The position numbers and the translations under genes are program-made. Below the pieces are notes generated by a model, which saw nothing but the letters and a program-made list of their open reading frames with translations, ran no database searches and had not been told where the DNA came from. 64,000 nt of DNA from Tubiluchus corallicola (lineage: Eukaryota; Priapulida; Priapulimorpha; Priapulimorphida; Tubiluchidae), in NCBI GenBank assembly GCA_030141605.1, contig JAQGDQ010000193.1:248001-312000 (forward strand), in the 5' to 3' direction. Below, piece after piece: positions 1-64,000 of this stretch. Position 1 is the stretch's first letter. The number at the start of each line of letters is the position of its first letter.

Positions 1-499
1 TAGTAGACAAATTTTCATTTTTGGGTGCTGCTTTTGACTGTGGACTGTTCATTTGTAGTTTGGCAAACAAGGATTGCGTTGAAAACGATGTGAATGGTAG
101 AATGTATGGATTCAATAGTGCTCATTTGGCTACTATCAAGTAAGGTCCAAAAGGTAAGTTTTTGCACCGTTTATCTATATGCTTCAGCAGTGAAAAACGT
201 AAAAACGTGTTCAAACTTAAAATGTTGCTTAAATGGAAAAAGTCACGAGCTTTTCTTTTCGTAATTTTGTGACTATTCTACTTTTTTAATTTTCATACTT
301 ACCACGCGCGGGAGCACCGGCAGGACATGGCGAACGGGTGACATCAGACTCCGCAGTCATGTGTCTAAGTGACACAACTTTTACCAACATTCTCCCTAAG
401 AAAAATCTCTAGGGACTTTCACAAGCAGGGTGAATTCAAACCCCCGCCCCCACCAAACGTTAAGCCAATGTTTCCGCGCTGTCTCGAGCCTAATGCATC

Positions 500-597
500 G
501 TTGCCATAACAAAGCGTTGCTTCGATACAACAAACGCGTCAAGTCCCGTTGCCATTGTCAACAGTGCTGCTAATGAGTCACAGTGTTGCTAGGAAAC
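500..597. promoter_or_regulatory. Cluster of RFX X-box-like motifs
   Basis: Three motifs resembling the RFX X-box (GTTGCC, a short spacer, then RGYAAC or GGAAAC) lie within 100 bases: near 500-512, 548-562 (GTTGCCATTGTCAAC) and 585-597 (GTTGCTAGGAAAC). The spacing in each differs from the best consensus. X-boxes commonly mark ciliary gene promoters in animals. No gene start is visible beside them, so this is a weak call. Confidence 0.2.
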
Positions 598-2111
598 AAC
601 GAATGCGTTGCATCAATGTTGCTATGAGACTGTTGAAGTCTCAGTATCCTATAGAAACAACTATCAAATACGTAAAATTGCACAAGGAAGCAAAGTAATT
701 AATTTTGCTAACTATGATGCCCTAATTTCAATAACTTTAAGTACAATATAGAAGAAGGTATCACCAATATTTGCAATACCAAGGTAAGTAATAAGTAAAA
801 GGTGCTACAGCAAGAATGAAAGTCTCTCATTCAGAGGCACTCTGGCTACTAAAAACGTTATCTTTCAAAAATGCAATGGTGATATGCATATAGGCACAGT
901 GACCTCATGATAAATAAAAAATTCATTCGATTTGAATCACGTTACATACTTTATAATGGAAAAAATAACTCATAATCTTTTTCTACAGTTTCAAAACAGT
1001 GGAACATTTTAGATTGTACTTCTGATTATGCAAAAATTTTAAAAAATACGTGAAAGAGATGATCCAGTTTGGGCACTTGTGTCACAATAAACAACATGCT
1101 GCACTGTCAGGTAAATGGCTACACCATAAGAGTAATGGTTACTGAATACAGATACAGATAGAAATTTAGAGCTATAAAACAACTGCAATTACACATTAAA
1201 ATTATCTGTACATATTATATATTTATTGTGTTTAATAATATATTCGATCATTTACAATCATTTACAGCATGTACAATTTAAAAGAATTAGATTTTCCAAA
1301 CTTAAACCTAGCTTTTCAGCACATCTTGTTGGTATGCTGATATGTAATAATTATCATGGCTGTTATTCAGAAATTATTTAAAAGCCCAAAATATGATTAG
1401 CACACAAAGGAAGGTGCTGCTGTTGCTGCTTCTACAATGTAAAATATGGTGGCTGATTTCTCCAATGTTTAATCAATGTTTCTTGTTTAAGAAATCACAA
1501 TTTAAATATATTAATAATATAAAATGTTCATTGTAGCAATGGTACTGTAAGCGACAAAGAGATACAAATTATGCATCATTTTTTAGATACTGAGATTGCA
1601 AAAAACAAGCTATTTCCAAATAATTATATCAAATGTGAGCTGCTCTAAAACAGAGTTTAAAGAAGTGCTTTACGTTAACTATCCACCATGTGAATTCACT
1701 GTTAACTTTCCTCCAATATGTACCATTTCTTCAATTTGATTGACAGAAAACCGAGTTTTACTTTTCAGCTATCAAAATTTTCACTCAAATTAATAAATTC
1801 ATTTAAAAAAATATTTACAATACAACAAATCTATAACACAATATAGACTTCTTGGGCATTCCAAGCCTGCATAAACAGACATGTACTAACAGTGTAAAAC
1901 TAAAACAAGCTTTATTTTGGCATAAATGTATGACATGATTTTTCATATCTTGTATACAATGTTATTTACGTTCTAGTTTTATGTGTATGACTTAATTAAA
2001 AAAATAAAAGAGCAGACAATCCAGGATCTTGCAAAATATCTCAAGTCAACAAAACTCAGCAAGTTACGAAGAAGCTGCTAACAAGCACACAATCATGTAA
2101 GAAAATACAAT

Positions 2112-2847
2112 AGGCGCCGCTTAACGGACTCACCATTAACAGACTTGTTCGCTTAATTGACTCAAAAACGCCTGGAATGGGCGCTTCTATTCAAATATAC
2201 ATAAAAACTGTCCGTAATTGATTCAATATTTTTCCTTCACATACCTAAAATGAGACATTCGTATGTGCCAAAAGAGCCTTTCCAACTTCTATGTCATCTT
2301 TACTTCGATTTTGTGCACATTAATATATGTCGAAACAATCATGTTAAGTACCGTTTTGTTTGTATGTAGGTACGTTTATCATGCGCTAATCCGCTAGCCC
2401 AGCTGTTCTGCTTTGAATCTGCTACCTGCTCATCCACTGTGTTACCCAAGAACTTCTGGAAGCTAAACACTTAATCACTTGTCTAGTAGTTTCCTTTTAA
2501 AGCTCTCGTTGCAAGTCACGCTTTCGCGCTTAATCAGTTAACAGTCAAAGATGCAGGCACAGTAATTTTTGCAAATAAACAGACTTGTGTGATTTAGAAA
2601 AGTATACTTTTTTAATTTATTGCTAATTCACTTAAATATAAATTAATATTTTAAAATATTTTTTTTTAATTGCAAAGAAATTTAGCCATTGCTTCATTTC
2701 CAACATTCATTAAAAACCATTATACTGCATATTAAGCTGATAACTCATACTTCTATACAAGTAATGCTACACCATGGGTTAATAAGTTCAGTCAGTTAAC
2801 TGGGTCAAATCACTTTGATCCCAAAGTGAGTCTATTAAGCGGCGCCT
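2112..2847. mobile_element. MITE-like element with 21-bp terminal inverted repeats
   Basis: The ends are 21-base inverted repeats. The left end is AGGCGCCGCTTAACGGACTC plus A at 2112-2132. The right end at 2827-2847 reads the same on the opposite strand apart from two bases in the middle. The interior is AT-rich and has no transposase frame. The terminal CGCTTAA core resembles pogo/Tigger-type ends, but I could not see a clean TA target duplication, so the superfamily is uncertain. It lies just beyond the TUT 3' end. Confidence 0.6.
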
Positions 2848-3230
2848 CATGTAGAAAGAAATCATTTTTTAGAAAACTGTGCAATTTACGTAAACTGAGA
2901 TTAAAACCTTATTTAATTTTTTAGACTATACATCAACACCCCAGCTTTGAAAAAGTCTGCAAAATTAACTAATAAGTCATTTAGTTTAAAAAGATTTACA
3001 ATAAATTCTAATCATGCAAGTCAGCTCTAAGCAATGAAAATGATTTGACAATTTCAAGGTCACCTTTATGGCACCTGGATAGCACTTCGACAAGATTTCC
3101 CATTGCCATTTAAAACATGAAAATAAAAACCATGTTTGCGTAGAAAACATAGCACCAAGAACCCTTCATTTCAAATCACAAAATAGTTCTGATTTTTTAA
3201 ATACCAAAATTTAATTAAACTGATCTCCAC

Positions 3231-3236
3231 TTTATT
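3231..3236 (-). terminator. Candidate polyadenylation signal of TUT
   Basis: TTTATT on the plus strand reads AATAAA on the minus strand, about 395 bases past the TUT stop codon at 3629-3631. It is the most plausible signal close to the stop, but AATAAA is frequent by chance in DNA this AT-rich. A longer 3' UTR, for example one using the TTTATT near 1911, cannot be excluded. Confidence 0.3.
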
Positions 3237-3628
3237 TGCTTACGAACTTCTACGATCAACAAACTGAATTGCGATTAATTTATGGCAGTTCTGAGCACTT
3301 TGATTTAATTTTACGATTTCACTTCTTGTGACCAATTTTGTGCCAGTTCTTTGATTTACACTTTTATAATTTCAGTTTATCACTTCTAAATACATAAATT
3401 GCTGTTTATAGAACCAGATAGTCTTGCAAAGAATAACTGGGTGGCTGTAGAAATCAGACATATATAAAAATTGAATCACAAATCAGCTCAGAATTCACCT
3501 TATTTGACAAATGGATGTAATTAGTTATAAACCAATGTATGTTCGTGTATGTGATGAAAACAGCATTTCTAATATGCAAATCCTAATGTCATTGTTGTTC
3601 ATTCAACTAAAAAATTCCGCTGATATCG

Positions 3629-5420
3629 TCATTGCTGATGCCCTGGCATCTGTGATGGCCAAAGAAGATGAGGACTAGTGTTGTCAAAAGTTTGAAAATT
3701 TGATGAAAACTGCTGTGTGCTTGGTGAATGTTGCCATGGTGATGTGCCTGCTAGAAACTGTGGTGGGGTCATGCTTTTGACTTCCGGTGTGCTTGGTTTA
3801 CTTTGACTTTGTTTCTGAAAATAAATTTATTTTAAGTATCAAAGCTTTAAAAAACATTTCTCACATTCAAACGCTAAGCATTTTTCACAGTCTAAACAAA
3901 ATGTTGCTCTGGTTGATACAACAGCATTTTGCCTTCCATGGAACATCTTGATGAAATCCTAAAGAAACCACTAATAAAAGCCTTGATAAAATCAGCTGCA
4001 ACAGAATACAAGAAAAGCCAACTTTATATTCAGAAATTTGCATCTAGAAAGACATACACAAACAAAAAAATATTAAATGAAGTTTGCTACAGCTCAAACC
4101 TATAGAAAAGCTAACCTCTGCAATATATTGTTTAAAAATAAGAAGTGGAAACAAGATTTCCTCTAAGTAGGGGCCTTCAGTTGTGATAGTAGCTGGTCTC
4201 AGGACCCTATCATTGAAAGGAACTTTCACAATCAGTTGAGCGGCCAACTAAATACTTTGATCCTTTTAAACAATGTTAGGTGAGAATATCACTGTAATGC
4301 TGTTCTATGTAACAGTGCTTAGTTAGACTCGAAATTTGTAAAAGTTTAGGTAAATCTACTTTTACGCGCCCCACTGGGTGGCCAGCACAAAAAAAGGTCT
4401 GTTTGCTATTTTCCCCCTGCTGGTCTACAATGCAAACCACTCTGGAGTTTTTTGGACAAAAAACTTTCCAGTGCACTCATTTCTAGTTGAAATTCTGAGG
4501 TTTATTACATTTTACGAGAAAATTTATTGAAACCATTTGAAAAAAACAATTTTTTAAGCAAATTTAACATTTTAACATTACTGTTGTCGGATTATACTAT
4601 TCCTACAATCCTTACTGGATTTCCAGGTTTATAAATTGGCAGATCCATTTCAGACCGTATCCCTAAAATACGGTGTATCTGATCTGGTCCCATCCCAACT
4701 TAATCTGTGATATATACACGTAAATATATTAAATATTAGCAACCTGTGAAACAGCTTCCTGACTCTGAACGTTTGTAAACCAAAGTTTCTGCACAGGTGG
4801 GTTTAGGAACTGAGGCGGCATGGACTGGGAACGGAATTGACTGGAGGTCAAATCTTGTGCCACGCTGCCAGCGCTAAAGTCCACATTCACTCTAGATGGG
4901 ACTGGCGGATCGCGCAACAGTGGCAGAGACCCGGAATGCGGCAGCGCAGTTGCATGTCTAGTGTTATCACCTGCAGTAAGTGCATTCTGAAAACTACCAG
5001 CTTGATTAGCCGAGGAGTAAATTGCTACTGAACTACCTGCATTGATAAATGCGTTTTGTCGAGGGTGCACATTAGCGGCGTGAGGGCTCTGGAGAGACAC
5101 AGGAAAATTTGGCTGCTCTCGTGAATGAAATAAATTATACTGGGGATATTGCATCTTTGAACTAGGCTGCTCAATGCTGTACCATGGAGAGCCTTGTGTA
5201 ACTTGCTGCTGCTGCCATGACTGGTTAAAAAATACTTGGTTGGACATACTTGCATGTGGGGGTGTCTGCCTATAGTATCTTGTGGTTTGCTCGCGGTTCA
5301 TAACCTCCAGTCTAGGGGGAGTAACGAGAGGATAAGGCAATAAGGGAATAGAGGAAGTTGGTGATTGAGGTCCTGTCCTTCCTTGGCTTCCCATATGAGG
5401 AATCATCACAGGCACAGAAA
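3629..5420 (-). CDS. TUT4/TUT7: TUT exons 26-27: Gln/Pro/Ser-rich C-terminal tail
   Basis: Exon 26 (5420-4744) and exon 27 (3814-3629) encode about residues 2129-2415, low in complexity and rich in Gln, Pro, Ser and Asn (FFNQSWQQQQVTQGSPWYS; TPPQFLAGTSPWQHSPSTQQ), ending PGHQQ then TGA. Vertebrate TUT4 also ends in a Gln/Pro-rich tail. The donor at the end of exon 26 (CACAG then GTTGCT) is not the best consensus, but the phase is right and exon 27 continues the same composition. A read-through stop three codons past the donor is an alternative 3' end. Confidence 0.82.
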
Positions 5421-8400
5421 CTGAAAATATACAGTTTATTATACACACGTTAAAATTTTTATTCACTTGCACTCCAGTCAGCATATTGCAAAATGATTTA
5501 CTTAAGCACTAACGATAATTTTACTTATTTTCCATGCCAAATTTGCTCAAGAATATGAAGACACATTTCGGAGATTACTAAATGTTAAAAAGCAACATGC
5601 AAGGACTGTTGATTTGGCATTGCGGTCACAAAAACATGATTAGTGTAGCTGTGACTTACTGTTTGCAGATAAAAAAAACATTAACTGATTTCTTACATTA
5701 ATGAAGTGAACACTTGGAAAACAAAATTATGTAAGGCTTGCCAATTAGCTGTAGATTTACAGTATTCACTTCGTTTTATTAATCCGCTCGGTAAAAAGCG
5801 TATACTGTTAGTTAGAGCAATGCAGTATGGCCAAAAGAGAGTAAAATTAATACAGCAAAAATAAATTATTCCACTGTAACTGGCATACCATTTCTGTTGG
5901 TTGGACTGGTGACGTTCTGTTGCTCGCTGCTGGGGTTTTTGAGTTCTCTGTCCTTTGTTTCTCTTTCAGCAATGAGTTGGCTCCGCTCTGCCGCTTCTTT
6001 TCTCCTGGCCTAGTGATGTAAAAAAATCTAGTTAAGTGACTGACGCAGCACTAATGTCAACACAGTACAAGCTCGTGGTTTATTTCTAATGTTAACAATT
6101 ACTAGGTGTGAGTACTTGTTCAAATAGCAAAGTAAATTGCAAAGTTGGCAAATGATTTATATAGCATCAGATAAAATACAGCCTCCTAGGTACAGCTTCC
6201 TACATTCAGTTAGCGACCAAATAAGACTTGTCAGCTTTGTTAACTTCTCCAGAAATGTGTCAGTTTTTGCAGAGTTTAGCGACTAATCCTTGCCAATTAT
6301 ACACAAAAAGCAAAACTTTTGCCTGGGCCTGAAAGGGATTACAAAGAAAACACATTTAACTGTGGTTACAACATTATATGCTAAGTGTAAGGATGACTTC
6401 CACACAACATGTAAAAGTAATTAATTAAATACAGCCATGAATTTGTATGCTACAACAATATCTAAAGAGTAAGTAAATGGTTATGGTGTGTGCTTGGCAG
6501 CAAAATTTAAGCAGCACTGTGTCTGATGTACAAACAGTGGGACGATTACCGCACAATTGCTTTTAAAATACTACTGCTGGTTCAATCTGAGAAAATCTTT
6601 CTTAGTGATAAGTTATCTTCTGATCTTGCCAGAAGTGATAAGTTATCTTGTCACTCAGGACAACTTAACTTACCACAAAGTTATTTTTAGGGATACATTA
6701 TCTTCTGATCTTCTGAATCAACCACCTTCAAAACTAGTACATCTTACTGCTGTTGACTCGCATTATTAAAGTATCATCATCAATTTTGTTAAAAAACCAA
6801 ATGTGGAGGGTAAATGGCACCTTTTGCCTTCAGTTAATCTAGCAAAATACACACTTTTTTCTACAATACGGAACAAGTATTTGCTTCAAATGTTTTGCAA
6901 ACCACATCTGGAACACAATAAGCAATATTCTCAGACAGTCTTAAAAATCCAGAAGTCTTAAAAATGAACTCCTATTTACAGTTCCTTTCAACATGAATTT
7001 TTAACTTAATCCACTATTATTTTAACTTACCCTTACGGTGTTTGGACATTCTTTTACAAAATGGCCGATCTTTCCACACAGTCGACAACCCCTGTCATTT
7101 GGTGGTTCACCGTCAGTCAATTTCCACGGGTCAAATAAGTAATTCTAAAACAAAAAGCATCGTTAATTGTAAAATTTAGTTGCAGTCTAATCACTTCTAT
7201 TAGAATTTTTATAAATGATGACAGTCACCTCACCCCAGCACCAAAATAAATAATTATAAAACATTCCAACATCTAAAATTGAATAATCTAAAATGGCCAA
7301 CTGTATAGCAAAATTCTGATTAACAGAACACCAACTACCAAACAACAGAATATTCAAAAAAATTTTCCCATACAACAGATTATCTAAAATGTCTCTTTTT
7401 TGTCATTGAATTTTCAATTTTTACACAAATTGTGATGCAGATTTATTAAAATTTGACCTATTAAGGCATGAAAACCAAAGTGCATTTCATCAAGTTCATA
7501 CTACAGCAAACAATCAGAGCATTTGTATAGCGAGTGATAAATCTGAAGAATTCTTAAAAAATGACAGTCACATGTCTGGCCATGCCAAAGTTGGCATTAG
7601 GTTGTATAATAAAAGCTCTGCAATAATCACATAAAATGATAGTAGTAATTGTAATAGGTTTCTGAGATAATTTTTACACACATTGCAAAAAACAAATATA
7701 ATTTTTTATAAACGAATGTCATACTGGGATAATAAAACAATAACTTCAAATAAGAGGGAATTTTTTATCATGTCACTTTTGCTGCTGTTTTTACCATACC
7801 TTCCATCCTTCTTCTTATCTCTAATCTTACTATTTTTTCCATTCCATCATGTCTACTAACCCCAACCATTCTTTCATTCACTCATTCGTGCCACCTTAAC
7901 AAGCCAAACTTTCAAGCTGTCATACAGTAACTCTTTTATTTGGTTAATTTGACTTCATCAATGTTTTTTGTAATCTGTACTATTTTTTTTCTAATCATAA
8001 TATATGTTGATGTATTGTATACATATTGCTGAAGTGAAATAAATTGATTTGAATTGATTTCAATTTTGGTTTAGTAGTTAAGCAAAAAACGACACGAAAA
8101 AATAATGGAATTCAAATGAATGAGAATGTTTCTCTTTTCTTAAAGCAAAACCAGATCCAATCTTAAACTCTAGGTCAAAACAATCTACTCTTTAAAATAT
8201 TGAAAGGACACATACTGTTTTTTCAAAAATGACTTATGTGAAAGAATAATTACCACCCAAACACAATTTTGCATTTGCGCCACTAGTCCTTTGCTGTTAC
8301 ATGCATTTCGCCATTCGCTAGTTAGACGGTCACTGGCACCCGCATTTCTTAAAGGCATTATACAAAAACAGGTGCTGTACCTCTCAGTTCAGATGTATTA

Positions 8401-11400
8401 GTTTGAGACGAACTGCACACGTTTGGCAGCTCATGTGTGAACACAGCGGTAAATTTGAAATTTGAATTTTTATCTTAAAACATACCTAGCTTTAGTACAA
8501 CACACTGAATATCTTACAGTAGCACTGAACTTCCATTTTCGCTTTCGCAAACACGTGCAACACGCTCGTAGAATATTTTTGCTACCGAAAATTATGTTAG
8601 TTTGTGATGCCATCAATAATTGGGCTCACCTGCCGTTAATTAAGTTTTAGTCATTTATTTATTTATTAGAAACGCTTTTGCAGTATTAACCGTGTTAAAA
8701 TGTACACTATTGGACTTCAAAATGGGGTAGTATACGGAAAATCATCCTGTCTTCTTTTAAATCTTGCTTGTCCGCTCATAATAGTGAGTCAAAGACTCCT
8801 CAGCCATATAGAACTTCAAGCTTGATTACTTACATAAAGTGCAATAACGTTGCGAATAGGAGTGGGAGTTCCAAAATGTTGTCGTGCCTTAATGAAAGCC
8901 TTCAATATGTAAGAGCTCACTGCAAATTAAATGAAATTATTAAAAACAATCCGACATAATTGTACTTCGATCGAAAGCATTCTGCCCGAAGAGACTGAAA
9001 AACCAGCTAAATTCACAATTTTTGTACATTTTTCACACTTGAATAGTAAAAGGCAACTTACTCTTTCTTGAAAGCCCAGCACCGAGATTATGATTCAGAT
9101 CAAAAGGATCTATAAAGAAAAAAACTTAAAATGCAGTCAGACAATAATGAAAAAAACATGTCTGAAAAACAAAAGGGAAATAAGACAACAAGAAACAGAA
9201 ACAAACATTCGCAATATCAGTAGCCATTTTCCATGTGCTTACAAAAAAAATGTTTTAACTAATTTCATTTTAGCATATATAATCGAGCATATAAAATATT
9301 AAAAAGAAAATGATTTAAAAAACTACTAACTAAAAAACATTGCATAGTCTCTACTAAAAAAATCTACTGCTGAGACTGCAAAGACAATCTTTAATCTTAT
9401 CAATTCTTGTTTAATGAACATAAGTCACATTGAAGATAAGTATATCTAACACAAATAGTTGGTCAGCACTGTGCAATTAACTAGTTAACTCGTTACTTTA
9501 GCTAGCAGCCACTTTCATAGTTAGTTTGGTTAAACGGCTAAGTTTAGCTAGTTAGTTTGCCTGACAAATTTTTAGCACATTACAGAAGAAACAAGAAAAG
9601 GCAGAAAAAGCCCAAGTTTTGCACTTATTGAAATTCTCTCTTCGTTACTTTAAGTAAGGAAACATTTTATTTCTATCTAAAAGTTCATAGAACACACACA
9701 CGCGCGCACGCACACGTTTACATGCACACCCACCCAACCACCCACACACACGCACGCACACATACATATGTATACTGCAAACACGAAATTGACATAGGAG
9801 ATAATTTACAGAAGTCTAAAGAGGCTACAAACAGAAAGTGCATTTAGTGAATGCAATTGGAAATAAACACAAAATTAACTGCACTTTAGAATATCTAACG
9901 TAATTTACCAATGACTTGGCAATCACAGCATACTGTAGCGCCACATGGCAAATTAATGAAATTACACTTCACAACCTGGTCCGGAATGCGAAGGATTACC
10001 TTCTTAGTTTATGAAGTCATACATAGTTTTTTCTGCATAAATACCTGGATATGATGTTTAGAATACATTTTACTGTTGTCATAAAACCCATTTGGTGAAT
10101 ATGTTATTTAGCATGTCATTTATTGTGGCCATAGAATCCATTTTATTGTAAAAATTTAGAATACGATGTTATTCTATTGTGACATTATATTACAAAAACT
10201 GGCCGAAACTTATTACATGAACAACAACGAGAACAAGACTGTCTTCACTACAAAACAAGTCTGTTTATAAGTTTACATTGAGAGTAAACCCAACAAGCTT
10301 CACAATACAAGGTGAACCTTATACCGTAAAATAAAACTTTCCACCACCTTTTACAATTACAGTCAAAACCTCGTTATGACACTAAATACGGCGCTATAGC
10401 GAAGTTGGCGATAAGGCGAGGTTCATTAATACTAAAGCCATTCTACTGTGTAACCTCTACTTTGTTGCCTAGTTAATTTTAATAAGTGATAAACAACAAA
10501 ATATTATTACACCTACAACAATGTGTGTTATATACTGTGTATTTTTTGCTGCATTAACAATGCAGGTGTAGTTCTACTGCAGTACCTTGCAAAACTTTTA
10601 GGTAACACAACATGGAGAAGAAATCTTGTGAAATGCTGGTTAATTAACCTATTGCTGATAAGAGAAATATGCACCCATAATAAGTTCTACCCACGCTCCC
10701 AACGCAATATTACTGGACAGTCAGACTACAATTAGTCACTGCTTATAACTTGACCTTCAGTCAAGCAGCTTTAACAGCCATTAAATTCACATCAGTTCAG
10801 TACTGAACCTCATGCAACTGTCCTAGTCTTAAAATGCATACTCTTTGCTCAAAACCTCAACATTCACTTTCATACAGTCGCTTGCTCAGAAACCGAAATC
10901 ATAATTTAAACACCGTATTTGTTTTCTTATCAGAGATAATTGTTTTTACAATGTTATAGCTTTTTTTACCAGTAATTGATTGTGCTTTATCATGGCTGGG
11001 TTTCTAACGGGGTTGATTTATTATGTAAAATTGACTTTTGGCAAAGCAAATACGTTGGCGGATGGCGACAGGCGAGGTTGGCAGTATTCCCTATAGTTAA
11101 TATAATATACTATGGAAATCAGAACAGGGAAAAAGCTGGCGTTAGGCAAGGCTAGCGTTATAAAGGAGGGGCGGTATAACGAGATCAGTTCTCACACAAA
11201 TATTTACTATCATCGATACCTTCTATAGCAATGGTTTTGTTGTTCCACAGTTTCTCAAAACGAGTTAAAGGCTTCAGCTGCCGAATGGAAACAACATTTT
11301 CTTTAAAGTTGAACCGCTCTGTATAAAAGCGCAACATTCCCAGCCATAAGTCACCGACGGATAACACGTTTGCATCCCAGTACGGCCATTTCTCACGCTA

Positions 11401-14400
11401 AAAATGGTAATAGTAATAAAAAATAACAAGTACAAAAAGTAATAATGTGGCTCTTATTAACTATATTCTCAAAAATGAAACCCAAATAAAATAATACAGT
11501 TCTGTCATTTATGCAATTATTCACAAAACACTTAATTTCTGCTTGTGCTTCTGAAAAAGGTTTTGTAAAAAATGTATAAATCGGTTTCGTGCTAATAAAA
11601 AGACTGTGTAATCATTTGGTAACTCATTATAGGACGTAGTTTTTGACATTTTATATTTATAACATTATGGCATCTGAGATTAAAAGATGACACTTTCGTT
11701 TGTATTATGCACTTAACAGCCTTGCCTACGCAATTAAATGTGCAACCAGGAAACGACAGTCTACTCCTTTTTATATAATTTTTTGGATCACAATATAAAA
11801 AACAAAGAGAAAAGCAAGACATTTAAATAAATAAATACATACATATACTAAAAATATTTATTGATTTTAATCCTAAATAAATCCTAACATAAAAAGCTTT
11901 AACTAGATTAGAACAAAAACTCTTTTAAATGAGTCATACCAGTTGATTGGTGTCATCAAAGAACCATGCATTCCAACCATCTACTATAACTTCAGGCATC
12001 TTTCCTTCATACAGCTACAACATAAAACTGTTTGATTGAACTGTGTAATTACAAAAAAAAATATTAAAAAAAATATTTCTTGTACTAAGTAACAAATCTG
12101 AACAACACAAATATACTGAATTTTGGACAATATTGCTTACAACGACATTTTGAAATCAGATAAGTGAAATCGTTTCCTGTGAAACCAATGATTCAGTTTT
12201 TAATAATTTCCAAATTGTCTGTTTCCGTTATCAATGACAAACACATTTAACCACTTTTAGTCCATCGATACGAAATAGTAATATTCGGGTTTGTTTACAC
12301 ACAGCATGAGCAACATTGATGTTGCAAGACAACAATCTCGAGTGCTAAGTCAAAACGTGAATGAATTACCTGACAATAATATAGACGTGCTTAACATGTC
12401 ATGTTACACACAGCATAATACAAACTGTTACCTCTTGTAAGACAGGTATGACTGGAGGTTGGCACTGCTGTAGGTAGTAGATCACTAGCAAAATGTATGC
12501 ATAAGATGACAAGCTACCCCTTGAAGCATCTCCCATATCACATGCCTAAATCAAGTTGCAGCAATATACATTACTTTAACAATAAGAATCATTACTTTAA
12601 CAATTATGTCGACAAATGGAAATATCATTAAACTGAAATTGAATTGTCACAGCGTGCATTTGGCTGCAAAGTTAAGCAGTGCTACATCTGATTAGCAAGT
12701 GGATGGATGATCAAACGGCAAAACTGTCTCTGGATGACTCTATCTAAAACACTCATACGGGTTCTTCTCTCACTAAGGGCACCTCCGCTGGTTCAGCATC
12801 TCATCTATCAGGTTATCATATATTTAAAAAATTTTGGTCTTGCGTGAAATTTAATTTTAATTCTGTCTTGTCAAAACCTTTCTATATATAGCAGAGAAAG
12901 GTAAAAGTAATTTATAAGCTATCACTATTTTTAAATTGCCATGGAATTAAATAACTACATACCCGAGTAATCCCACTTGACTCATGCACTTAGTTATTAA
13001 ACAATGAAATAACTACATACCCGGGTGATCCCACTTGACTCATTCACTTAGTTATTAAACAATGAAATAACTACATACCCGGGTGATCCCACTTGACTCA
13101 TTCACTTAGTTATTAAACAATGAAATAACTACATAACCGAGTAATCCCACTTGTTTCATTCACTTAGTTATTAAACAATGAAATAACTACATACCCGGGT
13201 AATCCCACTTGACTCATTCACTTAGTTATTAAACAATGAAATAACTACATAACCGAGTAATCCCACTTGACTCATTCACTTAGTTATTAAACAATGAAAT
13301 AACTACATACCCGGGTAATCCCACTTGACTCATTCACTTAGTTATTAAACAATGAAATAACTACATACCCGGGTGATCCCACTTGACTCATTCACTTAGT
13401 TATTAAACAATGAAATAACTACATACCCGGGTGATCCTACTTGACTCATGCACTTAGTTATTAAACAATGAAATAACTACATACCCGGGTAATCCCACTT
13501 GACTCATTCACTTAGTTATTAAACAATGAAATAACTACATACCCGGGTGATCCTACTTAACTCATGCACTTAGTTATTAAACAATTTTTGAACATTTTAA
13601 GTGCTTAGCTCGTATAAAAATGATTTTAACGATCAATTATGATCACCAAGTTTAATTGCTCTTTTACACTTGGATCCAAACTACATATTTACAGAACAGC
13701 AAGCAAATAAACATGAATTTATGTGATACGGTGCCTTCACGAGATTTCGGTTAACTTAGGCCTTAAAAATCATAGCAATCGAACAACGAAAGTGCTGAAG
13801 AAATTTGCATCCAACATTGAAGGCTGAGAAAAATAAATGCAAAGTTGACAAAAATACTCATTGTAAGCAAGTATCCTTACTTTGGCAAAAGCTTTCACCA
13901 CGTAGCCCAATACTTTGACTCTAATGTCCAAGTTCGAATACAAGCGTAGCATTCTTGTGTTGTGCTGTGCCTGCAAAATTCAGTAAACCAAATTACACTA
14001 AATAAGGAAGCTATGTAAAGCCCGTAGTACATACAGCACATTGTACAAAAGTAACTGTGCACAGTAAATTCAATATGTAATTGCATATTGTGTACAGTGC
14101 ACATATTGCTTATGAGGAGTCATACTGTGCTTTTCTTCAGCTGGGCCTCAGAGTTAAATCTATTAAAATGCAAAATAATGCTTGACATGAAGAATGTGAT
14201 AATTTTTCCTTGAATTTACAAATTCTGAAAATGCTGTCAAAAAGTGCCTTTACAATTTTATCTAACACACGTGTTATCACTCTTAATATTGTGACAAAAA
14301 AAATTAACTGTGCGTAGTCTGTGCATAGAGTGGTATACTAGCAGGCTCTTGCTTAGGAAAAAGATGAACTAGGTAAGGTTCAAGCTAGTTGTTAAAACTT

Positions 14401-17400
14401 TCACTATTACAATAGCTTGGGGTGCGAGAAGTTGTCAAGTGTACACAAACGCATTATCTGGTACAGTTAACCTTCGACCTTTTACGATCACCAGCAACCA
14501 TTCAGGAATGGTTTGTGGTTCTGCAGGTTGCACCTGCTCAACAGGCTGCCGCTCCCCATTTCTCCTTTCATTACAACAATGTAAAAAACATATAAGACAA
14601 AAGATAAAAGATATATAACATAGTTAAGTACGTAATAATTGTTACCAATTATTAATGCAAGACTGCACTTACCAAGAGATTGTACAGGCTAATGTCACCT
14701 TCTAAATTTGACTTTCGAAACTTGAACTTCACAATAGGCACTTTGGCTGTTGAGATGGCAGTGATGTTATACAAAGATTTGTTACCTTTCAAGTGTTTCG
14801 CTAAATCTTCAATTATTTCGGCATAGTTCAGTTTCTAAACGAAACATGAATTATAAGTTTTGGAGTATTATAATATTATATAAAATTATATTTTTACATA
14901 CAAACTTGAGCTGATTTTAACAGAATATTATAGTAAACCCACAATTACTTCATTAAAGGAACAAACGCATCAAGTTTGTCTGCGTATTAAGCTATGCTAT
15001 CAACAATCAATTCAAAAATTGAATAAAATAACCAAAAAATAATAATTTACTTATTTTTTTATTAATTTTTCCAGTCTACTAGTAATATTGTTTTCATAAT
15101 TTAAAGAATTATAAACGTGAATATAAACAAAATATAAATTTATTAATAAAATGCTCCAGAGCTTACTATCACTATAGGCAACTATAGTGTAATTTCAAAT
15201 TACGTAGCCATTTAGAAAACTAAATCCAATCAAAATCGGTTGACAATAAATATACTGTATAAATTTTACATGCTGCTTAAATGAATACAGATTTGCTATA
15301 TATTTTTGAGTATCAGTATAGATACATTTGAGACCTCATGGGGATGTCACTCAGCAGCTGCTAAGAATCTAAAATATAAAAACTTAATATTAATCACGGA
15401 TTGTAGCTGAATGAGTACTTTTGGTTCATTCAACTATATTTGTTAGTAGTTTCTAATAATTTAAAAGATAGAATATACTCACTTCGCCAGTGTCATCGCC
15501 TAATGTCATACAGATGTCCATGTCACTGTGGAGAAAACCAAATCCATTCACGGATGATCCAAACAGCGTCAACTTCGCATCTAAAAAGTGATAGTGCATT
15601 TGATTACAGTAACACGAAATTACCAGGTTTTATTTATGTCATAACAAACAAAACATGCAGGAGAAAGAGCTTTGAAAATTGCTTGAAGATACAAATTTTG
15701 ATGTGAATTTATAACTAATGACAAATGATAAATATGTGATCGTGGGCATATTAAATTTCTATGACTAGTTAAAGCCATTTCACCTTCTATATATGTTGTT
15801 TTCATTCAAAATGGCACTCAAGTTCATCAGCTACAGAAACGCGCCATTTTGTGATTTCAGATAGATTGTTGAACGTAGATGTAAAAAAAGGCAGCAGAAC
15901 AAAACAAGTATTTTGGTCAGTTAATCTTGCAGGTTTAAGCTTGATAGGTAATATGACAGCTCACAAGTAGTGTGTATAGCGTACACAGTGTGCAATTGTT
16001 ACATACTGTTCTTACTGTGCACACTTACTTTTGTGCAATGTGCTCAATGTACTGTGTGTTTCACATATCTTCCTGTACTATACATATTCTCCCGCTCTTA
16101 TACAATTTAGTGATTTTTGCTTTACTGAATTTTGCAGGCACAGTACAACACAGAATGCTAAGCTTGTATTTGAATTTAGACATTCCAGTCAAAGCATTGG
16201 GCTACATGGTGAAAGCTTTTGACAAAGTAAGAATAGTTGCTTACAATTCAAATACCAAAAAAATCAGAAAACTTTTCTCTCTCTAGAACTTGTATGTGCT
16301 AGTTAAGCATTAAGAGCATGTACCTTTATTTGCTTTCCGTATGTATGATTCCAGCTCCTGCAGGCTTTTAATTCGTTCTTTAACTTCAGAGGACGACGGG
16401 CGGTAGTATTCTGAAACAAAGTACGCATGTTAGTTAAGGCAAACATATGCAAGTATGCATTTCACCACCTCAAAGTTCTTGTTTTCTTCATTAAACTTAT
16501 TAGCCTTACCAACAATAGTTATCAATCTGTGAATATGATATCGTGAATTTTTCAAATATACTAAAACATTTGCAGATTTCCCTTTCCAAACTGGCTAAAA
16601 TCTGGTAAATATGATAACCAATGATGATACGAAATCTAAATCTTACCATAGATGTCGTAACAGACTGCCGTCAAGTCTTTCCTGTAGGACTGCGGAAGTG
16701 GAGGCAATGGCTCCAGTTCTGGCAAGACATCATCAGGACAGTCCTGGAGTTGAAAAAAAACACCAATCAAAAATATAGCAAACTGATTCCGAATGAACTT
16801 AATATCAATTAGTTCTACAATTTATACTTAACCTGCTGAATTTTACATAAATCAGAGTTAAATTTGTAATGTGCCGGCAAATTTTTAAAGCACAATTGCA
16901 TTAATGTAATCTGCCAAATCTCAGTGTAAACACAGAGCTTCGGTTACAACGCTGAACTAAATGTCAACTTTTTTCTTTTTTCCTTTTCAAAGAAATGAGC
17001 GACCAAGTTTGCAGAACACTATAAAATCAGTTGCAAATTTGCTACGACCAGTTTACTAGACTATCAAGAAATTCACTTTTCAAGTTTTCAAATCACTCAA
17101 ACTGATTAAAAATTGTTGTTGAAAACAATACCAAACTATACATGGCATGATATGTGGTACATCATACCTGCTTCAGATGACCAAGTTTCTGGCACATGGC
17201 ACACACAATATCAGGTTCCTACAATAAAATGAAATAACAGTCAAGTAAAATTGCACCGTCATCAGTTTCAAACCTTTCAAAGTCTAGGTATCAAGTACAC
17301 TTTAAAATGGCATTTTAAAATCACCTTGTAGTGCATACAACAAGCACAGAATAATTAGCAGCTATTTTTGAAGAACAACAATATTGAGTCAAATAAAATA

Positions 17401-20400
17401 CGACTAAATGAATATGTGCGTGTGTTCAAACTTGGTTTCACTTGCTTAATTCAGCCATCAGAACTTCACATACCATATGTGCTTTATCGATAATTTTAAA
17501 CTTAATTAAAATTTTGTTTCATACAATTTATTAAGTTGAATAAATTATGCACGACAGCAAGATGTTAGTTTGTGTTTAATTTCAATTTTGCATCAGTGGT
17601 GCATGGCAAAAAACACTCAAGCTTGATTTTACATATTGCATTGTTACATATTACGTATTTACATATTACATATTTACATATTACATACATAAGTATTGTC
17701 CAATTATGGAAGCTTGGTATACATCTATTTAGTATAAATAAAACTTGGTATAACGTACACAGCTATCAGCTTCACATATGAAGGTACTGAGTGGCTAAAA
17801 ATATATCAGAATTTCATTGGCGTTTGTAAAATTATAACACCTGTGTTTGCTGCCCCGAAATCTTGGCAATTTCAGATAAACAAAGCCAAAGTTAAACACA
17901 AAGCAGATTCAATTCAGCTTAACAGAATAACTGAGTCTACTCGAACTATGTATGCTTAATATTAGAAGCTAATTAATCCTAACAACTTGAAAATAAGAAA
18001 CGTAAAAAATATATTGCTGCAGTTTTATTTAAAATGACATACGGCTGCAAGTAGTGCAATTACACACTTGCATTGTTTTTTCAAGTCGTCCCTAGATGGC
18101 AGACAAAAATTGCTCAGTCACCATAGCAACGCCAACTTTAGCAAGCAATGCGCATTCTGGCAGTGTGTTGTTCGAAGCTACAGCACGACAATGTACATAG
18201 CGCCTGCGTGTCACAAACACCATGACAACCTATTGTTCCAGCTTGGCTGTGGCTTGCTGTTGAGTGAAATTTTACACATTTTTTTTACAAATATCATTAG
18301 CGCACAAGTTTATGTCCTACATTTGCATAAATAATATATTCCGGTTGGCATGCCATAAAAAATGCCTTATTTACTGAACAAAACAGTATAAAACACTTAA
18401 TAAGTTTACTGAAAATGCATAAAACCCAAAAATGATCTTGACATAAAAATGTGATCATTACAAAGTTTAAGAACCCCCTCTTGATAGATCCGTTGGCTGT
18501 TTTTACCTGCAAATTCTCATTGTAACAAAATTAACAAAGTGTCACAAACACCATGGTAATCTATTGTTCCAGCTAGGCTGTGGCTTGCTCCTGAGTGAAA
18601 TTTCACGCATTTTTTTTACAAATGTCATTAGCGTACAAAAAGATGATTGTGTAAAAAGTGAAATTTCTCAATGGCTAGTAAGTTAATCAGGCACAACAAT
18701 GAAACTTGTAATTGCACTATTTGCAATCTCATGAAATTGTTCAAAACTCAACATCACAGCCACAAACCCGGATTCAACTTTCATATTGTAGCTTCATTGT
18801 GTTACATTTTGGAAAGTAATTTTGACAATAATTGATGAAATTTCATACCTGGCCGTCTGTAAGTATGTCTGCATCAAACACAAATGTCAGGTCAGTGACT
18901 GTTAAGTTATCAACCAGTTCTTTCCTGTAAATCCTGTCGACACGATTCCTGCTTGCCTTTACAGGTGCAACAACTTTTTCCGACTTATCACCTCTAGTGG
19001 CAATGTCCATGATGGTCACAAGACCTTTAAAGGTGCTCTTGCCAGAGTCGCTCTTCTGCAGCTTTCTGACAGACACCAACGAGTCAACTTCATATTTATT
19101 GATTCCAACTTCAAAGGGACGGATCAGCGTAGCAAAGTCCCGCACAGTGCACACTTCAAAGTAGCTAAATTCTCGTACGAGACAAACAAAGGAGTTGAGC
19201 AGTGGCAACGCATCGTCGCCCGGATTTTGAAGTTCTTCCCGAAGGACTAACACAGCTAAGGAAACATACTTGGCCAGCTCAAGCAAGTTGATTTTCTTAC
19301 ACATCCATACACGGCCATCCCCCTTATGGAAATACGAAGAGAGTTTAACACGATCCACCGGCGTGAGACGAGCAACAAATTCTAGCAGATGCATGGCCAG
19401 CTCAATAGGAATGTGATATGTTTCGTCAAACTCCTCCTTCTGAACTTCGGCAAAATAAGAAGAGTGTTGAAAATGCTTGTCCATTTCTAACTTGTCCTGT
19501 AAAGCTTCAGGAGTTTGGAAACCAATCCGGGGCAGAGAAATAGAATTAGCTATGGGTTCACTCAGAGGTGTAACAGTTAAAACGAACTGATCATGAACAT
19601 CGTCATACTGAAACACGCCAAATGTTCGCTTTCTGAAAGACAGCACTGTTTCAACATCCAATGGTGATATGTTCATGGACATATCCGAGTCGAAATAAAA
19701 TTTCCAGTAGCAAAGATAGTCCATGAGCTTCACAACGTTGTGACCTTGAGAAGTTGACTCGGCCACAAATGAACGTCTGATGAGCTTTTCTTGAGGATTG
19801 TTCCACCTTGTGCGCGGTTCTATACGTATTATCAGCAAACAAATTGTGAGCAAACGAGCTACCTCGGACTTGTGCTCACGTTTTAACCGGCGGCGAAACC
19901 GGTCGAAATACACGCTGAGAGTGCTGTGATCGATGAAACACGTAAATGAGGATAACCACTGCAGCATGTAACGTGCCAGGTGGGACGGCACATGCAACGT
20001 AGTGCCGTCATGCTGCGGCACACTAGCAAACATAAGCGTGGTTCCAAACAACTGTTCCTGCCGCAAGTCACTGAGAAAATTCCGTTTACTCGTATACTGA
20101 ATGGAGCTAGTTTTCTTTGTCCAAGTCATTTCCTTGGACATCAGCACCACTGCTTCGCTTCCAGTTGGAACTTTTACAATATGATTATTACTTTTCGTAG
20201 GTCTGTCCTGTACCGTCTGTTCCCGACTGTTATCGACCAATTCAGAATCTAATCCATCGGATTTTGTCTCTTCATTTTCTTTATAAAAATCATCAAAAAG
20301 CTCCACTGGGAATGGAGGAATGTCAGTGCCAGATGAATCAACCACCTCTGACTTATTCATTTTAACACTGCTTGTGAGATCAGTTGCATCTTCTAACACT

Positions 20401-23400
20401 AAAGGTTGTGCGTTCGTATTATCATCAACACTATCTAATTCCACATCATCCGCTTGATCAGTATCAACAGTGCTGTCTACTAGAAGGCTGAGATCAAAAT
20501 CAGGGATACGGGATGACGAACTGGCGCTCTGACATTCGTACAACTCATTGATTTTACCTTCTTCAACTACAGAATTGTCCACGAAGCTCGAATGCAGTAC
20601 GTCAACATCCTCACCACCAAAGAATGTTACGGGAGTGCCACTTGCAACAAGCTCAGGAGCTTCCTCACTCATATTTCTCTCGTAACTGTCCATTTTTGCT
20701 GCAGCATCAAATTCGTTTAATGTAGCAGGTGCAGACACACTATGAAAATCGTTACTTGTTTCATCAAGTCCAACGTCAGGTAACTCGACGGTCTCAGGCA
20801 TTTCCTGCTTATAGTCAGTAATACCAAACTGAGTATCCAGTGTATTTGCTTGCTTGCAAGAGCTCTCATTAAAATTTGGACTAGTGCTGTAGAATTTGTC
20901 TAGAGCACATACTATGTTATCTTTGTCTGACAGTAGCACGTGTTGTTCACTGAGTTTTTTATCAGCCTCAAAGTCATCTGAAAGACACGGGCTAGCAGCT
21001 GTACATGTCTGCTGTTTTTCAACATTACTATCGAGATCTAGCAATTTGGTAGTAAATGCATGATCAAGAGAATAACTACTATGTACATCCTTGCCTACAC
21101 TTTCATGTTTTTCACAAGCTGTATTGCTACTTGTGCTTTGTGTACCATCTGTGTATTCGCTACCATAATGACCATACCACACATTGTCGGAGAAAAAGTC
21201 AATATGTTCTTTTGAAGAAGGATTAGTTAAAAAGTTTCTCCGACTGTCCTGAACTTGACACAAAAAACTGTCAAAACTGAAGCTTCTGCTTTGTGACTGA
21301 TCACTGATATGTTTAACAGGTGAGCCAGCTTCTAGTTTGGCACTGCCACAAACGTCCGACACAGCGATAATAGCCTGGTCATCCAAAGACAAATCAGGAT
21401 TGCGTTCAATGGAGTCGGACAATCGTGTGCTTGTGCGAGGCAAAGGCAGAGCAGCAGAACCTTTTTGTAAGCTAATTCCATTGTCTTCAGCCTTCTTTAA
21501 TCTGGTTTCACTACTTTTCACAACACTTCCGTTATCTACAAGAACCAATCACATAAATCACCAAACTTTTATTTCTATACAGTTATTTTAACAGTCTTTA
21601 CAAGCTCCAATCCAGCAATCAACAGTAAGACATTGGTAATGTAGATGACGGATGTGAAATGCGAATCTAGTTTACTATTTAACTCCTTCAGAACCGTAAG
21701 CATTTGCTGCATTTTGCATGGGTTCATCAAAAACTGCTCTCACTAAGCAACAATTACATTATATTTGATAATTTTTTCTACTCCTTACACAATGGGCTTT
21801 CATGCAAAATTATATGCATTTGCTTACTTTAGATATACTAAAAATCAATTTTTGACGAAAAAACTGAACAAAGCTTTCAACATCAGTAGTGTTTGCACCG
21901 TAAAAATGTACAGTATTACTTGTGTGAAATCAGCTAATGAGGAAAATTTCAACTATCTAGACAAAACAATCTGATACACTTTGGCCTCAAGTTTACCTGT
22001 CTTTAAGGAGATATTCCTGTTTAAAGATGAGGCAACCTTAATGTTCTTGGCAATTGGGTTGGTTTTTCCCAGAACTCTGCACAGCAGACAGTTCTCTTGG
22101 GCTGTAGCAAGCAGGTGATCAGTAAAGTAGTGTATACAATCAAGCAAGCGTATACCAGACTAAGTTAATTGTTTGGTTAAGTTGGAGGGCCTGAAAGAGA
22201 CGTGTTCTTAATTTTATCCAACAAAATCACATACAAATGCTTAAACAAATAGTGTGGTCGGATAGCCGAGTTTCTCCTGAAAAAAACAGTACGTAATTTG
22301 TAATCATTTAGTCATGTTTGTGCTCATACTTTAGCAGGAGTCGTAGGTCTTATAAGACTTATTTTGAGTGGTGCGGTCCTGAAGGAGTCAAAAGTTAATC
22401 CTCTTGGATAAGATTAGCAGAGAACTGCTAATTACTACCTAAGGTAACTAGCTGCTTGGATGCAGTTTTCCTAATGGTCAATCATTCATTTACTAACAGA
22501 GCTCGGTGGAGCTAAACTTCCGTAACCAACTATGACCACTCTTTGCTAAAATGCCATGTTACTTAATAAACAATCTATAACATATCTGCAGACCCTGCAA
22601 TTAAGTTTATCAACTACTAATAAAATCTGCAAATATCAGTTGTCTAAAACAACTTTTATGTGCACAAAAAGCTTACAAAACAATTCAATCAGAACACTGC
22701 AAAGTTGCAAATCGATCACACGCATTTAAAAAAATTACCAGAACTCTGCATCTTGTGCAAGTCTTTACGTAAATCAGTTAACAAGCTATCACGTTGTACT
22801 TCGCTTTCAATGCGGGTGAACAAGGGTCCAGTCCTTGTCTGTGGCACAGCGAAATATTTGTAAGCGGAGCGAAACCGATCGACTATGTACTCGTGCACTT
22901 TTTGTGAGCTGATGGTTCGAGAAAGTTTCCGTTTCCGATAACTTGGATCTGAAAAAAAAACAGGATACAAACAAACTGAAAGCAAAAGGAAAGATGCGAT
23001 GCACACACTATACAAGCAAGTAAAATGGTTATATACAGCCTTTTCTTTCAAGTCAATAATGCTGGCAATCAAAAGAAAATGCTGGGTTTGTTCAAGTTGG
23101 ATTAATAATTTAAGTTCAATATTCAATTGACAATGGTGTGAAACACCAAGTTTTTCTGACACATGGTTGGACGGCCACACATGTACAGTCTACATTGAGT
23201 ATAAGAGAAAGCTGACATTCTGGTTACCATAACAACTTGGTGTTGTCAATAGGTTTTTATTCCAAAACAAAACCGCACAATTACGTTCTACAATTGTCCA
23301 CGTTGACGACTGAATTACCCATGGAATGCATTAAAAAATGTAATTCTTTCACAGAAAACAACCTTCTATTGACAGCCGCTTCTGAGACCACTTCTTGTCT

Positions 23401-26400
23401 TCTAGCCGGATGTGCTGCAAATGCCGGATGCAGATAACATATTCTGTAATTGTGTACTCGACTGCATAGAACTTAAGCATCTTGACCCACAATTCTCCAG
23501 ATGACATTGTATTTTTTGACTTCCAACTCTGCAACTGAAAATACGTTTCTATGATCAACAATAATCGTTTTCTAAAACTTTTTATCAGACAAACAATCAA
23601 CTCGTGCACTACCGCTGTAGCACATACTTACCAAAACACAAAAACATGGACTGGTTTTAAGCATACAAGGGATGCCACACCTTTATATACTTTACATTTT
23701 GTAAACTACCAAGGCAAAATAATTATATGAACACTTTTTCATCTCTCTCTACTCATAACAACATTTGCATGAGTACTAAACGACACTTCATCCAGCTGCT
23801 TAAAATGAACTACACCAATTCACATATAAACGTTTACCAATTCCTCATTCCAAAGAGTTGAATCGTCCTCCTCTACAAGATCATTATCATTTGCTCCTGA
23901 AGTGACGTCCATTTCCAGAGATTCATCGAGAGCTTCGTCATCATCATCTACAGTTGAATCTGCTACAGACTGATCAGCTTCCGCCTCACTTTCACTTTCA
24001 TTACGTTGCCTGTCCTTGTTTGCCAGCTTCCGTTCTTTGTTGGCATTGTGACTCTCAGCCCTTAGCTGCAAAGTCAATCGTTTTTAAAGAAAAAATAATG
24101 ATTTACCAAACTGTGTCAATATCCACAAGACAAAGTGGTGTTTAAAAAACATAAAGTTCTTAGGTAAATACTTTAAATCCACACATTTAAATTTTGAAGT
24201 TTCAGCAAGCTGCTCGCAAGTTTGTAACAACCATTTGTGCTCACACATCGCTCGTTCCAGTACTATAATCTAGCAGTATTCTTTGCTTTCAAATGTCAGA
24301 TGATACAAATTTAACATTATATTGTTTACAGTTATTTTCCCCACATCCCAAGTGTATTAAATTACAATTATTACAATAGCCATCTTACCTCATGCAATAC
24401 AGGTAAAACAGGTGGTTGGACTTGTTGTAGGAAGTAGATGACCATCAAAGTGAAAGCATGTGGAGGTAAAGTGCCACGGTGTTGCTTGTCTATGCCACAA
24501 AGCTAAACAATGAAAGTATTTGAATCTAGAGTTGTGAGAAAAATTGAAAGACTTTGATTTCTTACACAATGCAGCGGCAATAAGTTGCATAAACAAGTTT
24601 TGGAAAATGTCTACTATTAGAAGCTGATTTTCATAACTTTCTGACTAAATTTCAGAATGGCATTATAATGAGCACATAATAATGGTTAACCATCCTTGGC
24701 TAGAATTAGGGTATCTACTTTTCTAAGAGAAATAACAATGATCCCTGAATTTACAGAAATGCAAAGGCTTTGAGCTAACAAAATAACTTCAAATTTAAGT
24801 CACGTTTGTGCATCACCAACTTGAAATGCACAAAAAAACACTTGTTACAATTTAACAAACAATCCGATCAGAAGTTGATTCAAAGGTTATATTTAAAAGT
24901 GCATTAGCTAGGTCTGTCTGTTGTCAGGTACAGGACATCTTTATCATTTGGTGTTCAGTTGATAATGGGAATTTAGTTGTCAATGATTTTTAGGATTTAA
25001 GCTGGAAGTCGATTAGGCATACAATCTTGTCATCTGTCACAGAGATATGCAAGTTAGTGATGTAGGTAAGTGAATTTCGTTAAATGCCATAAAAAGAAAT
25101 AGTTAGTAAGTTATAGTAGCACATAATCAGCAACTATGAAAAAATTTATATTAAGTTTACTGATTAAGTGAAGATCTTTGAAAAGCCAATGCAAAATTTA
25201 ATCCTTGAAATAGTTGAAAAGTGCTGTCATTCGTGGTATGTACTTTTATAAAGTACTTTTTTGGTTAAATATGACAATCGTGATAGCTATCTATTTCTTT
25301 CAGGAGCTGCCGTCCTAATGGGCCTCATCAACTGAATAGACTTGCCCCATTAATTTGAAAGTGCTGCTCTCACACAGTGCAGCTCTATCAAACTTACAGG
25401 TTAGCAGCACAAGTCTATTCAGCTTATGAGGCCAGTTGAGGTAAAAGCTCCCGAAAGAAAAAATACTCTATTTTGGGACTGTAAAGAACATTCAACATTT
25501 TTGTTCACCTTAAAGATGACAAGGCTCAGGCTTTCATACCTTAAGTATCACGAGAACTACTTTCATCACGTTATTTCATGGTACATGTAATTATTACTAC
25601 TGTATTTTCTTTTACGTACCTTTGCCCAATAGCGGAATGCAATGCCAAGTGTACGGCACCTAGAGTCAAGCATACAATATGTTCTTAACAGATTACAGGT
25701 TTTCCATGAAAGTTCTGTGCTAGCTGTAATTGAGCAAGGCAACATAGTTGTTTTGTCTGTGAATGCTACTGCTGGCACCTTCAGTGAAAATTTTCTCTCC
25801 AAATCATGAAACTGATCTTGAAAATGCAAAAATCACAGTGTAAACATTCATTTATATTGAATTAATTGAAAATGGTAACAAATTGGAAAAGAATTTTAAG
25901 ATACACCCTTCAAATCTCCTTAACTGAAACATTTACAGCTTGTAAAAACTCCTTCACTGTGCTCCACTCTTTACAGAATGCTGAAACAGTTACAAAAATC
26001 GTTTTTTGTAAGGAAGTACGTGTCAAATTTTGCAAAACGAAGGTCGCTAAATTGAAGAAAATCACAACTGAGGAAAGCTGTGAACCTCATACAAATCTGG
26101 TGATAGGTCTACCACAGAGGTTGTCTTGCAATTTTTAAATTTATAAGTCAGCATTCTGAAATGACCAATGACTGTTACTATGCTATTTTACAAAACAAAT
26201 TCATTACTAAAAATACCTTTATGTTCTTGTAAACAATTAGCAGTTTTTATCAAAAACTCTGGAACGTTTTTGTCGCACGAATGAACAAGGTCGATGTTAA
26301 CATCACTGGATTTCAGTCCAAATCCACTAAATGTGGAACCGTACAGTCTACAAATCCCACCTACAAGTAATTATAAAGGAATATGTCTGAAAAACCTGCA

Positions 26401-29400
26401 ACCATTGATATCTATAATCACATGTCTGAAAGACTACGTATGGTATTATGACAGAACAAAAACATTGTGTTATAACAGGTTTTTTTATTTCTTACTGAGT
26501 ATGCTACAAGCCATCATCCAATATTGCTGTTTCAGAACACAACTCTGACATAGAAGTTTTGGCCATAATCGAACGCACAACCATCCTACCTCAAAGACGT
26601 TTATATAACCAGTAACAGTATGGCATTGTAGAACAATCTGGTAGCAAGTTTTTTAACAGTAACCACTAACTTAACTAGTCAGGCCTAGTTGTTTAGCTTT
26701 GTTGCCCATTACACACCGTGACCACTTGGTTATCCACTCGTCCTCGTATACCAATTACACTCACCTGGTACGTCGGCTGCCATTATCCTATTTAGTCTTG
26801 TCACAATGTCTTCCCTGCGTTTATACTCTTCTGTACTCAGGCCATGTTCACGTGCAATTTGTTCGAGGAACTGAGTTAAAGCAACCAGATGAGCTTGACA
26901 AGGAACAGGCAGATCACGAAGAAAACGCTCCTCCTTTCTCAACTATCAGTTCAGAAAGATGAGCAAATGAATGAACAAGTTTCACAACAGACAAATAGAT
27001 TATTAAGGATAGAATTTCTCATTACCGAATCTGGTTTTCGAATCTAAAAACTGGCAAGACAAATGATTAACAGAACCTTGACATAATTTGCACGTCTCGT
27101 AGATGATTAATTAAAGGCACAAAACTTACCTTCATCAAGCGCTGGTGTCTTTGCTCAGAGATATGCTTACGAGAGATGGACACAGTATCACAGTGGTACT
27201 CACAAAGACGGCAGTAATACCTGGCTTTTGGAAACCGCAATGATTTCTAGAACAGCAATTATATAAGAGGGCTTATAGTAATAGCATAGAACCTTATGCA
27301 TTACACACGTATATAGATATATTCAGAATAGTGACATAGTTTATTGAATTCGCGTGCAAATTTAGAATTCATATAAGCAAGTGCGTAGATATCAAAACGA
27401 GAACGCAAACGAAACGTATAACTGCAATGTTTGGCTTTACTTGCTTAGTTCAACACCTTTTTCAGTGGAAATAGTTCTTCTTTTTCTAGTTCGGCTAAGA
27501 CTTCACGACTGGGTTTGCTCTCATCCAGAACGTGTTCAGGTGTGGTTGTCAACTCTGGAACTAAAAAACAACATATTATGAAATCACACTACAAATTACA
27601 AAAATGGACTAGTTAGCAGTATAATAACAACATTTAAGTAAAGCAATTTAATTTCTATGCAAAGAACAAAAACATTTACAGCTTCAATGTAATTTCTATG
27701 CAAACAACAAAACATCTGTTAGTCAGTCAGGTATGGGACCCTTACTATCTCAAGGACATCCAAGCACAAGCTGTGGACATGATCATAGGTCTTGAAGGAC
27801 TCTCATACTCGTAAAAACTGCAAAAATTAGACCTGGAGAGACTTTCTGCAAGAAGACGTTAGGGGTGACTTATTGAAGTGTTTAAGATTCTTAAGAGTCC
27901 TACTGACATCAATGCAAACCCAGTTTTTATACTCAGTAGAAGCATTACATGTGGGCATAGTGTCAAATTGTTCAAGCATGGGGTTAATACTGAAAGTATC
28001 GGCATAGTTTTTTCACATGTCGAAGTGATACTGTGGAACTCATTACCAGTATCATTAGCGAGTGCAGATAATGTTAATAGTTTCAAATAAACTTGATTCA
28101 GAATTTCGTGCGAGAAACCTCCAGTTTTTAATACCAGTTTGGTATATTAAGAAAAGAGTAAACCAACAACAAATAATTGCACACGGGTGTTCTTTGGCTA
28201 GCTACTTAGTCGATGAGAGATTGGTGCAAGATATGGAAATAAGGGTTTACTCACTTCAATTTAATTTCTATGCGAACAACAAGACATCTTCCAAGATAAA
28301 AAATCAAAAATTTTCATTTGAATAATGCGGAAAATTACTAATAGAATAAGTAGTTTCATATCTCTGGCAAGAAGCCTGATTATCTATTGTTCGACCAAAC
28401 TTTGATAACATTAAGGTACCAAACATTAATCTGTGCATTAAACAGGATAGTGTTTTAAACTTCAAATGACAAAAAATGTTATAAGTTTATGAATTTGATA
28501 CCTATTGTTTCATTGCACGTGCTCTAAAATGAAATGCACTTGCCTACTTAATTCTACGGTGTACAATATTTGTATAAACACTTCACTACATTTAGATAGA
28601 AAATAAGGATAGAAATAACAGTATAAATAGTGACACGTGGTAAATATAAACAGTTGTTCCAGCCAGATTATGCTCATCAGCTGCTTATAAATGTTTGAGG
28701 GAAGAAACACTCCATCCTGAGAACAAAAACCTGCTGCATCAAATTCTGCATAAGGCAGCACATACAGAACACGCACAAGATTAGATAAAAAAACACACGC
28801 AATGCGTACACGGCGAACAGCTGTGCGACGCATATTTGAAGCACACAAAATTTAATGCAGCTACTAGCCAGTAAGTATATATTAAAAGTACCTTGACTGT
28901 TGCTAGTTTCCTTTAGGCGCTTATTATTTTTATTTGCACGACGTTTGGAGCCGGTTTCAGAATTCTTTGTTTTTTGTTCTACCTTGATACTTTTTGAAGC
29001 AGCATCAGCCTGTTCAGGCACATCACGCTCTACAACGTTAGGTGAAACGTCCGTAAACTGCTGCTTCACAGGTAATGATGATTTGTTTGCACTTTTGCTA
29101 TCACTGTCTGCCACCCGCGGTAGCGGCGACGGCAAATTCGTATCCGCTTGAGTGAAATTGACTAGTTTAGGTGCAGTGTTTTCAATACCATTCTGCGGCA
29201 CCCGACTTGTCTTTGATTTCCTTGGCTCCCGGCGTTTGCTCTTTACTTGAGCTACATTTTCGACTATCACAGTGTCCAATGCATTGTCCGATTTTTTATC
29301 AACAACCCCTGTTGAGCTAGAACTGCTTTCCCTACTTGTTTTTCTGCTACTCTTTTGCTGCTTGGCATCAGGATATGATCTCTCGCTTGAAGAGGTCGAA

Positions 29401-29699
29401 GGACTGTTCTTGAAACTTGAACGTGGTGAACTCTGGTTCTCAGGTTTACCGGCGAACCACTCTTTTTTCTGCTGTCCTCTGTTTCGACGATGAGGAGGAG
29501 TGTACACAGTTGCCTCCTGGGAATATGCATTTTCTGCAGAACCACGAGGCTTTCGCTGCCTCGTCACACTGGACCTGCTAATAGGTGGTGCCTCAGTGGG
29601 CTTGTTGACCGACTGATACTGGTCAGTGCGAGCACAAAGCTTACTAAACAAGTGACTGACTTCAGAGGCTGCTGCATGTTGATTATGCTCTTCTGACAT
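3629..29699 (-). CDS. TUT4/TUT7: Terminal uridylyltransferase, TUT4/TUT7 (ZCCHC11/ZCCHC6) family
   Basis: Cytoplasmic family that adds uridines to the 3' ends of pre-let-7 and mRNAs, marking them for decay. Coding exons, 5' to 3' on the minus strand: 29699-28892, 27560-27457, 27246-27130, 26942-26765, 26360-26217, 25816-25620, 24502-24389, 24065-23838, 23534-23363, 22948-22739, 22101-21997, 21535-18849, 17218-17168, 16743-16647, 16410-16324, 15580-15483, 14834-14673, 13970-13881, 12545-12432, 12014-11940, 11397-11220, 9109-9062, 8919-8834, 7144-7031, 6009-5889, 5420-4744, 3814-3629. They total 7248 nt (2415 residues plus stop) and every junction is in phase. Order: disordered N-terminus, C2H2 finger, degenerate NTase/PAP module, acidic linker with a duplicated domain, CCHC, active NTase/PAP module, CCHC, Gln-rich tail. 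The human paralogues are about 1500-1650 residues, so this one is unusually long. The start is the first ATG after an in-frame stop. Confidence 0.93.
5889..9109 (-). CDS. TUT4/TUT7: TUT exons 22-25: end of catalytic module and second CCHC knuckle
   Basis: Exon 22 (9109-9062) encodes DPFDLNHNLGAGLSRK, nearly identical to the vertebrate sequence. Exon 23 (8919-8834) continues SSYILKAFIKARQHFGTP; it was found only by phase and family fit and is not obvious as an open frame. Exon 24 (7144-7031) has DPWKLTDGEPPNDRGCRLCG, then KIGHFVKEC, giving a second Cys-x2-Cys-x4-His-x4-Cys knuckle near residues 2069-2082. Exon 25 (6009-5889) is a charged helix beginning ARRKEAAERSQL. A copy of the 1.15-kb repeat family ends about 80 bases from exon 23. 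Confidence 0.9.
7790..8070 (+). mobile_element. 3' end of a LINE-like or SINE-like element
   Basis: The sequence ends in an AATAAATTGATTTGAATTGATT tract near 8038-8062, the short repeated-word tail typical of CR1/L2-type non-LTR elements and their SINEs. Upstream bases are T- and C-rich on the plus strand and carry no reading frame. It lies in TUT intron 23, antisense to the gene. The 5' boundary is approximate. Confidence 0.45.
8140..8755. repeat. Interspersed repeat family A, partial copy (left half)
   Basis: The stretch from TTAAAGCAAAACC to about 8755 aligns by eye with 42573-43110: shared blocks include GGTCAAAACAATCTACTCTT, TTACATGCATTTCGCCATTC and ACACGCTCGTAGAATATTTT. The same family continues in the fuller copy at 42573-43700, so this is a right-truncated copy. 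I see no coding frame. It sits in TUT intron 23. Confidence 0.75.
9690..9770. repeat. CA/CG-rich simple repeat
   Basis: Impure (CA)n mixed with CG steps (ACACACACACGCGCGCACGC and similar). Alternating purine-pyrimidine sequence of this kind can adopt Z-DNA. It lies in TUT intron 21, the roughly 2.1-kb gap between exons 22 and 21. Confidence 0.7.
10370..11188. mobile_element. Degenerate pogo/Tigger-like MITE
   Basis: The left end, CAGTCAAAACCTCGTTATGA, follows TA and matches the general form of pogo/Tigger termini. The right end contains GGTATAACGAG in inverted orientation near 11172-11182, but the last bases have diverged. Internal GGCGATAAGGCGAGG and GGCGACAGGCGAGG motifs echo the ends. No transposase frame remains. 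It lies in TUT intron 21, immediately downstream of exon 21. Confidence 0.5.
11220..16410 (-). CDS. TUT4/TUT7: TUT exons 15-21: catalytic nucleotidyltransferase and PAP-associated module
   Basis: Exon 16 (15580-15483) holds the active-site signature LTLFGSSVNGFGFLHSDMDI: helix-turn GSS and an intact D-x-D pair. Exon 17 (14834-14673) has TAKVPIVKFKFRKSNLEGDI, which carries the expected third carboxylate region (GDISLYN). Exon 18 (13970-13881) gives AQHNTRMLRLY and VKAFAK. Exon 19 (12545-12432) gives GDASRGSLSSYAYILLVIYY, the nucleotide-binding helix with its SSYA signature. Exon 20 (12014-11940) has VDGWNAWFFD. Exon 21 (11397-11220) is the PAP-associated segment VGDLWLGMLRFYTERFNFKE. All key residues appear intact, so this is the active uridylyltransferase. 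Introns here contain a 58-bp array and an inverted copy of exon 18. Confidence 0.94.
12949..13585. repeat. 58-bp tandem repeat array, about 11 copies
   Basis: A 58-base unit is repeated head to tail in TUT intron 18. Each unit contains ACCCGGGT (or ACCCGAGT), CCCACTTGACTCATTCACTT and then TAGTTATT, nine bases, AATAACTA, which is an 8-bp stem. Copies differ at only a few positions, so the array is young or homogenised. Repeats are directly adjacent without unique spacers, so it is not CRISPR. Confidence 0.93.
13860..14105 (-). repeat. Inverted repeat arm containing TUT exon 18
   Basis: This segment, exon 18 (13881-13970) with both intron flanks, has an inverted copy on the plus strand at about 15972-16256. 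The match includes the upstream intron (GTGCACAGTTACTTTTGT), the acceptor region (TTTACTGAATTTTGCAG), the exon, the donor and TTGCTTACAAT beyond it. This arm holds the functional exon. Confidence 0.85.
15972..16256 (+). pseudogene. Inverted, frameshifted copy of TUT exon 18
   Basis: On the plus strand, opposite to the gene and within TUT intron 15, lies a copy of exon 18 with its splice-site flanks (exon part about 16139-16227). By eye I count about 13 differences over roughly 112 aligned bases, including one deleted base in the codons for NTR that would shift the frame. The copied acceptor (TTTTGCAG) and donor (GTAAGA) remain consensus but are antisense to the host transcript. It cannot serve as a TUT exon in this orientation. 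Confidence 0.85.
16647..17218 (-). CDS. TUT4/TUT7: TUT exons 13-14: first CCHC zinc knuckle
   Basis: Exon 13 (17218-17168, only 51 nt) encodes VCAMCQKLGHLKQ, and exon 14 (16743-16647) opens with DC. Together they form Cys-x2-Cys-x4-His-x4-Cys near residues 1694-1707, split by an intron before the final Cys. Exon 14 continues with LPELEPLPPLPQSYRKDL, matching the family's conserved stretch after the knuckle. In vertebrate TUT7 the knuckles help bind RNA and the growing U-tail. Confidence 0.92.
18208..18645. repeat. Pair of direct repeats of about 105 bp
   Basis: Bases 18208-18310 and 18539-18645 match closely: both contain GTGTCACAAACACCATG, CTATTGTTCCAGCT, GGCTGTGGCTTGCT and GCATTTTTTTTACAAAT (or a near variant). 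They are about 331 bases apart in TUT intron 12. The intervening sequence is unrelated. No coding potential is visible. Confidence 0.8.
18849..21535 (-). CDS. TUT4/TUT7: TUT exon 12: giant exon with acidic linker and a tandemly duplicated unknown domain
   Basis: A single 2687-nt exon encodes about residues 793-1688, while most other exons of the gene are 50-230 nt. The first part, roughly 793-1265, is Asp/Ser/Glu-rich and looks disordered, like the acidic linker of vertebrate TUT4/7. The next part, roughly 1280-1660, looks folded and contains two similar units about 193 residues apart. Unit 1 has HVPSHLARYMLQWLSSF with LSVYFDRF and ARLLTICLLIIR. Unit 2 has HIPIELAMHLLEFVARL with LSSYFHKG and AKYVSLAVLVLR. 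Each ends in a similar stretch (LDVETVLSFRKR versus YEVDSLVSVRKL). I do not recognise the unit; a highly derived PAP-associated helical fold is one possibility. The exon ends TFVFDADILTDGQ, which matches the family sequence just before the first CCHC knuckle. Confidence 0.9.
21997..26942 (-). CDS. TUT4/TUT7: TUT exons 4-11: first, degenerate NTase and PAP-associated module
   Basis: Exon 4 (26942-26765) is a helical region (LRDLPVPCQAHLVALTQFL). Exon 5 (26360-26217) holds the nucleotidyltransferase signature GSTFSGFGLKSSDVNIDL. The catalytic D-x-D is here D-V-N: the second aspartate is Asn, as in vertebrate TUT4/7, so this module should not catalyse. Exons 6-7 give the central helical domain (TELSWKTCNLLRTYC; FTLMVIYFLQQVQPPVLPVL). 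Exon 8 (24065-23838) is an acidic insert of 76 residues. Exon 9 (23534-23363) is the PAP-associated segment (GELWVKMLKFYA). Exon 10 (22948-22739) continues DPSYRKRK and VHEYIVDRFRSAYKYFAVPQ, matching the family after EDP(F/Y)S. Exon 11 (22101-21997) leads into the linker. Exon 7 has the same length (114 nt) as exon 19 of the active module, a trace of the ancient internal duplication. Confidence 0.9.
25297..25457. mobile_element. Short palindromic MITE-like element
   Basis: The ends are imperfect inverted repeats: TTTCAGGAGCT on the left and AGCTCCCGAAAG on the right. Inside them GGCCTCATCAACTGAATAGA pairs with TCTATTCAGCTTATGAGGCC. At about 160 bases, it would fold into one long hairpin. It lies in TUT intron 6. 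Confidence 0.6.
27130..27560 (-). CDS. TUT4/TUT7: TUT exons 2-3: C2H2 zinc finger
   Basis: Exon 2 (27560-27457) is an acidic linker ending EELFPLKK. Exon 3 (27246-27130) encodes YYCRLCEYHCDTVSISRKH followed by ISEQRH, a Cys-x2-Cys-x12-His-x5-His finger near residues 315-338. In vertebrate TUT4/7 the equivalent finger sits at the start of the Lin28-interacting module that binds pre-let-7 with Lin28. All four zinc ligands are present. Whether this organism's Lin28 uses it is inference. Confidence 0.88.
27683..28290 (+). mobile_element. Degraded LINE fragment (C-terminal part of reverse transcriptase ORF)
   Basis: The plus-strand translation of about 27790-28090 gives LERLSARRR and then, in a second frame, CGHSVKLFKHGVNT and VILWNSLPVSLASADNVNSF. 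These match the conserved tail of non-LTR reverse transcriptase ORFs (RRGDL; RGHSLKL; WNSLP; VNSFK). A frameshift and stops break the frame. A segment of about 35 bases (TTTCTATGCAAACAACAAAA and variants) occurs on both sides, near 27645, 27690 and 28258. It lies antisense in TUT intron 1. Confidence 0.75.
28892..29699 (-). CDS. TUT4/TUT7: TUT exon 1: disordered N-terminus
   Basis: Encodes residues 1-269. The ATG at 29699-29697 begins MSEEHNQHAAASEV; an in-frame TGA lies a few codons upstream, which supports this start. The region is rich in Ser, Lys, Arg, Pro and Asn with runs such as RESSSSS and has no recognisable fold. Vertebrate TUT4 and TUT7 also begin with a long low-complexity segment. 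The donor after KETSNSQ leaves phase 1, which the next exon fits. A possible acceptor near 29735 suggests one or more upstream 5' UTR exons that I cannot locate. Confidence 0.85.
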
Positions 29700-32600
29700 A
29701 TTGCAATTACACTTCACTATCGGTGCTCATATCTAGATAAAAATATGAGTGTCAAGTATTGCTTTATCTTAATTAAATTTTCAAGTAATTAAGTAATTTT
29801 TTTTTGTATTGCTGCTGTTGCTGTTCTTGGACAAACAAACACGGCATCAATGGCATGTAATTTTTTTATTTCACGTAAACAATCAACTTATTACTTATGG
29901 TTATCCCGAACTGGTTTATCTAGATCAGATTAACAAAACTTTACATCTTGTATGTACTTTACACATCTTTCGTAAGTCTTTTATCATAGTATTTTATAAA
30001 GGGTGAAAGCAAATGGCACTCACAAAATGTATCAAAAATAATTTGGGGTTTTTCTCTTCACTATCATTGGTTTAGTTGCTTGTTGAGAAAACAAAGATAT
30101 CGATCACGAGGGTGTAAAAATAAAAAAGTCTGAATTGAGTCACAGATAACATATGTATTTTGAGAATAGGATTATATAGCACAAAGATGAAGTTCAAATT
30201 TGACCTAAAAATAAGAGGAAGATGCCCAAGAGAAAATTTTCTAATGCTGTTTTTGGTTTGGGCACCTTCCTTGGTATTTTTATCATACATGTAATTCTTT
30301 TCTGGCCACCTATTTAAGACAAAGTCAGGCACAAAGAATTGGAGAAAGTCTGGGAATTCATTTCAGACTTGACCTTAATTACTGCTTGCATCACGTCCTT
30401 CTCTTTTTCATTTTCTGATGTCTTTTTCTTTTTCCATTGCTAAATTATACAATTTTTATGTAACAGTATTTAACGGTTTATGTAGTATTTAATGTGCATT
30501 GCTTTGCCAATGTACATTGTATGCATTTGTGCAAATAAAACTGAATTGAATTGAATCTCATGTTCCATAGGATGGTCAGAATACTAGGTCATTCTTCCAC
30601 TATGCACTACACAGTTTTTTCCACAACGTCATTCGCTTTTCATACTTTGAGGGTGCAGAAGACTTTTGTCTTCAAAACACTGTAAAGCAGAATGTTATGT
30701 TTTGCAACGTAGCACTGTTTACGAGTTTGTTGCCAGAAAGGCAACACAATAGCTAGTGTGTCGTTACTATACAGTGGAGTCAACAATCACTTTCTGGTGT
30801 TTCACAATCAAAGCAGAACTCAATTTTCATAATCAAAGCAGGAAGAATGGATCTTCAAGGCCCAATTTCATTAGAGATGAAACCATGCAATTTAGTAATA
30901 TTAGTATCAAATTTCAAGTTATGCATAGTTCTTTTAAAAAAGCATTTAAATGTTACATATGACCTTTATAGACCAAATTCTATGGCTACTGGCTAGTGTG
31001 CCTGAAACTTGAAAAATTATATTGATCACAGAACGCTTGCTGAACAGAAGTTGAAAGAATTAAAATCAGCAACACTGTTTGGGCAAAAAAGATTGATGGA
31101 GATATACCTATAACATAGACGAGTGGCCAAAATCAGGAATCTATTAAACAAACGCTTGGAAAATAGATTACTGAACACACCAAGTTGGAAAATATGAGTA
31201 GAAATAGAGACTGCATTTTATTGTTGACAAATTGTCCAGCTACAAGATTTGAGCTATTTTGGTAGAATAATCCCAATTGCAGTATACCATTGTGTAGAGT
31301 ACAGTAGGTATTCCACCAAAACCTCCTATGTGCTAGCACTCTCAGAGTCAATTTTAAACTTGTATTATAAGAACATATTTGATAGGAAACACTAATGTGA
31401 CATTACAAACATCTCAGGTAAAATCACGTGAAAATACACTCACTTTTAAAGGTGCTAGCGCATAAAAAGGCGACTCGTCGTACATTGGTAAACCACTAAA
31501 GGCATTACAAAAGCAGTCTCTTTCCAAAATTTACTAAATATTATTACTTATTCATATGGCAAACTTCGAGTGTATTATTTTGCTTCGAAAGGGACATTCC
31601 ACATTGCACATGCGCACCACTTTATCCAAAGAATGAACATTTTTTAAGCAGTTATCAAAATTATATAAAATAAAGTAATCTACTGCAAGCACAAATCTGT
31701 TCTCGCAGCTTCATTGAAATAGTTTGATGTTAAATAATTATATAATATAAAAAACAAAAAATAAAACTGCCTCGTTGGTAGCGCCGTCTACTCCATGTCT
31801 GCTACAAAATTTACAAAACATGGGAAGGTACTCAAGGTACTGTTGATTTTTGTAAAAAAATAAATAATTATGCATTAAATTTTGCTTAAAGCGGAATCTG
31901 CTTAGTGTATATTGCAAACTACAAGGATCTGTTGAGATTTTTATTTAAGTTATTAAACTTCAATTAATTGAAGTAATATATAGCGTGTACTTCCTAAACA
32001 TCTTATTCTTAGGAATAATTACCAATCATACAATTATACATGTTTGGTTGCCACTGTTGTGACAAAGTTAATTTAAAAAGGCAAAAGTTGCGTACTTTGG
32101 GCAGCTATGTCCTTCTAAAAGTTTTCGTTTTACAGTTTTTTAAACCAAAATTCTTCGTAATGCGTTAACTCCATCAAATTGAAGGCTCTAATACATGCTT
32201 GTACTCTCAGCTTTGTAAATGTCGTGCTAACGTGAAACATCATTCAGTGCAAATTGGCTGCTCCTGAACTATTACATGTTGATAACTAACGTGCAAATTT
32301 CTAACCATTTTTTTATTTGAGAGTGATAAGCCTATCCACTGTACATGCGAAATTTAATGAATTAACGCGTGTGCTAATTTGTCCCACTGATCAGATACAG
32401 TTAAGCAGCAGCTAAACGTCTGGGACAATAGGGACATGCGTGACTGACAGTACATGTATATGGATGAATTTACAGTTGAAGCACTAAGTAACATACTGTA
32501 GTGCCGCTAAGTATTGTTTGATTGTACAACCAAATTAAACTTTCAAATAAGCGATTATTTAATTCAAACTTTTGTCACAAAAATTGTGCCGCATGAAGAG

Positions 32601-33150
32601 CTAGCTGTAATTATGGTAATGATGCAACTGTCTGCTGCTGCTGCTTTGAAACTGCATTTATGGAGAGCTTATTTAAAACGTGCCTTGCATGTACGCTCTC
32701 TACATGCCACTGTTAGAAACATACATAAGGCTTAGTAGTGTTAAGCATTAGGAATCAGTAAGCAAGCAACTTTTTAACTAGTTTTGACTATTAGTTTTAC
32801 ATTGGTTTACAAATTTAATTGAAATTTACCAGAACTGGTTTACTAAATAAAACAAAGTGGCAAAGTGAATAAAGGTACAGTGCCTCATTTTCCTGAATGA
32901 AGCCCGAAATAACATTCTTAAGTTAACTTCAGCTTCTGAAATTGTGTGAGGTAGTGATTTTTTTCATTAATCCTACTTTTCTTTGCCCACTAAGATTTTT
33001 TTTGGATAAAATTGACAAAATATTCTAAAATAATTATTTGAGATGTATTCGATATAATAAATCCATTTGGTATTTTTAAATTCCATAAACTTTTTTGCAG
33101 GGTATTTTATGATTTCAACCCCTTATGACTGATGCTTAATAACAAACAAG
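29700..33150. promoter_or_regulatory. Head-to-head intergenic region between TUT and REXO1
   Basis: The two genes point away from each other across 3.4 kb, so both promoters and 5' UTRs should lie here. I see no confident TATA box. A sequence GCACATGCGCAC near 31605 resembles the NRF1 site (YGCGCAYGCGCR) with one mismatch. No further coding exon was found. A repeat-derived segment occupies about 30390-30565. The exact transcription starts are unknown. Confidence 0.4.
30390..30565 (+). mobile_element. 3' end of a LINE/SINE-like element with TGAATTGAATT tail
   Basis: Ends in AATAAAACTGAATTGAATTG near 30535-30556, the same kind of short-word tail as at 8038-8062. The sequence upstream includes GTGCATTGCTTTGCCAATG and shows no reading frame. 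The 5' limit is approximate. Confidence 0.45.
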
Positions 33151-36100
33151 ATGCTACCATCCTCTGGATATTTCAAAACAATTCCTTGTCCATTCTACAA
33201 GAATGGTTTGTGTGAAAGGCCGTACTGTCATTTCAAACATGTAAAGCCGGAGAAACCGTCAGGTAAGGTGCAAACGGATCTTGAGTAATCCTACTTCTGG
33301 GATCCCGAACTCTAGCCATTTTTCCAGCTCTTGGATTTGAACTGCAGTCTTGGGAATATTTATAGATTTGTTAATTCTATACCCATTGGTGATCTATTAG
33401 ATTATCGGGGACTGGTTGTTCAAGGATAAATAATCACCGAGAACAGTTTTCTGATTACACATAACTTCATGAGCTACTACTGATTAGTGTCACTACAGTG
33501 ACACTTTGAAATTTTATTCCATTTAGACAATGACACAGTTACCCATATTCTTTGCTTAGAAAGTGCTGGTGCGAAAAAAGAAGCAAAACAATTTAGGGTT
33601 TGGCTATGTATTTCGTGAATAGGTTTGGTTTGTAATCACTCTAACTCATCTGATATAAAATCTGGAATAAATATTTAAAGGAAAACCGGACGATTGTGTA
33701 AACATTAGCTCAGAATAAACAATGCTCTAAAATATTGAAAACTACAATAGCTGTTTCTAAATCGAAGGTTTGATTAAATAATAATTGCCTCGGATAGTCA
33801 AATTTCGGTAAACTATCAAAGCTTAGTAGGTTCAGTGAATCTACTAAGATTGGCAATGGCGCCTTTTTGTCACATTCGCGTGGCCGACAAATAGTAGGTG
33901 GTACCGGGATAACCAAAATCATGAACTGCAGTATTAGTTTCTGATATCATATGACGTAGAGCCCATTTTCGTGACATCACGCATTTAAGCAGTACTGTAA
34001 CACTTACGCAAATGTACTTGACATGCAAGAGAAGATGCCTGTCATTGCACAAACTGTGGTTAGTTTCTGACATAAACAATAGCTGTGTTCGGTTGTCATT
34101 AATTAACTTTCTAAGCTAATTATTCAAATACAAGAAACAATCGCTAACTCTTATAGGAAAGAAAATGTATATTTTGGACAGTAAATTAAAATGAGATTTA
34201 TTGTCCGGTTTTCCTTTAACATCACAATTGTTAATTAATGTTTTGGCAAATTCATTAACTATTCTTTTTGTTTTTAGAATCCAGTCTTCTGTCCGAAGTA
34301 AACGTGTCAAAGCCGTCTGGTTTATCATCTAGTTTAGTACTGGATTCTGGCAAAGATGATTTACTTGGAATGGTGACCAATGCACTCCATCAAATGCAGC
34401 AAGTGGTTCTGAGAGAAACAGAAAAGAGGTAGTAACAAACAATTTGTGTAGTTTAACATGGCTTCTCTGGTGTTTCTTAGTCATTGAATTATGTTTAGGT
34501 CCTCTTCAGCTTACAAGTCTAGAAGCTTTATGCTGTCATGCAGCATTCGTCGTCAGTCCACCATTCACGATTTGAGTTTAAGCCATTTATACTTGAAACA
34601 CTTTGAATAGCTTTCGTATTTTTGGTATGGGCTTCTTTTGAGACAAGATGGTGGTAAAGGTCAAATGTCATTCTGAGGGCACATCCAGAACCTCAACAGC
34701 TGGTGCATGTAGTGGGTTGATGTGTGCCAACTCACTATAAGAAATTAGTGTGGCTTGGCACCCACTGACAACCCATATATAAAAGAATTTTGCCCTCTTT
34801 TCCCTGAGATGGAGTTAAATAGAGAGGATCCAGAATGGTGGGTATAGCATGAATCTGTCACTTATTGACAATCCAACATTGATTTTATTTTTTCCAGGGC
34901 AGATACAGGATTCAAAGAATATTGGAAAAAAGTATAGTGATATAAATGCAGCTTTTGTCCTGCAAAATGTCAATGTACATGTTAGGTGATGAACTGATAG
35001 ATGACAATTTTTGGGATATGGCTTGCAATGACCTTCCTCCCAGGGGAAGGGAGTATCCAGGATGGTGGGTATAGTGGAGTATGTGTTAGCTCAAACACGG
35101 AAGTGCATTCACCTATTGACAACACAACTATTAAAAAAATATTTTATTTGCTCCCTAATCCCCAGGGAGGGAGGATCCAGGATTTCAACATTTGTAAATA
35201 TAGTGTTGTCTTGCTGATGGATGAGAACTTTTTAGTAATGCGTTATACATTAGCTGTCGGATAGAAAATTCGAGACAGAAAACTCTATAGTCTGAACATG
35301 GCATAACAGCTGGCTTATCTAGCATATCATTTCTAAAATTTGTTCATATTTTCAGACACGGCATACCTGCATATGTACCTTAGTTGATGCTAGTACCACA
35401 TTTTAAAAGTTTGCAAAATAGTTTGAGTCTTACAATTAAGATTACAGCTTTAACTTACAATCATTGTTAAATGTTAAATGAAAGGTTTACTTACAGGAAG
35501 AGCGAATATCAGTCTACTTCTGCCACTGGAAATGCTTCTTACAAGCCAACTCCGCTTCCTGACAGTCGCAGTCATGTGGCACATCGACAACATCACGTGC
35601 GATCAGAAATGGCTAAGAAGTCTTCAATTCCCGCCTACAATCCCACGCCGATTTCACGTCTAAAGCGCACTAGCTCAGCAAGAGAAAAATGTGATTGGAG
35701 AAAGCCAGTTAAGATAACAGCACAATCACCTGCAAGAGCAGAAAAAATAGTTGAAAAATATTCGCCACAAAGGACACACAATTTAGGCAGCAGATCACAC
35801 GCAAAGTATGTGCCAAGTAGTGTCGTTCATGCAAATGCTTTCGCAAGCAATTCGAGCAGTCTATCACTGCCTAAGCCAATCTGTGCCAAGTCCAGGGAAC
35901 AACTAAACAAGGCAAGTGATCAAAGTCAAGTTAATGCTGATGTGGATGAGTACGATCCTGCAGCTGAGATCGACAATAAACAGCTCGAATCTGTGCCAAA
36001 GTACTGTGCTACCAAGAAGCTTGTCAGTGAACTGCCAGAACAAATGGCACCTAAAGTTAAAAAGGAGCCCACAGAGGATGATTTTTCTGAATGGGACGAA

Positions 36101-39100
36101 ATCCAGGAGACGACAGACTTTGTAGAAAATTCTGAAGTGACTGATGATAACATGGATATGCTTGAGAATGTAGTATTTTCCCAAGACAAAAGGATAGCAA
36201 ACCCTTTTCTGGAACAGTCTGATAACTCCAGTGATTCAGATTTGCCCAATGTGAATAAAATAAAAGAGGAAATCATTGACCGTTCTGATAAAAATGATAC
36301 TGGTGATTATCATTTGAGTGAAGCAGATGAGCCTCAAAAAAATGAATTGATAGAAGAAAAGCTGAAAAAGTCGGTTGGCGTAAGAGAGTCAAGACAAACT
36401 CTATCTATGAGGGGTGACCATCAGACAACTTGTAAACCTAATCATGATTCTAGAATTAAGTCTCGTTTTTCTAATGGTAAAGGAAATGAGATTTTATCTA
36501 GCGTTTTGAGCGTAACCGCTTCTCCTGCTTACAAACTCGATGATTCTGACACAAAATCGTTATCCAGTAATAGTAATAAAGCTTCATTGTCTAGTGTACC
36601 AGATAAAACATCTTTGTCTTGCAACAAGCATAATAATTCTTCGTCCCCTGCTGTAAATGAGTCATCTTTGTCTGCTATTGGCCAGCATAAAGATTCTACT
36701 TTTGTTGCTGTTGATAAGAAATTTGCACGTTGTGATGAACATAAGGATTCTTCAGTTGATAAGTGCAATGGTCACAAAGATTTGCAAGTTGTTAACAGTG
36801 AAGAACAAGAGACAGATTTCAAACTTATTGAAGAAACTGATATTACTTCGCCTGAGAACAAACATGTGAAATCTTCATCTGGTGATAACCATAAACACAC
36901 TGTATCTAGTGATAAATATAAGTCTTTATCTGGATCTAAGCATAAATATTCCTCGTCTCATGATGAACATAAATGCTCTTCATCTCGGGATAAACGTAAG
37001 CATTCTTCTTCTCACGATGAACGTAAGATTTCTTCTTGTGATAAACATAAGCATTCTTCGTCTCATGATAAACGCAAGTATTCGTCAGGTGACAAGCACA
37101 AGAATTCTTCATCGGGTAGCAAGGATCAGAAATCTTACTCTGCTGAACATGATCATTTGGTAATTAGTGATAAGCTCAAGGTTTCTTCGGGTAAGGCTTC
37201 ATTATCTGATGAAAATTATTTGTTAGCTGATGAGATTCTTCCTTTACATGATGATAAAGAAGTTTCTTCTGTAGTAAATGCTTCAATTGATGACAAAAAT
37301 GAGCATTCTTTAGTTAATAGTAAATATGAGTCTTGTTTATCCAGGGACGAACAGAAACATCATAAACAGGGTTCTCCTTCAAAGAATGGTAAAGATAAGT
37401 CTTCTTCATCTAGTGACAAACGTAAACATTCTTTATCTGGTGAAAAACATGAACATTCTTCAATAAATAAGAAACATAAGCATTCGTCTAGTGATAAACG
37501 TAAAGAGTCTTCATCTGGTGGAAAGCACAAGCATTCTTCAACGAATGACTTAGATAAGCTTTCGACTTCTAGTGATAAACAGAAAACTTCATATAGTGAT
37601 AAACATAAACAGTCTTCGTCTGGTAATAAACTCGAGCACTCTTTATCTAGTGATAAAGTCAAGCATTCTTCATCTAGTGTGAAACAGAAACACGATAAGG
37701 TTAAATATTCTTCTTCTAATGTGAAACATGAACATGATAAAGTCAAAAATTCTTCTAGCACGAAACATGAACGTGATAAACATGAACCTTCTAACACGAA
37801 AGTGGAACACGATAAAAGTAAACATTCTTCTAGTGTGAAACGTGAGCATGATAAAGTCAAAAATTCTTCTAGCGTGAAACATGAACGCGAAAAGCATGAA
37901 CCTTCTAGCTCGAAAGACAAACACGATAAAGATAAACATTCTTCTTCTAGTGTGAAACATGAACATGATAAAGTCAAAAACTCTTCTAGCGTGAAACATG
38001 AACGCGAAAAGTGTGAACCTTCTACCTCGAAAGACATTCAAGATAAAGATAAACGTTCTTCTTCTAGTGTGAAACATGAACATGAAAAAGTTAAAAATTC
38101 TTCTGAAGTGAAACATGAGTACCATAAAATGAAATATTCTTCGAGTAGAAAGCATAAGCACTCATCGTCTAAGAAAAAACACGAGTCTTCTAGTGATTCT
38201 GCTTCCTCTAAAGAAAAGCCTGTTCATTCAATATCCACTCAAAACACTAAAAATAACGATGCAAACAGTCAAGATGTAGATTGTATATTAGTAGATACTG
38301 ATTCTGATGATGAAAAAATTTCCACTAATCAAACAAAGCAATTTGGTCCTGAAACAGATTGTGTGTCTATGGATAGAAATGATAACTATAGCGAGACAAT
38401 AGGTGGTTTTTCCACAAAGCGTCTGTCAGCTGCAGAACTGTTTGGCACCAGTGATGATGAGGAATCGCCTTCAAACACCGACTGTAAGAGAACTTGCCGG
38501 ACTGTAAGAAAATCAAATTTGTTTGAAAAACTGACAAAGACAAATGGGGAAAGTGCTAAACCAAGTGATCGAGTTAAAACAGTTGGAGAGGTGTTACCAT
38601 CGTCATCGTCAGAGAGTGAAAAGGAAGAAGAAGAAAAAGAAGTTGGGACTAATATTAAACGATATGAAGACAATGCTATCCACGAAATTTCATCAGATTC
38701 TGATGGCAATGAATGTGTTAATTTGTTAAGCGATTTTGAGTCATCTGATGTGAACGTGGAGGATCATGACACATTTGCCGAGTGTTTGAAAATATTTCAA
38801 GAAGAGGAGAAAAAACCACATGATCAAAAGCCACAGACATCAAACAAAGTAGTAAGCATGTGGTCATCTCCTTCTTAAATGTTATTAATAAGTTGTGCAT
38901 GATGCCATGTAGTCAATTTATAGCTGAATTGAAGGTTGAAAGATTGAACTTGAAATGTGTGAGCATTTGATACAAACTGCTTTCATCTAGTGATAGTTAG
39001 GTTGGCTGGTCTACTTGCTCTATAAATGCATAGTTAGTTAAAATGTGTGTTTAGAGTATTATGTTAATGCCTCCAGTTTTATTTTTGTTGAGCCTTTGTA

Positions 39101-42100
39101 GAGCAGTTATGTCTTAATTTTTTTCTTTGTACTGTAACTAACTTTTAATTTTTCTCTTTGTACTGTAGCTAACTTTTAATTTTCTCTTTGTACTGTAGCT
39201 AACTTTTAATTTTTCTGTTTGTACTGTAGCTAACTTTTAATGTTTTTCTTTGTACTGTAGCTAACTTTTAATTTTTATCTTTGTGCTGTAGCTAACTTTT
39301 AATTTTTCTCTTTGTACTGTAACTAACTTTTAATGTTTTTCTTTGTACTGTAGCTAACTTTTAATTTTTATCTTTGTACTGTAGCTAACTTTTAATTTTT
39401 ATCTTTGTACTGTGGCTAACTTTTAATGTTTTCTTTGTGCTCTAGCTAACTTTTAATTTTTGTGTTCTACTGTACGTTTAGTAATTTTTTGTGCACATGA
39501 TGATAATTTTGGTGTCACAGCAAGTTTGACTAAATGGACTTTTTGTATGAAATCGTTTCTTCTAACGTTTGCCAGTGTGTTTTATGTTAGAAGTTCGCCT
39601 AAGTCCTAAGTCGTTCTAAACATAGTTTTTCGTTTTAAATATAAAGCTGTGATAGCATTGGCAAACTATCCTTTGCAAATTATTTCTGCATGAGTTCTCT
39701 GAGCGTATAACATTTTCCAAGTAGACCAAAATAGAGCTGTCCCTTTCAAAACTGTTAAGGATTATATTTTTTCTTATATTTTAATTGACAATGATCAATT
39801 TTTAGACGGAAAAATTTAAAAAGCCAGAAATTCAGTCGGAAATTCCCAGAAGGCAGAGAAAAGCACACCTGTCCATGCATAATGTAAGTTATTAATCAAT
39901 TATTTAATAACACACAGTTTCAGCGATTGATGATGATTCTGAAAACGTCAAAGGTTACAAAGGTTAAGTGTGCCAGACAACGCATTTGTGTACACTTGGC
40001 AACGAGTCACAGTCCATGCTATTGTAGTAGTAACTGTTTTAACTAGTTTATTTTTCCTTGTTCCTGAGCAATATCCTGCTAGTAAATCACTCTATGCTCA
40101 GACTAATGCATAATTAAGTAAAGTCCAAGTAAAACAATTGAAGTCACTGAACTGATGTGGCAGATGGCTTTGCTTTACACACTTGTCATGTGATGGTTGT
40201 AGCTAAGATACGTTGCTGTGGTACACTTAACCTTTGACCTACAGCAACTGCTCGTGTGTGTAACTAAACTAAGGCTTGTCGAGGTTATGCTGTAAACGTT
40301 GAGGCAGATTGAGGTTGAACTTTATTTTGGGACACCAGAACTTAGTCTAATGACAACCTCAGCTTACAGTTAAGCTGCAGAAAAGCTTGTCACCTGTTGA
40401 AATGTGTAAATAAACAGGCAGATGCATACTTAGAAAGAGAAAGAGAGAAGAACTATGTAACTACTTTTTTGTAGTATTATCGTTTAATCTGCAAATTAAG
40501 AGAAGCATACAAAAAGTTTGAGCAAAATAAGTCGAAACAAAATATGATGTAGCAAAAAATGCTCAAATGCAAAATACATAGCTAATTAAATAGTAAAAAT
40601 ATAACCCAAAGTAAACCTATAGCACATTTCTGACGTGTGAATGCAAATTTAGAAATTCAAAAAAGGAGTGGTGTCATTTTCTTAATTATTTGCATCATAG
40701 TAGCATATAGCTGGCTCAAAGATGAAATACATGTAGCACTAAGGCAAGAAAAAATACAAATATTTGGCAAACACAATAACAAAAATTAGCACGTCAATTC
40801 ACACATTGAGCTTTGCAACGCTCGTGCCTTTTACTTGCCTTATACTAGTGCCACTTGGTGTTTGAAATCAGGAAAAATCCTCACAAACTCGATAGAGATA
40901 TGGAGAACGCCATGAGTTTCCCTACATGGTTTTGCATTCTTCTGCATTTCAGACTATTTGGTGGCTGCTTAAAGCTATTTTTCAAACAGTTTTACTAGTT
41001 TAAAGCTTCCTATATTTATCAATTTGAAAGTTTATCTGAAAGTTGTAAATACATAATTGCATACTAATTTATGTAATCCACAGTCCATAAATTCCATAAT
41101 TTGCCATGAGTATTTTATAGTTTGAAGTTATAGCTTTTTATCTTACATTTTCGTAGACGAAATTGAAGTCTGCTACTCCTACAAAGAATGCTTCCAGTCA
41201 CCTCTCTCCAGCTGAAGTAATGCACAACCGATTTGCTCAACTTCAGAAAGCTGCGGAAGAAGCCAGAGCTGCAAGTGTTGAAAAAGCCAAGAACATTAGT
41301 AAAGCTGCTAGCAATACAGTACGCTATTCCTTGATTTACTTAATTGTTGACAATTTGGCTAATGCCGCATTTTGACAAGCGTGATGATTCCAGACAGTTT
41401 TGCAAATATTTTACCTGTGACAAAAAATACTTTTTGTAGGTGTTTGGCAGTACCGTGAATGGAGCCAGTGCTGGCCGGAAACGTACGGCACACGTGGCTT
41501 TCTCTTCCGCGACAAATGTGACTAATAAACCTGGATTTGTCAGACCTAAAGACCGTATTGTTGCTCAGACGCATGCAAAAGGTGCAGAACGGAAATCTCA
41601 TTTGCCAACTGTTGTAAGTAAAATTTCTTTCCTTACTTTTGTTATTGGATCAGATTCGTTACTTGCTGATTTTTTCTTTGCCCTTGAATTTTATAACCTG
41701 TTCTTTCTCCATAAATGGTTGCAAGTGTGCCTTTATGTATCCGTCTGTAATTGGATTACTTCCCAATGGGGTTATTGGTAGTTTCAACCAATCTGTCATT
41801 TTCAATTTTAATTGATTTGTTGAACAATTGATTTGATTGAACGAGGGGAACATTTTAGAAGGGGAATTTTAATGTTTTAGGGTAAAGGCTTTAAAGGTAT
41901 TATAAAGAAACTTTGTATCAACGTTTTTACCCTTGGAACAGTAAAATTCTCAATGCTTCTTCAATTATATCAATTGTATTCACCTAAATGAGTAATTATA
42001 TCACAGCTGGATGACCAGGGTCTGCAGTGTTACTACTCTACTAGAAGTTTCTCTGCTTCAGTTTAATTGTTTTCCGGTGTTTCCTTTAAGAAACGCGTCT

Positions 42101-45100
42101 GCTGTCGTTTCTTCTTTAACACGGCTTAGAGCCAAAGACCGGAAAAGCACTGAGACTTATAATGGTAACATATTAAACTTAAAAATTCTAGGCAACACTG
42201 AAACGGCCTACAATACCGAGTGAATATGGCAATCGCGTCCCGTCAAATGTGCGGCAACGGTACCTCAACATATTCATTGATGAGTTCTTGAAGGTTTTTG
42301 ATGAAGAAACGGCTTTTACTCAGGTAGGTAAAAAGCCTTTTCTGTAAAACATATAAGGTGACTGGCAAAGAAAACTAACAAATTGCGACTTGTGAATGAA
42401 GTGTGTTGAAGAAACGCCCTCGTTTATGTTTGTGCGCCACAGAACCTTGATCTATTAACCTGTAGTACTTTGATTTATCAACTGTTTGCTCATATTTACA
42501 AGGGAATTCAAAATCTGCAAATTTAATTGAAGCTCAAAAGCTGGCTGTAACATTCTTTATTGTGTTAAAGCAAAACTCGACCTAATCTGAAACTGTAGGT
42601 CAAAACAATCTACTCTTTAAAGTATTGAAAGGGAACACACTATTTTTTAAAAAACAACTTACGTAAAAGAATTATTACCACATAAACACAATTTAGCGTT
42701 CGCGCCAATAGGTCTTCGCTTGTTACATGCATTTCGCCATTCGCTAGTTAGGCAGGGCACTAGTGCCTGCGTTTCGGAAACGCAGTGCACAAAAACAGGT
42801 GCTGTACCTCTCAGTTCAGATGTGTTAGTTTCTGACCAACTACACCCTTGCGATAGCTCATGCGTGAGCGTAGCGGTAATTTTAAAATTGGAATTTTTAT
42901 CTTAACGCAAATACGTGCAACACGCTCGTAGAATATTTTTGCCTTTGAAAGTTGTTAGTTTCTGATGTCATCAAAAGTTGGGCTCGTCCGCCATTAATTA
43001 AGTTTTTAATCTATGATTTAATTGTCAGAAATGTTTTTGCAGTATTAAATATGTTAAAATGTATACTTTTATCGGACTTGAAAATGGGACAGTATATGAA
43101 AAATCATCCTGTCGTCCTTAAAGGTGTCAGTGTACTCACAGTTCAGGTTTTGTGTAGTGCTTGTAAAACTTTGAAATTTGAATCCCAGTGTTAAATATTT
43201 ATATGCAGGGTTTTGCCACAAGGCACAAGACAACCCTTCACTTACTTAAAAATTGAGATTTTGTGCCACTTACATGGCTGTCTCACTGCACACAGAGCTT
43301 GGTTTAATAGTGATGCTGTATATAACTTGAAAATTTAAACTCTGGCGATGACTGTTAGATGCAGCCATTTTGATGATGTAATTTGAAAAAAGTTTAGATA
43401 GTATTGCATAAAGTTTGAAAAAATAATCAGAACATTCTTAGGTGCACTCTTCACTAACTAAGAAAATTTTTATAAATTACTGTATCTTGTCGCTAAGATT
43501 AAAAAGTTTTTTGGTGAGACAGAGTTTCTCACTTGGAAAGTGCGTCATTGATATTTCACCAATTGACATGAACATTTAAATTACTAAAAAATTTTCTTTT
43601 CTAGTTACATAAATCTTTTAAGCAGGCAAGTAAAATAAGTAATGCTAAGTAATATAGCTTTGTATGAAAAGTTCTGCCTTTTCTTCCTTTTTAACATATC
43701 TATATCTTACCGGAAACTTCACCACTTTAAGTCAGAATAAAATGAAATTGTGAATACATGTTCAGAAAAAAACTTCTTTACTAATAATTAATTTGCTAGT
43801 CATAACAGATCTGACAGTATGTGATCTTTTCTTCGTGAAGTGGGAGACGATTTTCTGATAAAATAATTGACATCCACAGATGATCTAAATTTTTATTATA
43901 CGGGTTTCTCAGAGTAGCAGTTAACTTATACAAAGAAAGAATGATTTTACATTCTTTCTGCTATATCAAGCAGGTTGGACATTTTGAGATTGTTGTCAAT
44001 GTGTCCTCTATCTGTATGGCCTTTTATGAAGTCAGAATGTAATAAGTCATAAGTCATAAGTCATTTATTTCACCATACACATTTACAATGATTACATATA
44101 CAATATTTAGTGAAAGGGCCTACAATGGATATAATACAAATAAGAAATACTACGCAGAAAAGCCTCAAACACTGTTCACTTATGCACGAAGGTAAATGTG
44201 TTGTGGGCAATCAATAAGCAGGGCTTGTTAGATTGTCCCACACAGTGATAGAAAAAAAATATGGAGCTAATCTGAAAATTTAAAGTGAATCGTGATTAAA
44301 AAAAAACATTAGTGCTTAAAATGGAATGACGTAATGAATGAAGCTCATATATGGGATGATATGAAAGATAGAAAGACTATTATTTTTTAATAGTATGTAA
44401 ATTTAAAATAACTTGATTAAGCTAACTCCACTGTTTGGCAACTACTGTGAGGATGGATACTGATAGAAATTTTTATTACTCACTGATACTTACTTAAAAT
44501 TTGATTTTTTAGCATTTTTTTAAATCTAGTAATAGATCTGCTATCTTTTGCGGATTGACAAATCTCATTCCAGACTTTTGGTCCTTGATATATTATAAAA
44601 TGTTTAGCTATGTTGGTTCTACAGAAAGGCACAATGTATTGATTAAATCTTGTATTATGATTCTTAGATGTCAATTTGACAGGAATTGCAAAAAACTTAG
44701 GAAATAGTCTATTATTGCATTTATACACGAATACTGCAATATTAAATTTAATTAAATCATCTAAATGCATAATTCTACATTCACGGTAGTGAAGTAAAGG
44801 TACTTCACTACGTTTCTGTAGGCCATACATTAACCTTAAAAATTTTCGTTGCAACGTTTTTAAGCATTTCAGTTTACATGGATATGTGGGGCCCCAAATA
44901 ATGCTGCAGTAATTGAGATAAGGTAAAACCAGACTATTATACAGGATTAGTAAGTGTTCTTTCGAAAGACTGTGTTTCATGTGAGTAATGATGCCTATAT
45001 TTTTAGCAATTTTAAGTCTGATATAAGAGATATGTGATTGCCAGTCTAAGTGTTCATGTATGACAATACCTAAGAATTTAATCTGTTCTACTTGTTGAAT

Positions 45101-48100
45101 ATAACTATTTTCAATTTGTAATGTCAAATTTGGCATTCTCTTGTTTCTTGATCTAAAAACTACAAATTTAGTTTTGGAAGCATTTAGTTATAATGTAATA
45201 ATAGAAACTGGTCAACAGGGTTTAGAAGAAGAGAAGGTGGTATACGAACGAAGTTCCACGAAGAATGTATATCTGAACGTTGCGGTCAATACACTAAAGC
45301 GAGTTCGAAATGAAATCACTGATCCCCAGAGTTCACTGCGGACGAAAACATCAAAAACCGCGGTGGATTCACCAACGAAGCCACCAGCTAAGAAGATCAA
45401 ACATTCGGAAATGCTTAATGGAAAACTAGCAACAACGACGACTTACACGTTAAATCGATCTCGGCGGCCAACATTACCTGATAAATTTACTGGTAAAATA
45501 GCATTTTGTTTGTTTTATTAAATATTGTGTAAATATCAATAATATAAGTTATATATATAGTACACTAGTAATATATATCATAATATGAATATCAGTAAAT
45601 ATCTAATTTTTTCTATACATATGATTTAGTATAAAATGCAGAATGTAAAAGAACCGTTATCTAAAAAAATATCATCTGATAGTTTTTCCATTTCCTTTTT
45701 ATCATGAACGTGTTACTGATATCTGGGTTCATTTTTGGCATTAAGATTTTTCACACCTTGTTTTCTTTCATTTTGGCTAGAAACTTAATAATTGCAAATA
45801 TTTATTCATTCATGAATTCATATACTTGAAATTAATGCCTCTTTATTAATGTTTATTGCAGAAAGTTATGAAGTTTTTTTTATTTTCAGAGTGTGAATTA
45901 TATCATAGACTGCAGCCCTACATTCTTTCACAGTCACAGTTGGCAGAAAATGGCTATCCGTTGCAATCGCCCGACAAAACAGGTTGTGCCATCACCTTGA
46001 AGGAAGAAACGAAAAAGCATGCAAGTAACGATGGTAAAAACATTTCCAAAATTTACATAAAATCGCCATCACAGAATTTGCTTAGAATGATACCCACTAG
46101 ATGGCAGACGTCTGCCAAGACTTAAGGAGCATAATTTACTAAACTATACAGCTGCTTAGGTTACGACATTCACCAATTATTCTGAAGTCATCTGATTTAT
46201 ATCTTGCACCTTGCTTTTTCCAATATTTGTGATGCACTCTGTTGTGGCATCATATAGAATTTTCCATTCAAGCTTATTATTAATCAACAAAAATCGAATA
46301 TTTCCCAATTCTTAATGGATCACTGCCAAAATTGAAACATATCTAGCTAAAGTACTCCCAGTTGTAATACAAGAAGTGTTAATACTTTATTACAACAAAT
46401 AGCAGAAACGACTTATTGACTTCCAGTTCTTTTCTGGAAAAAATGTACTGTAGTGCTTATAAGAAACAGTATCATACATTAGCTTGAGACATATATATGT
46501 CTTGAAGTAATTATAAAAATGTTTTTTTGCCTATTGGAAAGAAGAAAATGTTACTAGGCTATGTAAACATAGGTTATTGTTAAATTACAGAAACAGAAAG
46601 GTTATGTTGCCGTTGCGGGAAAACTTACAGGATGACATCTAAAGGGAAGTACATTACTCATGAGGAATGCATTTACCATTGGGGAAAGCCTAGAAAAAGC
46701 AAGTGTAAGTGTGATATTGTTTTGCTGTATGTTGAACCTTTTGTATTATTTCTGCATGTCAATCATATTGATGAATTTCTTTTTTAGATGGCAAAATTTT
46801 GTATTTATTTCTGTAATCAACATCTTTTTTATGTTCAGTTCTGTATTTTACAAACCGATGTTCACTATTAGCATAAGGCTTACTAATGTTGATGGTTATG
46901 GTAAAATTAGTACCTTTTTCACTATTAAAGACAGTCCTTCAAAAAGAGGAACTGAACTGGCAGAGGCAACGGCTACGTTCTGGTGTATGCAAATTCTTCC
47001 TTTTCGTGAGAATGAAACAAGGCAGTATTGATATTGTGAGAGCCGCTTATTTCAGAGATCCAACATTCATTTTATCTAGTTACCAGCCAGGCCAGTTGCT
47101 GCTTAGCTTTATAGGCAAGCACATGTCGCTGCCAGATAGCTACTCCTACTCCTTTGCCGAAATTTTGGCTTCGTCATATTTTCCTGCATGATAAATAACT
47201 TACGAATATTCATATCTGTACATATACTATATCATACAGGCAAGGCGTCTGTATTGCTGACTGCACTAATTACTATTGTCTCAGATATATATTCGAAAAT
47301 TGTCTTGAAAAACTATTTAGAGACATGTGCATGTGTATTTCTAGTGGGCGGTGCTTGGGTCACTCGGTACGATTGCTGTCAGGGGGAGTCTAACCTGGAT
47401 GGATGCTGTGTAGCTAAGGTAGAATTTTTATTTAGGCTTGTAATGAAATTGTAAATTGAAAACTGTACCAAGGTGTACACAGTTGGAACTTATTACGAAA
47501 CACATTATTTACTTGGAATGTTAGTTGATGTGGTTTTGTTCCATGTAATATTTAGTAGACATATCCAAGATTTAGTTTTGCTTAATTTTGTAAATTCAAG
47601 ACTAAGCGCATCTAGAATTAGTTAGGTGCAAGTAAAAGCTGCAGTTTAAAATTTAAACTGTTCCATAGTTTGTGTTAAAATTGAAGCTTGAGTGCAGTAA
47701 ATTAACTACCACTGATTGTTTTTGTAGCTCCATGTGCATGATACGAAAAATCTGTCTGGCTTCGTTCACACTATGCCACGAACTCCTCCTACTGATGGTA
47801 ACTGTGGCGTCTATGCACTGGACTGCGAAATGGTAAAAGTCTATTTTAAAATTTCGTACAGGGCAGTTTTTAGTATGTCTGATTCACTTTTTCCACTTGT
47901 AATAGCAGCATACTTAGAGTAAATGTTTGTATTGGTGGGTAATTGGAGCTTCGTATTTAATACGTTAGTGGACAGTTTTTGTCTTGTTTGTCTCAGGGAT
48001 ACACGACTGAAGGGTTTGAGCTAACTCGAGTCACCGTCGTTTCGCCCTCGCTTGAACCGGTGTTTGAGACTCTTGTAAAGCCGGACCATCCTATAATCGA

Positions 48101-50688
48101 TTACAACACCAGGTAAGATAACTCATTGAATAAGCTGTCTCCTATTATCCTTACTAACTAACAGCTGAACCAGTAAGGATAATTGAAAGATGTCACTTGT
48201 AGTGTAAGGTGTGGTTAACTGAAGTACATACTTGTTGTGTATGTTAAGTATGCTTGCATCAATAGAAAAACAATTACCGTACTCTTAGCACTTGAGATGT
48301 TTTATTGGAAGAATATTATAATAGACTGTGCATAAACTTAAGAAAGATTCTATTTTTGTGAAAAGTGAATGCATTTCACATTTGTCTTTTCCAATTCAGT
48401 GCAAACACCCAATTTTTTCAAGTTCAGACTAATGAAGCTATTCGGCTCAATATACATCTTGAACGTATGCATCTAGTAACACCTTGAATGTGCTGAGCAG
48501 TTACCATTGTATCTCTGTCCCAAATGAACTGCTATTCGACCCAATTACTACATTCTGAAATGGCTTGCAATTTTTTCTTACAATGTATGTTATGCAGTGC
48601 ATATAATTAACATATATAGATAAAGCATGCTTTAATTTTATAGAGCTTTCAACCTATATTGGCTGAATAGGGTATGCTGTTTATATACCTGGTACTTTTC
48701 TATATTAATGATATACTAAATATAATAGACTTTTGAACCTAATTTATCTTTCATATTATGTGAGGGTACTAAACAGATGAACATTGCAACTTGCTGATTT
48801 TTTCAGATTCAGTGGTATTACTGAAAACGATATGGCTGGGGTAACGATGACGCTTCGTGATGTTCAGGCCATTCTTCTCAACCGCTTTAACTCACAGACA
48901 ATTCTCATCGGACACAGCCTAGAAAGTGACCTGTTAGCTTTGAAGATCATTCATCAGACTGTGGTCGACACGTCCATTGTCTTTCCACACAGACTAGGTC
49001 CACCATATAAGAGAGCACTTAGAAACCTAATGGCCGAGTGTGTGAAGAAGATCATACAACAAAATGGTGAGCGTACGGTTTTTGAAGTAGCTAAATCATG
49101 CACAGAAAACTACTACGAAAAGTTTGAAAAAATCTCAAAAATAGCTATTGCAGTTTATAGCAAGCACTGCACCCTTTACTGTGAAGATTATTGATTGTTT
49201 CACATGAATGAGGGATTATGGGATTTCCTTTTCTTCTTCAGTTGTTCCTATCCTCTTTCAAGTTTTTAGCAATGCTAGGCAGACTTGTCTTGAATGATCT
49301 ATGACTGTTTATATGTTTTTTTGAGTGAGCATTGAATAGAGAATAGGTCTTTAGTATGACAACACTGTGCTGCCATATAATCATCTAAACACACAGTATT
49401 ACTTCATTTGCATTAGCAAAGGCCTGTATATGGTGTCAGTTAAGATTTTTTGCTTATCAAAATATAGTGTCAGGCGTAATTAGAATTCAAACTAAACAAT
49501 CCAACATCTAGTGACAAGCAGAAGCTTGCATAAGTAGCTTCTGTGGCTAACTGATATTGACTGCCTGTGAGACTGGATCTTGCAGCCAGAATTGTGGCAC
49601 AAATGTGTATGGCTCTACAGGGCTGCTGGATACACTTAGTTTTAAGGCACTTTTTCAATTTTGTATCCTGAAATATGGTGAAACATTGTACTTTAGTATG
49701 CAATACAGCATTTCTACGGTATGCAAAGAAGTAGCCTGATTATGGTGTTTCAAATTTTCATTCACCTTACTAACAGCTTGTCTTAAACTACATAGTGTAA
49801 TATTATAATGTTATCTCAAATTAGAGGCAACTTTTTTAAAATATGTTTTCAGACTTCTGGGCCCCCTTTTTTTTAAAGTCGAAATTTTTTTTAAGTTAAG
49901 TGAATTATTCAGCAGTGAAAAATATTAAAATATCATACTCATTAAAAAAATTATATTTGAAAATCTTTTAAGCACCCCTCAAGCTTGGGCCCAATGCATG
50001 CTAGGCTATATCCAGTCCTGATGCCATCCCATCGCAATGGTGCCTCATGTCTGCTTTTAAATGTCTCTGCTCAGGACTGCATTAACTACTATCAATCATT
50101 ATTAAAATCAAATTCGTTTCATTGTGAATCGCACAGCCAATGATGACTCATGGCTGCTGCCCTATCAAGTTACAAGCTTATGTGGACAAGCACTGATCAT
50201 ACATAATAAACCACACGTGTTGCAGTAAATCTGGCGTGCGTTTTTTTGTTGTTATTTAAATTTGTTGTTATTTAAATACACCAGGTATTTCACAAAACTG
50301 TCACTAAGTTAACAATGTCGTTATTACATTCACTTAACTATTAATAACGACGTCATTAAGTTAGTGACAGCTTTGTGAAAGTGGCCCCAGATTTACTGCA
50401 ACAAGTATTTTTTTCTTATTCACTTAGTACAATTCCGTATGAAAGCATTAAACACTGATCACATAGTGTTTGTCCACTTTGTGAGGGCTGGTCGAAGCAC
50501 TGAATAAAAAATTTGACATTGTCCAGATAAATGAGAACTAGGCTAAAAGAGATTTTATTACTTTGGTTGTTTCTATTATAGTGAATGGACATGATAGTCA
50601 AGAGGATGCTAATGCTTGCATGGAACTGATGATTTGGAAACTCAAGGAAGATGCAAAGTTAGGTACTGCTCTGCCATTGTTTTCGTAA
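33151..50688 (+). CDS. REXO1: RNA exonuclease 1 homologue (Elongin A-binding protein 1)
   Basis: DEDDh-family 3'-5' exonuclease related to yeast Rex1; the vertebrate protein binds Elongin A in the nucleus. Exons: 33151-33262, 34278-34428, 35497-38851, 39806-39883, 41157-41318, 41440-41613, 42192-42323, 45219-45492, 45890-46033, 46591-46704, 47345-47418, 47728-47832, 47997-48112, 48807-49066, 50582-50688. They total 5358 nt (1785 residues plus stop) with every junction in phase. The N-terminus has a CCCH-type zinc motif ([18 protein letters not shown]) as in human REXO1. The end of exon 3 is ambiguous between two in-phase donors (GTAGTA and GTAAGC, 3 nt apart); I chose GTAAGC. Gene order: head-to-head with TUT, about 2.2 kb before the small heat-shock gene. 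Confidence 0.93.
35497..38851 (+). CDS. REXO1: REXO1 exon 3: large disordered exon with Lys/His/Ser repeat region
   Basis: A 3355-nt exon encodes residues 88-1206. From about residue 545 to 990 (genomic 36850-38200) it is built from degenerate units around [15 protein letters not shown] and [13 protein letters not shown]. One stretch of about 120 nt (with [15 protein letters not shown]) is repeated several times with few changes between 37730 and 38110. Flanking parts are acidic, including [10 protein letters not shown] near the end. Lys/Ser/His-rich arrays of this sort resemble those in nuclear-speckle proteins. Human REXO1 has a long disordered linker here, but I do not recall a repeat of this composition. 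Confidence 0.9.
39117..39476 (+). repeat. Minisatellite of about 31-32 bp, 11 copies, in REXO1 intron 3
   Basis: The unit is GCTAACTTTTAATTTTTCTC followed by TTTGTACTGTA. It is repeated 11 times with small changes, mostly at the T-rich part and at TGTAGC versus TGTAAC or TGTGGC. On the sense strand each unit reads as a branch-point-like CTAAC, a pyrimidine-rich stretch and TGTAG. The array starts 265 bases after the donor of the giant exon 3. Confidence 0.93.
42573..43700. repeat. Interspersed repeat family A, fullest copy
   Basis: This copy of about 1.13 kb in REXO1 intron 7 overlaps two partial copies. Its left half matches 8140-8755 in TUT intron 23, and its right half (from about 43250) matches 62563-63000 in NUP205 intron 7. 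Shared right-half blocks include AAATTTAAACTC, GCAGCCATTTT, AAAAATAATCAG and TTTCTAGTTACATAA. I find no coding frame, terminal inverted repeat or poly-A tail, so its class is unknown. Confidence 0.75.
44038..45187 (-). mobile_element. 5'-truncated non-LTR retrotransposon (LINE), antisense in REXO1 intron 7
   Basis: Minus-strand frame 44480-45187 encodes about 234 residues of the C-terminal part of a reverse transcriptase [49 protein letters not shown] and [10 protein letters not shown] are typical thumb and tail motifs. The frame is open up to its stop. The 3' end, near 44038-44062, is a short tandem tail (ATGACTT repeated about three times). The 5' end breaks off at about 45187, only about 30 bases before the REXO1 exon 8 acceptor. 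The open frame suggests a fairly recent insertion. Confidence 0.88.
46591..50688 (+). CDS. REXO1: REXO1 exons 10-15: zinc-binding region and DEDDh exonuclease domain
   Basis: Exons 10-11 (46591-46704, 47345-47418) hold [20 protein letters not shown] and a Cys-rich run ending DGCCVAK, the family's zinc-binding segment. Exon 12 (47728-47832) ends GVYALDCEM, the first exonuclease motif with catalytic Asp and Glu. Exon 13 (47997-48112) has FELTRVTVV and [13 protein letters not shown]. Exon 14 (48807-49066) has [18 protein letters not shown] (second Asp) and the conserved [19 protein letters not shown]. The final exon 15 (50582-50688) carries [19 protein letters not shown] with the last His and Asp. 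All DEDDh residues are present, so the enzyme should be active. Confidence 0.95.
50217..50403. mobile_element. Small MITE with two nested inverted repeats
   Basis: Outer arms are perfect: GTTGCAGTAAATCTGG at 50219-50234 and its reverse complement at 50387-50402. Inner arms of about 39 bases, 50288-50326 (begins TTTCACAAAACTGTCACTAA) and 50342-50380, pair with few mismatches. The whole 187 bases would fold into one long hairpin. It lies in the last REXO1 intron, about 180 bases before exon 15. Confidence 0.75.
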
Positions 50689-52636
50689 GAGCTGGATTGC
50701 CAAGTAGCTCAGAAAAGTTTGGTTCAATTCGAGCAAAGGCAATATGAGAAGCATTCGGTGATAGTGTTGCTAAAATGATATTTGATGAAATGTTATCAAA
50801 ATAGCTGCTATTTTCAGAACAAAACGATTATTTGTATCCAAGCTGCTGGATAGTTGTTGATATTTACCCAAAGTTTAGTGGATTGCAAAATACTATGTCG
50901 TTGATCGATTTTTTTTTGTCTCTTCACAAAATGTTTTAAAGTGCTACAAATTAGGTCTGAAAAACAGTTGACGTTTACTAACACATAAGCATATGTCTTC
51001 AACATCATTTAATGCACTTGTAGTTGCTATGATATCATGAGTCTGCACCACTAATATAAATGTATTAGTATTGAAAAGTTTGTACTAATACTGCAGTAAT
51101 TAGTACAGTATGCTTCACAGTAAGCTGTCTGTGAGACCCTCTTTAGTGAAAGTGTTATTAGAAAATGTTCGATATCATTGTTGCTCAGATTGTTGTCATT
51201 GCTTTATTCTTACTGCTTCCCAATTCTTGAAGAAAATATCAAAATTTTTCTGTATTCAAATAGGTGTAATTTGAATGTTGATGTTCAGCCTGCCTTCAGG
51301 TACTAGGTAAATTAGAGATTAAAGGTACTAGTCATGGTATGAACTTAATCCATCAGTTTACTTGTTTGTTGAGGAGATATGGCCTTGCAAAACTAACATT
51401 GCTAATTATTTATATTATTGACCCATTGTATTTATCATGTGTTGACATTTTTTGGGTTTTTTTTTTTGTAAATAGAGTTTACCATATGCCTAATTTCTGA
51501 TGAGCTATGTACGGAGTGAGATTCAAAGTGGTTTATTTTTTTCATGTGAAATTGTTTCTGCTATTGCCATTATGTTAATATACTGCAAATTGTTTCTTTT
51601 ACTGTGCTGATTTAGGTTTTTGCATTTAACTTTTTTGGGGAACCACATTAAGTGTAGTACAAGTAATCATTTTGTTGAATTTCAAAAAAAAAGAATGTCT
51701 CTGCAGTGAAACTGTTCTTAGTATAAAGTATAAGCAAAGATTTAATAGTAAATAATACCCTTACTAAATAGGCCTACGAGTTCCACAAGTTTAGGTTTTT
51801 CTTTATAATGGCACCTAAAATCATAGGTATTTTTTCGAATACCATTTATACCAAATATGAGCAAGCATGGAACAGTAATGTGAAAGGTAAATTGTGCTTT
51901 TTGATAAAAAACTTATTTTGGTTTACGTCTGGCAACTACATGTGTATGTGTTACATGTAAGGATGAGCACCGAATTCGAACGAGTTTTTTAGTTATAATT
52001 CAAATCAAAGTTAAAATTATACATTCGAATATTTCAGCACTTCAACCACGTATGTTGTTTATCATCAAAATGTTTAAATCATCAATTTAGTCAGAAATTA
52101 ATAGTAGTTTTACTGCTGAACAAAATCAAGTAATATGTCTTTGGAAGACCACTTTTTATTAGTAGTTCGAAATCTTTCAAACTCAATCTGAATTCGAAAT
52201 ACTTAAATTGGGTTCGATTCGAATTCACTTTCTGGTAGAAGATGCTCACCCCAAGTTACATGGCATCTTGGCCAAGAAGTATATTTCATTAGCATTAGAT
52301 TGTGATAGTTATTATACTTTGAGAAATATGATCACTCTAGTTATCTGAACCGTAGAGTTTTTTAAATTTATCCACAGCGTCAAATTAAGAGAAAACATCA
52401 AAAACTCTAAGAGGAGGAAAAATCTACTTAATGCAATTGAAACACCTAACTTTTCTGTTTTCCTTTTCCCCGGTTTTTGCTTTTAGTGTTTACCTTCTTA
52501 TAGTTCAACTTTTAGTCATTTGTAAACAAATGTCATTGTTGCTAAACGAGTGAATTGACTATATTGTACTGTGCAAAATGAGGGTGTCGTAGAGAAACGG
52601 TGTCTGATGTATCTAACTACGGCAAGATTTCAGCTA
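50689..52636. other. REXO1 3' UTR and intergenic DNA
   Basis: No exon or RNA gene was recognised in these 1.9 kb. The 3' UTR of REXO1 must begin here, but I see no well-placed AATAAA close to the stop. The sequence is AT-rich and unremarkable. Confidence 0.5.
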
Positions 52637-52661
52637 TTGAACTTCTAGAAGTTTCTGGGAA
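52637..52661 (+). promoter_or_regulatory. Heat-shock element upstream of the small HSP
   Basis: The sequence reads TTGAACTTCTAGAAGTTTCT and then GGGAA. TTC (52643), GAA (52648) and TTC (52653) are spaced exactly five bases apart, which is the canonical alternating HSF site. Imperfect GAA units flank them at 52639 and 52659. It lies about 107 bases before the TATA box, a usual distance for a heat-shock promoter. Confidence 0.82.
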
Positions 52662-52767
52662 CGGCATGCAATTCGGAATGCACTAGTGTATTCTAGCAGT
52701 GTCGAGTACTGCGCAGTCGATAAAATAAGTCTGATGCAAGAGATAGCTTAATTGCATCTGTGACTGC

Positions 52768-52776
52768 TATATAAAG
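52768..52776 (+). promoter_or_regulatory. TATA box of the small HSP gene
   Basis: CTATATAAAGG is a strong TATA match about 140 bases before the ATG. Transcription would start near 52800, giving a 5' UTR of about 110 bases. Together with the upstream HSF site this forms a classical inducible heat-shock promoter. Confidence 0.78.
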
Positions 52777-52910
52777 GAGCGAGAGCGTAGTCTACCAGTA
52801 ACTACTTTTGTTTAATGGTGCGTAGTATGTGAGTCGTTTCACTGTCAGTTATTTAATTTTCGCAGATCACGTTTAAAGAAAGCTAAAATTGTTTGACAGT
52901 ATCTTAAACG

Positions 52911-53525
52911 ATGTCGTTATCACCGTTTCGCAGAGTGCCACTCATGGCTCGTGGTTACTGGCGTTGTCACAGACCAAGCACGTGGTTGCAATGCCGAAAA
53001 GCCTCGTTACCTTCTCGTTGGCCACGGTCGCCAAGTGAATTCGTCAGAGAGTTTGAACAAGATTTCCAGCGTATGCAAAATGAAATGAAACGATTTGAAC
53101 GAGAGCTAATAGGAAGCAGTTTTTTCGATCGATGGCTCCCTCGTACGCGTCAACAAGCTGTTGAACCCTCATTCTTTGAAAATGAATTAGCCCAGCATGA
53201 TGTTGTTGAAGCAGATGGAAAGAAAACTTTACAACTTCATTTTGACACTCGTAATTTTAAACCAGAAGAAATAAAAGTAAAAGCTTGTGGAAGTAAACTG
53301 AAAGTTCATGCTAAACATGAAGAAAAATCGGATACAGGAGCTGTTTACAGGGAGTTTTCTCGGGAGTACACACTTCCAGAAGGAATTGATTTAAATGCAA
53401 TGAAATCTGTTATTTCAGCTGACGGTGTTTTGAAGATTGAAGCACCTTATGTTGCACTTGAACCACCGAAGGAAACAGAAATACCAATAGAACGAGAATC
53501 GAAACCTGAAGAAGGAAAAGAATAA
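52911..53525 (+). CDS. Small heat-shock protein (alpha-crystallin/Hsp20 family), 204 residues
   Basis: ATP-independent chaperone that holds unfolded proteins. The gene has a single exon, unlike its neighbours, which is usual for rapidly induced heat-shock genes. The alpha-crystallin domain spans about residues 97-180, with DVVEADGKKTLQLHFDTRNF, VYREFSREYTLPEGID and the family's hallmark end ADGVLKIEAP. The IPI motif at 191-193 is the C-terminal IXI anchor used in oligomer assembly. The N-terminal region contains FFDRWLPR. The first 42 residues contain no Asp or Glu and many Arg, so a mitochondrial targeting peptide is possible. I chose the first ATG; a second Met at residue 12 is possible. 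Confidence 0.93.
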   Translation: MSLSPFRRVPLMARGYWRCHRPSTWLQCRKASLPSRWPRSPSEFVREFEQDFQRMQNEMKRFERELIGSSFFDRWLPRTRQQAVEPSFFENELAQHDVVEADGKKTLQLHFDTRNFKPEEIKVKACGSKLKVHAKHEEKSDTGAVYREFSREYTLPEGIDLNAMKSVISADGVLKIEAPYVALEPPKETEIPIERESKPEEGKE

Positions 53526-53533
53526 ATGTATAC

Positions 53534-53539
53534 AATAAA
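53534..53539 (+). terminator. Polyadenylation signal of the small HSP
   Basis: AATAAA lies nine bases past the stop codon, and another AATAAA overlaps the stop itself at 53521-53526. Such a short 3' UTR would be unusual, and downstream AATAAA copies near 53665 and 53685 could be used instead. Confidence 0.4.
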
Positions 53540-54275
53540 AATTAAGTGATAGTAATTTGATGTATTTTGTAGGCCTATTGTAGCTGCCTATTGTATCATG
53601 ATATAGTTTACCAAGTTATATTTGAGTGCCATATTTTTGAGATATTTATGTTTAACCTAAATTAATAAACTCATCACAAATTAATAAACTAGAATATTTA
53701 TTCACACATGAAAGTCCAAAAATATAATAGTTTGGCAGAACGGGTCATGTATATTGTTGAGTTTTGTATTTGAATTCATAAAAACACGTATCACAAATTC
53801 GTCAACTAGAATATTTATTTACACATGAAAATTCAAAATGTAATATTTTGGCTGAAAGAGTCATTTATGCCTGTTATACAGAAAAGTGATTGAATAGGAC
53901 TGATTTGTAGTAGCATAATATTTTTGTTGTCATTTTTCAGTAGAATGATAAGTGTTTATGTGCATTTATGGCTGCATTTTACACTAAAAAACAGCAATTG
54001 TTTGGGATATTTGGTAGTGTGAGGAAATCTAACTATTTGCAAGTTATAAGCTATAATTGTTTCATAATTGCCTGATAATATGCAGTAGAATTGTCTTAGT
54101 ACCTGTATAATAAAAATGATCATGTATAGCTGTGGATACACGAATGTGTGAAAATTGTATATTTCATTGTTCTCACTTTGAGTACATAAATAAATAATGT
54201 TGACACTATTAATTTATCTTCTGTTTTGTACAATATTTTAGCTTTGTTATATGAATAATATTGGCTTCAGCATTG

Positions 54276-55110
54276 CATACCTGTCAACCTATACGGTTTG
54301 GCCGTATTGCTGTACGGGAAAAATGCATTTTTGGCCCAATACGGCTTAAAAGAAAAATATACGGCAAAATCAAAATGTTGCTCAGCGAAAATAATCGCAT
54401 CGAATATTCCCTTTTCGATCGGTACTTTCATGCAGACGATCTTACTTCCGTTCAAACGTTGTCATTGCGCACACTCAGCTAATAATTTTTAACATCCGGT
54501 TAACCACTTCCGCTATTTCATTCGTGAAAAAAAACATGGCAAGCGAACGTGTTCCTCCGGCGAAAAAGCAAAAAACTGGAACTGGACGTCATTTAAAAGA
54601 ATGGGAGAACCCAAAGTTTTGTGGTGGGGCATACGCTGGATGGGTGAAAGCCTCGTCAGCAACATTGTTGATTGTTCATTGCAGCCAGCGATTGTCATAC
54701 TAAAAACATTTCAGTTTTGCAGTAAAGTAATTCAGTGACTGTATAACAGGATATAAGGAAGGATGTGACATTAACTTGAACCCTCTCTCGTTTTTATGTG
54801 TTTTGTCTTTTTTTTAATATATATGTATATATAAAGTTAAGTGTTTGTTACAAAATTCCATCTGATATGCATACATAAATAATATCACACCATAACTAAA
54901 TAGTTTTTTTTCATGAAAACAAGACAATAAAATCATGTTCCAATGATTTTTTGTTGTTGTGTGGACTGATATGCGATCTCGTGACTGGTCTGTTTCTGTT
55001 GGCTCCCAGCAAATTAACATATTTTCAGATTTGGTAAGGTCCCGTGCTGTCTTATAAGGTTTAGCAAGGCCCTATATAAGGGCAATGCTAATAACAGGTT
55101 GACAGTTATG
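54276..55110. mobile_element. Non-autonomous DNA transposon, 835 bp, with 15-bp TIRs and GCATTG duplication
   Basis: The left end CATACCTGTCAACCT (54276-54290) and the right end AGGTTGACAGTTATG (55096-55110) are inverted repeats with one mismatch. GCATTG flanks both ends directly (54270-54275 and 55111-55116), a 6-bp target-site duplication. Inside, bases 54291-54360 contain inverted pieces of TACGG and GCCGTA. An internal frame at 54536-54703 starts MASERVPPAKKQKTGTGRHL. A 6-bp duplication is uncommon among animal DNA transposons (IS3EU-type elements are one group with it); I do not assign a superfamily. Confidence 0.8.
54536..54703 (+). pseudogene. Remnant of a transposon-encoded protein, 55 residues
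   Basis: ATG to TAA inside the 835-bp element. It starts MASERVPPAKKQKTGTGRHL, followed by KEWENPKFCGGAYAGW. The KKQKTG stretch resembles the N-terminus of some transposase-like proteins that begin with a basic segment and then a Trp/Cys-containing zinc-finger region, but it is too short to identify. It looks like an internal-deletion remnant. Confidence 0.4.
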
Positions 55111-55466
55111 GCATTGTCAGTCTTAAAACTTTTACCATTGTTTGAAAGTTTTCATCAATTAAACAGTGTTGTTACTAGTATTTTTTAATAAATAGTGTTT
55201 TGTAAAAAAAAGTGATATTTTCTGTGAGTAAATTACAAAAAGAATATTCTTACGTGTTTATCTAAATTCCAAGTGTTTGTTACTTCATTTGTTTTGACTT
55301 TTCTTCGCCTATATTTCATAGTTTACATTACATACTGGCATGATATATTTTTTATATTTAGATTTATTTATTTATCCATTTAGTATGTATTACAAAATAC
55401 AAATATTGCAATTACAAATTGGTAATGCAATAGTGGTAGGCTGCCTAATATTCTTATTTCACTAAC

Positions 55467-55861
55467 CAAGGCTGGGACCGGTTAAGGTTTCACTTACCCA
55501 GTTAATTTTTTATCATTAACCAATGAATCCGATCTAGACAATGTCAGAGGCCCTCTGTAAGTTGCCAACTAGATCATTGGAGAATGAAGTATTCAGTAAA
55601 TTTACAATGCAATAACAACAAGTGAAAGTTAGAGGAATATGTTCAAATAAGAGTGAAACCTTTATACATAGAAAGACTTATACACCATAATGCTTTGTAA
55701 GGATGCAAAGCGTTGTTGGACTAAGCATAACACGTTCTTACATAGAACCAATGATTGATAGGATTGTAAGAGGCAGCCGTAACAGTGACAGAGTATGTTA
55801 GAGGAATTTTAGAGTTTACTGTGATAAAGATCGGTTAAGCGGTTAACTGGTCCCAACGCTG
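55467..55861. mobile_element. hAT-type non-autonomous element, 395 bp, with 8-bp target duplication
   Basis: The left end reads CAAGGCTGGGACCGGTTAA. The right end, on the other strand, reads CAGCGTTGGGACCAGTTAA. Both are directly flanked by TCACTAAC (55459-55466 and 55862-55869). An 8-bp duplication with CA(G/A)-starting ends fits the hAT superfamily. No transposase frame is present. The intact duplication indicates a fairly recent insertion. Confidence 0.87.
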
Positions 55862-57063
55862 TCACTAACTGCATGTAACAATAGTTAGAACATTAAAATT
55901 ATTATCAAATGTGTTTGCCCAAACCACACATTCGATATTTTGTTTTAACACCTTATTTCAGCACATTTTGCAAAAAATAGATCATTACGTACGCATATTT
56001 TAACCTTAATTGTAAAAACTGATCACCAAGTTTTAGAAAAGCAGTTGTCCATTTTACTTCTTATTGCATGAGTAGTATGTAATGTATTAAAAGGCCAAAC
56101 AGCAGAATATTGCATATAGACATGTTACATCTTTTTCAATAAGCCATCAACAACATTCTTATGAATGTACAGGTTGACACGTACCTATATTCTGAAGGCA
56201 GTTGATTTTTTGTATCTCGGCTTGAGAACGCTGGACTACATAAGCATCTTGCTAGGCAAAGTAGGTTATTTTTCTTTTCATTTATTTTATCCATATTGAT
56301 CTGAATAAACAATATAAATAATCTGAAGAACATACCAGACGCAAAAAGTTAATATTGTGAGAATGATGTGGATTCTAGTAGTGATGCTTATGGCAACACT
56401 ATTATAACGAGAAAAACAATTAATAACTTCAGGAAAAGATTAACCAAATGATAAGGAACATGAGAGGTACATGAAACTTGAATCTGTCCATAATACAGAA
56501 CCACTTCTTTCAAAATGATACTTGAAATTTTGTGGTGGGCATTTTACATTCTAATGTTGTCTGAAGTGAATTTTGGCGTTTTTCTGATCTATTTTCTTGG
56601 CCTTTAAAGTTAATTTAACTCGATGACCTTTGGTCTTTCAACTTTTTAGCTTTTCCATGGTATCTATGAACATGAGCACCAACATTTCACTAATACTGTA
56701 CCCTTCATTGCTTCTAACCATGGAACTGACACCCTGTTATCATGTCTAATATAATATTATGATGCTTTAGTACTCAGTACTGTATATTTAATAATTCTCA
56801 CTGTGACTGACTCATAGTCATACTGAGATATAAAAAGGAAGACAGGGAAGACTAAATTAGGATTGCACTTTAAGAATGGAAAGGAGGCCGATGTGAAACC
56901 GCTGAAAAAATGTGGTATGGTATGATATAATGTGGTACGGTATGGTACGATAATTTTGATGACATGATAATATTATGGCGTATGGTATAGCTATGGTCTC
57001 ACTTAGCTGTTATCCACTAGAAAGATTTCCGTTCACAGCCGAAGTTGCCCGCAGGTTGCGAAA

Positions 57064-57721
57064 ATGGTGGAAAACGTTTCGGCGGTAAATTTAGGTAAAC
57101 GATGCGCTATATTTGTTTAATATTGTTGATTAAAAAGATTTCTTCTGAAAATCATCTGTTGCACGAATTTTTCGTATTATGATACGTCTGGTGTTGTTGA
57201 TATTGTTCTCGAGTTTTGTTTGAACTTCGAATAACAGCGCTATTCTCTAGTTTTACACTGGCCCATAAGTACTCACTGTAAGGCGCCGAATAACCAACTA
57301 GCCGAAGTAGGACACTTCGGGCAAAACGCATGTGCTAAATTTGGGGAAAAGCAGTGTCGTACATGGGCAGCCCAAGTAGGACACTAGGGATTCCTGTCGA
57401 GAATCGAGATTTATGACATACTAAAAAGTAGATAAAAGTTTGTTTTAGAAAAAAAGTAACTTTATAATAATGATGGACAGTTCTTCACAATTTACAAATG
57501 TATTTTTTGCAACAATATCATTATTATTATTAGCTCCATTAATATCATCATAACATTAAACTAAGTATCTATTGCTTTAAAGAGAGAAACTATGTAGGGC
57601 ACATAACTCGCTAACCCATTTACTTAGTTAGAAAACAATTATTTGTCCAAGAGGGAGTGAAAAGGATCACCTGTCTGTAAAGCAAGACAAAATAAAAAAT
57701 GATACACCTTAAACAAATGTT

Positions 57722-57779
<58 letters not shown>

Positions 57780-60700
57780 TATATTATATTATTATTATAT
57801 ATATAAGTTAGCTATTTGAAGCTTGTGCCACTTATTTTCTGTTAATTGTTTTTTCGCAGCGGCCAGCTTATGGGCACCATACAAACATTTACATTCTGTC
57901 GTGGAAAGAGCTATTGTACTGAAAAGGACTGAAGCCATTCGTGATTTAGAGGTTGAATTGCGACTACACAAACCAAGCTTCTTGTCTTTATTAGAGAATC
58001 CGGTAAGCAGATCACTACTTAAGTTTCTGAAATGAGTTATGATATGCGCAATATATGAGCTACTATGAAGCTTTATTGTTGGGTCGCTTATAGTCTGAGT
58101 TATAGCGACGTAATAACTAGTGCCATGGGTTAGTATGGTCTTATAAAATGAGCAAGTATAATGTCGATATGGTATTAATCGTATTAGTTAATGAATTGAA
58201 GGTATCAATTAGTATCTAATATATTGCATATATATAATATTTATTTTAAATTGTTGTAGTGTTTTGTTCCTAGATTCCTAATCTACAATTTTGTTTTCAT
58301 ATCTTGTCTCAAGACGAAGATAAAATACTGTTCACTAGAAGCTTAAAAATTAATAGCTTATTTTAGGCGAAGAAGCACTATAATTTGAAATGAATCGTTC
58401 TAAAAATCAGTCTTATCTAAAAATAAAATTATCGTCACAACAAACCAGTCTTTTTTAGTCATCACCACTAACACTTCTAGAGCTTGAATGCAACTATTTG
58501 CTTAATGAGTTTATTACTTATTGATTGATTTAATACAGTTTTCACATTTGATTCTTGGCTGTTTTCAGTCCAAAAACCCTGTACACCGCGAAGCCATAAA
58601 GAATGCAGGCAAGCAGGGGTTGCCAGTGGAAGGGCAGAAGGGCAGACATCTGTTGTCACCGCAGCAAATTGATGAAGTTTTAATAATTAGTGATTTGTTC
58701 AATCTGAATGAGATTGCGGCAGCTGAACTATTACTGGCTGGTAAGTGATAGGTTTCATTACTTATTCTTCACGTAACATGTTCTCCTTTAGAATAATAGT
58801 AGTCTTATGCATTGATGTTTATGGGTACAACCCCACATTTTCTACCCATTTATCAGAGCATCACGGCACCTGAACACTTGCTTTGCATAGGTTTTTTTTG
58901 CAAAGTTGTGTTTCTGGTGGGAGAATTTAAAAAAAAGCCAGAAATTATTTTAACTGCTATCATTACATGCTTAATTCATTATCACTTGTCAACAAAATTG
59001 CTTTTACTTGTAGACCAGCTGTTAAGTTCTAAAATGGCTTGTAGTGATGTCTTGAGCCAAAATTATCGGACAAGCGCTTACTGTGCCTTGTATCATTGAC
59101 GCTAATAATTTTTTTATTCTCGCATTTGTAAATGACAAGTATGCTTAAAGGCACAAGAGACTCAAGTCTTCTGGATGCTGTCAGAGAATGAGGAAAAGTA
59201 AAAAAGTGAAAACTGTATAATATTTGAAGTCATACATTGTGCAACTACACAAAATTGGTGTTCAAATGTAGAATACATTTTACATTGTTACTTCTCTATG
59301 ACATTTATTTTTGTTATAAATTATAGGCGAGCTACAACTGGCCGGTTTTCCGGGATTAACGCGTGGGTTAGTCGCAGTTTTGTTGTACTATGATGGCAGG
59401 TACAGTTTAGTTAGTTCACTACGATGCCTGATTCAGTCACGCGAGTGCAGAACGTGGACATTGGGATTAGATAATGAGCTGGTTGCCATGACTACGAAAT
59501 TCACAGATCAGTTGATGAATGCTGGATTAACTGGAAAAATACTTGGTAAATATTTTATGCCTTTTAGTTTGAAACTGTTGCAGAAAATAATTGAAAAGGC
59601 TCTTCAAAAAGAAGGCAACTAATTTGAGAAACTGCTTGGCAGTGGTTTGTTACACTCTGCCCACAATGAGTTAGGAAGTATGGCAAATGAACCACAGTGG
59701 TTACGTGTCAATCACTGGCCATTTGTAGCACTTTACTCGCAAAGCACATGCAATGACCACTCAGCTATATTGTCGCTTCCTCTGTTTGATTAGAATAGCC
59801 ATTAGTGAATGCTGTCATGTTATCTGACTGTTTTACATCATTTTATAACAAACTGTTTGCATTATGGTGTAGCATTTAAATTTCAAAATTATCATTCTGG
59901 CTTCACATTGAAGATTAGATTGAAGCTGATCTAATTGTACTAGGTTTATGTTTGTTTTTTTGTTTGTTCGTTTTTTTTGTTCATTCAAAGACTCAAAGAG
60001 ATTTTTTAACACTGGGGAAAAAAGTTGGTAAACAAAAGCTTTGTTTTTTTGCCACAAGGTTATTTTATACTGTTTGGCCCATTCAAAGATAACAGCTGGA
60101 ATATAAGTGTAAATGGGTGAAACGATACAGTATTATCTGTGAAATATTACAATATGTATTTGATGCATAACGAATTGCGATAAAATATTAGAACACAATG
60201 TCGTAAGTTGTACATTATCCAAGAATAAAATATATTTTTCAGTTGAAACTGTCTATTTTTTTAATGAAGCAGTATATAGGTTTTTTATGTAGGCTGTAAC
60301 GATACACTTAGGACGCTATACAGCGTGATATATCTAAGTCAACGTTAGGAGGTTCTATAAAAAAACCTAAATGAATCTGTTGATAATAAATGCTAAACAT
60401 TTTGTAATTTAACTCAAAATATTTTATCAATCAACCGTTTTAGGATTCCTAATTGCATAAATAACTCGACAAACTGTTTGTTTTTTATGTATTACTTGTG
60501 TATAGTGTAGACTATTGTTTGCACTGTAAACCAACAGAGAAGCAAAATGTATCAATACTTTACGTTTAAAAATTGCTTGTGCTTTTATTATCACGATAGA
60601 GGTGCACTTTTGCAATATGCATATCGTAATAAGAGACGTTGCAATGCATCGACACATCATGTATTACAGGTCGATTTTTATGCATTTTAGGAATTTTAGG

Positions 60701-63700
60701 TTCATACAATGTTGCAGTAGAAGTTAACAGGCTTCAGGAGAACAGGGGTCTAGGACAACCAAAATACAGAAAACAGGTATCTTCATGGTTATTCATGTTG
60801 CATCCAACATTCATATGTTGCATATTCGTTTTTCATGTGTGGCAAGATAAAAAGTCTCTATGAAAATTAAATGTATTATTTTATTCAAAAGCAGCTTAAA
60901 ATTGCAGTTTGGCTTATTCTCTGTGCAGCTGGCAATAGTTATGGTTTTAAAATAAATCATGTTCTCTAACATTAAATTTTCGCCTCTCTATTAACTAGGT
61001 TATAGATAAGATAAAAGACACAAAGCAGACGTTGGCAGAATGTCTGTTTTGGTGGTCATGTCAAACTCCTTTAGACAAGCACAATACTCTACAGTTGTTG
61101 ACGTACTTGAAAAAGGATAAATCGGTGAACAATGATGGCTCGTTGGAATCCGCAAGCTTAGCTCTTGTAGTGACATTTCTCTATTGTATAGATGTCAGCA
61201 TACTCGACCAACACGAGGACACCGACGGTTAGTTTTATTTTTATTTGCTTTCACAGAACATTGTTTCATTGTATTAAATTTTGCATGTTTCTGAAAGTGA
61301 GTGATCAGTTATAACAAAAAGTTTGTTTTGTAGTTAGTTTTTTATACAATAAATTTAGTTTCTGTGAAACATCGAAGTCTTTGAACATTTGATCTCTCTC
61401 TTATCATTTACTAAGGAACATTTATTCTGGGCTAATTATTACAATCAGACTTTCTCCTCGCATCTGTGATCGCTTGTTTAATATGTTGCTGAACTTATTT
61501 GTAAGCTATATAGTTTCCATTCATTTTGCTAGATCATCAAATCAAAAAATTGCTTAATATTAAACATAGAACTCAATAGCCACTGATAGGACAGTCTTAG
61601 AAGATACTAAAATATCACCAGCCAGTCATTGTATAACCATTTAAGCTACTGAACCAAATGTAGGTCATCCCTGTTAATCAGCACCCCTAAGTTAAGTTTA
61701 AATTTATTATTTTCCTATAAGTTAAAATTTTATATTAGTTGTTCTTAAATGCTGTACAATAAAACTTTGTACATAAAATTCATAAAAAAGTACAAATGAA
61801 ACACACTACCTATTAAACAGAATGGGTAACTTACTAATTAATTAATTAAATTGTAATTGAAACCAACAATTTGCTTTCAAAGGGTGCATTATTCTATTAA
61901 TGTATTGTTTTGAGAACTTTTGAACTATAAGGACTTGTGTACTTGTGCTTACAGTGCATAGTTCTAGCTGTTACAAAATAATTTCTCTTTTATGTTTAAC
62001 ACTTTCTTAGCATTCTATATTGTTCACAGGGCAAAAAAACTAACTTATCTGGTGTTTGTTTTCAGATGTTGTTCAACAGTTTCCTATTTTTGCTGACACA
62101 GGATTCGTTCCTGCATTGCACCGTGAAGTTTTATCTGAACAACCGTGGGAGAATCCAGCTTTGCGATCAGTTATACAATTTGCTTGGGCTGTTTCATTAC
62201 GAGGCTTGTCACAAAATTCTAGCAGCTTGGGTAATTAATGCAGTTAATCATTTTGCTTCTTGTATGCTGTATTTGTTACTGGCTTTTTGTCAACATTCCC
62301 TTTGGTTTGAGTGGGTTCAGAGTTCTAAGTTAGACAAAGATATTGCAAAGCAGAATTTTAACACAATCCGTGAATTAGTTTTCAACCTAGCAGGTTAGAA
62401 AAGTTGGAATCTGTAAAATTTAGAAGCTTCTCCAGATTAATAGTAAAAAGTTCTACATAAACCTCAAATTATCTGCTAATCTCTGCACATCTGCTAAGCA
62501 GTAGTGGATTTTTTTAAAGCACAAGAAAACCCTCCACATGCATCAAACTGAAAAGATTTGTCTTGAAATTTTACACCAATTACATACTGCCTTTTTGCAT
62601 GCAGGGTTTGCGTCAGCAGTAATGCTGTATAAAACTTGTAAATTTAAACTCCGGCTAGGACCGTTAGGCGCAGCCATTTTAATGGTAGGCCATTGGAGAC
62701 AAGTTTACATAACATTACGTTAAGTTTCAAAAATAATCAGCACATGCTTAGCACACATGGCACTAACTAAGTAAAATTTTATCTTGTCAATAAGATTAAA
62801 AATATGTTTTTGGTTAGTGAGTTGCGCATCTGGAGGGTGACCCAGCGACATTTTACCAATTTGCACGAACATTTTAAATTATTATTTCTAGTTACATAAG
62901 TCTTTCAGGCAGGTAAGCGAAATGATAAGTAATATAGATTTGCATGAAAAGGTTTTTGCGACATAATTTAAAATTGCCTTTTCCTCCCCTGATTTACGGT
63001 TGCATAGATGATGTCACATCATGGTACAGTCAGAAGAACAGTATTGCTGGAGATTTAAGATGAATACAGACAAAATTCTTTTTAACGCCAGTACGATGTA
63101 CGCATAAAAATGCTGTAAAGTAATATAATCTTTCAAGGTGATTTCTCTGAAACCTACTTTAAGTACCTCTTTTCTTGTCCTTTAAGCATATTTATTTATA
63201 GATTTGTTAATACATGGTATTAAAATTTATGATGCCATTAGAAATGGTGGCTTTTCAAGGTTACTTATTGTCGTTGATTTCAAAATGCAGCCTAGCTATT
63301 TTGAAATAAAGTATCACAGTTTCTATTGAGAAACAATTTTCTAAGGTATCAAAGGTAAAGGTGGATTACCATGTAATTTGAAAATGTTTGAGCATTTTGA
63401 AACAACATTGTAATTTCTCCTTGATAAGGATGCTTATGATGCATTAGTGATTTACTAGTGGTGCACTATTTTTTCACAAACTAAAGCTCTCTCTTAGTAT
63501 ATCTTGGTCTATGAAGAAAATGGCTATAGAAAACGTGTACTACTAGTAGGCAGAGTTGAAAAGTAAGAAAATGCATGGCGTCCATTAGTTCCATGCTGCA
63601 GCAGTTGTGAGTTAGTATTGTTGCCTGTTTTGATAAAATGAAGAGATTTTCCCGAGCCGATGAGCTACCAAACCTACGATCTCAGTAGTCAGTCAGTACA

Positions 63701-63951
63701 TGTCTGGTTTCGTTGAACTCTCGGTAGTTTTTCTCTGTTTAATTTACATTGGGAGCTTGAATTTTATTTTATTAGGGTTAAATGAGTTTTTGGAGGAGGA
63801 TGAATTAGTAGTTGATGGTGCAATAGACAACAATGCTTTCCAAGCGCTGAACAAACTCTTGGTTTCGTCACCCGGTTTCCACAAAGAAGAATTCTATGTA
63901 CGACGGATGCATGTACTTATAACAGATTTCATATCACTCATGCCTCTTAAG
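57064..63951 (+). CDS. NUP205: Nuclear pore complex protein Nup205, N-terminal exons (partial)
   Basis: Nup205 is a large alpha-solenoid scaffold nucleoporin of the inner ring, binding Nup93 and Nup53/35. Eight exons are visible: 57064-57094, 57860-58002, 58569-58740, 59327-59545, 60691-60776, 60999-61227, 62066-62230, 63776-63951. They give 1221 nt (407 residues) and continue beyond the window. All junctions are in phase. Conserved stretches include AASLWAPYKHL, ISDLFNLNEIAAAELLLAGE, GLTRGLVAVLLYYDGRYSLV, TTKFTDQLMNAGLTGKIL, WWSCQTPLDKHNTLQLLTYL, AWAVSLRGLSQ and KEEFYVRRMHVLITDFISLM, each matching the human protein in order. Exon 1 is only 31 nt; its ATG is in AAAATGGTGG, a good start context. 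The human protein has about 2012 residues, so this is roughly the first fifth. Confidence 0.95.
57724..57773. repeat. (AT)n microsatellite
   Basis: About 25 pure TA dinucleotides, followed by impure AT-rich sequence to about 57800. It lies in NUP205 intron 1, about 90 bases before exon 2. Such runs form cruciforms and are usually length-polymorphic. Confidence 0.95.
62563..63000. repeat. Interspersed repeat family A, partial copy (right half)
   Basis: Lies in NUP205 intron 7. It aligns by eye with 43250-43700 over blocks such as ATGCTGTATA, AAATTTAAACTC, GCAGCCATTTT, CACTAACTAAG, TTTCTAGTTACATAA and GCAGG(C/T)AAG. It lacks the left half seen at 8140-8755. No reading frame was found. Confidence 0.72.
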
Positions 63952-64000
63952 GTAACTCGTGCAAGTATTCAAAAAACTGTTTCTTAAGAGCAAGTTTTTT

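Follow-up and report, generated by a model that had tools for sequence, protein, structure and literature searches.

A TUT4/7-type gene and its surroundings

The window, a 64,000-nt stretch of DNA from the priapulid Tubiluchus corallicola, carries on its minus strand a gene that, judged from its sequence, is clearly a TUT4/7-type uridylyltransferase. A query made from its joined exons, leaving out the insert described below, aligns to full-length human TUT4 (8ost, 1644 residues) in six ordered stretches with an E value of 3.6e-146, and to human TUT7 (8oef, 1495 residues) with 3.7e-128. Together with the Pfam domains, this six-stretch alignment to both human proteins bears out the identity given to the gene in the original prediction. 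The N-terminal half (LIM) contains a predicted pseudo-nucleotidyltransferase domain, NTD1, in minus-strand frames at 25569–26942, where Pfam TUTase scores over its cut-off in frames 26733–26942 and 26191–26370, followed by PAP-associated domain 1 at 23364–23498 (Pfam PAP_assoc). The second half contains the palm of the catalytic NTD2, in frames at 14655–15960 with a Pfam MTPAP-like_central match to a piece of it in 14655–14834, and PAP-associated domain 2 at 11221–11361 (PAP_assoc). All of these align to human TUT4/7, and the NTD2 segments SDMDICMT and EGDISLYN have aligned counterparts in the human catalytic module, whose triad of three acidic residues is named in an excerpt of PMC6488673. 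Two CCHC zinc knuckles are present. The first part of knuckle 1, between the halves, lies in the exon at 17168–17218, aligned to human knuckle 1, with the rest in an exon starting at 16743; knuckle 2, after the catalytic half, lies with its FD..LTDG preamble in the frame at 7025–7144, recognized by the knuckle pattern and by alignment to human TUT4/7. A minus-strand pattern search below 30000, which would miss an intron-split knuckle like knuckle 1, finds two clean zinc knuckles. A putative N-terminal C2H2 zinc finger, CRLCEYHCDTVSISRKHISEQRH, is recognized by pattern only in the frame at 27070–27246, using the form C-x2-C-xn-H-x5-H from the same excerpt (PMC6488673).

Several other features lie in and around the gene. 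A 96-nt inverted repeat (13860–13955 and 16152–16247, 89% complementary) is a partial plus-strand copy of the catalytic-half exon NTRMLRLYSNLDIRVKVLGYVVKAFAKV, about 2.2 kb away. A TUT gene intron holds a tandem array with a 58-nt period at 13000–13695, although the scan began at 13000 and the array may start earlier. By eye only, the plus strand carries a long repetitive frame (35471–38875), a REXO1-like exonuclease exon (48781–49191), a small heat-shock protein (52908–53522) and a NUP205-like exon (60999–61229), and the minus strand a LINE-type reverse-transcriptase fragment (44483–45187).

Searches of the host genome place the gene in context. PAP_assoc has four matches, two of them within the TUT4/7 gene, and the other two loci match an HMM of TUT4/7 fingers only distantly. 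Since these two loci match only distantly and the insert is found once, the gene is taken as the only TUT4/7 gene in the genome, though such searches can miss exons. A let-7 match of 62.5 bits exceeds its cut-off of 53.5 and lies on a contig other than that of a LIN28-like locus. The latter (L006, minus strand) holds in one place the double knuckle and cold-shock exons, at 132–179 and 2504–2545, the double knuckle about 2.3 kb on from the cold-shock domain; the joined exons have lin-28 homolog A as their best PDB match (E 3.8e-18). Given the let-7 match and the LIN28-like exons, the classical LIN28/let-7 pathway is probably present in this host.

Two related units in one large exon

Between the LIM and zinc knuckle 1, an acidic linker, two units of unfamiliar sequence and the knuckle-1 anchor share a single exon of 2,687 nt (18849–21535, minus strand), identified as an open frame of 901 codons with phase-compatible acceptor and donor. 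The upstream exon ends at 22739 (AGTTCTG|GTAATT) and carries one codon base over into 21535, where the acceptor reads TTGTAG|AT. The donor at 18849, CAG|GTATGA, joins in phase 0 to TTGTAG|GAACCTGATATTGTG, the knuckle-1 exon at 17218–17168, and from there to the exon at 16743. These exon limits are a splice-site model from the sequence, with consistent phases and no additional exon required; the lower bound given in the original prediction, 18849, is the end of this exon. The intron directly after it contains a 100-nt direct repeat (18208–18307 and 18539–18638, 90% identical, 331 nt apart).

The exon divides into four parts. The linker (20076–21535, 486 residues) is acidic and low in hydrophobic residues, with 18% D+E, a net charge of -0.10 per residue and 26% ILVMFYW. 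Unit 1 (19491–20075, 195 residues, best conserved at about 19818–20066) and unit 2 (18912–19490, 193 residues, best conserved at about 19233–19490), both delimited by self-alignment, form an insert of 388 residues between the linker and the anchor. The latter, DNLTVTDLTFVFDADILTDGQ, is a 21-residue element at 18849–18911, common to human TUT4/7, that directly precedes zinc knuckle 1.

The tandem duplication announced in the original prediction is visible in the sequence. First, a Smith-Waterman comparison of the two units (BLOSUM62) scores 82; shuffled sequences average 30.7 (sd 4.75), and none of 5000 shuffles reaches the score of the pair; in nine other matrix and gap settings, 0 of 2000 shuffles does so in each. 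Second, because the split point came from the original prediction, the whole exon was also scanned against itself with no preset split. This unbiased scan scores 79, which 5 of 8000 shuffles within 20-residue blocks reach (p about 6e-4; 9e-4 from a Gumbel fit), and under three earlier shuffle schemes 0 of 400 reach it in each (0 of 1200, the highest being 76 in one scheme). The self-alignment proposed as a check is thus significant either way. Third, the units are paired at a spacing of 195 residues, in an alignment that begins near the start of both and continues in order to a C-terminal motif, with most of the signal in the first ~85 residues. In the BLOSUM62 Smith-Waterman alignment, the first three of the four segment pairings originally proposed keep their register; the fourth, the C-terminal pair LDVETVLSFRKR/YEVDSLVSVRKL, is aligned in 5 of 10 matrix and gap settings, in a further pairwise test and in MAFFT.

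It could still be argued that the likeness reflects chance or composition, and that the region is disordered or a single stretch of unrelated sequence. When only the two units are compared, BLASTP gives an E value of 0.001, a modest support, and the few unbiased shuffles that reach the score point the same way. In a six-frame search of the 343-Mb genome, unit 1 as query returns five rows, in which a chance frame with an internal stop (E 0.07) follows unit 1 itself and outranks unit 2 (E 0.21), ahead of two weaker frames. Unit 2 as query, however, returns two rows at E up to 10, itself and then unit 1 (E 0.71), so that its sole other match in the genome is its neighbor. Set beside the pair test, in which no shuffle reached the score, and the collinearity from the unit starts to the C-terminal motif, this leaves chance a highly improbable explanation. 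We conclude that two homologous extra units very probably exist. Their identity is 27% (MAFFT), which means that the duplication either is old or has evolved fast. The idea that the acidic linker holds a third, degenerate unit was considered and rejected, the linker being absent from the list of a two-unit HMM even at E up to 1000; on other minus-strand frames, the exon itself aside, this HMM scores at best 7.9 bits (E 0.09).

Known families, human linkers and fold

The description of the units as an unknown domain agrees with the libraries searched. Pfam yields no family at E up to 10 when the exon is the query, and none for the insert, either unit or their pieces; no NCBIfam model matches. 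Among PDB sequences, a single-sequence search returns six rows and no convincing match, the best being yeast RSC1 (E 0.16) and the next V-ATPase subunit E chains (about 0.4); a two-unit profile returns no row up to E 10. Among the best-scored candidates in the 343-Mb genome there is no convincing second copy of the insert, which is found once. A pattern search matches 3 times in viral contigs and 88 times in prokaryote genomes; tblastn confirms none of these matches, and for an animal protein none would be expected. No such insert is described in the titles and abstract openings of open-licence papers among the matches listed. The insert is real, unnamed in the libraries searched and modestly surprising.

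The human proteins were likewise said to have no equivalent between acidic linker and knuckle 1, and comparison with their linkers, checked letter for letter against the PDB chains, upholds this. From the LIM to the first knuckle cysteine there are 204 residues in human TUT4 and 333 in TUT7, against 895 exon residues here; with segments of that length, neither has room for a 388-residue insert. Against either unit the human linkers give z values of -0.6 to 1.4, with no detectable equivalent, whereas against the anchor they give 12.4–14.9 (TUT4) and 6.2–6.5 (TUT7), and the human counterpart of DNLTVTDLTFVFDADILTDGQ in the alignment is DNLPTQELYYVFDKFILTSGK, immediately ahead of knuckle 1. The FD..LTDG preamble precedes both knuckles (18849–18911 and 7025–7144) in the window and in human TUT4/7. 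The similarity of the two preambles is compatible with an ancient duplication of the complete NTD-PAP-knuckle module, an event that would have given rise to TUT4/7 and of which the preambles may be a trace; the extra material would then sit in module 1, after its PAP domain and ahead of its knuckle preamble.

Composition sets the units apart from the window linker and from both human linkers: ILVMFYW make up 38% of unit 1 and 39% of unit 2, against 26% of the window linker and 20–21% of the human ones. From this composition we infer that the units are probably folded; their state would be mostly helical. AlphaFold gives no usable fold, either for one sequence of 411 residues (pLDDT 34.8) or for unit 2 aligned with unit 1 (two sequences, 40.2), and its low-confidence helices cover the same conserved segments in both units. 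Amphipathic periodicity is a trend only, the mean moment of the insert being reached by 16 of 300 shuffles and that of the linker by 66 of 300. With these low-pLDDT models as queries, Foldseek lists 136 matches up to E 10 and none at 0.001 (best 0.72), and VIA gives best Z scores of 5.7 (rmsd 7.3, 77 aligned) and 5.8 (rmsd 3.1, 46 aligned). The VIA matches, mostly ribosomal protein chains and unrelated helices with Z below the tool's meaningful level, are read as noise.

One suggestion in the original prediction was a derived PAP-associated helical fold, by which the units would have degenerated from copies of the helical half of a TUT module (PAP-associated/fingers) and been kept as scaffold. 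Inspection by eye likens VLSFRK/VSVRK to the VISIR of the fingers, the best spot in hhalign is this VISIR-like motif (10 columns, E 0.38), and the order of helices is roughly alike in the low-pLDDT models. The hhalign probability, however, is 0.16%, with E values of 0.77 and 0.48 for the single units. An HMM of six fingers gives no score for unit 1 and -1.6 for unit 2, a value that shuffles of three kinds equal or exceed in 288, 341 and 346 of 500 cases. In pairwise comparison with the six fingers and three other TUT parts, z is at most 1.2; in the same test, the control of fingers from the catalytic half (CM) against those of the LIM gives 20–35, and unit 1 against unit 2 about 11. With hhalign, HMM shuffles and pairwise z all failing to support it, the PAP-associated fold was dropped as a lead, and descent of the units from fingers is improbable. 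A palm remnant was also considered, since unit 1 contains LFGTT, reminiscent of LFGSS in the palm; it was rejected, z being negative for each unit against each of the two palms.

Possible role of the insert and comparison with known systems

An old tandem duplication within one exon very probably produced the pair of homologous units in the LIM-CM linker, placed between the acidic stretch and the knuckle-1 anchor. The likeliest role of the insert, itself no more than possible, is that of a docking and spacer module acting in cis between the Lin28-interacting half and the catalytic half, setting their distance and angle and offering a binding face to a protein partner. In human TUT7 with bound pre-let-7, the link between LIM and CM is resolved together with knuckle 1, which contacts the stem of this RNA, as stated in an excerpt of PMC11402785. 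The insert abuts the knuckle-1 element; control of distance and angle is proposed because its site is where the human TUT7 linker and knuckle 1 hold the pre-miRNA stem. A docking or spacer function is possible, and the whole statement, that of a TUT4/7 from a let-7-bearing animal whose duplicated linker units serve as such a module in cis, is offered tentatively.

Next in rank after docking and spacing comes direct RNA binding, by which the units would be an extra substrate-recognition platform beside zinc knuckle 1. Unit 1 has a basic stretch, RFRRRLKREHK, which might conceivably meet RNA or else the preceding acidic stretch, and the neighboring knuckle contacts the pre-let-7 stem in human TUT7 (excerpt of PMC11402785). 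The basic stretch is not shared, however, its counterpart in unit 2 being HKGDGRVWMCKK; each unit is close to neutral in net charge, and no RNA-binding family in Pfam matches. Direct RNA binding is accordingly rather unlikely as the main role.

The history of the units may be read in two ways. The region may be a general, ancestral feature of invertebrate TUT4 that was lost or shortened in vertebrates, a reading compatible with either function. An excerpt of PMC5509036 reports TUT4 in most animal phyla, with vertebrates as the derived case that has TUT7, and the low identity between the units suits a duplication that is old or fast-evolving; that no Pfam family has been built on them is a little surprising for a widespread domain. 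The balance here is even. Alternatively, the units may form a new tandem-duplicated domain family confined to the TUT4 linker in a single invertebrate lineage, a second platform for substrates or partners that would alter the control of LIN28/let-7 or mRNA uridylation, which is doubtful. The LIM-CM linker is called flexible in the human structural papers, as far as their excerpts go. If a folded, duplicated module does occupy it, the linker is a site of domain gain, and the module would allow a direct test of LIM-CM spacing and knuckle-1 position in mono- versus oligo-uridylation.

Three known systems offer comparison. The Cid1-type PAP-associated/fingers domain is helix-rich, as the units seem to be, and shares by eye the VISIR-like motif; the units differ in having no profile or pairwise similarity to it above shuffles. 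TUTF7_u4 models a region of vertebrate TUT7 that is situated in the linker and said to be unstructured. It too is an extra region gained by a TUT, TUT7 having acquired it in vertebrates (excerpt of PMC5509036), so that domain gain by a TUT is already known in kind; the exon differs in matching neither TUTF7_u4 nor any other Pfam model at E up to 10. Human TUT4 (ZCCHC11) and TUT7 (ZCCHC6) share with the window gene the order of pseudo-NTD1, PAP1, acidic linker, FD..LT.G anchor and knuckle 1, then catalytic NTD2, PAP2, preamble and knuckle 2. In this comparison the two units belong to the Tubiluchus gene only, and the anchor directly after them is common to both sides.
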